Source: Planctomycetota bacterium
GTDB taxonomy: Bacteria; Planctomycetota; Phycisphaerae; WQYP01
Assembly: GCA_021809365.1 (NCBI GenBank)
Contig: JAKBAC010000002.1
Coordinates: forward strand, 1 to 64,000
DNA length: 64,000 nt
Direction: 5' to 3'
Shown piece after piece: positions 1-64,000 of the stretch. The notes below the pieces were generated by a model. That model was not told the DNA's origin, ran no database searches, and worked only from the letters and a program-made list of their open reading frames with translations. The position numbers and the translations under genes are program-made. Numbering within the stretch: the stretch's first letter is position 1; every line of letters starts with the position of its first letter.

Positions 1-103
1 GGCGTGCCGGGTTGCGCAATACTGCCATGGCCGGAACCGCCGCCATCAGCACGATGCCGGCGGATATTGCGCCATTCAAAAGCCAGAACTCAACTGAATT
101 CAT
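1..103 (-). CDS. M56-family (BlaR1/MecR1-like) membrane peptidase, N-terminal fragment
   Basis: The gene begins at position 103 with an ATG that overlaps the blaI stop codon (ATGA) and runs off the left edge, so only about 34 residues are visible. They start MNSVEFWLLNGAIS and form one hydrophobic segment (about residues 6-31), as expected for the first membrane helix of an M56 peptidase. No catalytic HExxH can be seen because that part lies outside the window. The call rests mainly on the translational coupling to a BlaI/MecI regulator, the usual partner of M56 sensors that cleave the repressor on receiving a signal. Another small membrane protein cannot be excluded. Confidence 0.6.
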   Translation of the reverse strand, partial: MNSVEFWLLNGAISAGIVLMAAVPAMAVLRNPAR

Positions 104-498
104 GATGACTTTTCATCCGCCTTCGCAGTCTGCTGGCCGCGCCGGGCGGCCCGCAGTTTCTTTTCCAATTCCTCAATTTCCGCGGTGGACAATCGCCCGG
201 CTTCCACCGCATTGAGCACCAGTTGATCCACAGCCCCGTCGAAGATCCGGTTTATAAATCGTGTCAATACTTTTCCGCGGCTGTACCGCGGGCGGTAGAC
301 AAAAGCCCGTCCCTCCACCTGATGGGCCACAAGACCCTTGTCCTCCATCATGCGGAGGAATGTCTGCACGGTGTTCTGCGCAATGTTTTCACGTTGTCGC
401 ATGAATTCATAAACATCCCGCACTGTGGCGGCTTTCTTGTTCCAGAGAATTTTGAGTATTTCCAGTTCACGTTCCGTCGGGTTGGCGCTGATGGTCAT
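100..498 (-). CDS. blaI: BlaI/MecI-family transcriptional repressor
   Basis: A 132-residue winged-helix repressor of the BlaI/MecI family. The N-terminal half (TERELEILKILW, then NTVQTFLRMMEDKGLV) is the DNA-binding domain, followed by the beta wing (GRAFVYRP) and a helical C-terminal dimerisation region (LSTAEIEELEKKLR). The family binds palindromic operators as dimers and is inactivated by cleavage through a partner M56 protease, whose gene starts inside the blaI stop codon. I chose the ATG at 498 because homologues start just before this conserved region; an upstream in-frame start at 522 would place the operator at 522-535 against the start codon. That operator lies 24 bases upstream, so autorepression is likely. 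Confidence 0.9.
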   Translation of the reverse strand: MTISANPTERELEILKILWNKKAATVRDVYEFMRQRENIAQNTVQTFLRMMEDKGLVAHQVEGRAFVYRPRYSRGKVLTRFINRIFDGAVDQLVLNAVEAGRLSTAEIEELEKKLRAARRGQQTAKADEKSS

Positions 499-521
499 AG
501 AAATCCTTACCAGCAATATCA

Positions 522-535
522 CCTAAAAAATTAGG
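522..535. promoter_or_regulatory. Probable BlaI operator upstream of blaI
   Basis: Perfect palindrome CCTAA-AAAA-TTAGG, extended imperfectly to about 9 bases per arm (positions 518-539). It lies just upstream of blaI, where an autoregulatory operator is expected. The same CCTAA-N4-TTAGG arrangement occurs upstream of the porin gene at 2012-2025. BlaI binding is inferred from position and symmetry. Confidence 0.6.
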
Positions 536-599
536 TTATCAGCAGAGAACCACAGTGTCAAGCGGTCGTCCGGGCCTGTTCATGATTTTATTTTATTAC

Positions 600-1955
600 T
601 TAAAAATTAACCGTGATGCGAATCAGCGCGATCAGGGCGTCGGGGTGTGCTCCGCCTCCGGTCTTATTGAAATACTGCAGGTCGGGTTGCACTGTAATAC
701 CCCGGCCAAGATAGCATTCGTAAAACACCTCGGTTGCCATCTCATAAGGCTTGGGCGTATCGGCCTGTGAACTGATGTGCGCATAATCGATACCCACCGC
801 AATTTTATCGTCGGGACGCCCCGGAATGATCCCCGCCCCCAACAGTCCGGCCTGAAGCGAATAGTCGATCTCGCTGACGCGCGGATCGTTGCCGGTGAAG
901 TTGCCCCAGGCCGCCACACGCCGGGAGGCTTTTGGCGTCTGCCATAACGTTTGATCCACAAACACCCATCCACCGCCTGTGCCGGACTGCACACCGCCAT
1001 CCAGCGTCGGTAACATTCCGGTACGCCAGAATCCGCCTATTGCAATGGTGCCGGGCATGGTGTGGATGAAGCGATAATTTTGATCCACTTCAATATTCAG
1101 CGAAGTGCCGACGGGTTGATTCACCGGGGCCAGAGTGTTCAGCAACGCATCAAGAGCCGTCGGATGGAAGCGATCATTATAAAATGCGCCAAGAAGCAGC
1201 GTGGTTGTCGGTGTTGCGTGAATGATGCCGACCAGACCGGGTGCCTGAATCGGGAAGGCATTTTGGAATGCCAAAGGTGCATCGGTCGCGGATGGGTTGA
1301 TAAAATCAGTGGCATCCACGGGAATGTCAAAAATATTATTGGCATCCATGCGCCCGGCCTGGATAATCAGTTTGTCTTCCAGCAGTTTCTGCTGATAGTA
1401 CAGTTCGTACAATTGCGTTGACGGTGGGGCGTCATCCACGAAGCTGAATCCCTGTATGGACCCAGCCTGAATATTGTTGCCGTTGGGGCCGAAATGGAAT
1501 CGTATGCTGCTGACCAGGGTTCCACCCGGCCAGCCGAAGAGTTTGTCCGTGTCCAGATTCATCCCCAGCGTCAGACGTGCCCGGGATACAAAATCATGCG
1601 TGCTCTTTCCGCCCATGAGATTCCAACTGTTATCATTGACACCACAGCCATTGAAACTCACGCCCTGATTGGCCAAGCCCGTACGCAATCCGAACCAGTC
1701 ACCGGTGAACGTATTGGCGTAAGCCGCGGATCCCGGAGGTGACTCCTGTGCGGCGGGCGCGGTGGTTGCGGGATGGTGAGGCCTTATGGCGACAAGTGGG
1801 GCCTCGCCGGAGGCCGACGGTGTATCGGGTGCCTGCACAGTTGGAACAGTGGTCGCCGAGTCCATCCATACCACCGTGGACGAGGATGAGTACATTCGGA
1901 CGATCGCGGGCGGGCAAATCATTTGCGGGCGGACGACCGGCAAAATCAATGGCAT
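600..1955 (-). CDS. OprB-family carbohydrate-selective porin
   Basis: A 451-residue outer-membrane beta-barrel protein of the OprB family, which lets sugars diffuse through the outer membrane. The mature part opens with the family signature FTGDWFGLRTGLANQGVSF (about residues 84-102) and ends in a phenylalanine (ITVNF), the usual recognition signal for outer-membrane assembly. The ATG at 1955 is preceded by AAGGAG at six bases' distance, which supports this start, but the first 80 residues are proline- and threonine-rich and contain no convincing signal peptide; neither other frame supplies one. A frameshift, a different start or an unusual export signal are possible. The gene lies upstream of blaI on the same strand and shares its operator motif, so control by BlaI is likely. 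Confidence 0.8.
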   Translation of the reverse strand: MPLILPVVRPQMICPPAIVRMYSSSSTVVWMDSATTVPTVQAPDTPSASGEAPLVAIRPHHPATTAPAAQESPPGSAAYANTFTGDWFGLRTGLANQGVSFNGCGVNDNSWNLMGGKSTHDFVSRARLTLGMNLDTDKLFGWPGGTLVSSIRFHFGPNGNNIQAGSIQGFSFVDDAPPSTQLYELYYQQKLLEDKLIIQAGRMDANNIFDIPVDATDFINPSATDAPLAFQNAFPIQAPGLVGIIHATPTTTLLLGAFYNDRFHPTALDALLNTLAPVNQPVGTSLNIEVDQNYRFIHTMPGTIAIGGFWRTGMLPTLDGGVQSGTGGGWVFVDQTLWQTPKASRRVAAWGNFTGNDPRVSEIDYSLQAGLLGAGIIPGRPDDKIAVGIDYAHISSQADTPKPYEMATEVFYECYLGRGITVQPDLQYFNKTGGGAHPDALIALIRITVNF

Positions 1956-1992
1956 GAAGCACTCCTTACATAAACGTCTGACACCGTATTAA

Positions 1993-2025
1993 TTAGGACT
2001 AATATACAAAGCCTAAATTATTAGG
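1993..2025. promoter_or_regulatory. Probable BlaI operator cluster upstream of the porin gene
   Basis: A perfect CCTAA-ATTA-TTAGG palindrome at 2012-2025 with a third half-site TTAGG at 1993-1997, itself inside the small palindrome ATTAG-GA-CTAAT (1992-2003). It lies 38-70 bases upstream of the porin start in an AT-rich stretch suitable for a promoter. The spacing and arms match the palindrome upstream of blaI. Confidence 0.6.
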
Positions 2026-2133
2026 TTATAATGTACATGCCGAATGTTGGTACGTCAATGTTACACAACCGTCTCACATCACTGAGGCGTCGAACGAGGT
2101 GAACACCTGGTCTGAGGCCAATGGGCTTCTGTA

Positions 2134-3036
2134 TCAGGTCTTTTCAGGCGTTTTGACGTAAAACTCGCGTCGTGAGCAGAGAAATGCCGCCAGGAGGGCG
2201 CACGACAGGCTGCCGACCAGAAGAATCGTGATGCAGGCCCATGTGTGTGGATAATTCCGCAATGCAGGGTCATTGGTGATATTCAATTGCCAGGTATCCG
2301 CGGCGAGATTTTGCGAGCCGACCGGGGTCGGCACTACAAATGACAGAAAGCGGTAGGCCAGCAGGCGGGTGTAATATATGACGGTAATCAGTCGGATGGC
2401 GAACGGCATATTGGCCAGCAGTCCTTCCACCAGCGCAATGTATATGATGCCCGCGATCAGCACGCGCCGTGTCAGCAGTCCCAAAAGTCCAAACAGACAA
2501 CAATACGCAATGACCGCCCCGGAATGGATGACACACGCGATCATACACCGGGCCAGAACATCCGCGTCATGCGTCCTGCCGATATAAATGGCCGCATACG
2601 TGAGAGCCGTAAATACCACCACCAGTAGAACCGCTACCGTAAGCGCCGCCAGCAGTTTGGCGTAATAGATCGCCCCTTTGCCAATGGGGCGAATAAGCAG
2701 GTAGGTGATGGTCTGCTCTTCCTGTTCGTCCTGAATCATGCCGGAAGCGTAAACCAGCGCAATCAAGGGCAGCAAACCCTGGGGGATGAACATGAATGCA
2801 AGATTAAATTCCAATACCCGTCCCGGTACCGCGGGATCCGTCCATCGCGTCAGCACGGCCAGGAGTACCGGCAGTATCAATAGCAGGGTCATAATCATCC
2901 AGCGTTTACCGTGGCGATGTTGCCGCAGGCTCAGCGTATAAACCGTCCAAAAAGTCCGAGGTGACGTACGACCCGCGCGTTGTGGTCTGGCGGTTGGGGT
3001 TGCGGCCTGCGGATTGTGGGGATTGTCAAATGTCAT
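2134..3036 (-). CDS. ABC-2 type transporter permease
   Basis: A 300-residue integral membrane protein with about six hydrophobic segments, from MIMTLLLILPVLLAVL near residue 50 to TWACITILLVGSLSCALLAA near the C-terminus. The motif QDEQEEQTITYLLIRPI at the end of a membrane segment is typical of ABC-2 permeases of the exporter type. The start overlaps the stop of the upstream ATPase gene by four bases (ATGA), so this is almost certainly its membrane partner. It is the last gene of a four-gene operon made of two ATPase/permease pairs. Substrate unknown. Confidence 0.85.
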   Translation of the reverse strand: MTFDNPHNPQAATPTARPQRAGRTSPRTFWTVYTLSLRQHRHGKRWMIMTLLLILPVLLAVLTRWTDPAVPGRVLEFNLAFMFIPQGLLPLIALVYASGMIQDEQEEQTITYLLIRPIGKGAIYYAKLLAALTVAVLLVVVFTALTYAAIYIGRTHDADVLARCMIACVIHSGAVIAYCCLFGLLGLLTRRVLIAGIIYIALVEGLLANMPFAIRLITVIYYTRLLAYRFLSFVVPTPVGSQNLAADTWQLNITNDPALRNYPHTWACITILLVGSLSCALLAAFLCSRREFYVKTPEKT

Positions 3037-4010
3037 TTTGTCACCAGATATTTGAACACGGCTTCAAGGTTGTCATCTTCGGAATAGACTTCATCCAGGG
3101 TCCAGCCGCCGGCCGTAGCGAGCTGCGGCAGCCGCGCGTAAAACTGATCCGGCGTGCGCGTTTCCACCAGCAATGAAGGGGGTTGATTCGGCGGTGTGTG
3201 AATGCGGATGCCTTCCACATCGGGCCATTGCATAAGGCTTGCGGCGAGCGCGCGGCAATTATTGGAAACCAGTACAACGCGATGCGGATGTTGATCCATC
3301 AGATCACGAATCTGGCGAATATCTCCCTGGGCCAGCAGACGTCCATGATTCAGCAATATGATGTTGGGGGTCAGACTTTCCACTTCATGCAGAACGTGGC
3401 TGGAAACCACCACGCTTTTCCCGGCCTGCGCCAGGCGCTGGATAATGTCCATCAGATCATGCCGGGCGACGGGGTCGGTGCCGGTCATAGGTTCATCAAG
3501 AAAGAGTATCCGAGGATCATGCACCAGTGCCTGCGCCAATTTGGTGCGTTGTCGCATGCCTTTGGAATACCCGCGCACCACACGATGTTTCTGACTGGTC
3601 ATGCCGACCGATTCCAAAGCCTGCGCCGCCGCCGCCCGCGCCTGGGGTGGTGTCATGCCGGCGAGCCGCGCCGCGGTGGTGACGAAATCCTCGCCCGTCA
3701 TCCACTCATAAAGAGCATCTTGTTCCGGACACAGACCGATGCTGCGGTTAAGCAATGGATTATTCCAGGGCGGAAGACCGAGCACCTCAACTTGACCTTT
3801 GCTGGGGCGGAGTTGCCCGGTGGCCAATTGCAGCAAAGTGGATTTTCCCGCGCCATTGGGCCCGAGCAGCCCGGTGATGCCCTGCGCTATTTTCAGCGTC
3901 AGCTTGTTAAGACCGATCACATTGCCGTACCACTTGCTGGCTTCGTGGAAGGCAACGACCGGCTTTATTTCAGCCGGTCCAGAGACCGGATGGATAGTTT
4001 CAGAATACAT
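3033..4010 (-). CDS. ABC transporter ATP-binding protein (second of the operon)
   Basis: A 325-residue ABC ATPase. It has Walker A (GLLGPNGAGKST), Q-loop region (LCPEQDALYEWMTGED), signature (YSKGMRQRTKLAQAL), Walker B (ILFLDEPMTGTDP) and the switch histidine (VSSHVLHEVE). A C-terminal extension of about 90 residues after the nucleotide-binding domain is common in exporter ATPases. I take the ATG at 4010 (MYSETIHPV) because family homology begins shortly after it; the coding frame stays open further upstream, but that would overlap the permease gene by about 250 bases. With this start it overlaps the upstream permease by 46 bases, suggesting translational coupling. Confidence 0.88.
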   Translation of the reverse strand: MYSETIHPVSGPAEIKPVVAFHEASKWYGNVIGLNKLTLKIAQGITGLLGPNGAGKSTLLQLATGQLRPSKGQVEVLGLPPWNNPLLNRSIGLCPEQDALYEWMTGEDFVTTAARLAGMTPPQARAAAAQALESVGMTSQKHRVVRGYSKGMRQRTKLAQALVHDPRILFLDEPMTGTDPVARHDLMDIIQRLAQAGKSVVVSSHVLHEVESLTPNIILLNHGRLLAQGDIRQIRDLMDQHPHRVVLVSNNCRALAASLMQWPDVEGIRIHTPPNQPPSLLVETRTPDQFYARLPQLATAGGWTLDEVYSEDDNLEAVFKYLVTK

Positions 4011-5098
4011 AGAGAAATTCCAAATAATGCCGCCAATACTCCGACCGACCAATACCATGGATACTGCGGGCCGATATAACCGGCCAGCAGACGAAGACGC
4101 TGAGCTTTGTCCGGCTCCAACCGGGATAGTTTTCGCCAGGCGCTGTCTGTCCCCAGCAGATAATTGCCGAGGCGTAACAAATTGCCGGTATATGACACCA
4201 AGGGCCGCCAATCCGTGCGGGCGTCCCGCAATTTCGCGGCGTGATAGCGCGCCAGCATCTGCCGCCAGTCATCGTTCGGCGCTGGATAAAGTTCATTTCC
4301 GCGCGAAGGGTTAATCGAGGCGATGCGCGTTTGCGGGCGCACAGCGAAGGCGGCGTCACGCAGTTGTTGATGATGTACGCCTTCCAGCACGGAGCCTACC
4401 ACACTGCTGATAAACCACAGACCCAGCCACAGCAGCGCCACGTAACGAGAATTGCGCGACAACGCCGACAGGGCTAGGATCAGCGTTCCGGCGGAAACCG
4501 AGATGATCAGACCAAACGCGATAACCTCAAGCAACAGGCCGAAGGTGTCCAGCAGCACATGGAAATCCATACTGAAGAGCAAACCGCAAATATAGGCCAC
4601 GATGGCCGGCACAATCAGCACCAATCCCAGAAACGTAACGATGACGCCGAGTTTACCGAGGAAATAGTCCATGCGCCGCAGGGGTCGTGAAAAATAGAGC
4701 GGCATGGCATTGACCCGGAGGTCCTGGCTGATCAGGCCGGGGCCCACCAGTAAAATCAGAATCATTGAAAAGAACAGCTCAACATGAAGGAAGTATCCAT
4801 AGGATAACTGCCATATTTCCAAACGGTAATAACGCGGGTCTGCTATAACGCCGGGATTCATAAACTGCAGGAATTGAACAATCGCCGCCATCATGCCGGA
4901 TTTGCGTTCCAACAAACCCCATGCCGAGAGCATGGTCACCAGGGCCAGCGCCGGCACCCACGCGCAAAACAACACATACCGCAAAAACCGATTGCGCATT
5001 GCGATTTTCACGCCATGGCGCGTTACGGCCAGCCAACGCCATGTGTGCCCGGCCAGATCGCCGGACCAGTGTTGATAGCCTTGGTCAATAATAGGCAT
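3965..5098 (-). CDS. ABC-2 type transporter permease with extracytoplasmic loop
   Basis: A 377-residue membrane protein. Hydrophobic helices lie near residues 42-62, 105-125, 150-172, 185-210, 220-240 and 347-370. The conserved ABC-2 segment LISQDLRVNAMPLYFSRPL precedes the third helix. A soluble loop of roughly 100 residues (about 245-345) sits before the last helix and probably faces outside. The gene begins three bases after the first ATPase gene ends, and its 3' end overlaps the second ATPase gene, so it is probably the partner of the first ATPase. Substrate unknown. Confidence 0.85.
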   Translation of the reverse strand: MPIIDQGYQHWSGDLAGHTWRWLAVTRHGVKIAMRNRFLRYVLFCAWVPALALVTMLSAWGLLERKSGMMAAIVQFLQFMNPGVIADPRYYRLEIWQLSYGYFLHVELFFSMILILLVGPGLISQDLRVNAMPLYFSRPLRRMDYFLGKLGVIVTFLGLVLIVPAIVAYICGLLFSMDFHVLLDTFGLLLEVIAFGLIISVSAGTLILALSALSRNSRYVALLWLGLWFISSVVGSVLEGVHHQQLRDAAFAVRPQTRIASINPSRGNELYPAPNDDWRQMLARYHAAKLRDARTDWRPLVSYTGNLLRLGNYLLGTDSAWRKLSRLEPDKAQRLRLLAGYIGPQYPWYWSVGVLAALFGISLCILKLSIRSLDRLK

Positions 5099-5101
5099 TA
5101 T

Positions 5102-6031
5102 TTATCCCCTCCCACACGCTTTCATGAACACCTCTTCAAGCGTACTGCGCTGCGGTCGCAAATGCCGAATCTGGTATTGTTCCGTGGTGGCGGTCTGCCA
5201 CAGCATCGCCGGAGAACTTCCCTCCGGTATTTCCACCAGCAGCATGTCACCGCGCTGCCGCACCACACATCCCAGATTTGTAATTTTACTGGAAAAAGTA
5301 TCCGTACCGGTTTTAAGCCGGACCTCAAAACAGCGGTTATGGGTAACCTTTAAGGTTTGAATGTCGCCTTGGAGCATCAATTTCCCGGCCCCCAAAACAA
5401 TAATATGATCACAGACCGCTTCCACATCCGGGAGCAGGTGGCTGGAAAACAGCACGCTCATATTCTTGTGATGGGCCAGATCAAACGCGAGATGCAGCAT
5501 CTCTTCTCTACCGGCCGGATCCATTCCATTGGTCGGCTCGTCCATGATCAGCAGTTTGGGATCATGTACGATGGCCGCCGCTAATTTGAGCCGCTGCTTC
5601 ATGCCCGAAGAGTAAGATTCCACCTTGCGATAACGAACTTCGCCCAGTCCGACATAATCCAGCACCTCGTGACTTCTTTGCATGGCGTCCTCGCCGCGCA
5701 TTCCCACAAGTTCCCCGGCATACGCGACAAACTCTATACCAGCGACGCCCGGAAAGAGGCACTCATCTTCGGGCGCGCAACCGACTTGGGTGCGAATATC
5801 CAACTGTCGGCGGCGCACATCCAATCCCAGCACCCGCCCATTGCCGCAGTTCGCTCTGATAAGCCCCAGGAGGGTACGGATCATCGTGGTTTTACCGGAG
5901 CCGTTGGGGCCCAGCAGGCCAATTGCGCCGGGCGGCACGCGCAGAGATAAATTGTCCAGCGCCGTTAGCGCCCCGTAAGTCTTGGTAACGCCCGCCAGTT
6001 CAAAGAGTGCTTGATCGTTCGATTCGGGCAT
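5102..6031 (-). CDS. ABC transporter ATP-binding protein (first of the operon)
   Basis: A 309-residue ABC ATPase that opens the double-exporter operon. Motifs in order: Walker A (GLLGPNGSGKTT), Q-loop (GCAPEDECLFPGV), signature (YSSGMKQRLKLAAAI), Walker B (LLIMDEPTNGMDP) and switch histidine (LFSSHLLPDVE). The C-terminal part ends in LEEVFMKACGRG, typical of drug or lipid exporter ATPases (CcmA-like). The ATG at 6031 (MPESNDQ) is preceded by GGAAAGGG; an alternative in-frame ATG lies at 6073. Its likely permease follows after three bases. Confidence 0.88.
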   Translation of the reverse strand: MPESNDQALFELAGVTKTYGALTALDNLSLRVPPGAIGLLGPNGSGKTTMIRTLLGLIRANCGNGRVLGLDVRRRQLDIRTQVGCAPEDECLFPGVAGIEFVAYAGELVGMRGEDAMQRSHEVLDYVGLGEVRYRKVESYSSGMKQRLKLAAAIVHDPKLLIMDEPTNGMDPAGREEMLHLAFDLAHHKNMSVLFSSHLLPDVEAVCDHIIVLGAGKLMLQGDIQTLKVTHNRCFEVRLKTGTDTFSSKITNLGCVVRQRGDMLLVEIPEGSSPAMLWQTATTEQYQIRHLRPQRSTLEEVFMKACGRG

Positions 6032-6230
6032 GATCCGCCCTTTCCGTTCCTGTCGCCCAATTCGTCCCTCCATTATCTTCGCACGATATTCTGCGGTGTT
6101 GCCATCCCGCAGTCAACCGTCGCACAAAAGTAGGTACCGACAGGGTGGAACAAACCGTGAAGTATATACAGCTTGTATGGAATCGAAACGTGGGGCAATT
6201 CATTGGCGAATTTTGCGCACAGTACGCCCG

Positions 6231-6333
6231 GTGCTCTGTCACAACATACTATTGGGGTAGGCGAGGAAACCTGGTGATGGTGGGCGTGTTCTTTGAGATG
6301 CAGGTATCCTGAAATGTTGCTATGACAGAGCAC
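6231..6333. repeat. Imperfect inverted repeat between the ABC operon and the acyl-CoA synthetase gene
   Basis: Arms at 6231-6247 and 6314-6333 share an 11-base perfect match (GTGCTCTGTCA against its complement), then CAACAT after a short bulge, enclosing about 66 bases. The intergenic stretch 6032-6361 otherwise holds no gene I can support. It lies upstream of the ABC operon and downstream of the acyl-CoA synthetase gene, so it could end the latter's transcript; there is no clear T-run. A mobile-repeat origin is also possible. Confidence 0.45.
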
Positions 6334-6361
6334 GAGTGCCTGGCGGACCGGGCACAGTGAA

Positions 6362-8236
6362 TCAGCGGGGAGATATCGACTGCCGCTCGCATGCGGCGGC
6401 ATCGTGAAAGCTCGCCCGCAGTTGCCGGCGCATCACCTTGTTGGATGCGGTTCGCGGCAATGATTGAACGAGACAAACCTCGTGTATATGAAATAGAGGG
6501 TTGAGTTGTGTGCGAATCACCTGTTGGAAAATGGTTCGCCATTCCGCCATTGATCTGACTTGCCCGTCGCGGGGTACGAGATAGATCACAAGCTGCGACG
6601 GGCCGCCATCCGGCGGCGCAACAGCCACCGCCGCAGTCTCCAGAACTCCGGGCAACGGATTCAAAATACGCTCAATTTCAGCACAGCCCACTTTGATCCC
6701 GCCCAGATTCATGGTGTCGTCGGATCGTCCGGCAACACGGTAATATCCGCCGGGCAGGGATTCAAGTTCATCGCCATGGCGGCGTAGTGGAACGCCGCTG
6801 TCGGAACGAGGCGTGCCCTGGTAGTAGATGGCGTCGTGATCCCGATTAAGCAGCCGCGTCGACAGTCCCATTGAGGGGCCTTCGATAAATACTTCTCCGC
6901 GGCTGGTGGCGTGTGCATCCTCATCAAGAAGGAAAAAGTTCAATCCCAAGGTCGGCGTGGTAAACGTGGATGCCATGCAGGGCTGCACGACAGTGCCAGT
7001 TACATAAGCGCCGCCGATCTCAGTTCCGCCGCAATACTCAATGACGGGTCGTCCGCCCGCCAAATTCATCAGGTAAAGCATATCGCCGGGGTTGGAGCAT
7101 TCCCCGGACGAACTAAAAGCGCGAATGCAGGTCCAATTCACATCGCGCATGGCATCGTTGATCCGCCACGCCCGCACCAGACTGGGCACAACGCCCAGCA
7201 CGTTGACGCTCGCGTCCTGAACAAAGCGACCGAAGCCCGCCTCGGTGGGGGTGTTGGCATACAGCGCCATGGCCGCTCTGTTCAAAAGAGCCGCAAATAT
7301 CAACCACGGCCCCATCATCCATCCCAAATTGGTGGGCCAGCAGATCACGTCACCGGGATGCAGATCCTGATGAAAGTGGGCGTCCGCCGCACATTTGAGA
7401 GGCGTTGTATGATCCCATGGAATCGCCTTGGGATCACCAGTGGTGCCGGAGGAAAAGAGAATATTAATGGCGTCCCGCGGCGCACGGGCCACGGTGGTGA
7501 GGCGCTGATCGTTGATAAGGAAATCCTCGAAGGTTATATCATCACCGCGCAGTTGAGCAAAGTCAGCCGCGGCAGTAGAGATTACGACCGTCCGGGGAGC
7601 GCCGGCGGCCTTGACCTTCTCATAGAGCGGCAGCCGCTTGCTTCCCCAATGCACGGTATCCTGAGTGAAAACCCATTTGGCACCAGACAAGCGCAGCCGC
7701 GTGGTAATTTCATCCGCGGCGAAACTGTCCGCGATGGAGACTACGGCGGCACCGACCGCGATGATTCCAAGATAGATCGCCACCGAGCGTGCGGTCATCG
7801 GCATGATCGCCGCAATCGCATCGCCGGGCACGATACCTTGCGCCGCCAGGGAGTTGGCGACCCGTGCGGTCAACTGGCGCAGCTCGCCACAAGTCCATAT
7901 ACGCGGCGCGGAGATTCCATCGGATTCAAGGAGGATCGTGGCATCATCCGGGGTCTGAAAGCAACTATCGACAATATTCATGGCCGCGCCGGGAAGCCAA
8001 TGGGGGTGGATGGAATCTGTCGCATCGACGATGGCGGAATATTGATGCTGAAAGCAAATACCCAGCCGCTTGATTACCAGTTCCCAGTACGCGGCGCGAT
8101 TTTCGATGGACCAGCGGTGTAGGGCCGGATAATCGGTCAAGCCGAGTTGACGGCAGATGGCCGTGATATTGGCGTGGGCGATCACGTCCGGGCTGGGAGT
8201 CCAGGCCGGCTGGGTCGAAGTGAATGTGGTTTCCAT
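6362..8236 (-). CDS. AMP-forming acyl-CoA synthetase (plant AAE17/18-like), possibly acetoacetyl-CoA synthetase
   Basis: A 624-residue ANL-superfamily acyl-CoA synthetase. It has the P-loop-like motif FSSGTTGDPKAIPWDHTTP (about residue 260), the A5 region (EYCGGTEIGGAYV), the hinge (YRVAGRSDDTMNLGGIKV) and the C-terminal lysine segment (LPRTASNKVMRRQLR). The wording around these motifs (CWPTNLGWMMGP, FGRFVQDASVNVLGVVPSLV) resembles plant peroxisomal AAE17/AAE18 more than acetyl-CoA synthetase. It activates a carboxylic acid to its CoA ester through an acyl-adenylate. The next genes encode 3-hydroxybutyrate dehydrogenase (59 bases upstream, same strand) and a thiolase, so acetoacetate is the likeliest substrate. 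That specificity is inferred from context. Confidence 0.85.
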   Translation of the reverse strand: METTFTSTQPAWTPSPDVIAHANITAICRQLGLTDYPALHRWSIENRAAYWELVIKRLGICFQHQYSAIVDATDSIHPHWLPGAAMNIVDSCFQTPDDATILLESDGISAPRIWTCGELRQLTARVANSLAAQGIVPGDAIAAIMPMTARSVAIYLGIIAVGAAVVSIADSFAADEITTRLRLSGAKWVFTQDTVHWGSKRLPLYEKVKAAGAPRTVVISTAAADFAQLRGDDITFEDFLINDQRLTTVARAPRDAINILFSSGTTGDPKAIPWDHTTPLKCAADAHFHQDLHPGDVICWPTNLGWMMGPWLIFAALLNRAAMALYANTPTEAGFGRFVQDASVNVLGVVPSLVRAWRINDAMRDVNWTCIRAFSSSGECSNPGDMLYLMNLAGGRPVIEYCGGTEIGGAYVTGTVVQPCMASTFTTPTLGLNFFLLDEDAHATSRGEVFIEGPSMGLSTRLLNRDHDAIYYQGTPRSDSGVPLRRHGDELESLPGGYYRVAGRSDDTMNLGGIKVGCAEIERILNPLPGVLETAAVAVAPPDGGPSQLVIYLVPRDGQVRSMAEWRTIFQQVIRTQLNPLFHIHEVCLVQSLPRTASNKVMRRQLRASFHDAAACERQSISPR

Positions 8237-8295
8237 ACTGATTCACCGCTCCTGTAATGCCGGTAACGTGAGAGAATAAGAATTCATTGGATGCG

Positions 8296-9075
8296 TTAAC
8301 GCGCCGTCCATCCGCCGTCGATGACAATGGTCTGCCCGGTAACATTCCGCGCCGCATGGCTCATGAAAAACTCGACCGCGGCGGCGATCTCATCGATGGT
8401 GATGAACGCTTTTTTCGGCATCGGCTCAAGCATGATTTTGTCGATCACTTCTTGTTCGGAAATATGATGGGCCTGGGCTTGAGCGCGAATCTGGGCATCC
8501 ACCAGCGGCGTACGCACATAAGCGGGGCAGATTGTATTTATTGTGATGTCCGCTCCAGCGCATTCCAATGCTACGACCTTGGAAAGACCAAGCAACCCGT
8601 GCTTGGCCGCAACATAAGCGGACTTGAATGGTGACGCCACCAGTGCGTGGATGGAGCCGATATTCACAATGCGCCCGAATCCGTGTCGGCGCATGCGCGG
8701 AAGGACCGCCTGCGTTATCAGAAACGGGCCTTTGAGCATGACGTCCATCAGTAAATCCCATTTCTCCTCGGGAAATTCCTCAACACTCTGCACATGCTGG
8801 AGGCCGGCATTGTTAATAACAACATCAATGTGTTCCTCTCCGATTTCGCGCAAAAACTGTGTGATCGAATCGCACGACGTGACATCCATGCTATGCGCGG
8901 ACGCTTTGAACTTATCTCCGGGAATCAGACTGATGGTTTCACGAATGGCATCAAGATTCCGATCAGCCAGGAACAACCGGTGCCCGCGGGCGGCCATGAA
9001 ATGCGCCAATCCGCGGCCCAGCCCACTGCCGGCTCCGGTGATGAGGATTCCTCGCACGGGTGAATCAATCGTCAT
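8296..9075 (-). CDS. bdhA: 3-hydroxybutyrate dehydrogenase (SDR family)
   Basis: A 259-residue short-chain dehydrogenase that interconverts (R)-3-hydroxybutyrate and acetoacetate with NAD. It has the nucleotide-binding TGAGSGLGRGLA motif, NNAG (in VINNAGLQHVQSVEEF), catalytic Ser (NIGSIHALVAS) and the YxxxK pair (SAYVAAKHGLLG). The LQHV segment after NNAG and the C-terminal TGQTIVIDGGWTA are characteristic of BdhA. The ATG at 9075 follows AGGAGA at about five bases; a longer start at 9099 has no such site. It is transcribed towards the acyl-CoA synthetase and away from the thiolase, giving a divergent promoter region at 9076-9206. Confidence 0.93.
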   Translation of the reverse strand: MTIDSPVRGILITGAGSGLGRGLAHFMAARGHRLFLADRNLDAIRETISLIPGDKFKASAHSMDVTSCDSITQFLREIGEEHIDVVINNAGLQHVQSVEEFPEEKWDLLMDVMLKGPFLITQAVLPRMRRHGFGRIVNIGSIHALVASPFKSAYVAAKHGLLGLSKVVALECAGADITINTICPAYVRTPLVDAQIRAQAQAHHISEQEVIDKIMLEPMPKKAFITIDEIAAAVEFFMSHAARNVTGQTIVIDGGWTAR

Positions 9076-9206
9076 ATTTCTCCTGTTAGGATACCGCACG
9101 CGTGTTGGGTCTGTGATGGCATGGCAGCCTCCTGTGTCTGGCGGAACCTGTCTGGCGGAACCTATACACCGACCTTATGATAATGTCACTGTTGAAGGAT
9201 TCAAGC

Positions 9207-10385
9207 ATGAATAATGACGTTGTACTGGCCGGGGCGGTTCGCACGATGATCGGCACACTCAATGGAGCGTTGGCTGAAATTCCCGCGACGGTGTTGGGCA
9301 GTGCCGTTATCAGGGCCGCACTGGAGAGATCCGGGGTACCGCCAAGCGCTGTGGATGAAGTCACCATGGGCAACGTGTTGACCGCCGGCTTGGGCCAGAA
9401 CCCGGCGCGGCAGGCGGCCATCGGCGCGGGTTTAGCTCCCACCGTGGGGGCGACCACCGTTGGCAAAGTGTGTGGATCGGGACTCAAGGCGATCATGCTT
9501 GCGGCACAGGCGGTGCGTTGCGGAGATGCTTCCGTGATTGCGGCGGGGGGGATGGAAAATATGAGTCGTGCGCCCTACCTTATTGAAAAAGCCAGGCGTG
9601 GCTATCGCCTGGGCCACGGAGAACTCATTGACTCAATTTTGCGCGACGGCCTGTCGGATGCTTACACCGGCACACCAATGGGCCGATGCGGTGATCGCTG
9701 TGCCGAGAAGTACCAGTTCACGCGCGGCCAACAGGATGATTTCGCTGTTGAGAGCTATCAACGTGCCAGGCGGGCCATCGACGGTGGCATATTTGAGAAA
9801 GAAATTGTCGCAGTGTCGGTGCCGGGCGAAAAAGATGCCGTGAAGTTGACCGTTGATGAGCAGCCGAAACGATTCAACGAAGAAAAGCTGCGGCAGTTGC
9901 GTCCGGCATTCGGAAAGGATGGAACCATTACCGCGGGCAATGCCTCCGGCATCAACGACGGTGCGGCGGCAACCATGGTGCTGTCGGCAGCAAAGGCTCA
10001 AGCGCTGGGAATAAAGCCTGTGGCCCGCGTTCTGGGCTACTGCGCGGCGGCGCGTGAGCCGGAATGGTTTACCTTGGCTCCAATCGATGCGATGACCCGG
10101 CTGCTGCGGCAGCTTGCACTGAAAGTTTCGGACATTGATCTGTTTGAAATTAACGAAGCATTCGCCGTAGTCGTCATGGCCGCGATGAAGGAACTGGAAA
10201 TTCCGCGTGAAAAAGTGAATGTTCATGGCGGAGCGGTGGCACTGGGCCATCCCATTGGTGCCAGTGGTGCGCGAACTTTGACCACACTGCTTCATGCCAT
10301 GGCGCAACATGGCGGCAAAATCGGGATGACTTCGCTATGTATTGGTGGCGGAGAGGCGGTAGCGATGGCTGTGGAACTTTTATAA
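9207..10385 (+). CDS. atoB: Acetyl-CoA C-acetyltransferase (thiolase)
   Basis: A 392-residue thiolase catalysing acetoacetyl-CoA + CoA to 2 acetyl-CoA, or the reverse. The nucleophilic cysteine is in GKVCGSGLKA (about residue 88), the CoA/oxyanion segment is NEAFAVVVM, the catalytic histidine is in ALGHPIGASGAR, and the second cysteine is in CIGGGEAVAM. Length and motifs match the biosynthetic/degradative type II family. The ATG at 9207 is preceded by GAAGGA. It faces away from bdhA across 131 bases; the three enzymes form a full route from 3-hydroxybutyrate to acetyl-CoA, or in reverse towards polyhydroxybutyrate precursors. Confidence 0.93.
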   Translation: MNNDVVLAGAVRTMIGTLNGALAEIPATVLGSAVIRAALERSGVPPSAVDEVTMGNVLTAGLGQNPARQAAIGAGLAPTVGATTVGKVCGSGLKAIMLAAQAVRCGDASVIAAGGMENMSRAPYLIEKARRGYRLGHGELIDSILRDGLSDAYTGTPMGRCGDRCAEKYQFTRGQQDDFAVESYQRARRAIDGGIFEKEIVAVSVPGEKDAVKLTVDEQPKRFNEEKLRQLRPAFGKDGTITAGNASGINDGAAATMVLSAAKAQALGIKPVARVLGYCAAAREPEWFTLAPIDAMTRLLRQLALKVSDIDLFEINEAFAVVVMAAMKELEIPREKVNVHGGAVALGHPIGASGARTLTTLLHAMAQHGGKIGMTSLCIGGGEAVAMAVELL

Positions 10386-10388
10386 TAC

Positions 10389-10513
10389 CGGGTGTGGCCA
10401 TAATTTTTGGCAGGAATGCCGAAGCAGGTGGCATAAATGCCGGCACCAGGACGAATGCCGGTGCACCATCAGGCCCATTACCCGCCCTTTGCCAAAAAAT
10501 CTGGCTACACCCG
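10389..10513. repeat. Inverted-repeat element between convergent genes
   Basis: Arms at 10389-10412 and 10490-10513 (left arm starting CGGGTGTGGCCA, right arm ending GGCTACACCCG) pair over most of 24 bases. The loop contains AATGCCG three times at roughly 20-base spacing. It starts four bases after the thiolase stop and ahead of the convergent ogt gene, so it could act as a two-way terminator. The arm resembles GGTGTGGC-AT-rich sequences near 26733 and 33825. Positions 10514-10734 hold nothing else I can identify. Confidence 0.5.
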
Positions 10514-10734
10514 TGATACCATTTTTGAGGCAGTTCACTTGCTCACAAGAGAGTCTCCATGCTGCTTCCATGGGGCGCTTTCCGCCCGGCGGGCCATTCA
10601 CGGGTACGCCGCATTGATGTTGCCGTAAAGCCTGACGTTAATGATGCACAGGGCCTGTGTGCCGACCTTGATGCCGCAAAATTGTCCGAGTGAAAGGCTA
10701 CTTGCGCTCGGTGAGAAAGCACGAGGCGGCAAGC

Positions 10735-11316
10735 TTACGCCTCTCGTTCCATTTTCAGCATCCACTTTTTTGCCTTGACCGCGCCGTAGCCGGAAAAGCC
10801 GGTCATGGAGCCGTCGGAGCCGAGCACACGGTGGCAAGGAATAATTACGGGCCAGGGGTTGCGGGCCAAGGCTCCGCCTACGGCACGGGCCGCATTTGGC
10901 CGTCCAATTTGCCGCGCCAATTTACCGTAGGACAATGTGGTTCCCGGTTTGATTGCGAATGTGGCGGCCAGCACCTTGTGCCCGAATTCCGTCTGCCCCG
11001 CCCAATACAAGTGTTCTTGTAGCCATGGCCAACTCAGTTGCGCCCGCGCCGCGGCGTTGCGATCGCCGGAATAATAGGCAAGGAGAAAGCGCCTGACTGG
11101 TTTGAGCCATGAAGGTAAATCGCTATGGATCGCATCGGTCGTCGGATATTCGTCGTGAATGCCACGCAAAAGTGCGCGGTGATCAGGGCAGGCGGAATAA
11201 AGCCGAAGCAGACGCCGACGCCCTTTTTCATTGTGGTGCCATAGCAATGCGCAATAGCCATGAACGGTTTGAACGAAGGAATAAAACAGGGGTTCCATGG
11301 TCTGACAATCGGGCAT
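10735..11316 (-). CDS. ogt: Methylated-DNA--protein-cysteine S-methyltransferase (Ogt/AGT)
   Basis: A suicide DNA-repair protein that transfers an alkyl group from O6-alkylguanine to its own cysteine. The acceptor is in the PCHR motif (WPVIIPCHRVLGSDG), preceded by the recognition helix (LARQIGRPNAARAVGGALARNP) and followed by FSGYGAVKAKKWML. The N-terminal domain (about 90 residues) is poorly conserved, as usual. Start uncertain: the ATG at 11316 has GGAG eight bases upstream; ATGs at 11346 and 11298 are alternatives. It lies 20 bases downstream of the RND gene's 3' end region on the same strand order (RND operon is upstream), so read-through from that operon is possible. Confidence 0.92.
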   Translation of the reverse strand: MPDCQTMEPLFYSFVQTVHGYCALLWHHNEKGRRRLLRLYSACPDHRALLRGIHDEYPTTDAIHSDLPSWLKPVRRFLLAYYSGDRNAAARAQLSWPWLQEHLYWAGQTEFGHKVLAATFAIKPGTTLSYGKLARQIGRPNAARAVGGALARNPWPVIIPCHRVLGSDGSMTGFSGYGAVKAKKWMLKMEREA

Positions 11317-11366
11317 CCTGGCGACTCCGCGTTCACTATCAACCATCAGCTTATATCAGGCTGACA

Positions 11367-14300
11367 TCAAGGTGTCACCGGGGCAGAGGATTGCTCGGCA
11401 CCGGGCTGAATTTTTTCCTTGCGACTGGCGATAAATGTATACACCACTGGAATCACGTAAAGGGAAAATACACAGCCGATGGACAAACCTGCCGCGATCA
11501 TCAATCCCATGTCGAATCGGCTTACCGCACCGGCTCCGGTGGCCACCAGCAACGGAACCACGCCGAGTACCATGGCTCCGGTGGTCATGAGAATGGGGCG
11601 TAAGCGCACGGCGGAAGCATGAATAATGGCCTCGTATATGTTCATGCCTTCATTTTCCTGAAGCTTATTGGCGAATTCGACAATCAAAATTCCCTGCTTG
11701 GTAATAAGACCGATCAGCGTGATCAGGCCGACTTCGGTGTAGATATTGAGCGTGGCCACGCCAAGAAAATTGAATAGCGCCGCACCAACAATGGCCATTG
11801 GCACAGTGAACATAACAATAAGCGGGTCACGGAAACTTTCAAATTGCGCGGCCATGAGTAGAAAAATGAGGATAATGGCCAGAGCGAATGTGATGTAAAT
11901 CGCATTTCCCTGCTGTTCAAACTGCCGGGACTGCGCGGCATAATCGAAGGCATAGCCGGTGGGAAGCAGCTTTTTCCCTTCATTGTGCAGGTAGGTTAGC
12001 GCCGCGCCCATGGTTGTTCCAGGGGTTGCTACGGCGGATATTGTCACGGAATTAAGCTGCTGGAACTGTGGTAGAAACTGTGGCTCCACCACATGCTTGA
12101 TTGTTACGACCGTGGACAAGGGGATCATGCTGCCCGACGCGGTGCGAATATAAATACGCTTCAGCATATCCGCGGTGGCTCTAAGATGATCCTTCAGTTG
12201 CGGAATAACTTTGTATGTGCGGCCTTGAAGGTCAAAACGGTTGACGTAATTTCCGCCCAACAACGGCTCCAGATCGTTGGCCAGATCACTGCCATTGAGA
12301 CCTAATGCCGCAACCAGATTATGTTTAATCCGTAATTCGACCTGTGGACTGTCATAGCGAAGATCTTTCTGCAACACCAGAAATTTCCCGCTTTTGTAGG
12401 CGGCGGCTATGAGTTTGTTGGCCGCAGCATCCAAGTCCTGATAACTACGCGTCGATGTCAGAACAAACTGAATTGGAAGTCCAAATGGGGCCCCCGGAAT
12501 GGCCGGCAATGAAAAGCCAATCGTTTGTAAACCCGCAATTTTAGATAGTTTCTTCTGGAACGGCTTGGCCAGCTCCATCTGGGTCTTTTTCCGCTGATCC
12601 CATGGCTTAAGCAGCATGCCTCCCACCAGAGCGTTATATCCAGGCCCCAGGGGCGAGAATCCATTGATCTGAAACACCTTTTGAGTCTCCGGAAAGCTGC
12701 GGCAAATCTGACGGATTTGTGACGCATAAGCACTCATGTAATGCAGCGTGGCAGTTGGCGGACCAATTCCGGTGAAGAACAAAATGCCCTGATCTTCCGT
12801 GGGGGCCAACTCACTTTGTGTTTCCATAAGCATCAGGGGAATAGTGACAAAGAGCACCAATGCCATAATCAGAACCAGCCAACGGAAAGCCAGGACGGTG
12901 TGCAGGGATCTTTCATATCCATGACGAAGCTTCATGAACATGGAATCAAGGAAATGCACCAGACCGTGTTGGGATGCCGGCTTGAGTATTTTGCTGCTGA
13001 GCATGGGCGAAAGCGTCAGCGCAACGATCATGGAAACCATCACGGTAAATACCAGCGTGAAAGCGAATTCAGTAAACAGACTGCCGGTCAAACCGCCCAT
13101 AAAACCGATCGGCGCAAAAACCGCCGCCAGCGTTGTGGACATGACAATGATGGGACCCGCCAGCTCACGGGCACCCTTGAATGCCGCCTGCAAAGGCGTC
13201 AATCCTTCATCAATGTGCCGATGTATATTTTCCACCATGATGATGGCATCGTCCACGACCAGCCCGATGGCGAGAATCACCGCCAGCAGGGTCAATAAAT
13301 TGATGGTAAAACCAAAGGCTATCATGAACAATCCGGCACCAATGACCGCCAGCGGAATAGCCACCACCGGAATCAGCAAAGATCGAAAGGAACCAAGAAA
13401 AAGGAATATCACTAACACGACAATGCCCAGAGTAATCAGCAGAGTATGTTCTACTTCGGAAATAGCGGCTTTGATGTACACACTGCCGTCATAACCGATT
13501 GCTCCGTTGAGTCCTGCGGGGAGATTGGCCTGTATTTGGCGCAGCGCCACATGTACTTCATGTGCCAGCGTCAGATCATTGGCCGTCGGGCTTGGGAATA
13601 CGCCGATAAATGTCGCCGGTATACCGTTTAGAAATACGCTCTGATTATAATTTTGGGCCCCCATTGTGACATCGGCGACATCGCGCAGGCGAATCGGGAC
13701 GCCATTAACATATTTTACCACTAAATTTTTAAAATCGGCGAGATTATGAATCGACGTGTTCGCGGTGATTACCTGAGCAATATTCTTGCCGCGGATTCTT
13801 CCAATGGCAGAAACAAAGTTGTTGTTCGCTAATGCGGTCGAAACATCCGCCGGCGTAAGATTCAGGGCGGCGAGTTTTGCCGGTCGTAACCACACTCGTA
13901 ATGCAAAACTGTTTCCGCTGGAGCCACTACCAGACGGGAGAATTTGTGCCTGGCTTACCCCGGGCAGGGATTGGATTTTCGGCTGAACCACGCGCAACAG
14001 GTAGTCATTGATCTGCTGCTGATTCATGGTTTTACTGGAAAACGCCAGATATATCAGCGCTCTGGCATCGCCGGTCTCTTCATTAATTACCGGAGTCTGA
14101 CTGGCTGGCGGCAACTGACTGGCGACCTGCTGAACTTTGGCGAGAATCTGAGATACGGCGGCATTTGGATCCGAATTCAGCACCATGTTACATGTAACAG
14201 TAGATGTGCTTTCGGCACTGGTTGCGGTCATGTAATCAATGTTAGGTGCTTGTGCAATAGCCTGCTCCAACCGCGAGGTTATGTAAGCCTGCACCTGCGC

Positions 14301-14468
14301 CGGATCGGCACCCGGGTAAGACGTTGTTACCGTCACGATGGTACTTGTGATCGTGGGATATTCCTGTGTGGTCATGCTCATCCACGCGCGCAATCCCAGA
14401 ACCAGGATAATCAGGTTGACCGCACAGGCCAATACCCAGCGTTTGATAAATAAATCCGTGAATTTCAT
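11367..14468 (-). CDS. RND-family multidrug efflux transporter (inner-membrane pump)
   Basis: A 1033-residue HAE-1-type RND pump of AcrB/MexF type, full length for the family. It has twelve membrane segments in two sets, two large periplasmic domains, and the paired aspartates of the proton relay in helix 4 (AIGLVVDDAIIMVENI). The porter-domain sequences TSYPGADPAQVQ and LAPTEDQGILF are family markers. It is the third gene of a minus-strand operon: outer-membrane factor, adaptor, pump, with gaps of 19 and 18 bases. Gene order here is outer-membrane factor first, unlike the common adaptor-pump-factor order. No adjacent regulator is seen. Substrates cannot be read from sequence. Confidence 0.95.
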   Translation of the reverse strand: MKFTDLFIKRWVLACAVNLIILVLGLRAWMSMTTQEYPTITSTIVTVTTSYPGADPAQVQAYITSRLEQAIAQAPNIDYMTATSAESTSTVTCNMVLNSDPNAAVSQILAKVQQVASQLPPASQTPVINEETGDARALIYLAFSSKTMNQQQINDYLLRVVQPKIQSLPGVSQAQILPSGSGSSGNSFALRVWLRPAKLAALNLTPADVSTALANNNFVSAIGRIRGKNIAQVITANTSIHNLADFKNLVVKYVNGVPIRLRDVADVTMGAQNYNQSVFLNGIPATFIGVFPSPTANDLTLAHEVHVALRQIQANLPAGLNGAIGYDGSVYIKAAISEVEHTLLITLGIVVLVIFLFLGSFRSLLIPVVAIPLAVIGAGLFMIAFGFTINLLTLLAVILAIGLVVDDAIIMVENIHRHIDEGLTPLQAAFKGARELAGPIIVMSTTLAAVFAPIGFMGGLTGSLFTEFAFTLVFTVMVSMIVALTLSPMLSSKILKPASQHGLVHFLDSMFMKLRHGYERSLHTVLAFRWLVLIMALVLFVTIPLMLMETQSELAPTEDQGILFFTGIGPPTATLHYMSAYASQIRQICRSFPETQKVFQINGFSPLGPGYNALVGGMLLKPWDQRKKTQMELAKPFQKKLSKIAGLQTIGFSLPAIPGAPFGLPIQFVLTSTRSYQDLDAAANKLIAAAYKSGKFLVLQKDLRYDSPQVELRIKHNLVAALGLNGSDLANDLEPLLGGNYVNRFDLQGRTYKVIPQLKDHLRATADMLKRIYIRTASGSMIPLSTVVTIKHVVEPQFLPQFQQLNSVTISAVATPGTTMGAALTYLHNEGKKLLPTGYAFDYAAQSRQFEQQGNAIYITFALAIILIFLLMAAQFESFRDPLIVMFTVPMAIVGAALFNFLGVATLNIYTEVGLITLIGLITKQGILIVEFANKLQENEGMNIYEAIIHASAVRLRPILMTTGAMVLGVVPLLVATGAGAVSRFDMGLMIAAGLSIGCVFSLYVIPVVYTFIASRKEKIQPGAEQSSAPVTP

Positions 14469-14486
14469 TTGGTTTCAGACCTTGCC

Positions 14487-15587
14487 TTATGGTTTAATTT
14501 TGTTGCTCACCACAACCACCGCACCCGGACGCAGTTTCACCTGGCCAGCGGTCACAACCACCTCACCGGCTTTAAGTCCGGAGGATATAACCGTGTCATT
14601 ACCTACGGGATTTCCCGTTTTCACCAGAACATTATTTACGGTCAATACTGTTTTTCCCCCCTTTTTGATTTTATTGACCAAATAAACGTAATCTCCATAG
14701 GTGTTGTAAGTTATAGCCTCGGTGTTCACCACCAGAACATTTTTTTTCACACCAGTCAGCAGCTCCACTTGACCGAATAATCCCGGCTTGAGCAACAGTC
14801 GTTTATTAGGCAGTACCGCCTGAACCTGAATATTCCGTGAGCCTACATCCACTTGCGATGAAAGCGCTGCAACCTTTCCGGAAAATATCTGGCCGGGGTA
14901 AGTGTCAACGGTCAGTTTCACGGTCTGACCGATATGCACCTGCGCCAGTTCATTCTGCGGAATGGAAAAATCCAGGTAGAGCGGCGTCCAGGTATTAAGT
15001 ACCACAATCGGAGTTCCCGGTGAAACATACTGTCCCAGGCTGACCTGGCGCAAGCCCAGATAACCCGTAAATGGCGCGGTAATTGCGAGTTTTGCCAAAG
15101 TTGCGCGATCGCCAGTCACCAGCGCCTTGGCTTGCAATAGAGCCGCACGATCCGTGTCGAGAGTCGCCTGACTGGCCGCCTTGTGGGCGATAAGATTTTC
15201 GGTTCGTATAACATTGATTCGGGCCAGTGCCTCCGCGGCCAGATCGGCCTTCAATTGCGCTAACTGCGTGGTGTTATCAATCTGCACCAACTTTTGGCCG
15301 GCTTTGATCATTTGCCCGGAATGGAAATAAATGGCCGTGACATTGCCGGATATCTGCGCTGAGACCTGCACTCCCTGAACCGCCGTCAAGCTTCCAACAA
15401 TATGAATCTCTTCGGGCAAACTGGTGGTTCGCACCGTTCCGGTGGAGACGGTGATCGGCGGAATCGGCTTGTGCGACATGGCATACGCAATCTTCTGGTT
15501 GTGAATCCATTTGTATGAAAACAACCCGATGACGATCGCCAGAAAAACCACCAGCAGAATGATGGAAATAATAACACGCTTTGCCAT
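14487..15587 (-). CDS. RND efflux periplasmic adaptor (membrane fusion protein)
   Basis: A 366-residue adaptor of the AcrA/MexE family linking the RND pump to the outer-membrane channel. One N-terminal membrane anchor (about residues 4-24) is followed by the lipoyl/barrel-sandwich half-motif GVQVSAQISGNVTAIYFHSG, a helical hairpin (LKADLAAEALARINVIRTENL), the second lipoyl half (ITAPFTGYLGLRQVSLGQYV) and beta-barrel and membrane-proximal domains (VLVKTGNPVGNDTVISSGL). There is no lipobox, so it is anchored by the helix. It begins 19 bases after the outer-membrane factor gene and ends 18 bases before the pump gene. Confidence 0.93.
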   Translation of the reverse strand: MAKRVIISIILLVVFLAIVIGLFSYKWIHNQKIAYAMSHKPIPPITVSTGTVRTTSLPEEIHIVGSLTAVQGVQVSAQISGNVTAIYFHSGQMIKAGQKLVQIDNTTQLAQLKADLAAEALARINVIRTENLIAHKAASQATLDTDRAALLQAKALVTGDRATLAKLAITAPFTGYLGLRQVSLGQYVSPGTPIVVLNTWTPLYLDFSIPQNELAQVHIGQTVKLTVDTYPGQIFSGKVAALSSQVDVGSRNIQVQAVLPNKRLLLKPGLFGQVELLTGVKKNVLVVNTEAITYNTYGDYVYLVNKIKKGGKTVLTVNNVLVKTGNPVGNDTVISSGLKAGEVVVTAGQVKLRPGAVVVVSNKIKP

Positions 15588-15606
15588 AATTTATGGAACC
15601 TCCACC

Positions 15607-17226
15607 TTACTTCTTAGCCACCGGCCGCATTGTCGCAGCTTGGGCGATTGCTGTTTGCGAGGAATGTTTTTTGACGGTTCTATATTCCTTGGGCCACCAG
15701 CCGCCGCCCATGGCGACAAATAGCGCTGCGGTATCCTGGTAGCGTTGGGCCTGCGCCGTCACTACTGCCAGACGCGATTGCTGATACTGCACCTGGGCCG
15801 TCAGAAGTGTCGTGTAATCCACCGATCCGGCCTTGTATTCCCAGCGTGCAAGTTTGTAAGCGCGAACAGCCGATACATACGCCTGCTGCTGGTATTGCAA
15901 TGTCCTGGCATCATTCTGTACCGCTCGAAGAGCATTGGCAACCTGCGCGAAATCGGCAAGAATGGTGGACTGATAATCGGCGACCACGGCTTTGAGGGCG
16001 GCTTGTGCGGCGCGTTTATTGGCCTCCAGGGTACCGCCGTCAAAAATTGTTTGCGTCAGGCTTCCCGCCACCGCCCAAATCAGGCTGGAGGGATCAAAAA
16101 AATCTGCCAAACGCCCGTTTTCAAATCCCAGGTCGCCCGTAATCTGAATCACGGGGTACATCTTGGCAATCGCCTCTCCCACCTGGGCATTGCCGGCCCG
16201 AAGTTGCGCCTCGGCAGATAATATATCGGGGCGATGATGCACCAGTGCCGACGGCAGAGATACGGGCAACGTGGCGGGTAGATTTAACAAATTCAAATCC
16301 AGCGGTGGAATGCGCGCTAGCGATGGAATTCTTCCGAGCAACACGGCCAATGCGTTCCGCGCGGCGGAAAGCGACTGTTCCAGCGGGGGCAATGTCGCTT
16401 CAGTGGCCGCGACCTGGCTTTCCTGATTGACGACATCCAGATAGTTCACAGCGCCAAGATGGTATTGCTGCCGGACAATCTTGAGAATTCTGTTTTCACT
16501 ACGCACCAGTGATTGCGTGGTTTTTACCCGTGCTTCCAGTGACGCCACCTCGATAGCGGTAGTGACGGTGTTGCCCTCAAGAGTCAGATACGCCTCCTGC
16601 AGTGCGTAACGTTGCTGATCTTCCTGGGCCTTGAATGAGTGCATGACAATACGGTTAAGCCCGAATATATCCGGGTCGTAACTGACCTGAACTTCACCGG
16701 TGTAAAGCGAATAGGTGCGCGTTGGACCACCAAAGCCCGCTCCGCTTTGACGTTGCCGTTCTCCGGTGGTGGAAAGTCCCAATTGCGGAAAAAATATGCC
16801 TTGAACGGATTTAAGATTTTGATGGGCCTCTTCCAGCGTGGCCGCCGCCGCGGCCAGGGTCGGGCTGTTTTTAATGGCCCGGATGACCAGCGTATTGATT
16901 TCCGGCGACTTAAACAACTTCCACCAGCGGGCTTGAACCTTGGTGCCGTAGGCAAACGCCTGAGCCGTCCCGGCGGCTCCCACATTTGAAATCATCGTGG
17001 TTTTCGTCGGTCGAGTTCCCGGCGTATATGATTTCACGGCGGGTGCTTTCGGCACTTGAAGTTTTGGTTCAATCGAACAGCCGGCGGTCATACAGGACGC
17101 CGTCAGAATCACGATGCTCCATCGCCACCGGATTACTGGTCCAGGTTTTTCATGTGCGGGAAACAGCTTATACCCCTTAACGCGACTACGGCTACGGTGA
17201 AATACTCCTGCTCCCGGCATCTGCAC
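15607..17226 (-). CDS. RND efflux outer-membrane lipoprotein (NodT/OprM family)
   Basis: A 539-residue TolC-like outer-membrane channel. A lipobox MTAGC places the acylated cysteine at about residue 50, after an unusually long, basic N-region, so the true start may be internal; no better start codon with a ribosome site is visible. Two OEP repeats follow (SPTLAAAAATLEEAHQN and RPDILSAEAQLRAGNAQVGEA), each giving coiled-coil helices that build the periplasmic tunnel. The last 80 residues are the typical AYKLARWEYKAGSVDYTTLL helix and a variable tail. It is the first gene of the efflux operon. Confidence 0.9.
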   Translation of the reverse strand: MQMPGAGVFHRSRSRVKGYKLFPAHEKPGPVIRWRWSIVILTASCMTAGCSIEPKLQVPKAPAVKSYTPGTRPTKTTMISNVGAAGTAQAFAYGTKVQARWWKLFKSPEINTLVIRAIKNSPTLAAAAATLEEAHQNLKSVQGIFFPQLGLSTTGERQRQSGAGFGGPTRTYSLYTGEVQVSYDPDIFGLNRIVMHSFKAQEDQQRYALQEAYLTLEGNTVTTAIEVASLEARVKTTQSLVRSENRILKIVRQQYHLGAVNYLDVVNQESQVAATEATLPPLEQSLSAARNALAVLLGRIPSLARIPPLDLNLLNLPATLPVSLPSALVHHRPDILSAEAQLRAGNAQVGEAIAKMYPVIQITGDLGFENGRLADFFDPSSLIWAVAGSLTQTIFDGGTLEANKRAAQAALKAVVADYQSTILADFAQVANALRAVQNDARTLQYQQQAYVSAVRAYKLARWEYKAGSVDYTTLLTAQVQYQQSRLAVVTAQAQRYQDTAALFVAMGGGWWPKEYRTVKKHSSQTAIAQAATMRPVAKK

Positions 17227-17632
17227 GGGAATTTATATCAGAGAAGTATAGCTGGGAACGCCTTGGTGGTCAAAATCCCTATTTGAAATTGTTATTTTGT
17301 ATGGTTGGGAGTGCGGGAATAATTTGTGCGAAGTGGCCGGAATACCGCAATATAAGTGGTTCTTTGTGGAATGTGCTCGTTTTTTTGCGCTGCGACAAGG
17401 CAAAATCGTAACGTTATCAGAGGGCGATAATGCAGGCCGGAGCCGATATTGCCGATAATGGAGGAGGTGATGGTGGAAGTATGCCTCAAGAGCCGAAGGG
17501 GTGCTAAGGCTGCGGCAGAATTTTTCCGACGAGTTGGGAATAACGCGTTTTATCGGCGAAAGGGCTTGTTTGGGACAACCATCCCGCAAATGTCCGCCTT
17601 GAGAGCCAGAACGCAATGAGGTTTGTTTCGAC
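17227..17632. other. Divergent intergenic region between the RND operon and the GGDEF/EAL gene
   Basis: About 400 bases with no supportable gene. It must contain the promoters for the minus-strand efflux operon and the plus-strand signalling gene. AT-rich patches near 17285-17310 and 17380-17400 are candidate promoter positions, but I could not assign -10/-35 boxes or an operator with confidence. Confidence 0.4.
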
Positions 17633-20600
17633 ATGCGTGATCCGCTGACAGTATTTATGAATCGGCGTAAACACTCCACGAAATTCGTCATCGTCGGGGT
17701 GGCTGTTGTGTTGGCTGTATCTATTCCACTTTATCAACTTTTTGCGGTGCAAACCGCGAAAATTGCCACCGCAAGATCGGAACTCGGTTGGACACGTTAT
17801 GGCGAATCCATGGCCGAGCTGATGGTCTTAATGCAGGAACATGAACAAGCGGTCATTTCCGCGGATCGCAATGAAGGCTTACGCTCCCAGAATACGGCGA
17901 CGGTCACGGCACGGCACATAGACGCATTAATCACAAAAATCGCGAATCAAAACAAAACGCTGGCGCAGCCGCTGCATGTGCAAGGCCTATGGCAACCTAT
18001 TGTTCGACGCTGGTACGCGTTAAAGGGCGCGGATATCATCCGTCCTCCCCAGGTATTAACTGCGGAGTATACTCGTGAATTGTCGCGTATCTGGAGTGTG
18101 CTGCTGTTGTCCTCAGATTACGCCAGGTTTCGGGATAATCGCGCGCCATCCAGCGTGGCCGTGGTTGCCGCCGTGCGTAACGTCATTCCCACCATGCTGG
18201 CGCAGTTGAATTTACTGCGGATTGCCCTGATGGAAAATCCGGAAAACCCCGAAGCGGGCACGCCGCAATCAGTCGAAATCCGCAAGATGATCAATCTTAT
18301 TTATTGGGGGAGAATCTCCGCAATACGTCATGATTTGCGCATGGCGATGCAAAATAATCCAGATTATCTCGCGATTATCAATAAACCCGTTACCGGGCTT
18401 GCGGCAGATGGGTCTGAGTTGGCGCAACTGGCCGCGAATCCCGGAAATTTTGATAGAAATACGCGCTTTCACATGCTGGAACTTGTCAATAGGATTGCCG
18501 CCAATACGTCGCTGATTTCCACAAATTCCATGCACTGGTTACACACGATATTTTCCGATCAACTGGCCAACCTGCGATTCTGGCTGCTGATGACAATCGG
18601 TATTGCGGCGGGCGTGGCCTTGATGATGGTGGTTCTGTTTGTTTCCATGTACCGATCCCTGATTTCCGCGATTGCTGAACGCATCGCCGCGGAAGGGCGC
18701 GTCCAGCGGGTGCGGGATTTGTACGAAGCGCTAAGCAAAACCAATCGCCTCATCGCCGATCATTGCGATCAGGGGCAACTGTTTTCCGAGGTCTGTCGAA
18801 TCGTTGTCCAGCTTGGGCATTTTGATCTTGCGCTGATCGCGATGGTTAATCCGCTCTCCGGACGCGCGATGGCCACCGCCAGTGCCGGGCCGGCGGTAAC
18901 GACCTACCTCAAGAAAATCCAATCCGGCGATGAAAATCTCATGCCGGTCGGCTGTCAGCCCGCAGCGGGATGTATCAGCTCCGGCAGGCCGGTCATTATC
19001 AATCGCCTGGATTTTCTTGCGCCCACGCGTCCATGGGAGGTGGAGGCTGTTGCGGCCGGTTTGAAATCCGCCGCCGCATTTCCACTTGTGAAAAGACATT
19101 CCGTTGTCGGCGCGCTGGTGATCTATTGCTCCGGTGAGGAGCGGTTTGATGAGCAGTTGACCAACCTGCTTACCGAGATTTCCAACAGTATCTCGTTTGC
19201 GCTTGAAGGGATGGCCCGTGAAGATTTCCGGCGTGCCGCCGATCAGGCGCTGCGTGATTCGGAACAACGCTATCACATGGTCATGGAGGGAGCCGGAGAC
19301 GCCATTCTGCTGGTGGAAGGCGATGGGCGCATCATTGAGGCCAATAGCCGCGCTGTCGATCAATTGGGCTATTCGCGGGAAGAATTAAGAAGCGTTCCGG
19401 TAATGTCGCTTTTTCCCAGGAATCAACAGACTGAATCAAAGAATCGGCATCAGCGAATTCTCGCCACGGGCCGGACCGTTGATTCCAGCATCACCCTGAT
19501 TCGCAAGGATCAAGGCACCATTCCCGTTGACGCTGTGGAATCGCGCGTGGATCTGCATGGCCGCCAGTTGATATTGAGCATCTTTCGTGATGTCAGTGAA
19601 CGCAAGGCCGCGGAAGAGCGGATTCATCATCTGGCCTTTCACGATGCCTTGACCGGCCTGCCTAATCGGACGCTGCTGATGGATCGCATTGAGCAGTCCA
19701 TTCGCGAAGCGCGGCGGCGCGACAACCTGGTGGGAATACTCTTTCTGGACTTGGATAATTTTAAGAATGTCAATGATACCCTGGGGCATGATTGCGGTGA
19801 TGAGCTGCTGCAGAATGTGGCCATGCGCATGCGTAATACGCTGCGGTCCGAAGATACCCTCGCCCGATTGGGAGGCGATGAATTTATTGTCCTGATTACT
19901 GATCCGAATTCTCCGGCCGACATGGAGGTGGTGGCCCAGAAGATCATACAGGCCATGAGTGTGCCGTTCGTGATCGCCGGCCACACGTTTCATATTACCT
20001 GCAGCATCGGCATGAGCATTTTTCCACGCGATGGCCAGGACAGCGGCGTACTGCTGCGAACCGCGGATGAGGCATTGTATGGTGTGAAAAAAGAGGGGCG
20101 AAACCGCGCGGCGTTCCACACGCCTGAAATGCACCGGGCGGTGGTGGAATCCATCCGGATGGAAAATGATCTGCGGGAGGCAATCCGCCTGAATCAATTT
20201 GTTCTGCACTATCAGCCGGTGGTGGATCTGCAAACCGGTCGCATCATCAGTGGGGAGGCTCTGATCCGTTGGCAGCATCCCGAACGCGGACTGATTTCTC
20301 CACTGCAGTTTATTCCAATGGCCGAAGAGAAAGGTCTTATTCTGGCGCTGGGTGAATGGGTGATGCACGCGGCCTGTGAGCAGAATCGCCGCTGGCAGCT
20401 TGCCGATGTTCCGGTGGTACCGATTGCCGTGAATTTATCCGCCGTTCAATGCCGTGAACCAAGTCTGGAGCGCACCATACAGAGGATTCTGGATAGCACC
20501 GGGTTGGCTCCATCGTTGTTGGAGTTGGAGATCACCGAGGGTACGCTGATGCAGCAGACCGAGGCCTTGCGTGATCGCATGTTAAAAATTAAGAAACTTG

Positions 20601-20977
20601 GAATTCGCTTTCTACTGGATGATTTCGGCACCGGCTATTCCAGCTTGAGTTACCTGACACGTTTTCCGATTGACACGCTGAAGATAGATTCTTCATTTAT
20701 CCGTGACATGATTGACGATCCCAAGGACCTGGCCGTGGTGGATACGATTGTGGACCTCGCGGATAACCTGCAATTACGTACCATCGCCGAAGGTGTTGAG
20801 CGTGTTGAGCAGGTCACGTTGTTGAAGCTTCTGGGATGTCAGGCGATGCAGGGATATCACTTCAGCGCATCGGTCCCGGCGGATGAGTTTGCGAAATTTC
20901 TCGTGGATGACCGTCGGCTGCATGATGTGCTCATACCCGATCAGCCGCAGGTCATCTCCGTCGGCGGGATCGCCTGA
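17633..20977 (+). CDS. Membrane sensor with GAF, PAS, GGDEF and EAL domains (cyclic-di-GMP turnover)
   Basis: A 1114-residue signalling protein. A first membrane helix (about 17-37) and a second (about 312-337) bracket a periplasmic helical domain resembling the PilJ-type nitrate/methyl-accepting N-terminal domain (ARSELGWTRYGESMAELMV). A GAF domain (about 365-520), a PAS domain (about 545-660), GGDEF (intact motif, residues 747-751) and EAL (motif at 875-877, with DDFGTGYSS later) follow. An RxxD inhibitory site (RSED) sits five residues before GGDEF, so product feedback on the cyclase is likely. Both catalytic domains look intact, so it may make or degrade cyclic-di-GMP. Start ATG chosen at 17633; an ATG at 17657 is possible. 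Its stop is four bases from the convergent gyrB stop. Confidence 0.93.
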   Translation: MRDPLTVFMNRRKHSTKFVIVGVAVVLAVSIPLYQLFAVQTAKIATARSELGWTRYGESMAELMVLMQEHEQAVISADRNEGLRSQNTATVTARHIDALITKIANQNKTLAQPLHVQGLWQPIVRRWYALKGADIIRPPQVLTAEYTRELSRIWSVLLLSSDYARFRDNRAPSSVAVVAAVRNVIPTMLAQLNLLRIALMENPENPEAGTPQSVEIRKMINLIYWGRISAIRHDLRMAMQNNPDYLAIINKPVTGLAADGSELAQLAANPGNFDRNTRFHMLELVNRIAANTSLISTNSMHWLHTIFSDQLANLRFWLLMTIGIAAGVALMMVVLFVSMYRSLISAIAERIAAEGRVQRVRDLYEALSKTNRLIADHCDQGQLFSEVCRIVVQLGHFDLALIAMVNPLSGRAMATASAGPAVTTYLKKIQSGDENLMPVGCQPAAGCISSGRPVIINRLDFLAPTRPWEVEAVAAGLKSAAAFPLVKRHSVVGALVIYCSGEERFDEQLTNLLTEISNSISFALEGMAREDFRRAADQALRDSEQRYHMVMEGAGDAILLVEGDGRIIEANSRAVDQLGYSREELRSVPVMSLFPRNQQTESKNRHQRILATGRTVDSSITLIRKDQGTIPVDAVESRVDLHGRQLILSIFRDVSERKAAEERIHHLAFHDALTGLPNRTLLMDRIEQSIREARRRDNLVGILFLDLDNFKNVNDTLGHDCGDELLQNVAMRMRNTLRSEDTLARLGGDEFIVLITDPNSPADMEVVAQKIIQAMSVPFVIAGHTFHITCSIGMSIFPRDGQDSGVLLRTADEALYGVKKEGRNRAAFHTPEMHRAVVESIRMENDLREAIRLNQFVLHYQPVVDLQTGRIISGEALIRWQHPERGLISPLQFIPMAEEKGLILALGEWVMHAACEQNRRWQLADVPVVPIAVNLSAVQCREPSLERTIQRILDSTGLAPSLLELEITEGTLMQQTEALRDRMLKIKKLGIRFLLDDFGTGYSSLSYLTRFPIDTLKIDSSFIRDMIDDPKDLAVVDTIVDLADNLQLRTIAEGVERVEQVTLLKLLGCQAMQGYHFSASVPADEFAKFLVDDRRLHDVLIPDQPQVISVGGIA

Positions 20978-20981
20978 TGCT

Positions 20982-24054
<3,073 letters not shown>

Positions 24055-25074
24055 ATGAATACCTCAGAACTTATTAAAACCGTTCAGATGCTTATGGCTC
24101 CCGGCAAAGGTCTGCTGGCCATGGATGAAAGCAATCCCACCTGTAACAAGCGGTTCGCCGCCTTGAATATCCCGCAGACCGCGGAGATGCACCGCGTGTA
24201 CCGTGAGTGGATCGTTATGGCACCCAGGCTCGGCGATTCCATTGGTGGAGCGATTCTGTTTGATGAGACCATTCGCCAGAAGTTAAGCAATGGCAGTTCT
24301 TTTGTGGATGGTCTGCATCTGGCGGGTATTGTGCCGGGCATTAAAGTGGACATGGGAACCAGAGAACTGGCAGGCTTTCCCGGCGAAAAAGTTGCCGAAG
24401 GTCTGGACGGTCTGGCGGGGCGGGTGAAAGAATATTTTCAAATGGGGGCACGTTTTGCGAAGTGGCGCGCGGTTATCGCTATTGGTGATGGTATTCCCAC
24501 TGCGGGTTGTATTGATGCCAATGCCCACGCGCTGGCACGCTACGCCGCAATATGCCAGGATGCCGGACTGGTTCCGGTTGTGGAGCCGGAAGTGCTGATG
24601 GATGGAAAGCATACGCTGGCTCAATGCGGCGCGGCAACGGAGGAAGTGTTGCATACGGTTTTCAACCAACTGCACAACCAAAGGGTGATGCTGGAGGGGA
24701 TGATTTTGAAACCCAATATGGTGCTGCCGGCATTAGGTTGTCCAAAGCAGGAAACAGTGGAAGAAGTTGCGGACGCTACGGTGCGGTGTCTTTTGCGCAG
24801 CGTCCCCGCCGCGACGGGCGGCGTGGCGTTTCTATCAGGCGGGCAGCCGGCCCAACCCGCCACGGAACGTTTGAATGCCATGAATGTTCGCTGGAAATCC
24901 AACATGCCCTGGCCATTGACTTTTTCATTCTCCCGGGCGATTCAGCAGCCGGCCCTGGAAATTTGGGCGGGAAAGGCGGCCAACGTGAGCACGGCGCAGC
25001 AGGCATTGGTGCATCGGGCCAGTTGTAACAGTGCGGCGCGGCAAGGCCGGTATAACCGCGATATGGAAAAGTAA
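24055..25074 (+). CDS. Class I fructose-bisphosphate aldolase
   Basis: A 339-residue Schiff-base aldolase of the animal/plant class I type, cleaving fructose 1,6-bisphosphate to dihydroxyacetone phosphate and glyceraldehyde 3-phosphate. The Schiff-base lysine is Lys219 in MILKPNMVLP. Other markers are GKGLLAMDESNPTCNKRF near the N-terminus, KWRAVI (about residue 140), VEPEVLMDG and FLSGGQ for phosphate binding. AAGGAAAG lies just upstream of the ATG. It is a single gene, divergent from gyrB and convergent with the DUF502 gene. It serves glycolysis or gluconeogenesis in the cytoplasm. Confidence 0.95.
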   Translation: MNTSELIKTVQMLMAPGKGLLAMDESNPTCNKRFAALNIPQTAEMHRVYREWIVMAPRLGDSIGGAILFDETIRQKLSNGSSFVDGLHLAGIVPGIKVDMGTRELAGFPGEKVAEGLDGLAGRVKEYFQMGARFAKWRAVIAIGDGIPTAGCIDANAHALARYAAICQDAGLVPVVEPEVLMDGKHTLAQCGAATEEVLHTVFNQLHNQRVMLEGMILKPNMVLPALGCPKQETVEEVADATVRCLLRSVPAATGGVAFLSGGQPAQPATERLNAMNVRWKSNMPWPLTFSFSRAIQQPALEIWAGKAANVSTAQQALVHRASCNSAARQGRYNRDMEK

Positions 25075-25170
25075 TTGGAAGTGGATTAACAACACGATCT
25101 GCCGCGGCCCTGTACCTTTCTGATTTAGCATGACATCCTGACGAAATCCTATTACAGGCTCGCCGGGGTA

Positions 25171-25902
25171 TTATTGCCCGGTGTTGCCGAAGTTTAATTG
25201 AGAAGGGGCGAGCAGGCCTCCGCTGAGCACGATTTTAATTCCCTGATCGACCGTCCAATTGGTGTTGCGAACCTCCGATTCCAGCACGAATTGAAAAAAG
25301 CCGCTGGTGGGATTGGGGGTCATGGGAATGAAAATGGTGATATAGCGTTGCCCAGAGGCAATATCGGTGATTTCATTGGTGACAAAAGCGATAGTCCAAA
25401 GCCCGCGGCGTGGAAATTCCACCAGTACCACACGTTGAAATCCGGCTGCGCCGCCGCTTTGGCGGAACACGCCGATCATTTGTTTGGTGGTGCCGTAAAT
25501 GCCTTTCAGCAGCGGCAGATTTTCCACAAAGCGATCCACCATGGTGAGTATCTGTCGGCCAATGACGAAGGTGGTCAGCACGCCGATGATATAAATAAAT
25601 CCAGCGGTAAGCAGCACCGCCAGTATGGGGGCCAAATAGCGGGCACCCTTGGTGGTGTCCACATTCGCGATGTGACTGAAGACATTGGATTTAAGCATCC
25701 AATGGGCGACCGGGTAGGAAAAGCCCGTGGCGAAGTGATAAATAAACGTCACGATGTACAGCGTGACCAGCAGCGGAATCAGAACGACAAACCCGCCGAT
25801 GAACACCGATTGGAGATGCCGGCGCAAGCCGCCCTTTGGCGGCGTTTTTGCCGCTGAATCCGGCGGTAACGGGGGCAAGGATGGAGTGGGAGAAGGTGTC
25901 AT
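25171..25902 (-). CDS. DUF502-family integral membrane protein
   Basis: A 243-residue DUF502 protein. A proline-rich cytoplasmic N-terminus precedes two membrane segments (VFIGGFVVLIPLLVTLYIV, about residues 35-55, and LAPILAVLLTAGFIYIIGV, about 90-110), followed by the conserved soluble part (IYGTTKQMIGVF; RVVLVEFPRRGLWTIAFVT; IFIPMTPNPTSGFFQFV). The molecular role of the family is not established. The start codon overlaps the stop of the Rrf2-type regulator gene by four bases (ATGA), so the pair is translationally coupled, and GGAGGAC lies 13 bases upstream. Confidence 0.88.
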   Translation of the reverse strand: MTPSPTPSLPPLPPDSAAKTPPKGGLRRHLQSVFIGGFVVLIPLLVTLYIVTFIYHFATGFSYPVAHWMLKSNVFSHIANVDTTKGARYLAPILAVLLTAGFIYIIGVLTTFVIGRQILTMVDRFVENLPLLKGIYGTTKQMIGVFRQSGGAAGFQRVVLVEFPRRGLWTIAFVTNEITDIASGQRYITIFIPMTPNPTSGFFQFVLESEVRNTNWTVDQGIKIVLSGGLLAPSQLNFGNTGQ

Positions 25903-26336
25903 ATATAGTACATCTGTCCTCCGCGGCTCTTCTGGCTGACCTGCTCCACCAGAGCCGCTAATGTGGTCGAATCCATGACATTGCAAATCGCGGTGGAAAG
26001 CTGCGTTTGAAGAATTTCCACGGCCATTTCTCCGGGCTTCATATCCTCGGTGAGTTCGGCATTTTCCTGCATGAACTTTTTTCCCTCCAACCGGGCGATG
26101 ACCTCGCCGACGATAATATGTTCCGGGCTGCGGGCCAGGCGATACCCACCCATGGAGCCGATTTTTGAAACGAGAAATTTTCCGCGCGATAGCGAAGATA
26201 ATATCGATTCGAGGAATTTCGCCGGCAGGCCTTCGCGGGCGGCGAGTTCCCGCGTTTGTATATAACCCTTGGGGTACGCTTCACATAAACAGATCAGCGC
26301 ACGAATGCCATATTGCGTGCGTTTAGAAAGTTGCAT
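25899..26336 (-). CDS. Rrf2-family transcriptional regulator without the Fe-S cysteine cluster
   Basis: A 145-residue Rrf2/IscR-type winged-helix regulator. The helix-turn-helix (TRELAAREGLPAKFLESILSSL) is followed by the wing (VSKIGSMGGYRLARSP) and a long dimerisation helix. IscR and NsrR use three clustered cysteines after the wing to hold an Fe-S cluster; here only one cysteine (AICNVMDS) lies in that part, so cluster sensing is unlikely. I start at the ATG at 26336 (MQLSKRTQYG), where all family members begin. It is coupled to the DUF502 gene, which may be its target or sensor; that is inference. Confidence 0.9.
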   Translation of the reverse strand: MQLSKRTQYGIRALICLCEAYPKGYIQTRELAAREGLPAKFLESILSSLSRGKFLVSKIGSMGGYRLARSPEHIIVGEVIARLEGKKFMQENAELTEDMKPGEMAVEILQTQLSTAICNVMDSTTLAALVEQVSQKSRGGQMYYI

Positions 26337-27279
26337 GTACACCCCGTAGTGAGACAAGCCAGCGTGCGTTGAATCCGTGCAGCATTGGCTGAGCCGACAA
26401 CCATCCGCGCCAAGCGAATGGCTACCCCCGCGCGGCACTGGAAAGCATACAACCCTATAACCATCCAGCCAGCGTGGGGGTGATGAAATTGTACGGGTTC
26501 AACGCATTGGCGGCAAACGGGCCACATTGCGCAACTGGGGGTGCATGACACTTTATGCGGGTTACGGATAACGCAATAGTCTCTCCCCCGAGCGCCGTGG
26601 TGAGAACCCGGTGCCGTTGTGCTCCCTGCGAACCCCAGCGGCACCGCATTACCATGACGGGGCTCCGGGGTATCGTGTTTGCGGCGCAATAAAACCATAC
26701 CCGCATAAAGTGTCACGCACCCGCGCAATAGGGGTGTGGCAATATTTTCGGGCGGGTGCGGCATTTCCGCGTAAAACACGCGGTGCAAGCACACGCGGCA
26801 AAAAGGGGGATGGGGCGTCCCAGCACCACGCCCGGATCTATTGCCCCGCCCCAGCACTCTTGATGTCCATGGTTGAAGAGCAATGACGAATCACCGATAA
26901 TAATATGATAATCCGGCGGGTACCCGGCGTGCGGGGGGTGCGGTGCGATCAGTTGCCGAACCGGGGGTTGCAGTGCTGTCGTAAGGGCTGGTGGTGTCCG
27001 ATAAAACAGACAGTGGCTACATTGAACTTCCATAGAGAGGTGGACGTATAATGGGAACCTTGGCATTGGGCTTCAGCAATTCATGGTCAAGAGCCGATAA
27101 CTATGGGGCGAAGCGCCGCTGGGCCTGTGATGTGCCAGGTATTGAGAGACAATGAGATATCAGGCAGGAGTCACAAGTGTTCTGCGACAGTGATTATTGC
27201 TTTGTGCATGAGAGATCAGGGTATGGTGGTCGGGGGTTAATATAATGGTTGTTGGTTTCGCGTTTGGAGTGGTGCATCA
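26337..27279. other. Long intergenic region with an inverted-repeat element
   Basis: About 940 bases between the divergent Rrf2-type gene and the P-type ATPase gene. Open frames here are short, overlapping and cysteine/arginine-rich, and I do not support any as a gene. The repeat element at 26521-26740 fills part of it. The stretch 26860-27279 contains AT-rich patches (for example around 26895-26910 and 27235-27250) that could be the promoter of the metal ATPase operon. Confidence 0.45.
26521..26740. repeat. Inverted-repeat element, copy A (MITE-like)
   Basis: Inner arms at 26546-26562 and 26699-26715 are a perfect 17-base inverted repeat (left arm TGACACTTTATGCGGGT). The pairing continues outwards with gaps: GGGTGC, then ATTGCGC, then a CCAC/GTGG end, giving a total span of about 220 bases. 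A second copy at about 42699-42880 shares 35 identical bases (26672-26706 against 42828-42862) and shows further similarity inside. No transposase is present, so it looks like a non-autonomous element or structured intergenic repeat. Confidence 0.6.
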
Positions 27280-29391
27280 GTGATTCAAGCAACGGGTTCT
27301 CAAAGCGGTTCAACAGAGCGGATCGGCGAAGTGGGGCTGCCTTTGTCGGAACATGCTCATTCGCACACCGGAGCATCGGACGAATTGGACGGCATCGCCT
27401 GCGCATGTGGGCATGACCATACGGGGGGGCATGATGGGCATGGTCATACGGCCGGGCACAGTCATTCCGGCGTGAGTTTACAGTTGCAACTTTCGGTGCT
27501 GGTGCCGACGACTGTGGCTTTATTGATCCTGGCGGGAATTTTCTATCAATTTCCAACGGAAGTTCCCATGGCGCGGGCTATGGGGCTGCTGGCGGCGCTG
27601 ATTTCCGGCGGGCCGATATTCTGGCAGGCGGCGAAAGGCTTATCGCGCGGCCAGACGAATGTGAATGAATTGGTGGCTTTGAGCGTCATCGGTGCGATTG
27701 CCCTGGGCTGGCTGATTGAGGCTGGTCTGGTGGCGCTCTTGCTGCAGGTTGGGGCGTTAATTGAACAGGTGGCCACTGAAAGCGCTCGGAATGCCGTGCT
27801 GGCATTGCAAAATCTGGCACCGGTTCACGCCCGTGTGCGGCGCGGTGAACGCGATGAAATTATCCCCGCGGAAGATTTACGTGAAGGGGATATGCTGATT
27901 ATTGAACCGGGTGAACGCATCGCCGGTGATGGCACAGTGGTCACCGGTTCCACGAGCGTGGATGAATCCATGGTGACGGGGGAGTCGATTCCGGTGGATA
28001 AGGCGGCGGGTGGCACCGTGTTGGCCGGTACAATCAATCTTACCGGGTCGGTACAAGCGCAGGTAACGCGGGTGGGCGAACATTCGGCCTTGGGGCAGAC
28101 GATCGCACTGGTGCGGCGGGCGCAGCAATATCAGCCCCATATTATTCGTGCGGCGGATCGGTTTTTCTCATTCTATACGCCGTTGGTGCTGGTACTTTCC
28201 GTGGTGGCATTTTGGGTTTCCGGTCAGCCGGGCCGGATGATCACCATGTGGGTGGTGGGGTGCCCGTGCGCGATGTTGCTGGCGTCGCCATTGGCCATTG
28301 TGGTGGCTCTGGCCCGCGCCAGCCGCAGCGGAATTCAGATAAAAGCCGGGCCTTTTGTGGAAGCATCGGTCAATCTGGATACGGTGGTATTTGACAAAAC
28401 CGGCACGCTGACCACCGGCAAGTTTATCGTTCATAGTGTGCGACCATCGGAAGGTGTGGATGAAAATCAACTCCTGGCCCTGGCGGCGGCGGTGGAGAAC
28501 CGCAGCAGCCACCCCCTGGCGAAGACCATTTGCTCCTACGTTCGGGATCGGGGTGTGCGCTATCATGAGGCTTCGAACGTGAAAATTCTCGAAGGTCTTG
28601 GGGTGGAGGCGGCGGTGGACGGGCAGGTTGTCCGGGCTGGTTCCATCAAGATATTGCCGGCGGACATGGCCGCCGGCGCGGGTAATGTTGAGGCGGCGGA
28701 ATCTGAACTGCCGCTGGTGCCGGTATATGTGATGAATGAAGGCCGACTGATGGGAGCGATCTGTCTGACGGATGAAATTCGACCCGAAGCGCGGCGCGCA
28801 ATCAAGCATTTGAGAAATTTGGGAGTGAAGCGCATCGTGATGATGACCGGTGATCGGCGGAAAACCGCACAAATGGTAGGCCGTGCGGTGGGGTGTGATG
28901 ACATCTACGCGGAGCTTTTGCCGGCCCAGAAAGAAGAGTTGATTCGTCAGTTGCAGCGTGGTGATCATGGGGTGGCGATGGTGGGGGAGGGAATCAATGA
29001 TGCGCCATCACTGGCGGCGGCGACGGTGGGTATCGCGCTGGGATTGCGCGGGACCGATGCGGCCATTGAGGCTGCGGATGCCATATTGTTGAAGGATGAT
29101 CTGACGCGGATACCATTGCTTATTTATCTGGCGCGGCAGACGCGCATCGCGATTTTTCAGAACATCGGATATGCTTTATTTTTTGCGGTGTTTGCCTTGA
29201 TCGCCGCGGCCTTCGGGCTGTTCGGCCCGGTGGTGGCGGCAATGATTCATGTGCTGGCGGTGGTGGTCATCGCGGTGAATTCGGTGCGGCTCGCCGGTGA
29301 TGTGGGAGTGAATCGCAAGCCACTGCCGACGAGCATCAAGAAAAAGGCGATGCCGGAGGAAATTCCCGCGCCCGGGTTATCACCGGCATGA
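27280..29391 (+). CDS. P1B-type heavy-metal-translocating ATPase with His-rich N-terminus
   Basis: A 703-residue metal-transporting P-type ATPase, probably an exporter. The N-terminus lacks the usual CxxC metal-binding domain and instead has a His-rich tract (HDHTGGHDGHGHTAGHSHS, about residues 46-66). TGES is at 233-236, the membrane metal site CPC at 328-330, the phosphorylated Asp372 in DKTGTLT, and the HP motif in SSHPLAK. The hinge reads GEGIND (Glu570) where GDGIND is usual. In the last helix His657 appears to occupy the position of the metal-binding Asp of ZntA, ten residues before Asn667. Zn, Cd, Co or Cu are candidates. The start is a GTG at 27280. It leads into the SPFH cluster after 106 bases. 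Confidence 0.92.
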   Translation: MIQATGSQSGSTERIGEVGLPLSEHAHSHTGASDELDGIACACGHDHTGGHDGHGHTAGHSHSGVSLQLQLSVLVPTTVALLILAGIFYQFPTEVPMARAMGLLAALISGGPIFWQAAKGLSRGQTNVNELVALSVIGAIALGWLIEAGLVALLLQVGALIEQVATESARNAVLALQNLAPVHARVRRGERDEIIPAEDLREGDMLIIEPGERIAGDGTVVTGSTSVDESMVTGESIPVDKAAGGTVLAGTINLTGSVQAQVTRVGEHSALGQTIALVRRAQQYQPHIIRAADRFFSFYTPLVLVLSVVAFWVSGQPGRMITMWVVGCPCAMLLASPLAIVVALARASRSGIQIKAGPFVEASVNLDTVVFDKTGTLTTGKFIVHSVRPSEGVDENQLLALAAAVENRSSHPLAKTICSYVRDRGVRYHEASNVKILEGLGVEAAVDGQVVRAGSIKILPADMAAGAGNVEAAESELPLVPVYVMNEGRLMGAICLTDEIRPEARRAIKHLRNLGVKRIVMMTGDRRKTAQMVGRAVGCDDIYAELLPAQKEELIRQLQRGDHGVAMVGEGINDAPSLAAATVGIALGLRGTDAAIEAADAILLKDDLTRIPLLIYLARQTRIAIFQNIGYALFFAVFALIAAAFGLFGPVVAAMIHVLAVVVIAVNSVRLAGDVGVNRKPLPTSIKKKAMPEEIPAPGLSPA

Positions 29392-29497
29392 GTGTGCGAT
29401 GTTGACCATTAAAGGATTGTTCACTGAACAGTTATTCGGTTGATGCGGAAGTGTCGCTTACCGAAAAAGTACAAGCGGCTTGTAAGGAATATCACGC

Positions 29498-31573
29498 GTG
29501 AAGCGATCCATCACGATAGCATTTTGGGTATTAATGGGGCTGCTGGCCATCACAGCGGCTCTGGCGATTGCCGCCATGAAATATGGTACCGTGGTATTTT
29601 GGGCGGCGCTGTTTGCGGCGCTTGGACAGACCATATTGGCCGCACTGGCGTGGTGGGGACTGCGGTTGGCCCGTCAGCAGGCGGCGCTGGTGGATGAGGC
29701 GGAGGCGGAATCCAATGTGAAGTTTACTCCGCTGGCTCCGCTAGGCTCATTCCACATGAGTTATTCCGATGAAACCGGCACCTCCGCGGCGACGGCGGCT
29801 CCTGTTCCGGTGGAGCCGGAGGATATCACGACGCTTGACACGGGTTTTCAACGGATAATCGTGGGGCTTACATCGCTGGGATTTCTGGTGCTGGCTGGGA
29901 TCATCGGCTTGCTTGTCTACCGGGATTTTGCGGCAATTTCGCCCGGCCATCCGATTGTGGTTTCGCCGGTGGCGATTGATCCCGGAGCCGTGGTGGCGGC
30001 TGGTACGGCGTTATTGATTTATATTTTATTGATGCCATTTTCGCGCCCGCGACCGGAAACCGAGGGATTGGTGGATGCTTCCAACAGCATCGTGATACTT
30101 GGAATTCCCGGTGCCGTGGTGCTGCTGGCCGCGGTGATCGCGGCATGGGCGAAGGTGGCGTACGCCAGTCAGGCGGCGGCCATTTTTATCGCCGCCGTGC
30201 TGGTATTGCAGGCCTTTGAATTGGGCCTGAATTCCATACGCAGTCATGGCGGCATCGTGGAACTGGATCAGGCCGGCGTGGATCTGCAGCAATTGCCGCT
30301 GGTGCCCATGTTGTCCAGCGGCTGGATTGTGGGCTTCCGGGTACTGCTTGTGGAAAGTATCGGGATGTCACGCCAGGGCACCACGCCGCTGGCCATTTTT
30401 TCCAGACTGATTCCAAGGGTGGTAATTGCGGGGTTCGTATTTTTGATCTTGTTAAGCACGCTGCACGTCGTACCGACTGGAGAAGTAGGCATACGTGAAC
30501 ATCTGGGCGTTACGACCAAAGCCGATCTTGCCCATCCATTGAATCCGGGACTGCATATCCTGTGGCCTTGGCCGATTGACAAGCTGCAATATGAACCGAC
30601 GGACAAAGTAAATCTGGTGCTCGTCGGCTCGGAAGAGCGGGATAAAAACGTTCTTGGCAACAATGCTTTCTCATTTTGGAGCCAGCATGTTTCCATTCCG
30701 GATCAGGAGTTTTTAACCGGCGATGTCAATCCGGATGGCAGCCCGGCGTCACAATTGCTGGATGGCTTTGTGGCGGCGTGGTGGCGGGTAAAAAATCCGG
30801 GCGAATTTTTTGATCATATATCTACCAGCAAGATCATTGAAGTCGGCGGCCTGACAGGCGCGGGCTCCACATTGCATCTGCGACGGATGGATGCGGCGCT
30901 GGTGCACCAGGTTCTTTTGTACGCCATCACCCGGGTTTTCGCTCAAAATACCCTCAAGGGGATTATGGAATCGGAAGTTGGGCCGGTATCGCAAACCATC
31001 AAGCGGGATATGCAGAATGTCCTGAATCAGATGAAGTCGGGTATTGTGATATTGAGCGTGGAAATTAAGGACATCCACCCGCCCAAGGGGCAGACGCAAA
31101 ATACGGCGCAAGGCCGGATATTAGGCCCGGCGGAAGCATTTGAGAATGTTGTTGCTTCGCGGGAAATTCAGCAACAACTCGTTGATGCGGCCGATACGGA
31201 AGCGTATGCGGATAAGGCCCGGGCGCAGGGCTATGCCGAGGGGAAATTGCTGGCGGCGAATGGTTATGCTACCAAAGTGGTGAACATTGAAGAAGGACGC
31301 TCCAAAGCGTTGACGGTGCAATCCGAAGCATTCTCCAAGGCGGAACCCGCGGCCATGTCCTGGGCTTTTTATCAGGCTTTGAACACGATGTTTGGCAAGG
31401 TTAACAAAGTTATTCTCGGTCCGAATGTTACGCCGCCGGAAATATGGCAGATTGGGCATCGGGAGAGTAGCTCAATGATGGTGCCGCCGCCATCGGGGCC
31501 GCCGGGTGGTATTGGAACATCCAACGGGGCGGGGGGAGAAAATACGCCCGGAAGTGCCAGCGGGGCACCATAG
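29498..31573 (+). CDS. SPFH (HflK-like) protein with multi-pass membrane N-terminus
   Basis: A 691-residue protein. The first 325 residues contain about seven membrane segments (roughly 8-27, 32-54, 119-142, 163-181, 197-217, 222-241, 305-323), the last being the usual anchor before an SPFH/band 7 domain (VPTGEVGIREHLG onward, about 325-590). The later part has ALVHQVLLYAITRVFA, VEIKDIHPP and an Ala/Glu-rich helix, as in HflK. Ordinary HflK is about 400 residues with one anchor, so the membrane region is an addition. The C-terminus is Gly/Pro/Ser-rich. The start is a GTG with AAGGAA eight bases upstream. It is the first of three consecutive SPFH genes. Confidence 0.82.
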   Translation: MKRSITIAFWVLMGLLAITAALAIAAMKYGTVVFWAALFAALGQTILAALAWWGLRLARQQAALVDEAEAESNVKFTPLAPLGSFHMSYSDETGTSAATAAPVPVEPEDITTLDTGFQRIIVGLTSLGFLVLAGIIGLLVYRDFAAISPGHPIVVSPVAIDPGAVVAAGTALLIYILLMPFSRPRPETEGLVDASNSIVILGIPGAVVLLAAVIAAWAKVAYASQAAAIFIAAVLVLQAFELGLNSIRSHGGIVELDQAGVDLQQLPLVPMLSSGWIVGFRVLLVESIGMSRQGTTPLAIFSRLIPRVVIAGFVFLILLSTLHVVPTGEVGIREHLGVTTKADLAHPLNPGLHILWPWPIDKLQYEPTDKVNLVLVGSEERDKNVLGNNAFSFWSQHVSIPDQEFLTGDVNPDGSPASQLLDGFVAAWWRVKNPGEFFDHISTSKIIEVGGLTGAGSTLHLRRMDAALVHQVLLYAITRVFAQNTLKGIMESEVGPVSQTIKRDMQNVLNQMKSGIVILSVEIKDIHPPKGQTQNTAQGRILGPAEAFENVVASREIQQQLVDAADTEAYADKARAQGYAEGKLLAANGYATKVVNIEEGRSKALTVQSEAFSKAEPAAMSWAFYQALNTMFGKVNKVILGPNVTPPEIWQIGHRESSSMMVPPPSGPPGGIGTSNGAGGENTPGSASGAP

Positions 31574-31646
31574 CGGATCGGGTCAGTGAAGCATACACCT
31601 GGGTGAACAGGGAATGTGAATAACGGAAACTCCTAAAGGAAGTATC

Positions 31647-32594
31647 ATGCGTAAGTTGGCAATTGGAACTATCGTCGCGGTTGTACTGGTTGTGCTGTTT
31701 TGTGAACTGTGCACCGTCGTGGCCAAACCGTATCAGAAGATACTGCTGGATCGCTTCGGCAAAATTATTTCAAATCCGACACGGATTTGCTACAATTGGT
31801 TTTTATGCTATCCGACGGATCGTGTCATTCGGCTGGACATGCGGTTGCATCTGTATCAAAGCGATAACCGGGAAGTCAGTACCAGCGCCGGCGAGCCGAT
31901 CAGTATTCGCACGTTTGCGCTTTGGAAAATAATCAATCCGGTACTCTATGTAGACAGCTTGCCGGGGGGAACGCCCGCGGTACAGCGGTATTTGGATAAT
32001 AAAATTCAAAGTGCCGTTCTCAAGCGGATCGGACACTATACGCTCGATGAAATGTTCAACGTTGATGTCAAAAAGTTGAAAATGCAGCAGGCGGAAGAAG
32101 ACATTCAGAAAAAAGTAAATTTGGGCATGCAATCATTGGGAATTGGTGTGGTGAAGGTCGGCTTCGCCCGTATGACGTTTCCGCCGGACGTCGCGGCCCG
32201 GGTATATCAACGCATGACGGCGGAACGCAATAAAATCGCCAGTAAATACATTAATCAGGGCGAGAGGCAGGCACAAATCACCATCGCGCAAGGCCGCGAG
32301 GAAGCGACGGAAATTCGCAGTAAGGCCAGCAAGCAGGCGGCGATTATCCGTGGGCAGGCGGATGCCAGCGCGTACGCAATTTTGAATTCAGTACAGGAAA
32401 CGCCGCAGGCGCGGCAGTTTTATCGCTTTTGGAAATCACTGCAGTTGTTCCAGAATTCCATGGGCAACAGCACGTATTGGGTGCTTACGCCGGAGAATCC
32501 GGTTACGGAGCCATTATTTACGCAGTTAAAGCTGGTGGAAGGCTCCGGGGCAAAAAAAACGCCGATCAAGGCTGATCCGTCGGCGGTGAAGTGA
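31647..32594 (+). CDS. SPFH-domain protein, HflC-like
   Basis: A 315-residue SPFH/band 7 protein with one N-terminal membrane helix (about residues 5-25) and the domain beginning VVAKPYQKILLDRFGK. HflC features include RLDMRLHLYQSDNREV, the ARMTFPPDVAARVYQRMTAER segment and the Ala/Glu-rich coiled coil (QAQITIAQGREEATEIRSKA) that drives ring assembly. HflC and HflK together form a periplasmic cage around the FtsH protease in E. coli. AAAGGAAG lies just ahead of the ATG. No ftsH is in the window, so the partner here is not shown. Confidence 0.85.
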   Translation: MRKLAIGTIVAVVLVVLFCELCTVVAKPYQKILLDRFGKIISNPTRICYNWFLCYPTDRVIRLDMRLHLYQSDNREVSTSAGEPISIRTFALWKIINPVLYVDSLPGGTPAVQRYLDNKIQSAVLKRIGHYTLDEMFNVDVKKLKMQQAEEDIQKKVNLGMQSLGIGVVKVGFARMTFPPDVAARVYQRMTAERNKIASKYINQGERQAQITIAQGREEATEIRSKASKQAAIIRGQADASAYAILNSVQETPQARQFYRFWKSLQLFQNSMGNSTYWVLTPENPVTEPLFTQLKLVEGSGAKKTPIKADPSAVK

Positions 32595-32652
32595 CGCCGC
32601 GGTGCTGACGGTGGGCAATGTTGGAATCAAGCAGGTTCGCAGGAAAAATCCG

Positions 32653-33810
32653 ATGACTCAGGTTGATATTAATCAAGAATCTCATACGCATGACGATCAT
32701 CATGAACATCCTCATGATAATCAGTTGCCTGTTCTGCCTTCGGAAGCGCCTGCCAGCCGATGGCTGTCGCCGCAATTTGTTTTGCTCTATTTCGCCGGCG
32801 GTTTGATTCTGGTATGGATTCTCAGTGGATTTTATCAGGTGGGAGTCGGGGAAGTGGCGGTGGTGGAGCGGCTGGGGCAATATGAAATGCTGCCCGGCGG
32901 GAAACACGCCCTGCTGATGGAAGCGGGTCTCCATTATCACATTCCATGGCCCATTGATACCGTTCATATTGTGCCGCTGGAGCGCGAACATCTGCTGGAG
33001 GTTAATAATTTTAATTCCTCCCCGGCTGCGTACGCTGATCTGGAAAAGGCTTATTTGCGACAGGGTTACAGCAAGCGCGTTCTCGATGCGATCTTTAATC
33101 CGTACCTGATTACCGGTGATAAAAATATTCTTCACGCCCGCGTGGCGGTGCAATATCAGATATCCCACCCATTGCAATACATTCTTGCCGTATATCAACC
33201 GCCCGGTGGATTGCCCAATCAGGCGTGGAATAAAGTCATGAGCCTGCTGACGGATCGTGAGCTGATTCATAAACTTGCTTATGCCACAGTGGATGAGGCG
33301 CTGTACAGCGGCAAGACGGAAGTGGAACAGGAATTGTATGATCCGGTGAAACCTCAGGCGGGCCTGCAGCGCCTGGTCAGTAAGCTCAAACTGGGCGCGC
33401 AGGTGGCAAGAGTGGAATTGAAATACATCCACTGGCCCAGTGCGGTAAACGAGGCCTTTTCGGCTGTTCTCAATGCCCGGCAGCAGAAGAATCAGGATCA
33501 TCAGGATGCCAAGAAGCATTACAATCAATTGGTGATCCTGGCCAATGCTCAAGCCCAGACCATATTGAATCAGGCCCAGGCGAAGGCCGCCAGTACCATT
33601 GATGAAGCGCAGGGTGAAGCCAATGCGTTCAGTCAGATTTTTGCGCAATATCAGCGGAATCCGCGTGTTATTACCCTTAAGCTCTTAAACGATACTTTAA
33701 GCAACGTGATGAACAATGTGGGGCGGGTATTCTTTGTGCAGCCACATCAACAGATTATTCTGTCTATGCCACCGCCGCCCAGAAAGGTGAATGCTCCGTC
33801 CGCGCAATAA
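32653..33810 (+). CDS. SPFH-domain protein, HflK-like, with His-rich N-terminus
   Basis: A 385-residue third SPFH protein. Residues 10-22 are a His/Asp/Glu tract (ESHTHDDHHEHPHD) on the likely cytoplasmic side, followed by one membrane helix (about 42-60) and the SPFH domain (GVGEVAVVERLGQYEM). HFPWPI-like wording (HYHIPWPIDTVHIV) marks the HflK type, and an Ala/Gln-rich coiled coil (QAQTILNQAQAKAASTI) is present. The ATG at 32653 has AGGA eight bases upstream; an in-frame start at 32602 is less likely. The His tract parallels the one on the P-type ATPase four genes upstream. Confidence 0.82.
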   Translation: MTQVDINQESHTHDDHHEHPHDNQLPVLPSEAPASRWLSPQFVLLYFAGGLILVWILSGFYQVGVGEVAVVERLGQYEMLPGGKHALLMEAGLHYHIPWPIDTVHIVPLEREHLLEVNNFNSSPAAYADLEKAYLRQGYSKRVLDAIFNPYLITGDKNILHARVAVQYQISHPLQYILAVYQPPGGLPNQAWNKVMSLLTDRELIHKLAYATVDEALYSGKTEVEQELYDPVKPQAGLQRLVSKLKLGAQVARVELKYIHWPSAVNEAFSAVLNARQQKNQDHQDAKKHYNQLVILANAQAQTILNQAQAKAASTIDEAQGEANAFSQIFAQYQRNPRVITLKLLNDTLSNVMNNVGRVFFVQPHQQIILSMPPPPRKVNAPSAQ

Positions 33811-33824
33811 GTATCGTGATAAGA

Positions 33825-34083
33825 GGTGTGGCAATTTTTCTGTATTGGGGTAGCATTTGAGCCTTCCGCGAGCGGTGTCGGCACATGCGGCGGTTGCCGC
33901 CGAGCGGGTGAATTTTGAGCAGGAGATCAGGAGAGCAAATGGGGATGGAATTGGAGAGTTGCTGACGGTAGCCGGACAACGCCACTTGCGGTCGCCTGTA
34001 CGCTTGCGCAAGGTACTTTTGACCGTCGGCTAAAAGGAGATGCGGCGGTGCCGGTACCACGGTACGAATTTATGGCCACGCCC
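33825..34083. repeat. Possible degenerate inverted-repeat element
   Basis: The left end (33825-33839, GGTGTGGCAATTTTT) and right end (34067-34083, complement GGGCGTGGCCATAAATT) are imperfect mirror images and resemble the arms at 10389 and the outer end near 26733. The element would fill most of the 316-base gap between the third SPFH gene and the ABC ATPase gene. The similarity is short, so confidence is low. No gene is visible in 33811-34126. Confidence 0.25.
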
Positions 34084-34126
34084 ACGGTGAGTTTTGTCCT
34101 GTGTGCGGTTGAAACTGGAGTTATGG

Positions 34127-34999
34127 ATGGTTGTGGACAATCAAGCGATTCAAACACGGCAACTCTCGAAAGTTTATCCCGGCTTTTTCAAAAGTCAGCA
34201 GGTGCCGGCGTTAACGGAGTTGAATCTGCGTGTGAATCAGGGGCAGATTTTCGGCCTTTTAGGCCCCAATGGAAGTGGAAAGACCACTACCATCAAACTT
34301 CTGCTGGGTCTGATCAACCCGACATCGGGTGATGCGCTGGTGATGGGCCAGCCCGCCGGAGATCAGGAAACGCGCCGCCGCATCGGTTATCTCCCGGAAG
34401 AAAGCTATCTCTATCGGTTCCTCAATGCCCGTCAAACGCTGGATTTTTACGCGCGGTTGTTCAACATGAATCGTGCGCAGCGGCGGCGGGCGGTGGATTA
34501 TTACCTGGACTTTGTGGGGCTGGATCCCAGCGTGCGGGGCCGACGGATCGGCACATATTCCAAGGGGCAGACGCGTCGCGTGGCCTTGGCGCAGGCCTTG
34601 CTGAATAATCCCGATCTGATCATCATGGATGAGCCGACATCTGGACTGGATCCGGTGGGGATGCTGGAAATAAAAAATATGATTCTGCGGCTGCGGGATG
34701 CGGGAAAGACAGTTCTGCTGTCCAGCCATCAATTGGCGGATGTGGAGGATGTGTGTGATCGGCTGGTCATCTTATATCGTGGTCGCATTGAGTTGGAAGG
34801 CGCGTTAAGCGACTTGCTGGAAAAGAAGGATGTATTCCAATTGTCAGCGCGGAATGTGTCCGACGCGCTTCAGGCGAAGCTGGCGGAAATGGCGGCACAG
34901 GAAGGGGCGACGGAAATCCATACCGGGCGGGCGCGCGTTCGGTTGGAGGATTTGTTCAAAGAACTTGTGGCTCGCAAGCGCAGCGGAGAGATGCGGTAA
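34127..34999 (+). CDS. ABC transporter ATP-binding protein of the SPFH-linked module
   Basis: A 290-residue ABC ATPase. Walker A (GLLGPNGSGKTTT), Q-loop (GYLPEESYLYRFL), signature (YSKGQTRRVALAQAL), Walker B (LIIMDEPTSGLDP) and switch His (LLSSHQLADVED) are all intact. The C-terminal 80 residues form a small extra domain. The ATG at 34127 follows GGAG at seven bases. The stop codon is immediately followed by the next gene's TTG start, so it pairs with the large ABC-2 permease. It probably drives export or membrane remodelling; the substrate is unknown. Confidence 0.9.
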   Translation: MVVDNQAIQTRQLSKVYPGFFKSQQVPALTELNLRVNQGQIFGLLGPNGSGKTTTIKLLLGLINPTSGDALVMGQPAGDQETRRRIGYLPEESYLYRFLNARQTLDFYARLFNMNRAQRRRAVDYYLDFVGLDPSVRGRRIGTYSKGQTRRVALAQALLNNPDLIIMDEPTSGLDPVGMLEIKNMILRLRDAGKTVLLSSHQLADVEDVCDRLVILYRGRIELEGALSDLLEKKDVFQLSARNVSDALQAKLAEMAAQEGATEIHTGRARVRLEDLFKELVARKRSGEMR

Positions 35000-37123
35000 T
35001 TGGCGTTTATGCCCTCCCTTGGTAGTTCGCTATCTGGAATAAACAGGTACATGTATCAAATATTGCAACACGTTTCCGACAGACTGGTCCATGCGGGTAT
35101 AGCCCTGGGGACCTACTATCACCCGCCCGCGCAACATCACTACGTCACCATTTTCGCCGATGTGGTCATCGCGCTGCTGATTCTGGCATTTGTGCTGACG
35201 GCATTTCGTGATATTGCTCGGCTGCGCCACGGCATATCCCGCGCCTGGGCCATTGGCCGCACCACATTGTTGGAGGCTTGGGCGGGTCGTATGTGGGCTG
35301 TTCCGCTGGTATGGTTTGGCGTGTGCGTGCTGCTGGGCGTGTTGATCGTTCGTGGCTATGAGCCGGCGGGCGTGGTGCGGGTTTACCTGACCATTTTTTT
35401 GCGGGCTCAAGTACTGATGCTGCTGGTGTACTTTGGAATTCTGGCATGTGTGACATTACCGCGCGAGCGAGAGCGACATACTCTGATCACCACCGGCAGC
35501 AAGCCTGTGTCCCGCCTGGAATTGCTGCTGGGGAAGGTCATGGGCCTTGTGGCGGCGGCCATGATCATGCTGGCGGTGATGATGGTGCTAACCTGGGGTT
35601 ATATGAAATTGGTGAATTTCAAAATTCGCCATGATGCCCAGGTGCTATATGCCCTGCAAAAACATGATTATGACAAGGTGTTGCGTCGGATGCCGCCGGA
35701 TTCCGGCGTGCATTATCTTGCGGAGCATGGCGTGCTTGAGGCGCAAAATTATATTTCCGGTGCGTTGAGTATCGCCGGCCTGATTGATTACAGTCATAAT
35801 CCACCCACCCGGGCGCTTAAAGGTGGTAGCTCGGAGACGCTTTATTTTGAATTTCCATCATTGCCGGCCGCGGCAAATTACCGGCCCATGTTCGACTTTA
35901 ACTTTCTGGTAGGGAATGTATTGCCATCCAATCCGCCCCAACCGGTCAAAATTCAAGTCACGATGGTGCAGCGCAGCAATCCGATGAATACTCTGGAAAA
36001 AACGCTGACGCTTAACGCCCGGGGCCAGGCGATCTGGATGCCCAAGAATCCACTGGCATTTTTCAGCTACGTCAATGCGCAGACCGGTGAACATTTTGAT
36101 CCTGGTCCGGTGGTGATCAAAGTTACATGTCCGAACTTTGGCGTATATCTCGGAATTGGAAATGGCACACACCCGCCGAGCCGTACCAGTTGCCTGGCCA
36201 TCGATCTGGATCGAAGTCGGACACCGGGCCATTCCGGAATTATTGCGCCGCGCGCAAATCCAGTGATCACCGGCTTTAAGGATAATGGCAAGCAGGAGAT
36301 CGTAGGCCCCAGTATCCGTCATCCGCAGATTAAGCCCGAAGTCGCGTCTTGGGATTTTAAACATCTTCATGGGCGTTCAATCCCGATCGGGCCGCATGGC
36401 AATTTTACCGTTCACATGGTAATCAGTGTGGATAAGCAATCCAATGAAGCCCTTGCGCCCAGAGCCTGGATTGTGGCCTACAACATCAACCGCCCCCGGC
36501 AGCGCGTGGAGCAATCCATTGTTGTTAACGAGAAGCGTATCACCGCAATTAAACTCCCGGCGAGTCTTCTGGGATCGGGTGATCTGATCATCAACCTGCG
36601 CAGCGAAGTTCCGGGCCAGTGGTTCAAGGTGAAAGCCGATTCCATGCTGATCATGCAACCGCCATCGACGTTTATCGCGAATCTTTTCAAGAGCGAGCTG
36701 GTAATCCTCTGCGAGGTGGCGCTGATCATCACCATCGGCGTGGCGGCCAGCACCGTGTTGGGCTGGCCGGTGGCGATGTTAACCGCTATGGTGGCATATA
36801 TTCTTGGCAACTTATTTCAATTCGTACATGGGCTGTTTTATGCGGGTGGATTCGAGCTGCTCAATATTGTCGAACAGAATCACCTGAAACACGCCTGGTA
36901 TTACCACGTTGGCTCATTTATATCCAATGTCATGGTGCGCATGCTCTGGCTGATTGTGCATCTGCTCCCGGATTTTACCCGGTATGATCCACTGTACTTT
37001 ATTGTTCGCTCCAAGGATATGCCGCTTGAAGTGGTGCTGCTGGATATGGTATGGACGCTGGCGTGTATTTTGCCGACGTTGGCTATCGGCTATATGCTGC
37101 TGCGCAAACAGGAGTTGGCGTGA
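35000..37123 (+). CDS. Large ABC-2 permease with extracytoplasmic domain
   Basis: A 707-residue membrane protein. Four helices near the N-terminus (about 50-68, 99-118, 126-150, 178-203) include the ABC-2 element LPRERERHTLITTGSKPVSR. A soluble region of about 350 residues follows (about 205-560), predicted outside the cytoplasm and beta-rich by its composition. Four further helices lie at the C-terminus (from ELVILCEVALIITIGVAAS to LDMVWTLACILPTLAIGYML). The start is uncertain: TTG at 35000 directly after the ATPase stop, or ATG at 35009. The size of the outer domain is unusual for an ABC-2 permease and suggests it contacts an envelope substrate or partner. The 3' end overlaps the next gene. 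Confidence 0.82.
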   Translation: MAFMPSLGSSLSGINRYMYQILQHVSDRLVHAGIALGTYYHPPAQHHYVTIFADVVIALLILAFVLTAFRDIARLRHGISRAWAIGRTTLLEAWAGRMWAVPLVWFGVCVLLGVLIVRGYEPAGVVRVYLTIFLRAQVLMLLVYFGILACVTLPRERERHTLITTGSKPVSRLELLLGKVMGLVAAAMIMLAVMMVLTWGYMKLVNFKIRHDAQVLYALQKHDYDKVLRRMPPDSGVHYLAEHGVLEAQNYISGALSIAGLIDYSHNPPTRALKGGSSETLYFEFPSLPAAANYRPMFDFNFLVGNVLPSNPPQPVKIQVTMVQRSNPMNTLEKTLTLNARGQAIWMPKNPLAFFSYVNAQTGEHFDPGPVVIKVTCPNFGVYLGIGNGTHPPSRTSCLAIDLDRSRTPGHSGIIAPRANPVITGFKDNGKQEIVGPSIRHPQIKPEVASWDFKHLHGRSIPIGPHGNFTVHMVISVDKQSNEALAPRAWIVAYNINRPRQRVEQSIVVNEKRITAIKLPASLLGSGDLIINLRSEVPGQWFKVKADSMLIMQPPSTFIANLFKSELVILCEVALIITIGVAASTVLGWPVAMLTAMVAYILGNLFQFVHGLFYAGGFELLNIVEQNHLKHAWYYHVGSFISNVMVRMLWLIVHLLPDFTRYDPLYFIVRSKDMPLEVVLLDMVWTLACILPTLAIGYMLLRKQELA

Positions 37124-38583
37124 TGTCCGCAAAACCTCCCTTACGTCCAATTGCATCGGCTTCTCCGGCTCAGACTCCCGGCAAATTGCCTCGGCGCATT
37201 AACAGTCAGGCGCGACGCGATCAGGTCATTTGTATTGCCATTGCCGTGGTGCTCCTGGCCGGGATATGTCTGATTCAGGCCCCACTGCGCTCGCAGCGGG
37301 CCAGGCTGGTCACGAACCATAATAAGAGCGTCGGCGATCTGATCATGACATTTCCCCGCCTGACGCTGGGCGGCTTTCGCGGTGTTTTGGCGATGGTGTT
37401 GTGGGAAAACGCCGAGAAGGACAAAAATAAACATCAATGGGTTCCGCTGGAAACCGATTACAACGCCATTGCGGCCCTGGAGCCGTACTTCGGTTCAGCG
37501 TATATCTTTAATGCGTGGAATCAGTCCTACAATCTCTCCGCGCAATTTCATGACATGAACACCAAATACAAGTGGGTCCTCGATGGATTGATCTATCTCT
37601 ATAAGGGAGAAAAATACGTTCCAAACAACGCCAACATGATCATGAATGAAGCGAATGATTTTTATCTCAAGCTCGGTACAAGCTTCGAACGCCGCTATTA
37701 CACGGCCCGGTGGCGTTATGATCTGGCACATTTGTATCGTTATCAGCCGGGCAAGGTCAACGCCCAGCTAAGCACTCTGGCGGAAGTTTACTACATTGTG
37801 CATCGGCCGGAATTTCATATCAAACTGCTGCCGCCGCGATCAGGAAAGGGGCCGGTGGGCCATGGCGTATCCGTCAACGGGGTACATTATCGCTATGGAT
37901 TAAGTGTGTTTTATTTCGCGTATCAGGAATATCAGCGTGCTCTGCATACCGTGCCCGGCCCCACGGACATGGGACAACAGGTGCTTGATTCCTGGCCGTC
38001 GATGACCTTGCGGTGCTGGTGCCGCGATGATCTTTTTTACGCCCAGCGTTTGACCAGTCGCCTGTTCAATGAGCCGGAAAAGCAAATGCTCCGGCGATTT
38101 CCCGCACGCGTTGAGAATATTCAGGATTGCTATCGGAACGTCAAGGTCAATGCGCCGCGCGCCATTCGAGAATTCAAGGAGTATCTGACCAAATATCCCT
38201 ACCAGACAACACTGCATCGCCCCCACATTGTGGAAGTGCGGTATTACGAAGCACTGGAAAAAGCGGAGCACGAGCTGTTCAGGGGGTTGGTGCGGTGGCA
38301 GAACAATGACCGACAGTTTCGCCTGGGGGATGCGGCGGACCGGGACCTGGCATCCGCCGTGGTGCTGTATCGTCAGGCGATTGCGGAATATGAGCATTAT
38401 CTCAATGTCGCGTACCCCGCACAGGCCAACGGCATGCCCAATCCTCATCGTGCCGATCAGATCAGATTTTTGAATGCCTTGCGGGCGCGCATCAACGGCA
38501 TCCAGAGCTTTCGCCTGACCGCCGCGCATAGCCGGCCGAATATGAGTTTCCTTACCCCGGCAACGCTTTCGTTCAGTGACTGA
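37123..38583 (+). CDS. Membrane-anchored protein of unknown function, coupled to the ABC permease
   Basis: A 486-residue protein I do not recognise. After a basic N-terminus, one membrane helix (VICIAIAVVLLAGICLI, about residues 30-50) is followed by a large domain rich in aromatic residues and helices (YFGSAYIFNAWNQSYNLSA; FYLKLGTSFERRYYTARWRY), with a pattern suggestive of TPR-like helical repeats but no clear consensus. The ATG at 37123 overlaps the permease stop (TGATG) and has GGAG eight bases upstream, so it is translationally coupled and probably a component of the same transport module. A secretion-linked assembly role is inference. Confidence 0.7.
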   Translation: MSAKPPLRPIASASPAQTPGKLPRRINSQARRDQVICIAIAVVLLAGICLIQAPLRSQRARLVTNHNKSVGDLIMTFPRLTLGGFRGVLAMVLWENAEKDKNKHQWVPLETDYNAIAALEPYFGSAYIFNAWNQSYNLSAQFHDMNTKYKWVLDGLIYLYKGEKYVPNNANMIMNEANDFYLKLGTSFERRYYTARWRYDLAHLYRYQPGKVNAQLSTLAEVYYIVHRPEFHIKLLPPRSGKGPVGHGVSVNGVHYRYGLSVFYFAYQEYQRALHTVPGPTDMGQQVLDSWPSMTLRCWCRDDLFYAQRLTSRLFNEPEKQMLRRFPARVENIQDCYRNVKVNAPRAIREFKEYLTKYPYQTTLHRPHIVEVRYYEALEKAEHELFRGLVRWQNNDRQFRLGDAADRDLASAVVLYRQAIAEYEHYLNVAYPAQANGMPNPHRADQIRFLNALRARINGIQSFRLTAAHSRPNMSFLTPATLSFSD

Positions 38584-38592
38584 GGGTCTGGA

Positions 38593-40185
38593 ATGTTTTC
38601 CGATGAAATAGCTCGGCGAAGAACATTCGCCATTATCTCCCATCCCGATGCCGGAAAAACCACGCTGACGGAAAAATTGCTGCTATATGGCGGTGCCGTG
38701 CAGTTGGCCGGTTCGGTTACCGCGCGTAAATCACAGCGCGCCACCACCTCCGATTGGATGGAACTTGAGCGCCAGCGTGGTATTTCCGTCAGTTCCACTG
38801 TTTTGCAGTTTGATTACAACGGCTATCGACTGAATTTGCTCGATACGCCGGGGCATAAAGATTTTTCTGAAGATACGTATCGTGTGCTGACGGCGGTCGA
38901 TGCGGTCATCATGATTATTGATGCCGGCAAAGGTATCGAACCTCAGACGCGAAAGCTGTTTGAAATTTGCCGGCGGCGGGGCGTGCCGATCTTTACGTTT
39001 ATGAACAAGCTGGATCGACCCGCGCGCGAGCCGTTGGATTTATTGGATGAGCTGGAGAGGGTGCTGGGCCTGCATGTTTTTGCCATGAACTGGCCATTGG
39101 GCAATGGTAAGGAATTTCGCGGCGTATTTGACCGCGTTGGAAAAGCGGTGCATTTATTTGAGCGTACACCGCACGGGGCGTATCGGGCACCGGTGGCGGT
39201 GTCGCAATTCGATGATTCTTCCGTGCGGGCGGCGTTGGGAGAACATCTCTATAGCCAGTGCCATGAGGAACTGGGTTTGTTGGAGGTGGCGGGCGCAGAG
39301 TTGGATGTTCAGCGGGTTCGCGCCGGCAAACTCACACCCGTATTTTTCGGCAGCGCCGCCAACAATTTCGGTGTGCAGATGCTGCTGGACGCTTTCCTCC
39401 AATATGCCGTGGAACCGCAGCCGCGGAAATCCGGTGATAGCACTGTGGCATTGGATCAGGCCGCATTTTCCGGGTTCGTCTTTAAGATTCAGGCCAATAT
39501 GGATCCGCGACATCGTGATCGCATCGCGTTTGTGCGGGTGTGCTCGGGAAAGTTCACGCGGGATATGACGGTCATTCATGCTCAAAGTGGCCGTAAGGTG
39601 CGGCTTTCAAGCTCGCATAAACTTTTTGGCCGCGATCGGGAAACGGTGGATGAAGCATATCCCGGAGATGTGATTGGTCTGGTTGGACATGACGAATTCG
39701 GAATTGGTGATACGCTCACGGAAGACCCGGCGATTGTATACCATGAAATTCCGCAATTCTTGCCGGAATGTTTCGCCTATATTCATTCCACCAATACCTC
39801 GCAATTCAAACGCTTTCGCGAGGGCCTGGATCAGTTGCTTCAGGAGGGTGTCACGCAGGCCCTGCAGGTGCGGCATTCCCACACGCGGCTGCCCCTGCTG
39901 GCGGCGGTCGGGCCGTTGCAATTTGAGGTGGTGCAATATCGCCTGCAAAGCGAATACGGGGCGGAAACACGGTTTGAGAAGGCACCGTGGGAGGTGATGC
40001 GATGGCTGGCTCCGGATGCACCGGCGGACCAGGTGGAGCAGGCTGTACAGTATAAAAAAATCGGGCAGGCTATCGACGCTCGGCGGCAGCCGGTGCTGCT
40101 GTTTCCGGATGAATGGGCGTTGAAATATTTTCAGCGGGAGCACGCCGATCTTGTGCTTTATGAATTACCGCCCAGGTCGGGTTGA
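38593..40185 (+). CDS. prfC: Peptide chain release factor 3
   Basis: A 530-residue translational GTPase, the same length as E. coli RF3. It removes RF1/RF2 from the ribosome after termination. The G motifs are ISHPDAGKTTLTEK (G1), DTPGHKDFSEDTYR (G3) and NKLDRPAREPLDLLDE (G4). RF3-specific wording includes QRGISVSSTVLQF and the C-terminal GPLQFEVVQYRLQSEYG. It starts nine bases after the preceding gene, so it is likely in the same transcript as the SPFH/ABC module, though functionally unrelated. Confidence 0.96.
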   Translation: MFSDEIARRRTFAIISHPDAGKTTLTEKLLLYGGAVQLAGSVTARKSQRATTSDWMELERQRGISVSSTVLQFDYNGYRLNLLDTPGHKDFSEDTYRVLTAVDAVIMIIDAGKGIEPQTRKLFEICRRRGVPIFTFMNKLDRPAREPLDLLDELERVLGLHVFAMNWPLGNGKEFRGVFDRVGKAVHLFERTPHGAYRAPVAVSQFDDSSVRAALGEHLYSQCHEELGLLEVAGAELDVQRVRAGKLTPVFFGSAANNFGVQMLLDAFLQYAVEPQPRKSGDSTVALDQAAFSGFVFKIQANMDPRHRDRIAFVRVCSGKFTRDMTVIHAQSGRKVRLSSSHKLFGRDRETVDEAYPGDVIGLVGHDEFGIGDTLTEDPAIVYHEIPQFLPECFAYIHSTNTSQFKRFREGLDQLLQEGVTQALQVRHSHTRLPLLAAVGPLQFEVVQYRLQSEYGAETRFEKAPWEVMRWLAPDAPADQVEQAVQYKKIGQAIDARRQPVLLFPDEWALKYFQREHADLVLYELPPRSG

Positions 40186-40216
40186 TGTGGGACGTCCGGC
40201 AATAGCGATACTCCCA

Positions 40217-41269
40217 TCACCAGCTTTGCAATTCACCAATAAGTTCTTCCACCAGGTCCTTCATGGTCGCCAGGCCCATCGGGCGGCCCTGGCGATTGAC
40301 CACAATGGCAATGGTCTGGTGTGCCGATTGCATCAGCGTAATGGCGGATCGGACGGATTGTTCCGGAAAAAGAGTAATGGGTTGCTGAAGATTGGACTTG
40401 ATGTCAAAGGCGGCGCGATCGGCCAGCACATCGGCAACATTCACGACACCCAGAATGTCCTCGGCGCTTCGTCCCAGCACCGGAAAACGTGAAACATTAT
40501 ACCGCCTGACCAGGGCGCTGAATCCCACGCGACTGACCGTTTGCGGAATGCCGATAACCCGGTTCCATGGCACCATCACATCGCCCACCACCACATGGGC
40601 CATACGCAGTGCCCGGGCAATGAGGTCCTTCTGCGTGTCGCTGATCAGCCCGGTGGCGGAAGATTCCTCCGCGAAACTTAGAACGGCGGGTGCCGTTACC
40701 GTTGATGTATCGCGTGCGTGAAACAATCGCAGTGCCAGCGCGTTGAGCCGCAAAAGAAATGGCAGCAGCGGCAAAATGGTAATGATTCGTAAGGCGAACT
40801 TTAGCAGACCGACCAGCCGATAGGTCCATTGATCGGCATGGATCATAAACATATCCTTGGGGATAATTTCCGCGAATAACAGCATGAATGGGGTGAGCAG
40901 CAAGGCACCGATCACGGCCTGCAGTTCGTCGGGAATGTGCCCATGGCGCATCAACATCGTTACCGCCGCGGATACCGCGAAGTTACTGATGTTCTGCCAG
41001 ATCAGTAATCCGGCGAGGACGGTCGCGGGATGCCGCAGCCAGTCTTCAATCCGCACGGCAGCCGGATCCTTTCGCCAGGCGCGTAATTGCAGGCGTAAAC
41101 GGGAAACCGTGTAAAGCCCGGTTTCCATTCCGCTGAAAATCATGGATCCGGCCAGCCCCAGGATCGCCAGAACAATCCAACCGGGCCAGGCAGGCAGCGC
41201 ATATCCCGCCGTTGGAAAAAATGCCGGTACTGCCGTCGCGGTCATCAGATGGTTAATAGCGGTATTCAT
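40217..41269 (-). CDS. CNNM/CBS-domain membrane protein lacking the C-terminal CorC domain
   Basis: A 350-residue member of the hemolysin-C/CNNM family (DUF21 plus CBS pair). The CNNM membrane domain with about four helices (AGSMIFSGMETGLYTVSR; LLTPFMLLFAEIIPKDMF) is followed by two CBS domains (VVGDVMVPWNRVIGIP and the final FPEQSVRSAITLMQ). The protein ends right after the second CBS domain (KDLVEELIGELQSW), so the usual CorC_HlyC domain is absent. Its start overlaps the stop of the full-length paralogue by four bases. The family is linked to magnesium or other cation efflux. The pair may form a heterodimer. Confidence 0.88.
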   Translation of the reverse strand: MNTAINHLMTATAVPAFFPTAGYALPAWPGWIVLAILGLAGSMIFSGMETGLYTVSRLRLQLRAWRKDPAAVRIEDWLRHPATVLAGLLIWQNISNFAVSAAVTMLMRHGHIPDELQAVIGALLLTPFMLLFAEIIPKDMFMIHADQWTYRLVGLLKFALRIITILPLLPFLLRLNALALRLFHARDTSTVTAPAVLSFAEESSATGLISDTQKDLIARALRMAHVVVGDVMVPWNRVIGIPQTVSRVGFSALVRRYNVSRFPVLGRSAEDILGVVNVADVLADRAAFDIKSNLQQPITLFPEQSVRSAITLMQSAHQTIAIVVNRQGRPMGLATMKDLVEELIGELQSW

Positions 41270-42585
41270 GACAGCGGCTCCTGTTGTGAAGGAGACGTAA
41301 GGGAGGTTTCATGCGGATCATTTTGCTCGTCCAGGAGCAGTATTCTCACCTGATCCACCCGGCGTCCGCGCATGGCTTCAACGGTTAATCGCAGATGATT
41401 CAGCGTTATCATATCTCCGGGCCGGGGCACGCGATTAAGTTGGGCGTAGATCAAACCGCCGACGGTGGTGATTTGGGACGCATGTAATGGATCGCCGAAG
41501 AGTTCGCCGCATTCAATAAGGGATAAATCGCCGGAGACCAGAAATTCATCCGGGGCAATCTCCTTGACGGGGATTTTGACCGGCTCATCGGGTTCATAAA
41601 TCTCCCCGATCAACTGTTCCACCACATCCTCCAGCGTCACAATGCCCGCGATGCCGCCATATTCATCCACCGCCATGGCCAACTGAATATGTTTGGTGCG
41701 GAAACCCGCCAGTAAACGATCCAACGGCTGCAATTCCGGCACGAAATTCGCGGGCCGCAACAGGGCGATCAGCGCATCGGCTGTGGCGGGCGTATCCAGC
41801 AGAAATGTCTTAGCGTAAAGAATTCCCAAAAGGTTATCGATTTCCCGATCATACACCGGAATTTTGGATAAATGGCTGCGCTGAATTAGTTCCGAGAGTT
41901 CAGAAATGGGCTTTTGAATGTTAAATGCGACCATATCCACGCGCGGCACCATGACATGACGCACCAGAATCTCCCGCAACCAGAGTACCTGCTGCAAGAC
42001 CTGATTTTCCGCAACGTCGATAACTCCCTGGTCCCGACTCATCAACAGCAGTTCGCGCAGCTCGGTCAACGATAAACTCGGCGCGGCCTTCCGCCCCAGT
42101 AACCGATGAAATGGAACAATAAGAAATCGCACAATTCCGCCCAGTACCGGTGCGGCCATGCGCATCAGCACGGTCATGGGGGCTGCCGCAAGCGTCGCCA
42201 GTTGCCGGTTAAATCGACGCCCCAATATTTTGGGTACCAATTCCCCAAAATAGGCCACAATTAAAACCGGAGCCAGACTCAAAGCGATCACGGCAAATTC
42301 ACCCAAGCTCCGCCCGAGGCGCTGTAACAGGATGGTGCTTAACACAAAAATGAGGATCGTGCAGGCCATGTTGATCAGAAGAATCAAAACCAGCAGCGGG
42401 CGGCTGTGCTCTCGCAGTGTTGCCACCAGCATTGGACCGCGTTTCCCACTGGTTTTGAACTGATAAAGTTGATGACGCGTCAGGGAAAAAAAGACGGTTT
42501 CAACGCCGGCAAAAACCGCGGCAATTCCCAGCAATATTACCATGGGAATCAAAAGATCGAGATTGTGTATGAATAAAGAAGCCAT
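41266..42585 (-). CDS. CNNM/CBS/CorC-domain membrane protein
   Basis: A 439-residue protein with the full family architecture: DUF21/CNNM membrane domain (LGIAAVFAGVETVFFSLTRHQL to YFGELVPKILGRRFNRQ), two CBS domains (LVRHVMVPRVDMVAFN; LAMAVDEYGGIAGIVTLEDVV) and the C-terminal CorC_HlyC domain (FLVSGDLSLIECGELFG onward). Members act in cation, chiefly Mg2+, homeostasis. I start at the ATG at 42585 (MASLFIHN), which has GGACGGA nearby; an in-frame ATG at 42627 is possible. It is the first gene of a coupled pair. Confidence 0.9.
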   Translation of the reverse strand: MASLFIHNLDLLIPMVILLGIAAVFAGVETVFFSLTRHQLYQFKTSGKRGPMLVATLREHSRPLLVLILLINMACTILIFVLSTILLQRLGRSLGEFAVIALSLAPVLIVAYFGELVPKILGRRFNRQLATLAAAPMTVLMRMAAPVLGGIVRFLIVPFHRLLGRKAAPSLSLTELRELLLMSRDQGVIDVAENQVLQQVLWLREILVRHVMVPRVDMVAFNIQKPISELSELIQRSHLSKIPVYDREIDNLLGILYAKTFLLDTPATADALIALLRPANFVPELQPLDRLLAGFRTKHIQLAMAVDEYGGIAGIVTLEDVVEQLIGEIYEPDEPVKIPVKEIAPDEFLVSGDLSLIECGELFGDPLHASQITTVGGLIYAQLNRVPRPGDMITLNHLRLTVEAMRGRRVDQVRILLLDEQNDPHETSLTSPSQQEPLS

Positions 42586-42655
42586 CTTCCGTCCAGCAGC
42601 GGCCAACAACCCGGCCACGCGCATCATCTTGTGCGTTTACCAGCTTAATTGCAAG

Positions 42656-42880
42656 GCACCACATGGCTAGCACCACATGGCTAGCCGATGGGCGGGTGGG
42701 TGACACTTTTCCTGGGTTACGGATGCCGAAAGTGTATCCCACCAGAGCACAGTCGTCATAACCCCGTGCTGCCTTTGCTCCCGGCGTACACCGGCAGCAC
42801 CGCATTGCAAGGACGGTGCTTCGAGAGATCGTGTTTGCGGCGCAATAAAACCATACCCGCATCAGGCCTGGGACACACTT
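42656..42880. repeat. Inverted-repeat element, copy B, with a short tandem repeat
   Basis: A second copy of the element at 26521-26740. From 42699 to about 42880 it aligns with copy A, with 35 identical bases at 42828-42862 and shorter matches elsewhere (TGACACTTT, GGGTTACGGAT, GCACCGCATT). The terminal arms are less well paired than in copy A. A 14-base sequence (GCACCACATGGCTA) is repeated twice in tandem at 42656-42683, just outside the aligned part. The gap 42586-42922 between two minus-strand genes holds no other feature. Confidence 0.6.
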
Positions 42881-42922
42881 GGTAGAATTTCTCACAGGCT
42901 CTATATCCGCTGCCGTTGGGCA

Positions 42923-44866
42923 TTATCGGTTGGAGACGGTGCCACGACGTTGGCCGGAAAGATACAGCGTCAGCAGCATCAGGTCCGCGGGGGTTATGCC
43001 TTCCAGGCGGGATGCTTGCCCTATTGTGCGGGGGCGGAATTTATCCAGAGCTTGCCGGGCTTCGGCGCGCAGTTCCGTAATGGCTTTGAAATTCATGGTC
43101 GGAGGAATCAGTTTATCTTCAAGTTCCACCATACGTTCGGCGGCATGTTTTTCACGGATAATGTAGCCCGCGTATCGTGTTTCAATCTGAATCTGCTCCA
43201 AGTGCCTGGTCAGGGAAGGGTCCGCCAGCAAGAGCGCAAATTTGCCGCCATCCTGGCCGAGCATCGGCGGCAGCGCGGCAAGTTCCAGATCGGGCCGGCG
43301 CAGCAAATCCATGGCGGTGCCGCCACCGGGTATACGCAACGTATGCAACACTCCGGTGAGGTGCTGCATGGCGGCCAATTTATCGTCCAGACGGCGGATG
43401 CGGGCCGGCTCGGCTAATCCGAGTCGAGCTGCCAGTGGCGTCAGGCGTTGATCGGTATTGTCACTGCGAAGTGTCAGGCGGAATTCCGCCCGACTGGTGA
43501 ACATGCGGTATGGTTCAGTGGGGGTTTTGGTTATCAGGTCATCAATCATCACGCCGATATAGGCCTGATCCCGGCGAAGGACAAATGGCCCATCACCGCG
43601 GATTTTCAACGCCGCGTTAATACCGGCGATCATGCCCTGCCCGGCGGCTTCTTCATAACCACTGGTGCCATTGAGTTGCCCGGCGAAAAACAATCCGTCT
43701 GCGCGATGCGTCTCAAGCGTGGCACCAACTTGATGGGTGGGGGAGAAATCATATTCCACCGCATAGCCATAGCGAAGGATGACCGCCTTTTCCAGGCCGG
43801 CGACGTTATGAACCATCTGTTCCTGCACATCCATGGGCAGGCTGGTGGATATGCCGTTGCAGTAAATTTCATTGGTGTCGAGGCCTTCGGGCTCAAGAAA
43901 TATCTGGTGCTGGGATTTCTCCGCGAAGCGTACCACTTTATCTTCAATGCTGGGACAATAGCGCGGACCGCGACTTTGAATCTGCCCGCTGTACATCGGT
44001 GCCCGATGCAGATTGGCCCGGATCAATTCATGCACCGCCTGGTTGGTATAGGTGATATAACACGGCACCTGCGCAAGGGTGGGGAATTGCGAACCCAGCG
44101 GTGCGGCCTGCGAGCCGGACAAATCACTGAAGGGAACCGGTGGAACATCCCCGTGTTGTGGCTCAAGTGCGGAAAAATCAACGGACTCTCTGGCCACGCG
44201 CGGCGGCGTGCCGGTTTTCAGGCGTTGAAGCTCAAATCCGAGTTTCAGCAGCGCGCCGGATAATCCGACCGCCGCCTGCTCACCCACGCGGCCACCTTCG
44301 GTTTTCTTCTCACCCGTGTGCATGAGGCCGCGCAAAAATGTACCGGTGGTCAATACCGCACAGCGGCAGCTTAATTGCCGTCCGGATTGCAGAAACACGC
44401 CTCTGACACGTAGGGCGGCACCGTCCGCCATATCAAGTGGATCCGCCAGAATGTCTTCGGCAATATCCGGGATGATGGTCAGGTTGGGGCAATTTTCCTT
44501 CAGGAGACGTTGTACCGCCTGGGCGTAGCGGTATTTGTCCGCTTGCGCGCGGGGCGATTGTACGGCCGGGCCTTTGGTACGATTGAGCAGACGGAATTGA
44601 ATTCCGGTGGCGTCAATGGCATGAGCCATCAGACCGCCCAGCGCGTCAATTTCCCGCACCATCTGACCTTTGGCCAATCCGCCGATGGCGGGATTGCAAC
44701 TCATGCGACCGATGGCGGCGGGGTCCATGGTAATCATCGCCACGCTGCCGCGATCACCGAGCAGATGTGATGCGGCCCATGCGGCTTCCGCCCCGGCATG
44801 TCCGCCACCGACAACAATAACGTCAAAATATGCAGCTTGATTGGTCATGGGTTGAAAGTTAACCAT
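42923..44866 (-). CDS. mnmG: tRNA uridine 5-carboxymethylaminomethyl modification enzyme MnmG (GidA)
   Basis: A 647-residue FAD enzyme that, with MnmE, installs the cmnm5 group on uridine 34 of certain tRNAs. The FAD-binding motif is VVGGGHAGAEAAWAA near the N-terminus. Family signatures are MSCNPAIGGLAKGQMVREIDAL, GPRYCPSIEDKVVRF and, later, GYEEAAGQGMIAGINAAL. Length is normal. The start at 44866 or 44848 cannot be decided; neither has a strong ribosome site. No mnmE is nearby. Confidence 0.95.
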   Translation of the reverse strand: MVNFQPMTNQAAYFDVIVVGGGHAGAEAAWAASHLLGDRGSVAMITMDPAAIGRMSCNPAIGGLAKGQMVREIDALGGLMAHAIDATGIQFRLLNRTKGPAVQSPRAQADKYRYAQAVQRLLKENCPNLTIIPDIAEDILADPLDMADGAALRVRGVFLQSGRQLSCRCAVLTTGTFLRGLMHTGEKKTEGGRVGEQAAVGLSGALLKLGFELQRLKTGTPPRVARESVDFSALEPQHGDVPPVPFSDLSGSQAAPLGSQFPTLAQVPCYITYTNQAVHELIRANLHRAPMYSGQIQSRGPRYCPSIEDKVVRFAEKSQHQIFLEPEGLDTNEIYCNGISTSLPMDVQEQMVHNVAGLEKAVILRYGYAVEYDFSPTHQVGATLETHRADGLFFAGQLNGTSGYEEAAGQGMIAGINAALKIRGDGPFVLRRDQAYIGVMIDDLITKTPTEPYRMFTSRAEFRLTLRSDNTDQRLTPLAARLGLAEPARIRRLDDKLAAMQHLTGVLHTLRIPGGGTAMDLLRRPDLELAALPPMLGQDGGKFALLLADPSLTRHLEQIQIETRYAGYIIREKHAAERMVELEDKLIPPTMNFKAITELRAEARQALDKFRPRTIGQASRLEGITPADLMLLTLYLSGQRRGTVSNR

Positions 44867-44953
44867 TCTCAGAAAATAAGACGAATCTCACGTATCCATT
44901 TTCAGTTTTTAGCGGCATGTGCCGAAAGCTTAAAACATAACACCGGGTACGCC

Positions 44954-46000
44954 TCATCGTTGTGAAATTAAATCCGCCTCACGCTGACGTTGTGTGGCGT
45001 GGCGGAGAATGCGTTTTTCCTTCCGCGTCAAACTGTGAATTCCCCGCTCGCTGACTTTTTCCAGAATGCGATCCACCATCTGCCGCTCTTTAAGCGCCCG
45101 GTGTTCGCTGCGGCTGATCCAATGCAGCCATCGCTGCAAAAGCCGCCGGCGCTTATGTGTCGGCAAATCGCGGATATTGGCGCTGGAAGAAATAAGCTGG
45201 TCGATCATTCCCATGCCGTCAATCCGCAAAGCCCGGCGGCGTTGCAACGCGTCATAAAACAACATGCCGCAGACCAGCATCCCCATGAGGCTCATCACAT
45301 AGGCGGAAAGAAGAAACATGGGTACGGCCACCACCATGCCGACGATGCAGGTAATGTCAACGGATTTGTACGTACCGGTAAGCGGCCAGAGAATTGCCTG
45401 CAGCAGATAACCGCCGTCAAACCAATAGAACGGCAGCATATTAATGGCCACCAAAAATATATTGCTCATGCAGAACATGTAGAGCGTAGCCGCCAGGAAA
45501 TTGATGGACAGGGCCATCGGATCGGGCTGCAATTGTCCGAGGATAGCCGGCAGAAAGGCCGGCGAAACATCCCAATGAACATGGAGAATGGTGCCGATCA
45601 GCAAGGCACTTATCCCATTCGCCAGAATTCCACCGCCTTGCGCGGCGAACATCGGCCACGGGGCCGGCGGGTGCGTGGGCGGAATCATGTTGCCGGCGGG
45701 CCACATCAGAAAGTCGTCATGTCGCCCGCCAACAAGTTGTGCGGTAAGGCGGTGACCAAATTCATGCACCAGAATGGCCGCGAAAATTGCAACAACAGCC
45801 AGCAGGCCCCGCACCAGTGACCCGGTGTGCAGGACATAGAGCAGTTCAAACGCCGCCAGCAAGAGCAGCCAGAAACTGGCCGCCATGCGGATGCCGAAAA
45901 AAGTTCCCAGCGGCAGCGACCAGTTGAACAGGGATAAAATACCCCCTCCGCCCCAGCCGCCGGCTCCTCCACGGTTGTAATCGCGATCACGCCAACTCAT
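44954..46000 (-). CDS. M50-family (site-2-protease-like) membrane metalloprotease
   Basis: A 348-residue intramembrane zinc protease. HEFGH (ILVHEFGHRLTAQ, about residue 78) binds zinc, and the aspartate of the second motif is in LPFYWFDGGYLL. About six membrane segments are present. The last 60 residues are soluble, with VDRILEKVSERGIHSLTRKEKR; a tail of this kind also occurs on planctomycete rhomboid and M50 proteins. The N-terminus is Gly/Arg-rich (NRGGAGGWGGGG). I chose the ATG at 46000; a GTG at 46012 is also possible. Substrates are unknown; regulated cleavage of membrane factors is usual. Confidence 0.85.
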   Translation of the reverse strand: MSWRDRDYNRGGAGGWGGGGILSLFNWSLPLGTFFGIRMAASFWLLLLAAFELLYVLHTGSLVRGLLAVVAIFAAILVHEFGHRLTAQLVGGRHDDFLMWPAGNMIPPTHPPAPWPMFAAQGGGILANGISALLIGTILHVHWDVSPAFLPAILGQLQPDPMALSINFLAATLYMFCMSNIFLVAINMLPFYWFDGGYLLQAILWPLTGTYKSVDITCIVGMVVAVPMFLLSAYVMSLMGMLVCGMLFYDALQRRRALRIDGMGMIDQLISSSANIRDLPTHKRRRLLQRWLHWISRSEHRALKERQMVDRILEKVSERGIHSLTRKEKRILRHATQRQREADLISQR

Positions 46001-46041
46001 AAATTTCAGCACGCTTTCATTACCGAACCTGCGCCGGGTTT

Positions 46042-46587
46042 TTATGCTTTGGCACGGTTCTTTATCAAGTATTTTAACAGAACGGCAATGGTTTTGCCGT
46101 CCACGATTTCATTGGCTTCAATCATCCGGAAAATTTCATCCGGAGCTATGGGCTCAACGGAGATCGTTTCATTTTCTTCCAATGCTTGCGGTCCAGGCGT
46201 TAAACCGCCGGCGATAAAAGCATACATTTTTTCGGTGAGTATCCCGGGCGACGTATAAAACCAGCCAAACGGGAGAATCTCGTCGGCCTGATAGCCCGTT
46301 TCCTCTATAAGTTCCCGTCCCGCGCAAAGTTCCGGCGGCTCTGGTGGTTCAAGCGTGCCGGCGGGCAATTCCCAGAGCCATTGCCCCACGGTGTGCCGCA
46401 GATTGCGGATCATGACAATTCGGCCGTCCTTGAGCACCGGCAAAATAATCACCGCTCCCGGATGCAGTACCACTTCCCGCACCAGGCGCTTGCCGGACGA
46501 AGAGGTGACTGTGCGCAATGCCATATCGACACGGGTGCCTTTGAATACAATCTTGTCATTAAAATTGCATGACTGGGTTGAACTCAC
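46042..46587 (-). CDS. NUDIX hydrolase (ADP-ribose pyrophosphatase-like)
   Basis: A 181-residue NUDIX enzyme. The NUDIX box reads GTLEPPEPPELCAGRELIEETGY (G, five residues, E, seven residues, RELxEE, G), with the catalytic glutamates intact. The sequence around it (LWELPAGTLE; SPGILTEKMYAFIAGGL) matches the ADP-ribose/nucleoside diphosphate sugar pyrophosphatase group. The start is a GTG at 46587 with AAAGGA eight bases upstream. It lies 41 bases upstream of the M50 protease gene on the same strand. Confidence 0.88.
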   Translation of the reverse strand: MSSTQSCNFNDKIVFKGTRVDMALRTVTSSSGKRLVREVVLHPGAVIILPVLKDGRIVMIRNLRHTVGQWLWELPAGTLEPPEPPELCAGRELIEETGYQADEILPFGWFYTSPGILTEKMYAFIAGGLTPGPQALEENETISVEPIAPDEIFRMIEANEIVDGKTIAVLLKYLIKNRAKA

Positions 46588-46649
46588 GAATCGGTCCTTT
46601 CATCACATTTACATTCCATTACGTTTCATCGACCCTATAATACCTTAAT

Positions 46650-48254
46650 ATGGTACCAGTTTCCCGACCAAATGATGAGCCAGAGTTTTCAACGCCGGAA
46701 TCGGACTTTGAAGAACAAATCGTTGAGGAAGTCCCCATCGGCGGAGTAACACTGCCCCTGCCGACCGAACCGGTGGCAACCCGCCTGGCACGCCTGCACG
46801 CCAAAGCCCGTGCGCTGGGGCAAGTTCCGGGCGTTTACTTTTTCAAGGATACGCGCGATGTTGTGATTTATGTCGGCAAATCCAGATCGCTGCGGGATCG
46901 TGTCGGCAGTTATTTTCTGGCATCCACCGATCTGGGACCGGTGAAGCAGCGGTTGCTTGATTATGTCATGGATTTTGACACTCTGACATGCGATTCAGAA
47001 GTTGAAGCTCTGCTGATTGAAAGCAGGCTGATTAAAGACCTGCATCCGCGTTTTAATGCCCGGCTTTCCGACGATAAGAGCTATCCCTATCTGGAAATCA
47101 CCACGCGCGAAGATTTCCCCGGCGTTTATGTCACACGCAAGCCGCAGAGCGGCGGCACTAAGCTTTACGGCCCCTTCATCAGCGGCTATGCGCTGAAACA
47201 GGCGGTTATTTACATGCAGCGGGCTTTTAAGTTTCGCACCTGCCATCTGGAAATTTATGCCGATGATGAACGACGCCGCTATTTTCGGCCATGTCTGCTG
47301 TATGCCATCAAGCAATGCACCGCGCCCTGCGCGGACAAAATCAGCCGGGCGGCGTATGTGGAGGATATTGAGCGATTTAAAAAATTTTTGGATTCCAGCC
47401 GGGGCGACGCGTTAAAGCAGATGGCCGCCGACATGGAGGCGGCATCCGCGGCTCTGGATTTTGAAAAAGCGGCGCAACTGCGCGATCAGATCAAAGCATT
47501 GAGGTCGTTGGCGTTGCGGGGAAAAGGGGCCAAAGCCATGCAGCCGGAAGTGTTTTTTCAGGATCATCAGGCCGGTGTGCGACAATTGCAGGACGTGTTG
47601 GGACTCGACGAGCCGGTGCGATCCATGGAAGCCATTGATATTGCCCATTTTCAAGGCGAGGCGACGGTGGGATCGCTGGTGTGTTTTATGGATGGCAAGC
47701 CCTTCAAGAGCGGTTACAAACGCTTCCGCATAAAAACGGTGACCGGCATTGACGATTTTCGGTGCATTGCCGAAGTGGTCTCCCGGCGGTATCGCGAAGC
47801 GGGTGCCGGAAATGAGCTGTTCCCGGATGTGATACTCATTGATGGCGGCCTGGGTCAGCTTCATGCGGCGCAGGCCGCGTTTGCCCAAATGGATGTCAAA
47901 CCGCCGATGGTCATCAGCCTTGCCAAGCGCGAGGAGGAAATCTATATGCAGGGACGGGCATTGCCGTTCAAGCTGGCGCGTACCAGCGCGGCGCTTAAAC
48001 TTCTGCAGTTCGCGCGTGATGAAGCTCACCGCTTTGCCCAGAATTATCATCATTTGCTGATCGCCCGTCGGCAGTTTCAGGACACACGGCGCGGCGCTGC
48101 CCGAAAAGTAAAAGCCCGACGAAAGCCGGATTCCAACCCCGTAATCGCCGCCGAGTCTGGAAAATCCGGAACATCCGTATCGGATGAACTCAAAATTTTG
48201 ACGACCGAAGACATTCGCGCACTGGCCCGTAAAAAAGTTGCCCGCAAGCGGTGA
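46650..48254 (+). CDS. uvrC: Excinuclease ABC subunit C, short form without HhH domain
   Basis: A 534-residue UvrC, which makes both incisions in nucleotide excision repair with UvrA and UvrB. It has the GIY-YIG nuclease (VPGVYFFKDTRDVVIYVGKS, about residues 58-140), the UvrB-binding UVR motif (DFEKAAQLRDQIKAL, about 269-285) and the RNase H-like nuclease with its catalytic residues (AIDIAHFQGEATVGS; ILIDGGLGQLHA; RDEAHRFA). The usual tandem helix-hairpin-helix domain after this is missing; a basic tail of about 65 residues ends the protein (ALARKKVARKR). The ATG at 46650 has no strong ribosome site. It is divergent from the NUDIX gene. Confidence 0.93.
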   Translation: MVPVSRPNDEPEFSTPESDFEEQIVEEVPIGGVTLPLPTEPVATRLARLHAKARALGQVPGVYFFKDTRDVVIYVGKSRSLRDRVGSYFLASTDLGPVKQRLLDYVMDFDTLTCDSEVEALLIESRLIKDLHPRFNARLSDDKSYPYLEITTREDFPGVYVTRKPQSGGTKLYGPFISGYALKQAVIYMQRAFKFRTCHLEIYADDERRRYFRPCLLYAIKQCTAPCADKISRAAYVEDIERFKKFLDSSRGDALKQMAADMEAASAALDFEKAAQLRDQIKALRSLALRGKGAKAMQPEVFFQDHQAGVRQLQDVLGLDEPVRSMEAIDIAHFQGEATVGSLVCFMDGKPFKSGYKRFRIKTVTGIDDFRCIAEVVSRRYREAGAGNELFPDVILIDGGLGQLHAAQAAFAQMDVKPPMVISLAKREEEIYMQGRALPFKLARTSAALKLLQFARDEAHRFAQNYHHLLIARRQFQDTRRGAARKVKARRKPDSNPVIAAESGKSGTSVSDELKILTTEDIRALARKKVARKR

Positions 48255-48498
48255 ATGGGGATGAGGAAATTTAGGCACGAAACTGGCCGCCCCATCCCGA
48301 CTTGTTTAGCCGCGTGTGCCTGCACTGCGCGCCAAGAAGAGCGACAGATTAACCACGAACACCCGAAGGGTTGTAAATGACGGGGGAAGGGAGGGGGTGG
48401 CAACGAATAACGGGCACGGCACCGAGCGATAAGTTTATCCCATCGGCTCGCTCCTGGATTGCCGTTTTTGGTTGACATTTCTTTCGCTTCCTCGTGGT

Positions 48499-49098
48499 TC
48501 AAATTCCATCGTCATGGCTGTAAGGTCGTATCTCCGTGGCTTTGGCTACGTCCACAAACCGCAACGGTGCGTGTTTCCATTCACCGGCATAATCAACTCC
48601 AATTCGCGCGGTGGCAACAATTTGCGGTTTATATTGAGGGTTTCTCACAATAAACATGTCTTGACCAGTCAGGTCCAATCCCCGATCCGCCGATGTGATA
48701 TGAAAAGCCCGCGCCAGCTTGCCCGGTCCGGAAAGGTCCGCCTGCCACCCGTTAAGCGCAACAGCGCCGCGTAGCAACACCGCCTGTGCATCGCCTTCCT
48801 GGGCCGTGACGATATTGAGCATCTGATACATTCCATAGATCAGATAAACATAAGCGTAGCCGGCGGGGCCGAACATAATTTCCGTGCGTTGCGTGCGGCC
48901 TTTGGATGCGTGACAGGCCAGATCATGCGCTCCCACGTAGGCCTCGGTCTCGGTAATCCGCGCCGCACGCCAGCCCCCATTCATGCGCCGCACCAGAATT
49001 GCTCCAAGGAGTTCCCGTGCCACTGCCTCCGCGCCGCGCCGGAAAAACGCCCGTCCTAATTTTCTTCCGCGGTGATGAAATTGTGTCGCCCGCACCAT
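48499..49098 (-). CDS. mpg: 3-methyladenine DNA glycosylase (AAG/MPG family)
   Basis: A 199-residue alkyladenine DNA glycosylase of the mammalian type, removing alkylated and deaminated purines. Family motifs are ARELLGAILVRR, TETEAYVGAHDLACHASKG (with the catalytic glutamate), RTEIMFGPAGYAYVYLIYGMY and LSGPGKLARAFHIT. The ATG at 49098 is preceded by GGAG and lies 10 bases after the symporter gene's stop, so the two are probably co-transcribed. The 244 bases downstream (48255-48498) to the convergent uvrC gene hold no other gene I can identify. Confidence 0.93.
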   Translation of the reverse strand: MVRATQFHHRGRKLGRAFFRRGAEAVARELLGAILVRRMNGGWRAARITETEAYVGAHDLACHASKGRTQRTEIMFGPAGYAYVYLIYGMYQMLNIVTAQEGDAQAVLLRGAVALNGWQADLSGPGKLARAFHITSADRGLDLTGQDMFIVRNPQYKPQIVATARIGVDYAGEWKHAPLRFVDVAKATEIRPYSHDDGI

Positions 49099-49108
49099 CA
49101 GGACTCCG

Positions 49109-50572
49109 TTATACGCCTCCAATTTGTATGGAAGTATCATCCGCGATATTCATGGGGGCGGCGGATGCGGGTTTCCCCGCGCGGTAGCCATAGAGGCCGT
49201 AAAAGGCGATGTACAGGTAGGATATTACCGGCACAATAAACGAATTCTGAATGCCGATCTGATCGGCCACAATTCCTTGTATGGGTGGTATCAAAGCCCC
49301 ACCCAGAATCCCCATAATCAACATTGATGATCCCTGGCTTTTCAGCGCCCCCAGCCCATCAATGGCCAGTGAAAATATGTTGGACCACATGATCGAGTCA
49401 AACAGGCCGATACCAAGAATGGCCCATATCGCCAGCGGGCCGGAAGCCAGCACGCCCGTCAATAATAGCGCGATGATAATAAAACTGAATAATGCCAGCA
49501 TCCGTTGCGGGCTGGCCGCTCCGAGAAAGAATGCCACCAGCATCACCGCCAACATTACGCCATAATGCAGGGCATTGGCGTGCCCGGAAAGGACCCAAAT
49601 TGTGGCAAATGCCGCTATCGGCAATAGTGCCACAACGGTGTTTCGCAACCACTTTCTCACGTCACTGAGGGCGAAGGCTCCCATGAATCGGCCAATCATC
49701 AACCCGCCCCAGAAAAACGACAGAAATCCGGAAGCAACCTGATGGCTAAGTCCGCCAAGCTTGGGCAAATTCAGAAAGTTAATAATATTACTGCCCACGG
49801 ATACCTCGCCGCCGACATACATAAAAATTGCGATCATGCCCAGCACGGTGTGTGGGTGCTTAAGTGCCCCGGCACCACGGGTAATGTGGTCGGTATTCTT
49901 GAAGTTCGGTAAATGGGCAAATAGAAAGGCCACCGCGATCAACAGGAACACAGCGCCAACACAAATATAGGGTATCTTCACAGCCTGCGCGCCAAGAACT
50001 CCGGGGCCATTGAAGACCTTAAATATCAGCCAGCCGCCGATAATTGGACCGATCGTTGTCCCGAACGAATTGAAGGCCTGCGACAGATTCAGCCGACTTG
50101 AAGCGGTGCGTTCGGGGCCGAGAATTGTGATATACGGATTGGCGGCAATCTGCAGCATTGCCAGCCCCAATCCTACGATGAATAACGATGTCAGAAAAAA
50201 TGGATAAGATTTGGCCATGGCCGCGGGATAGAACATGAAAAAACCTGTCGCCGCAATCAGCAGCCCGATGATCACACCATTCTTATAGCCGATGCGGTTG
50301 ATGGGATCGCCCCAGTACATGGAGATCAGGTAATAGATCAGTGAGCCGATCGTGTAAGCCCCGAAAAAGGCGAATTGGATCAGCATCGCCTCGAAAAAGT
50401 TCAGCTTGAAAGCGTGCTTGAATTGTGGAATGAGAATGTCATTCCATACCGTCATGAATCCCCACATGAAAAAAAGGACGGTCATGATGGCGAACGGGCC
50501 ACGATACGTCCGTTGGCCAGTGCCCGTTGACGCCTGCGCGGTCGCCCCCGATGGTATTCCGCCGATTGCCAT
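49109..50572 (-). CDS. FucP-type sugar:proton symporter (MFS)
   Basis: A 487-residue major facilitator transporter with about twelve membrane segments, of the FucP (L-fucose) / glucose-galactose symporter group. Markers are FFMWGFMTVWNDILIPQFK in helix 1, FGAYTIGSLIYYLIS in helix 2, and GLAMLQIAANPYITILGP followed by RLNLSQAFNSFGTTIGP. The exact sugar cannot be told; fucose, glucose, galactose or N-acetylglucosamine are candidates. The ATG at 50572 (MAIGGIPSG) has AGGAAA eight bases upstream; starts at 50587 or a TTG at 50596 are possible. It precedes the DNA glycosylase gene. Confidence 0.92.
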   Translation of the reverse strand: MAIGGIPSGATAQASTGTGQRTYRGPFAIMTVLFFMWGFMTVWNDILIPQFKHAFKLNFFEAMLIQFAFFGAYTIGSLIYYLISMYWGDPINRIGYKNGVIIGLLIAATGFFMFYPAAMAKSYPFFLTSLFIVGLGLAMLQIAANPYITILGPERTASSRLNLSQAFNSFGTTIGPIIGGWLIFKVFNGPGVLGAQAVKIPYICVGAVFLLIAVAFLFAHLPNFKNTDHITRGAGALKHPHTVLGMIAIFMYVGGEVSVGSNIINFLNLPKLGGLSHQVASGFLSFFWGGLMIGRFMGAFALSDVRKWLRNTVVALLPIAAFATIWVLSGHANALHYGVMLAVMLVAFFLGAASPQRMLALFSFIIIALLLTGVLASGPLAIWAILGIGLFDSIMWSNIFSLAIDGLGALKSQGSSMLIMGILGGALIPPIQGIVADQIGIQNSFIVPVISYLYIAFYGLYGYRAGKPASAAPMNIADDTSIQIGGV

Positions 50573-50763
50573 AATACGTTTCCTCATATTCCTCAATAAG
50601 GCGTTATTTGTGTACGCGCGTACACCACCATGCCTCGAAAAGTCTCCGCTATGTTCCCCCGGACGGAAAAATTGTCAAGTACCCGCAAGCTCCCGCGGGC
50701 CGGAGGCGGGAACCTATACACGTTGATTTGTCGGCGGCGGGAGTTTCAGCGATACTCTTAGGA

Positions 50764-51501
50764 ATGACTGACAGCAACGAGTTTACTGTAATCCTTCCCG
50801 CTGCGGGAAATAGCACGCGCTTTGCGGCGGGCGATAAATTGTTGGTGAATATCGCGGGTTTGAGCGTCTTACAGCGGGCGGTGGCGTTGTTCACACGCAG
50901 GGCGGATGTGGCGGCCATCGTCATTGCCACCGGTAAAGATCGTATGGAGACATACCGGGAACATCTCCAGGCGGTGATCCACGACAAACGTCTGGATATC
51001 GTTTCCGGCGGATTGGATCGTTGGGCGAGCGTATATAACGCTCTGACCAGCGGGCATGTGCAAACGCGCTATGTTGCGGTGCACGATGCCGCCCGCCCGA
51101 TCACACCCGCGGAAGTGATAGATGCGGCGTTTGCCGGGGCGGTGTCGGATGGTGCGGCATTACCCGTATTGGCCGAGCCGGCCACGCTTAAACGACTGGG
51201 TACGGATCAGTTCATTACCCAAACGGTTGATCGTGCCGGGCTGTTTCAAGCACAGACGCCGCAATGCTTTCGTAAGGAGCTTCTCCTGCATGCCTTTGAG
51301 ATATTAATAGCGGAGCATCGTACTGCTGGCATCACCGATGATGCCCAGGTTATCGAACTTACCGGCGGCAAGGTGCTGGGCACACGTGGAGACGCCTTGA
51401 ATATCAAGGTTACCACCGCTTCCGACGCCCGGCTGTGTGCGGCGATTGCGACCGGCATGGTGGACGCGGCTTTGACGCAGAAAAGGAACTCACCATTATG
51501 A
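50764..51501 (+). CDS. ispD: 2-C-methyl-D-erythritol 4-phosphate cytidylyltransferase
   Basis: A 245-residue enzyme of the MEP isoprenoid pathway, joining CTP and methylerythritol phosphate. The nucleotide-binding LPAAGNSTRFAAGDKLL, VSGGLDRWASVYNAL, VAVHDAARP and TQTVDRAGLFQAQTPQ are the family motifs. The ATG at 50764 begins the homologous region. Its stop overlaps the polX start (ATGA), so the two are translationally coupled. IspF is not adjacent. Confidence 0.94.
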   Translation: MTDSNEFTVILPAAGNSTRFAAGDKLLVNIAGLSVLQRAVALFTRRADVAAIVIATGKDRMETYREHLQAVIHDKRLDIVSGGLDRWASVYNALTSGHVQTRYVAVHDAARPITPAEVIDAAFAGAVSDGAALPVLAEPATLKRLGTDQFITQTVDRAGLFQAQTPQCFRKELLLHAFEILIAEHRTAGITDDAQVIELTGGKVLGTRGDALNIKVTTASDARLCAAIATGMVDAALTQKRNSPL

Positions 51502-53312
51502 GCACCAATCAGGAAATCGCCGAGTTATTCAACCGTGCGGCGGATGTGATGGCATTGTTGGAGGAAAATTCTTTCCGGGTGCTGGGCACGCGCAAGGTGG
51601 CGCGCATTATTGAGGATTTACCGGAAGATGTGAAGGCGCTGGAGGCGCAGGGGCGATTGGAAGAAACGCCGGGAATCGGGGAAAGCTCTTTGGAAAAAAT
51701 AAGGGAATATTTCCGGAGCGGGCATATTTCAGAATTTGAGGAGCTTGCCGCGCGGGTTCCCACCGGTGTACTGGCAATGCTGGCCATATCATCGGTCGGC
51801 GTGAAAACCGCTCATCAATTATGGAAAGAGGCGGGCATTACAACCGTCGCTGAATTAAAAAAGCAGCTCACGGAAGGCACGATGCCGAAGCTCAAAGGCT
51901 TCGGTGAGAAAAAGCAGCTCAAGATTCGTCAGAATCTGGAATTCATGGAGGAGGCGGGCAAACGAATAGGCATTGGTTGGGCGCTACCGCTGGCACAAAG
52001 CTATTGCGATGCGCTCTTGCGCGTGGCGGGCGTCTCGCAAGTTCAATATTGCGGAAGTCTGCGAAGGGGTAAGGAAACGGTTGGCGATATTGATATTCTG
52101 GTCTGTGCCGCCGCGGCAACGGTACCCGCAATCACCAGGGCGGTGCTGGCGCATGAAGAAACACAACAGACAATCGGAGCCGGTGAAACCAAGATAAGTA
52201 TCCGCACCAGGGCTGGCCTGCAGGTGGATTTTCGGATTGTTGCCGCGTCGCACTGGGGTGCGGCCCTGCAGTATTTCACGGGATCCAAAGAGCATAACGT
52301 GCGGGTACGTGAGTTGGCGGTGAAGCGCGGATTGAAACTTAATGAATGGGGCCTTTTCAAGGATCAGCAATCCATCGCGGGTGCAATCGAGCAGGAAATT
52401 TATAGCGCTTTGGAACTGGCGTGGATACCGCCGGAAATGCGGGAAGATCGTGGTGAAATTGAACTGGCGCAACAGATGTTCAGGCATGGTCGAGGTGAGA
52501 GTGTTGCCGTGACCGATCCGCGGCTGGCATTTTTAGGACGCGATATTCCATCCGTCTGGCCGGTACTTCAAATATCAGATATTCGCGGAGATATGCATTC
52601 GCATACGACGGCGAGCGACGGGCATTGCGGCATTGACGATATGATTGCCGAGGCCAAGCGGCGGGGTTATGAGTATTTTGCAATTACGGATCACAGCAAA
52701 TCCCAGGTACAGGCCAATGGATTGCGGGTGGAACGGTTAATGGAACATATCCAGGCGATTCATGCGGCGGCGGCCAAAGTGAAGGGAATCAAGGTGCTGG
52801 CCGGTAGTGAGGTGGATATTTTAGCGGATGGTTCCCTGGATTATCCGGATGATGTTTTGCGGCAACTGGGTTGGGTGGTGGCTTCGCCCCATGCGGCCCT
52901 GAGTCAGGAAAGCCAGGCCGCAACGGCGCGGCTGGTTCGTGCGGCTTCGCATCCGTTGGTGGATGTGGTGGGCCATCCAACCGGGCGGCTGGTGGGCGGC
53001 CGGCGCGGTTTGGAGCCGGATATGAAGGCGGTGGTGATGGCCGCGGCTCGCAGCGGCGTGGCACTGGAGATCAATTCTCATGATCTGCGGCTGGATTTGC
53101 GGGACACCCATGCCCGGCTGGCGGTGGAGGCGGGAGTTCCGCTATGCATCAATACCGATGCGCACCAGCGGGAAGATATGGATAAAATCATCTACGGCAT
53201 CTTGACGGCGCGGCGGGCTTGGGCCAGACCGGGTAATATCATCAATACATGGTCGTGGGATGCCATTCTTCGGCGGCAGACGAGCCGGCGAGCTGGCGGC
53301 TTCGAAGGGTAA
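51498..53312 (+). CDS. polX: DNA polymerase X with PHP domain (PolX)
   Basis: A 604-residue bacterial family X polymerase for gap filling and base-excision repair. The N-terminal 8-kDa and HhH part (NSFRVLGTRKVARIIEDLP; TPGIGESSLEKIREY) is followed by fingers and palm with two catalytic aspartates in GDIDILV and a third in QVDFRIV. The C-terminal PHP domain (from DMHSHTTASDGHCG, about residue 365; AITDHS; GSEVDILADGSLDY) provides a metal-dependent 3'-exonuclease. Start ATG at 51498 overlaps the ispD stop; AGGAAC is upstream. Confidence 0.95.
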   Translation: MSTNQEIAELFNRAADVMALLEENSFRVLGTRKVARIIEDLPEDVKALEAQGRLEETPGIGESSLEKIREYFRSGHISEFEELAARVPTGVLAMLAISSVGVKTAHQLWKEAGITTVAELKKQLTEGTMPKLKGFGEKKQLKIRQNLEFMEEAGKRIGIGWALPLAQSYCDALLRVAGVSQVQYCGSLRRGKETVGDIDILVCAAAATVPAITRAVLAHEETQQTIGAGETKISIRTRAGLQVDFRIVAASHWGAALQYFTGSKEHNVRVRELAVKRGLKLNEWGLFKDQQSIAGAIEQEIYSALELAWIPPEMREDRGEIELAQQMFRHGRGESVAVTDPRLAFLGRDIPSVWPVLQISDIRGDMHSHTTASDGHCGIDDMIAEAKRRGYEYFAITDHSKSQVQANGLRVERLMEHIQAIHAAAAKVKGIKVLAGSEVDILADGSLDYPDDVLRQLGWVVASPHAALSQESQAATARLVRAASHPLVDVVGHPTGRLVGGRRGLEPDMKAVVMAAARSGVALEINSHDLRLDLRDTHARLAVEAGVPLCINTDAHQREDMDKIIYGILTARRAWARPGNIINTWSWDAILRRQTSRRAGGFEG

Positions 53313-53336
53313 TTTGGTAAATCATGGAGTTGCGTA

Positions 53337-54254
53337 ATGAACGTTAAGATGACATCGGTGGCACTAAGTCTGACCATCGCTGTGGCCGGTCATGTTATGG
53401 CGGGCGTAGCCACCAGGCCGACAACGGGTCCGGCCACGACGGCGGCGTCGGTATCACGGCCTGCGACATCGACCGCGGCAATCAGTCAGCCTCCGATCGC
53501 GCGTCTGCAAACCGGAAGTCATTTGCGAAATGAAGCGGGCCGGCTGATTCTGAATTCCGCCACGAAATATCCGAAATTTCAATTTATCAAGCCAAAAAAA
53601 GGCTGGCCGCACGCAATTTATCTGCTGCCATGCCTGGCCTTGCAGGCGATGGAAAGCATTCACCAACCCCACATCGGTTTTGTGCTCAGCGGGATTGTGT
53701 CGCAATATCATAGGAGGTTCTATCTGCTGCCCGATTCGGATGTGCGATTGTTAAGCCCACGCGGGCAATCGATCGCTTCCGCCTCGGAGCATGCCACCAC
53801 CCGCCCCATCACGCCGGAAATGGCGAAAAAAACCACAGCTCAGGCGGTGCTGCACAACTTGTTGTCGTATCACATTTCGCGACCGGTGGAACAACTGGTA
53901 ACAATTAAGCCGATGTTGACCGCCAAACCAATACCGGGGTTGCCGTCACCAGCCGGAACTGGCGCATGGCCGGCGTTGCCTGAGGGAACCTGGATATGGA
54001 ATCGCGCGGGGCGGTTGTTATATGAACAGCCACTACGGCAATGGCTTATTGTATTTCAGGCGGACAGCGCCAGGCTGACCCAGCCACCGTTGATTTTGCT
54101 TCCATGTATGCTGTTGGAACGCATGGAGCACCGGAGCGCCAAATTCGGCACGGAGGTTCAATTCAAGATCAGCGGAGAAATCACACAGTTTAAGGGCCGC
54201 AATTATCTGTTCATAACCTATGTTGAGGCCGTTCATAACCTCGGACGCTTTTAA
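53337..54254 (+). CDS. Secreted protein with two copies of an unknown domain
   Basis: A 305-residue protein I do not recognise. It has a likely signal peptide (residues 1-22, hydrophobic, ending VMAG), a Thr/Ala/Pro-rich linker, then two similar units: residues about 60-133 and 216-296. Both have an NxAGRL segment, then LLPC followed by a MEx helix, then a beta-rich FxxSGxIxQ and an aromatic YL strand (repeat 1: LLPCLALQAMES...FVLSGIVSQYHRRFYL; repeat 2: LLPCMLLERMEH...FKISGEITQFKGRNYL). The linker between them is polar. It lies 24 bases after polX on the same strand. Probably periplasmic; function unknown. Confidence 0.7.
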   Translation: MNVKMTSVALSLTIAVAGHVMAGVATRPTTGPATTAASVSRPATSTAAISQPPIARLQTGSHLRNEAGRLILNSATKYPKFQFIKPKKGWPHAIYLLPCLALQAMESIHQPHIGFVLSGIVSQYHRRFYLLPDSDVRLLSPRGQSIASASEHATTRPITPEMAKKTTAQAVLHNLLSYHISRPVEQLVTIKPMLTAKPIPGLPSPAGTGAWPALPEGTWIWNRAGRLLYEQPLRQWLIVFQADSARLTQPPLILLPCMLLERMEHRSAKFGTEVQFKISGEITQFKGRNYLFITYVEAVHNLGRF

Positions 54255-54272
54255 GCTGGGCTTCGCCGCAAG

Positions 54273-54986
54273 TTAATCAATCACAATCGCGGCGAGATGC
54301 TTCGGCCCATGCACGCCGGTAACAAGATTCATTTCAATATCCGCGGTTTTGCTGGGGCCGTTGATAATGACGACATTGGATGGCATTCGCCCGCCGGTGT
54401 CGCGCAGCACATGCGGGAGAGCGTCAATCATATCCGCAACGATGCGCGCTGCCGGTACCAGAACAATATGCAACGGGATGGTCAGCGTGGTGGATCGGCC
54501 AAAGCCGGGATCACTCCAGACCATCAGAGCACCGGTGTCCGCCAGACCATAGCGGCAATCGGTGATGCCGGCATCACATTGAAAGACCACATTTTCACAA
54601 TCTGGATCTGTCCAGAGATGAATCTGATAGCCCTTCGACTGCAAATGTTCGGTCAGAGCGTCTTCAGGCAAATCCGCCAGATTCACCATAATCGACTTTA
54701 CGGAATGTCCGGAAAGGATGCCATCCACCGCCGCGTGAATTCCCGCGCTGTTCGTTCGCACGACGCTTAGACCATTGGCGTTCGCAAATTGTATCCATCT
54801 TTCAATACGGTTGGCGGCATCCACCTGCACCTGTCGCAGCAACTGTTTCTTGATTTCAGGACGCGTTTCGGGAACGGGTGGATCACCTTGCGCGCTATGC
54901 CCCAATGCATGCCGCACGGAGGCCAGAAAGTCTTTTCGGCTGTCGGCATTGCCTCCGAATATCTGATTGGAATCGATGGACATCAT
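54273..54986 (-). CDS. lutC: Lactate utilization protein C (LUD domain)
   Basis: A 237-residue LUD-domain protein of the LutC/YkgG family, the third component of the LutABC L-lactate oxidation complex. The C-terminal half carries the family signature (DCRYGLADTGALMVWS and INGPSKTADIEMNLVTGVHGP). It is the last gene of the lut operon, beginning 24 bases after lutB. Its start is a double ATG (MMSIDS). Confidence 0.92.
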   Translation of the reverse strand: MMSIDSNQIFGGNADSRKDFLASVRHALGHSAQGDPPVPETRPEIKKQLLRQVQVDAANRIERWIQFANANGLSVVRTNSAGIHAAVDGILSGHSVKSIMVNLADLPEDALTEHLQSKGYQIHLWTDPDCENVVFQCDAGITDCRYGLADTGALMVWSDPGFGRSTTLTIPLHIVLVPAARIVADMIDALPHVLRDTGGRMPSNVVIINGPSKTADIEMNLVTGVHGPKHLAAIVID

Positions 54987-55010
54987 TTGCAGACCTTCTC
55001 ATAGCCCAAG

Positions 55011-56489
55011 TTACTGATGCGATCCGTCACGCCGTTGATTGGCCCGATGTTGTTTGTAGAGATGGCGGAAATCATGTTTTGGCGGCATGGGAAAATCCCT
55101 CTGGGCCGTCCAGCCTTTGGCCGGGGGTGGCAATTTTCTGACCCATCCGTCGCGGTTTCCGAGGCTGCGCAACACGATGCGCTGTGCGATCTGGCTGAAG
55201 CGATACGTCCATCCTATTCGCAAGGCCAACGCCCACAGCTTAAAAATCATCCGCTCGGGCGCGGAGGTGATTCCCTGTTTCACCTGATCCGCCTTGAGTT
55301 GAATAAGAAACTCGGGAATATTTATTTTTACCGGGCAGGCCTCAAAGCAGGCTCCACACAAACTTGAAGCGTGGGGCAGGTGCTTATGATTTTCCAGGCC
55401 GTTAAACAGCGGCGTCAATAGCGCTCCGATTGGTCCGGGGTATACGCTGCCATAGGTGCGGCCACCGACTTTGCGGTAAATCGGACAGGCATTGAGGCAG
55501 GCTCCGCAGCGTATGCACTTAAGTGTCTCGCGATATTTACCGGCCAAAATTTTAGCTCTGCCATTGTCCATAATGATCAGATGAAATTGTTCCGGGCCAT
55601 CATGTTCCCCAGGTCGCCGACATCCGGTAATGATGTTCGTATATTGTGTCAATGCTTGTCCGGATGCGGACCGGGCCAGGAGCTTGAGAAACACGGGCAG
55701 ATCATCCAGAGATGGAATGACCTTTTCCATGCCCATCAGGGCAACATGAATCCGCGGCCGCGTGGTACACATCCGGCCATTGCCTTCATTGGTGCATAGT
55801 ACCACCGAGCCGGTTTGGGCGATCGCGAAGTTCACGCCGCTGATTCCCATATCCGCCTGATTAAAGCGGTTGCGCAGATACACGCGTGCCAATTCCGCCA
55901 GCTTCCCTGGATCATCCGTAAATGGAACTTTGAAATAGCGCTCAAATATATGCCCAATTTCATCGGCGGTTTTATGAATTACGGGCATGACGATATGTGT
56001 GGGATGGTCATGATCCACCTGCAGAATAAACTCGCCCAAGTCTGTCTCCAGCGGTTCGATGCCGGCGGCGGTCAGGGCATCGTTCAGTTCCGTCTCCTCG
56101 CTGACCATGCTTTTGCTTTTGACCGCCAGCTTACTGCCGGTGCGGCGGGCGATGTCCACAATCAGGCTGTTGGCATGTTCGCGGGTGGCGGCAAAGTGTA
56201 CTTCGCCGCCCTGACGAATGATGTTGCTTTCCAGCATTTCAAGATAATAATCCAGGTGATCCAGCGTATGGCGTTTGATTTGACCGGCCAATTCCCGCAG
56301 ACCATCGGCGTCGGGGAGTTCCGCGAGTGTATGCCGACGGCCATAGTCCTTTTTTGTTACGGAATTATCCAGTGCCGCGTGCAGGTGTTCATCGACGCTG
56401 GCTCCGTGCGCTTCAGACATGAAATCGGGATGAAACACCGGCAACGCCATGCGGCGTTTTGCGGGTGCGGATTCGATAGTGCTGGTCAT
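55011..56489 (-). CDS. lutB: Lactate utilization iron-sulfur protein B
   Basis: A 492-residue protein with an N-terminal LUD domain and two 4Fe-4S ferredoxin motifs (KCIRCGACLNACP and SSLCGACFEACP) near residues 310-370. It is the electron-transfer core of LutABC, which oxidises lactate to pyruvate. The sequence MGISGVNFAIAQTGSVVLCTNEG is typical of LutB. Its start overlaps the lutA stop by four bases. Confidence 0.94.
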   Translation of the reverse strand: MTSTIESAPAKRRMALPVFHPDFMSEAHGASVDEHLHAALDNSVTKKDYGRRHTLAELPDADGLRELAGQIKRHTLDHLDYYLEMLESNIIRQGGEVHFAATREHANSLIVDIARRTGSKLAVKSKSMVSEETELNDALTAAGIEPLETDLGEFILQVDHDHPTHIVMPVIHKTADEIGHIFERYFKVPFTDDPGKLAELARVYLRNRFNQADMGISGVNFAIAQTGSVVLCTNEGNGRMCTTRPRIHVALMGMEKVIPSLDDLPVFLKLLARSASGQALTQYTNIITGCRRPGEHDGPEQFHLIIMDNGRAKILAGKYRETLKCIRCGACLNACPIYRKVGGRTYGSVYPGPIGALLTPLFNGLENHKHLPHASSLCGACFEACPVKINIPEFLIQLKADQVKQGITSAPERMIFKLWALALRIGWTYRFSQIAQRIVLRSLGNRDGWVRKLPPPAKGWTAQRDFPMPPKHDFRHLYKQHRANQRRDGSHQ

Positions 56490-57241
56490 GGCTGCATCGT
56501 CTCCGTGTGGTGCGCAATGGCGGCGTCAATAATCTGCGCGATATGCCGCACGCAAAATGGCGCTTCCATACGGTGACACGCCCCGCCGATATTCATGGCG
56601 CATCCAGCATCATTGACGACCATCGTATCGGCTCCGGTTTGGCAGCCACACTGCACCTTATCACGCACCATGGCACCGCTGATGTCGGGGTATTTAAGGG
56701 CGAACGTGCCGCCAAAACCACAGCACTGCTCCGCTTTCTCCAATGGTAGAAACTCCACCGCTCCAAGTTGCTTCAACATTGCTATGGCTGGTTCGCCGGT
56801 GGCCCCGAGGCCTCGCAAGTGGCATGTATAGTGATAGGTCACCTTTTGATTTTTTGGCAGCGCTAGACCGGTCAGGTCCACCTTAAGAACTTTGGTCAGG
56901 AATTCCACATATTCATAGCATCGGGCGACAAAATCTTCCGCGAGTTTCCGCTGATCCGGATCATCATGGAACAACTCAATGTAATGATCCCGGATCATCG
57001 CGCAGCATGACCCCGAAGGCGTTACAATGTAATCCGCATCATGAAAGACATCCATCATTTTTTTTGCCAACATGCGAGCGTCGGCGGGGAATCCATTGTT
57101 AAATGAGGGCTGACCGCAGCAGGTCTGGGCAGTTGGAAAATCGACGGTGCAGCCAAAATATTCCAGAGTTTTGACCACCGCCAAGCCGACATCGGGTGCG
57201 AATAGATCGGTCAGGCAGGTTATGAAAAGGCTTACTTTCAT
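56486..57241 (-). CDS. lutA: Lactate utilization protein A (CCG-domain Fe-S oxidoreductase)
   Basis: A 251-residue protein with two CCG cysteine-rich domains (CCGQPSFNNGF near residue 40 and CCGFGGTFALKYP near residue 170), as in LutA/YkgE and the GlpC/heterodisulfide reductase family. It is the first gene of lutABC and overlaps lutB. It lies 85 bases downstream of nuoB on the same strand, so it may be transcribed with the complex I genes. Confidence 0.94.
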   Translation of the reverse strand: MKVSLFITCLTDLFAPDVGLAVVKTLEYFGCTVDFPTAQTCCGQPSFNNGFPADARMLAKKMMDVFHDADYIVTPSGSCCAMIRDHYIELFHDDPDQRKLAEDFVARCYEYVEFLTKVLKVDLTGLALPKNQKVTYHYTCHLRGLGATGEPAIAMLKQLGAVEFLPLEKAEQCCGFGGTFALKYPDISGAMVRDKVQCGCQTGADTMVVNDAGCAMNIGGACHRMEAPFCVRHIAQIIDAAIAHHTETMQP

Positions 57242-57326
57242 ACGTCCATTCTATGGTATCCGCCGTGAACACGCAAAGCGGCGACGCGCGCTACCCCAGC
57301 AGGGGTGAAAAGTGTCCAAAGCGGCC

Positions 57327-57905
57327 TCATGATCGCAAAGCCGCCGCCAGTCGCGAGCCAAGCTCAATTTGCGGTTGAGGAGCGGGCTTGAAGGTCGGTT
57401 CAATTGAAATCTTCAACGGTTGCCGTTTTGATGCGGGCAGTCCGTCCTGATCTATAATTCTCTGAATGGCCATGATGCCTTCGATAAGTGTTTCCGGGCG
57501 CGGCGGACAACCGGGGACGTAAACATCCACGGGCATAAATTGGTCAATGCCCTGCACCGTGGCATAATTGTCAAATACTCCGCCGGTGCTGGCGCAGGCC
57601 CCCATGCTGATCACCCATTTTGGCTCCGCCATTTGCAGATAGATGCGATGTAAAACCGGTACCATTTTCGTGCTGATGCGCCCGGCCACAATCAGTAAGT
57701 CCGCCTGCCGTGGTGAAAAACGCATGACTTCCGCGCCAAAGCGCGCCAGATCATACCGACTGCTGGCGGTGGCCATAAGCTCTATACCGCAGCACGCCGT
57801 GGCAAATGGCAAGGGCCAGACGCTGGAACGTCGGCACCAGTTCACGACCTTCTTGAGGTTCAACGTGAGAAAATTGTCCGGCAATGTTGTTGGTTCAATC
57901 GACAT
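57327..57905 (-). CDS. nuoB: NADH-quinone oxidoreductase subunit B
   Basis: A 192-residue subunit of complex I that holds cluster N2, the last Fe-S centre before quinone. Its cysteines are in [19 protein letters not shown] and VPGCPPRPE. The ATG at 57905 has GGAG seven bases upstream, better than the ATG at 57917. It follows nuoA by 30 bases. The usual nuoC-N genes do not follow; lutA does. It must combine with the other subunits encoded elsewhere. Confidence 0.95.
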
Positions 57906-57935
57906 GATAAACTCCATCCTGTCCGGTTGTTTGCG

Positions 57936-58361
57936 TCAATCCCACTGAAATACACCCTTACCCCAGGCATATATGTAGGCCACCAGCAGAATTAATGTGA
58001 ACACCAGAATACTGACAAACAGGGTCCCCAGCGGCAGCGTAACCCAGGAGTGACGTTCATTGTTAAATACGTAAAGCCAAGGAATGATAAACAGAACTTC
58101 CACATCAAACACCAGAAAGATCATGGCCACAAGATAAAATCGGACATTAAAGCGTTCTTTGGTGCTGCCCAATGGGTCCACGCCGGATTCATAAGCGGAA
58201 TCCTTAACGCGGCCCTTGCGGGCAGGCCCCAGCGTGTGGGAAATGATCACATTTCCAATACCAAAAGCCAAGCCGATAAACAGTAGAATTCCCAGGAGCG
58301 CCCATTGACTGTAATACGCCGTTGCTGGGGAAGCCAGAACTGATGTTAACTCACTATTCAT
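57936..58361 (-). CDS. nuoA: NADH-quinone oxidoreductase subunit A
   Basis: A 141-residue membrane subunit of complex I with three helices (about 20-38, 75-98, 105-130). The conserved YESGVDPLGSTKERFNVRFY and FDVEVLFIIPW segments identify it; they border the quinone site. The transcript probably starts in the 80-100 bases upstream (58362-58440). It heads the nuoAB-lutABC gene run. Confidence 0.95.
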   Translation of the reverse strand: MNSELTSVLASPATAYYSQWALLGILLFIGLAFGIGNVIISHTLGPARKGRVKDSAYESGVDPLGSTKERFNVRFYLVAMIFLVFDVEVLFIIPWLYVFNNERHSWVTLPLGTLFVSILVFTLILLVAYIYAWGKGVFQWD

Positions 58362-58486
58362 TCACGCACATCCACGGCCAGTGAAACAATTCACAATCTC
58401 CGAATTATTATATCGGAACGCGGCGACAATGGTCAAAGGTGGTTCCACTTTGTTGTCGGCGGGGCCATCGCCTATTATTAACGTTT

Positions 58487-59920
58487 ATGAAGACCTGTAG
58501 CTCCCTTACTGATCGCCTGACGCTCCAGATTCAATCTGTAGCGTCCGGACAGAACATCAGTGATATCACCATTTGTACGGCACCAGCACGCATGGATGTG
58601 CTTGGCGGCCTTTCCCTTGAAGCTGGTGGAGTTGTGGCACAGATGGCCCTGCCGAACCGGGCCGGTGTCGCGCTGCAATGGCGCAACGATGGCAAAGTAA
58701 TCCTGTTGGGGCGGCAGCATCGCCAGCGCCATCAACCCGTTATTCTGCCTGGTGGGGCGGTCTTTGCAGTCGCAAAAGATCCCGGTATAGATTCGCCGCA
58801 CGCATCGCTGGGCTTGGAAGCGTCCTGGGCTGCGCCTTTGTTGAGCGTGATTCGTATATTAGTCCCCATGGGCCTGACTCCCGCATTGATTCAGGATGGC
58901 AACGGTACCCTCGGCGCAACGGTCGTCGTGGATTCGGATATTCCTCCTGATTCCGGCCAGGCTGGCATGACCGCTTTGACCGCCGCACTTTTGCAGGCGA
59001 TCAGCATCAGTCGGGGCATTGCACTTACCGCCATGGAAAAAGCGCAAATGATCAGCGAATCCCAAAATGCTTCGATTGGTCATCATGGACATGTTGTGGA
59101 CGCGCTGACCGTATTGTCCGCGGAGGATGGGCCGCCGTCCCATCTTTTACGTTATAGCGCACAGCCGCACTCGCTGCTGGGGCAGATTCCACTATCCGGC
59201 GATATTCGTATCATGGCGCTGGATACCGGTGTGCGTGGCAACCATGATCGCAACATCTTCAGGGAATTTCATATTACGGGTGCCATGGGCGCAAAAATCA
59301 TCGAAACGATTTACCGTGATCTGGGGCGGCGGCATAATCCGGTTCATGGTTATCTGGGCAATGTTTCACCGGAACTTTATCGCAGATACTTCCGTTCCAT
59401 GCTCCCCAGACGTGTTCGCGGGGCCGATTTTCTCCGGACCTACGGCCTGCTGGACCTTCCCGCGGACGAAATTGTTCCCGAAAAGTTGTATGCCATTCGT
59501 ACCACGCTGGATCATCTGATCAGTGAATATGAACATGCGGAACACTTCCTTCAGGCCATGGAGGAGTTGTCCGAATCATCCGACGATATGATTTCGCCCG
59601 CGCAGCGCCGATTGATTATGCAAAGAGCCGGCAGGTTGCTGCTGGCATCCCATCACAGTTATCGCCTGCGGTTGCAGTTATCGTGTCCGCAGGCGGATTG
59701 GCTGATTGATCAATTAACCGGGGCCGGTGTGGCTTCGGGTGCTTATGGAGCGCGGATAACCGATGGCGGCGGAGGTGGAACCATTGCGATCCTGATGGAT
59801 AGTTCGGATCGCGCCACGGACAAATTGCTCGCGCTGATGAGCCGATATAAACAGGAAATGGGAATGGAAGTGGATGTCCGGCAGGCGGGGGGGGCGGGCA
59901 GTGCCGGAGCGTTGATCTGA
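58487..59920 (+). CDS. GHMP kinase resembling L-arabinokinase/galactokinase
   Basis: A 477-residue GHMP-family sugar kinase. The N-terminal substrate motif APARMDVLGGLSLEAGG (about residues 32-48), the middle HVVDALTVLS with a likely base at Asp205, segments such as YLGNVSPELYRRYF and LRTYG, and the C-terminal YGARITDGGGGGTIAIL (residues 420-436) match the kinase part of plant L-arabinokinase (ARA1). The second motif, which normally reads P-x-G-x-G-L-G-S-S-A and holds the ATP phosphates, is altered to SDIPPDSGQAGMTALTAAL (about 150-168) without the paired serines. Sugar substrate and activity are therefore uncertain. The ATG at 58487 was chosen over a GTG at 58439 because homology starts after it. 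It is divergent from nuoA. Confidence 0.82.
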   Translation: MKTCSSLTDRLTLQIQSVASGQNISDITICTAPARMDVLGGLSLEAGGVVAQMALPNRAGVALQWRNDGKVILLGRQHRQRHQPVILPGGAVFAVAKDPGIDSPHASLGLEASWAAPLLSVIRILVPMGLTPALIQDGNGTLGATVVVDSDIPPDSGQAGMTALTAALLQAISISRGIALTAMEKAQMISESQNASIGHHGHVVDALTVLSAEDGPPSHLLRYSAQPHSLLGQIPLSGDIRIMALDTGVRGNHDRNIFREFHITGAMGAKIIETIYRDLGRRHNPVHGYLGNVSPELYRRYFRSMLPRRVRGADFLRTYGLLDLPADEIVPEKLYAIRTTLDHLISEYEHAEHFLQAMEELSESSDDMISPAQRRLIMQRAGRLLLASHHSYRLRLQLSCPQADWLIDQLTGAGVASGAYGARITDGGGGGTIAILMDSSDRATDKLLALMSRYKQEMGMEVDVRQAGGAGSAGALI

Positions 59921-59935
59921 ATAGCGCTGAATCAT

Positions 59936-60652
59936 TCAGACTTTTTTCATAATCATCAGATAATTAAATCCGCGTAAAAAGAAATTACCTTCCACCGCGG
60001 CGGTGTGCCAGTTACCGCGTTTGAGTTTCTGGTTATGCCGCACCACGGCAATAATATCCACAGGCGTAAACTGCCTGCGCAATAAGGCAAACAGATCAAA
60101 GCCGATCGGCATAAACGGTTTCCCTTTTTTGAATGAATCACTGACATAAATCGCCAGGTAGCGGCGCGGCTTTAAGATGCGATGGCACTGTGCAAAAACT
60201 TCCCGCATGGATAAATAATACGCATTGAAATTGCCATCCGCCCGCGCTTCACCCGCGTCCAGCTTGCCGATGCACCGGGAATCATCGGAATAATTAACAT
60301 GGGTGCTGTAGGGGGGATCGATAAAGATAAAATCCATGCTCTGGTCGGGCAAAGGAATATCTCTCGCATCCGCTGGTTTGATGTCGGCGCGGCGCGGGGC
60401 CAGATCAAAGCCGACACCTACCCGTTCCAATTCATTGGCGACATCCAGCGTCGTGCCGCTGCCGCACATTGGATCGAGAATTTTGTCCCCCGGTCGCGTA
60501 TAGCGCTGCAGCAGATTCCAGATAACCCACGCCGGTGTGGCACCGGCATAGTCCTTGTCACCGTGCGCCGCACGACCGTAATCCTGAGATGGATATTCCC
60601 ACAGCGTGGTGGTTTGCACCCGCAACGGCGGCTTATTCAAGAACGTTTTCAT
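59936..60652 (-). CDS. Small DNA-methyltransferase-like protein (DPPY type)
   Basis: A 238-residue SAM-dependent methyltransferase. The SAM motif LDPMCGSGTT (about residues 59-68) precedes the catalytic DPPY (112-115, in FIDPPYSTHVNYSDDS), the order of gamma/N4 amino-methyltransferases. There is little room for a target-recognition domain, and no restriction gene is adjacent, so it may be an orphan DNA methylase or act on RNA or another amine. The ATG at 60652 is preferred to a TTG at 60664. It is convergent with the GHMP kinase gene, 15 bases from its end. Confidence 0.75.
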   Translation of the reverse strand: MKTFLNKPPLRVQTTTLWEYPSQDYGRAAHGDKDYAGATPAWVIWNLLQRYTRPGDKILDPMCGSGTTLDVANELERVGVGFDLAPRRADIKPADARDIPLPDQSMDFIFIDPPYSTHVNYSDDSRCIGKLDAGEARADGNFNAYYLSMREVFAQCHRILKPRRYLAIYVSDSFKKGKPFMPIGFDLFALLRRQFTPVDIIAVVRHNQKLKRGNWHTAAVEGNFFLRGFNYLMIMKKV

Positions 60653-60710
60653 CGGGCTTATCAATTTATGCGTGGGTTATGCGCGGGGCACCGACACCGG
60701 ACGCCTCAAA

Positions 60711-61508
60711 TCAGCGCGTTGCCCCGCCGCGCATCCGCATCTCCAGACGCGCGATGTTGCCCAGCGAGATCAGATGGGCGAAAATCAAGCCCAAAAATCC
60801 CTGGCGATACAGATCGGTGATCTGGGCATCGCTTAACGCGTTGAGTTTTGCTTCATCGACGGCGAAAAATCCACGCAGGGTCAAGGGTTGATTGGCACCA
60901 TCACGAGCGCGTATTTCACGCCCCACGAGCAGATTTAATTCATTGAGCTTCTTAACAAAGGCCTGCGTCTGCCGGATATTGCCCTGGTATTGACCCAGAA
61001 AATCAAGCACGTTTTTCAGGAAAGGAGTTTCCACGCCCTTGTCATCGAAAAGAGGTTCCCCTTTTTCCGCGTCCGCAGTGGACGATTTGCCATTTTCCCC
61101 GGCCACAGCGGTGGTACGCGGATCATTCCATCCGGTAAATGCGGTATCCACACACACGCTGAGATCCTGTCCATTGTTGCGCTCGGCCAGAACAAATGGA
61201 TAGCGACGGATAAAGGCCGGAATGTACGCTCCGTTCCATTTTCCATCGGCGTCAACAAACAGATTGTCTTCGTTTCGTAATCCGAGAATAACCACGGGCA
61301 TCAGGCGATCCGCTGACGGGCCTGCAAATACGATCGGAAATTCTGTGGATGCCCGGCCAAACTCCAGCGTCGGTATCGGCACGGAGTTCGTTTTTTTGCT
61401 GAACAGAAAATTCGCTTCGCGCATGTTCACCCGGGCATGGCGATGCGCCACCCGATCCAGAAGAATCGGCTTTTCATAAAACAATACCGTACTTGCACCG
61501 TTCGTCAC
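60711..61508 (-). CDS. SapC-family protein
   Basis: A 265-residue SapC-family protein (PF07277). The sequence KKTNSVPIPTLEFGRASTEFPIVFAG, then ILGLRNEDNLFVDADGKWNGAYIPAFIRRYPFVLAE, is characteristic, with a variable acidic middle (about 145-180) and a helical C-terminus. The family is named after a Campylobacter surface-layer gene cluster, but most members have no proven role. The start is a GTG at 61508 with GAGG five bases upstream; a GTG two codons earlier is possible. It is divergent from the zinc-ribbon gene across 239 bases. Confidence 0.82.
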   Translation of the reverse strand: MTNGASTVLFYEKPILLDRVAHRHARVNMREANFLFSKKTNSVPIPTLEFGRASTEFPIVFAGPSADRLMPVVILGLRNEDNLFVDADGKWNGAYIPAFIRRYPFVLAERNNGQDLSVCVDTAFTGWNDPRTTAVAGENGKSSTADAEKGEPLFDDKGVETPFLKNVLDFLGQYQGNIRQTQAFVKKLNELNLLVGREIRARDGANQPLTLRGFFAVDEAKLNALSDAQITDLYRQGFLGLIFAHLISLGNIARLEMRMRGGATR

Positions 61509-61747
61509 AAACACCTCGTAAAAAAAGTCCGCCTGATAAAAAAACAGCTACGCTGACAACGCTCAAGCAATGCCCGGTGTTCCACCGTGCGTTTTGCCGA
61601 GCTGAAAAAAATTATAAACCCACCCTTGGCAAACCGCAACTGTACAAATTTTCTGAGATACTAGAGCTCCTTGCCATTCGCGCGGCGAGGCGGGACAATA
61701 CACGTAACGCTTTTGTCCAACTGGCGAAATTCGCCAAGGGAGGCCCC

Positions 61748-62287
61748 ATGCCGCGATGTCCCGGTTGCTTCGTACTTTTAACGAACACTTCTTATGGCGG
61801 CGTGACCGTCAAGACTTGCAGCAGTTGTTTTGGCACCTGGATTTCCCGTGTCAGCCTCATGCACATTGTGCGAACGGTAGAGCCGCCGGATTCGGGGGCA
61901 CCGCAGCCGTCCATGAAGGATCTGGCGGCGCTGGTGACGGAAGGCGATAACAAACGCGCCTATCCGTGTCCGGAGTGCCGCGCGGTCATGAGCATGGATC
62001 GTCTGCATCCGATGATTCTCATCGACATGCAGTTTTGCCTCAAGTGCGGGTACGGCTGGCTGGATGTCGGAAAACTGGCGCTAGCGCAGCGGTTGTATCA
62101 TGCGCTGGCCAGCAGTACGGACCCAAAAATTATTGAAATTCGTGAGCGCTATGCGTTGGCTCTTCTGGGGATGGAAGAACAGAAGGAACGATTGCAATCG
62201 ATCGCGGATGCCGCGGCGCGGCTTCGCAGTCCGTATGGTACCGGCAAATTGGGCCTGAACACATTGCTGCAAATGCTGGAAGTGTAG
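61748..62287 (+). CDS. Zinc-ribbon (TFIIB-type) protein of unknown function
   Basis: A 179-residue protein with two zinc ribbons: CPGC...CSSC (residues 4-30) and CPEC...CLKC (about 78-103), each followed by a short aromatic strand (TWISRV and YGWLDV). The C-terminal half is a long charged helix, perhaps a coiled coil (IIEIRERYALALLGMEEQKERLQSI). The first ribbon resembles the zf-TFIIB group common in bacteria. AAGGGAGG just before the ATG at 61748 fixes the start, although the frame stays open to 61493. No partner is evident. Confidence 0.75.
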   Translation: MPRCPGCFVLLTNTSYGGVTVKTCSSCFGTWISRVSLMHIVRTVEPPDSGAPQPSMKDLAALVTEGDNKRAYPCPECRAVMSMDRLHPMILIDMQFCLKCGYGWLDVGKLALAQRLYHALASSTDPKIIEIRERYALALLGMEEQKERLQSIADAAARLRSPYGTGKLGLNTLLQMLEV

Positions 62288-62321
62288 AATGGAGCATGAA
62301 CCTCGCCGTCTTGACGATGGT

Positions 62322-63941
62322 TCACTTTTCCAGCCGCTTTGAAATCGCCAGCCGTTGGCCATGATAGATCAACGTCCACTTTGATTCGCTGTCCCGCCCC
62401 GGCACGCCGGCTGATCCACGCGCTATGCCGAGTTGTAACAATATTGTCTGCGCATCAGCACGCGGATGGCGTGTGGGACACGCATTAATCGCTGTAAGCC
62501 GCACCGCCGGCACCATGCTCCGCGCAAGCCGGTCCAGAATCAGCCGCGGCGCTGTGCCACGATCCCCAGCGAGTATTCGCGCCGCCTCCATTTGTGCGGA
62601 ACTCGACGGCGCAAACGCCATGGCGGCCTGTTCAATATTGTCGGATTGCCGCCCCCATGCCAGCATTTGCTGACGCTGCCGCTGGGGCAGTGACTCCGCC
62701 CAGCGAATCCAACTGATCAGGCCATACCGCAACTCAAATAGCCCGAATCTGTGGCGTGACGAAACTGCCTGCACGGGTATGCCGTTCGCGGAACGCGCGG
62801 GTAATTTTACCGCCGTGGGCTTTATCTCACGCGACCGGCACCAGGCCCGCATCTTATCAATCGCAGCGTGTTGTTGCGTTTCAGAAATTGCGCAAATTTG
62901 CATCCTCCGCGGATGGCGGCGCGGCACGAGCACAAGTCCAAAATGTGTGGGATTCATTCCTGCGGCAATGATCATCATCCATAATGGTCGAGTAGATGCA
63001 TCAACAAAGTAATAACGCCCCTGTGGGTTCACCCATCTGGCTGAATCATGGCCATCACCATCCCGTGATTTGTTAATCAGTTGCAAAAGATAGCCCGCGG
63101 CCCAGGGTGGTGTGGGATGGCGCAACAGCTCAATAAAATTGATCTCATCACACACCTCATTGCCACCGGGCAACGGATCGATCCCATTGGCATCCCACGT
63201 TTGCGCGCCCACCTCAACCCGCAGTGCCTGCAATAACAAGCGGTTCAAGCCCGGTGGATGCCAATGTTGCAATATCGCGGTTGCCCGGTCCGCGTCCGCC
63301 GCGGGGAACACACGCTTCTTGCGTTCCACGCGGGGTACCGCCAGTCGCCGTCCATGAAATCGCACCTTGACTACCGGAGGTTTTCCCGTTGGTGCCGCCA
63401 TCCAGCGGCGAGCGGTCGAATCAAATAGATAGTCTCTACCGGAATGCGCCTCCACCGCCATCCAGAATAATTCCGCTGTTCCTGCGCGATCCGGGCAGCG
63501 TGTCCAAAACGCATTCATCGCGTGCAGGCGCACATAGCGGCTGGGGTCCAAAAGCAGCGTATCCAAAAGAATAAGGCTGGACTTGCCCGATATCGCCGTC
63601 AGACGATCCGCTACCATGGCACGGTCACGTCGGCTCGGCGAAAATACGCCATATATCCAGGAATGTGTCGGCACATCTGAAGCAAACGCGATGAGTTCCG
63701 CCCGGCGATTTGCCGGAAGAGTTGAAAGCCAACGCTCCCAGCGCAATTCACCCTGCATGAAGCGCAAGTGTCGCCGCGCCGCTGCTTTTGGCGCGGTGGC
63801 GGTACTGATCCATTTATCACATTGGGTGAAAAGTTTCCGCAGTTCGGCGGTTCGGTCAATTTGTGCGGCCGCTTGGTTGCCGCCCGGAACAACTGCGGTT
63901 GCGCCCGTCGAGCAGATCAACAGTGCGCCAATCGCCACCAT
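62322..63941 (-). CDS. Large secreted protein of unknown function, start uncertain
   Basis: A 539-residue protein (if it starts at the ATG at 63941) that I do not recognise. It begins with a hydrophobic stretch like a signal peptide (VAIGALLICSTGATAVV). Two similar parts, around residues 125-160 (LDTLLLDPSRYVRLHAMNAFWTRCP) and 475-505 (LDRLARSMVPAVRLTAINACPTRHP), look like HEAT-like helical repeats. The frame stays open upstream to the window edge, so the gene may start beyond 64000; a GGGG before the ATG makes 63941 possible. Probably exported; function unknown. Confidence 0.55.
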   Translation of the reverse strand: MVAIGALLICSTGATAVVPGGNQAAAQIDRTAELRKLFTQCDKWISTATAPKAAARRHLRFMQGELRWERWLSTLPANRRAELIAFASDVPTHSWIYGVFSPSRRDRAMVADRLTAISGKSSLILLDTLLLDPSRYVRLHAMNAFWTRCPDRAGTAELFWMAVEAHSGRDYLFDSTARRWMAAPTGKPPVVKVRFHGRRLAVPRVERKKRVFPAADADRATAILQHWHPPGLNRLLLQALRVEVGAQTWDANGIDPLPGGNEVCDEINFIELLRHPTPPWAAGYLLQLINKSRDGDGHDSARWVNPQGRYYFVDASTRPLWMMIIAAGMNPTHFGLVLVPRRHPRRMQICAISETQQHAAIDKMRAWCRSREIKPTAVKLPARSANGIPVQAVSSRHRFGLFELRYGLISWIRWAESLPQRQRQQMLAWGRQSDNIEQAAMAFAPSSSAQMEAARILAGDRGTAPRLILDRLARSMVPAVRLTAINACPTRHPRADAQTILLQLGIARGSAGVPGRDSESKWTLIYHGQRLAISKRLEK

Positions 63942-64000
63942 GGTGCCCCAAAATGCTCTGCCGTAATATCCTAGTGCCCTGTTCCACCCGTAATTACGGG

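Follow-up and report, generated by a model that had tools for sequence, protein, structure and literature searches.

Seven genes lie on the plus strand between positions 27280 and 38583 of the window, by which we mean the whole 64,000-nucleotide stretch of planctomycete DNA that was analyzed. Based on open reading frames and on Pfam and NCBIfam matches, they encode a P1B-type metal ATPase, three SPFH proteins, an ABC ATPase, a permease, and a membrane-anchored TPR-like protein (Table 1), which bears out the domains that a sequence-only reading of this DNA had named. The likely starts of the last three genes would make the ABC, permease, and TPR-like proteins slightly shorter than their longest open reading frames, and the likely ATG of the TPR-like gene shares one base with the permease stop codon, suggesting that their translation is coupled. 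Rrf2 and DUF502 genes precede the cluster, and prfC (38593 to 40185) is the next gene after it. None of seven queried flanking genes of the window, these three included, was found at the loci of the six nearest relatives (90 to 92% in SPFH2); the order of the cluster genes is kept at these loci up to the contig ends.

Table 1. Genes of the cluster and their predicted products
Product	Position	Strand	Features
P1B-type metal ATPase, 703 aa	27280..29391	+	TIGR01525; His-rich N-tail; CPC; His in last TM segment
SPFH1, 691 aa, HflK-like	29498..31573	+	Multi-span N-terminal domain, then Band_7 at 324-565
SPFH2, 315 aa, HflC-like	31647..32594	+	One N-terminal TM
SPFH3, 402 aa, HflK-like	32602..33810	+	His-rich N-tail; alternative start possible at 32653
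ABC ATPase, DrrA/GldA-like type	34094..34999	+	Likely ATG 34127
ABC-2-like permease	35000..37123	+	Likely ATG 35051; all-beta domain of ~310 residues between membrane parts
Membrane-anchored TPR-like protein, without Pfam family	37051..38583	+	Likely ATG 37123

Domain content of the cluster proteins

The three SPFH proteins matched Band_7 at 42.3, 62.6, and 52.7 bits, relative to a Pfam cut-off of 23.6. SPFH1 has seven hydrophobic segments, the last of which lies just before its HflK-like Band_7 part, and SPFH2 and SPFH3 have one each. The metal ATPase scored 525.7 bits against TIGR01525 (cut-off, 346.25) and carries the CPC motif.

The ABC ATPase matched ABC_tran at 105.4 bits (Pfam cut-off, 25), and drrA and GldA were its top-scoring models, both below cut-off. 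For the window permease, weak ABC2_membrane matches were obtained (scores of 22.2 and 18.9, with cut-offs of 27 and 27.2, respectively); precomputed PF12679 annotation was present on 26 of 30 listed permease relatives and absent from the window permease. By its ATPase matches and, weakly, by its permease matches, the ABC half resembles DrrA/GldA-type ABC-2 transporters, but it is unlike them in the domain resembling a carbohydrate-binding module (CBM) in its permease and in its conserved TPR-like partner. The large domain outside the membrane that had been noticed in the permease was recovered, being all-beta over approximately residues 245 to 553 in the model, where it is predicted to form a carbohydrate-binding-like beta-sandwich. 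A sequence search of solved structures returned nothing for the permease, and Foldseek returned eight matches of mixed kinds with low TM-scores at an E value of 0.001. The anchored TPR-like protein gave 10 weak matches among solved structures by sequence (best E value, 0.015) and no Foldseek match at 0.001. Both this anchored protein and the beta domain of the permease may lie on the same side of the membrane.

Two further readings of the locus were rejected. PADLOC matched the ABC ATPase only, to the ATPase parts of several systems, which argues against a defense system, and no Rfam match reached the gathering threshold in the window, which argues against an RNA element. A scan with a Zur-like consensus gave 10 matches across the window, versus 6.3 expected, none of which lay upstream of the cluster, and scans for promoters and terminators were no richer than shuffled sequences.

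Conservation of gene order in the class and phylum

A profile search detected a relative of the TPR-like protein in 145 of the 150 class genomes searched. The best TPR-like locus was taken from 139 of these 145 genomes, one of which (G060) gave two, for 140 loci; the survey did not include G005, G006, G067, G093, G118, and G142, the first two being the genomes of the nearest relatives L002 and L003. Same-strand SPFH genes, counted with profiles that were seeded with the window genes and then iterated over the loci, numbered three at 92 loci, two at 4, one at 1, and none at 43. The order SPFH1-SPFH2-SPFH3-(P1B)-ABC-permease-TPR was exact at 91 of the 140 loci (71 without a P1B gene between, 19 with a P1B gene there, and 1 with an extra ABC gene behind). 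At the 92nd three-SPFH locus (L121), the first SPFH gene is a cut frame of 135 residues.

Sixteen of the 43 SPFH-free loci had less than 7 kb of upstream sequence; the 27 with at least 7 kb consisted of ABC-permease-TPR only (23 loci), ABC-TPR (1 locus), or the TPR-like gene only (3 loci). Five genomes were checked at other positions. In G133, G128, and G065, three SPFH genes stand with ABC and permease genes elsewhere in the genome, with no TPR-like match behind them; G134 has three SPFH genes with no ABC gene in the stretch, and G011 has three SPFH genes and a P1B gene with no ABC gene. One SPFH1 profile (A2) had no match in 46 of 150 genomes, a count that is not proof of absence, since G038 and G056 went unmatched yet carry the gene.

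In a search of the phylum, a TPR-like relative was found in 104 of 149 genomes. The order ABC-permease-TPR was present at all six phylum loci chosen for inspection, and three SPFH genes plus a P1B gene were also present at four of them; these six loci make up the picture of the phylum, and some may themselves be from the class. Given that three same-strand SPFH genes lie upstream of ABC-permease-TPR at 92 of 140 class loci and that the exact order is kept at 91 of them, we reject a chance neighborhood. Together with the four phylum loci, this linkage also answers the caution, voiced in the sequence-only reading, that the SPFH and ABC genes might prove to be unlinked in relatives. The cluster is thus almost certainly a conserved, linked system.

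The SPFH triplet and metal ATPase on plasmids

We searched plasmids by tblastn using SPFH1 (11 records), SPFH3 (62 records), and one plasmid SPFH1 (10 records) as queries. In five of the 10 hits examined for SPFH context, all five from Pseudomonadota, the genes run SPFH1-SPFH2-SPFH3-P1B and the ABC-permease-TPR set is absent; the remaining five hits are hflK-hflC pairs. The module-bearing plasmids belong to Paraburkholderia sprentiae, Burkholderia ubonensis, Klebsiella aerogenes, Rhizobium tumorigenes, and Rhizobium sp. T1473, the last of which was called by profile alone in a stretch without annotation. The SPFH1 profile spans most of the N-terminal membrane domain in both plasmid proteins tested. 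Near the P. sprentiae module are genes for a zinc ABC importer and a copper chaperone. No Pseudomonas record was among the organisms listed from these plasmid searches.

Relationship of the SPFH triplet to HflK and HflC

A tree of 63 SPFH domains, to which SPFH1, SPFH2, and SPFH3 each contributed 15 planctomycete and plasmid rows, placed the triplet in three lineages, each of which unites planctomycete and plasmid members (branch supports of 67/27, 93/85, and 98/95, respectively). SPFH3 is the sister of canonical HflK and SPFH2 that of canonical HflC, SPFH1 stands apart, and none of the three proteins falls inside the canonical clades. Because these are three separate lineages, a simple duplication of hflK-hflC was rejected. 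The NCBIfam equivalog cut-offs for HflK and HflC were not reached either: SPFH3 scored 132.5 (HflK cut-off, 159.4), SPFH2 113.7 (HflC cut-off, 134.4), and SPFH1 58.3. A separate hflK/hflC pair that groups with canonical HflK and HflC was found in at least 4 of 15 genomes (G024, G034, G069, and G074), and in at least one genome (G048) the three Band_7 genes of the triplet are the only ones. Since the triplet lineages stand apart and the extra pairs fall with canonical HflK and HflC, the triplet is a unit of its own, and some genomes hold both.

Like E. coli HflK/HflC, the triplet is made of Band_7 proteins of the HflK and HflC types, with sister lineages in the tree. In contrast to E. coli HflK/HflC with FtsH, it has three subunits rather than two, one of which is multi-span, its scores lie below the equivalog cut-offs, and no FtsH gene is found at its locus. 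HflK/C assembles around FtsH (PMC12048511). The earlier remark that FtsH is missing holds for the locus but not for the organisms: FtsH-family matches, encoded away from the cluster, occurred in all 61 class genomes, in 59 of them above the curated cut-off.

The metal pump and histidine-rich tails

The histidine in the last TM segment is shared by the window pump and the module pumps, except for one plasmid pump that did not match the pattern; 3 of 5 outgroup pumps have an aspartate instead. It is part of an HN pair in the plasmid module pumps and is mostly followed by another residue in the planctomycete pumps. All module pumps other than those of L110 and L194 have CPC, as do 4 of 5 outgroup pumps. 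In a pump tree, one branch of moderate support (88/82) separates the module pumps from the outgroups, but the plasmid pumps lie outside the lineage formed by the window pump and its closest relatives; a second pump in L037 groups with a copper pump.

Histidine-rich N-terminal tails, defined as at least 4 His within 15 residues, were found on 35 of 60 P1B ATPases and 32 of 97 SPFH3 proteins and on none of the 667 other proteins (SPFH1, 0/91; SPFH2, 0/95; ABC ATPase, 0/134; permease-type proteins, second permeases included, 0/207; TPR-like protein, 0/140). Within a narrower N-terminal stretch, the counts were 27 of 60 for P1B, 23 of 98 for SPFH3, and 1 of 209 for permease-type proteins. At four annotated plasmid loci inspected by eye, the tail is on SPFH2 in three and on P1B in two. 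It would be difficult to account for a tail that shifts among SPFH subunits, yet is kept to these subunits and the pump, if metal were not involved. Two observations count against a metal role: a P1B gene is nearby at only 57 of 91 loci, and the SPFH3 tail shows no clear tie to a nearby P1B gene (23 of 57 loci with the gene against 7 of 34 without; P = 0.066). The suggestion that the cluster handles metal gains support from the pump family, from the tails on two of its seven proteins, and from the similar hmtA locus described below, and we consider a zinc or copper role probable.

Studied loci that resemble the cluster

Within the hmtA cluster of P. aeruginosa (PA2434-PA2439), PA2435 encodes HmtA, an importer of the P-type ATPase family, and three other genes encode HflC/HflK-family proteins (PMC4542158); the importer claim dates from 2009 and is cited in the papers discussed here. 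Zinc depletion raises the listed genes of this cluster 5.6- to 14.4-fold (PMC4542158), and its first gene, PA2439, has a promoter that is shifted by Zur (PMC8531726). The hmtA mRNA is low and not repressed by zinc, and the authors suggest that HmtA mainly imports copper (PMC8531726). At the protein level, PA2435 and PA2437-2439 increase upon zinc depletion; PA2438 and PA2439 are called significant by the authors, with table P values of 0.011 and 0.053 for PA2438 and 0.184 and 0.065 for PA2439 (PMC11761036). A 2026 study describes paFlo5-7, three SPFH genes that are predicted to share an operon and whose deletion phenotypes are small (PMC13086221); the words "ATPase" and "transporter" are absent from its text. 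Gene number and order suggest that PA2437-2439 are probably PaFlo5-7 and that they would represent the SPFH1-3 lineages.

By gene content and order, PA2439-PA2435 appears to be the studied locus nearest to the cluster, which likewise combines three SPFH genes, here of three lineages, with an adjacent P1B gene. The window differs in that its P1B gene precedes the triplet, and no ABC-permease-TPR set is named beside hmtA in the excerpts of these sources. Mycobacterial PacL/CtpC effluxosomes also pair a scaffold bearing a metal-binding tail with a P1B6-like pump that has CPC and HN motifs in its last TM helices (PMC9374683 and PMC13043812). In contrast to the window cluster, however, their scaffold is a DUF1490 protein rather than an SPFH protein, and PacL/CtpC foci are independent of flotillin (PMC9374683). 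A Pfam search for DUF1490 gave no match in any of the seven cluster proteins.

The sequence-only reading had presented the set as a candidate new envelope system. That description does not fit the triplet-P1B half, which spans phyla and has a probable counterpart that has already been studied, so the cluster is not wholly new; in Planctomycetota, this half is joined to an ABC-TPR transporter. A literature search covering titles and abstract openings, with few subscription journals, found no SPFH triplet beside an ABC transporter and no such SPFH cluster in a planctomycete.

Discussion

We propose that the cluster encodes one functional system of two modules, in which an SPFH assembly serves both a metal pump and an ABC transporter, a proposal on which our judgment is evenly balanced. 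In the first module, a three-subunit assembly of the HflK/HflC type, to which SPFH1 would contribute a multi-span membrane domain, would gather or house a P1B ATPase of the zinc/copper class, and the histidine-rich tails of SPFH3 and the pump may hold metal or pass it on. The second module, a planctomycete one, would consist of the ABC ATPase and the permease, whose outer part is a putative beta-sandwich, with the TPR-like protein anchored on the same side. In the class, the SPFH assembly would serve both transporters and bring metal traffic and a step of envelope export or maturation together on one membrane platform. Here, we infer the metal (zinc or copper), the direction of transport, the ABC substrate, and the topology. 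That the SPFH proteins physically organize both transporters, through a putative association, seems to us slightly doubtful. Rather unlikely is a third SPFH architecture, in which three different subunits, one of them multi-span, would form a cage around the pump and the ABC machine, the latter with outer carbohydrate-binding-like and TPR parts, as a planctomycete transport vault whose metal half is also found on the plasmids of other phyla.

Because FtsH is encoded elsewhere in these genomes, a serious rival is that the triplet serves FtsH as an adaptor of the HflK/HflC type and that the pump and the ABC transporter are merely its commonest clients or neighbors. The sister relationships of SPFH2 and SPFH3 to canonical HflC and HflK, the 59 of 61 genomes with FtsH above cut-off, and the genome in which the triplet supplies the sole Band_7 genes all fit such an adaptor. 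We nonetheless judge it unlikely, given that the triplet is no replacement in the at least four genomes that also hold a canonical-type pair, that no window SPFH protein passes an equivalog cut-off, and that the ABC genes, and often the P1B gene, are linked to the triplet while FtsH is not.

The two halves could also be independent modules that share only an operon or a regulator, one for metal homeostasis (triplet and P1B) and one for envelope export (ABC-permease-TPR). Each half does occur alone, the former on plasmids and in L194 and the latter at 23 class loci where the upstream sequence was long enough and at two of the six phylum loci. However, the order is fixed over 91 diverged loci, and in three genomes whose best TPR-like copy is elsewhere, the triplet still stands beside ABC and permease genes; independence is accordingly a fairly improbable reading. 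Least probable, and only a slight prospect, is an ABC half that, like NosDFY, energizes metal insertion outside the membrane instead of exporting, with the P1B ATPase supplying the metal and the SPFH proteins keeping both together. A permease relative (P0131) bears the source name "involved in multi-copper enzyme maturation," and the beta domain and TPR-like partner may share a side, but that name is probably automatic and no NosD-like protein or metalloenzyme gene was seen in the cluster of the window.

Under the two-module proposal, the cluster bears on the role of bacterial SPFH assemblies beyond FtsH. At most class loci examined, transporters accompany three SPFH lineages that are separate from HflK and HflC, and for the metal half this holds in two phyla. 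The cluster makes the idea that SPFH proteins organize membranes testable, by asking whether they house this particular metal pump and this particular ABC transporter, and it offers the unexplained HflK/HflC-like neighbors of hmtA in Pseudomonas a possible role. For the Planctomycetota, a phylum with little-known envelope biology, it represents a widespread envelope system.

Gene content around the cluster in class genomes

In 72 of the 91 class loci with the exact gene order (for example, L064 and L073), the gene directly upstream of SPFH1 is divergently oriented and encodes a second, shorter ABC-2-like permease; the count is 73 of the 91 if the locus with an ABC gene between this permease and SPFH1 is included. 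Upstream of the cluster in the window, no divergent permease gene of this kind was seen. In one class genome (G011), the SPFH triplet-P1B module and the ABC-permease-TPR module occupy different places (loci L057 and L194).

Some class genomes also encode a separate, adjacent hflK-hflC pair (G024, G074, G069, and G034; loci L195 to L198), which groups with the canonical proteins, and more adjacent SPFH genes are present in G071 and G082. Other features of the window are listed below.

Features elsewhere in the window
Feature	Position	Strand	Remark
Tripartite RND efflux set	11367-17226	minus	AcrB-type pump, HlyD-type adaptor, OEP outer-membrane protein
Open frame, 539 aa	62322-63941		No Pfam match at 1e-5

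Plasmid-borne copies

At two plasmid loci outside Planctomycetota (together, L187 and L189), the next gene encodes a sodium/proton antiporter: it comes after hflK-hflC on a plasmid from Vibrio, and after the SPFH triplet-P1B module on a plasmid from Rhizobium tumorigenes. Since plasmids of Burkholderia ubonensis and Klebsiella aerogenes that carry the SPFH triplet-P1B module (loci L184 and L188) are typed as conjugative, this module is probably able to travel.
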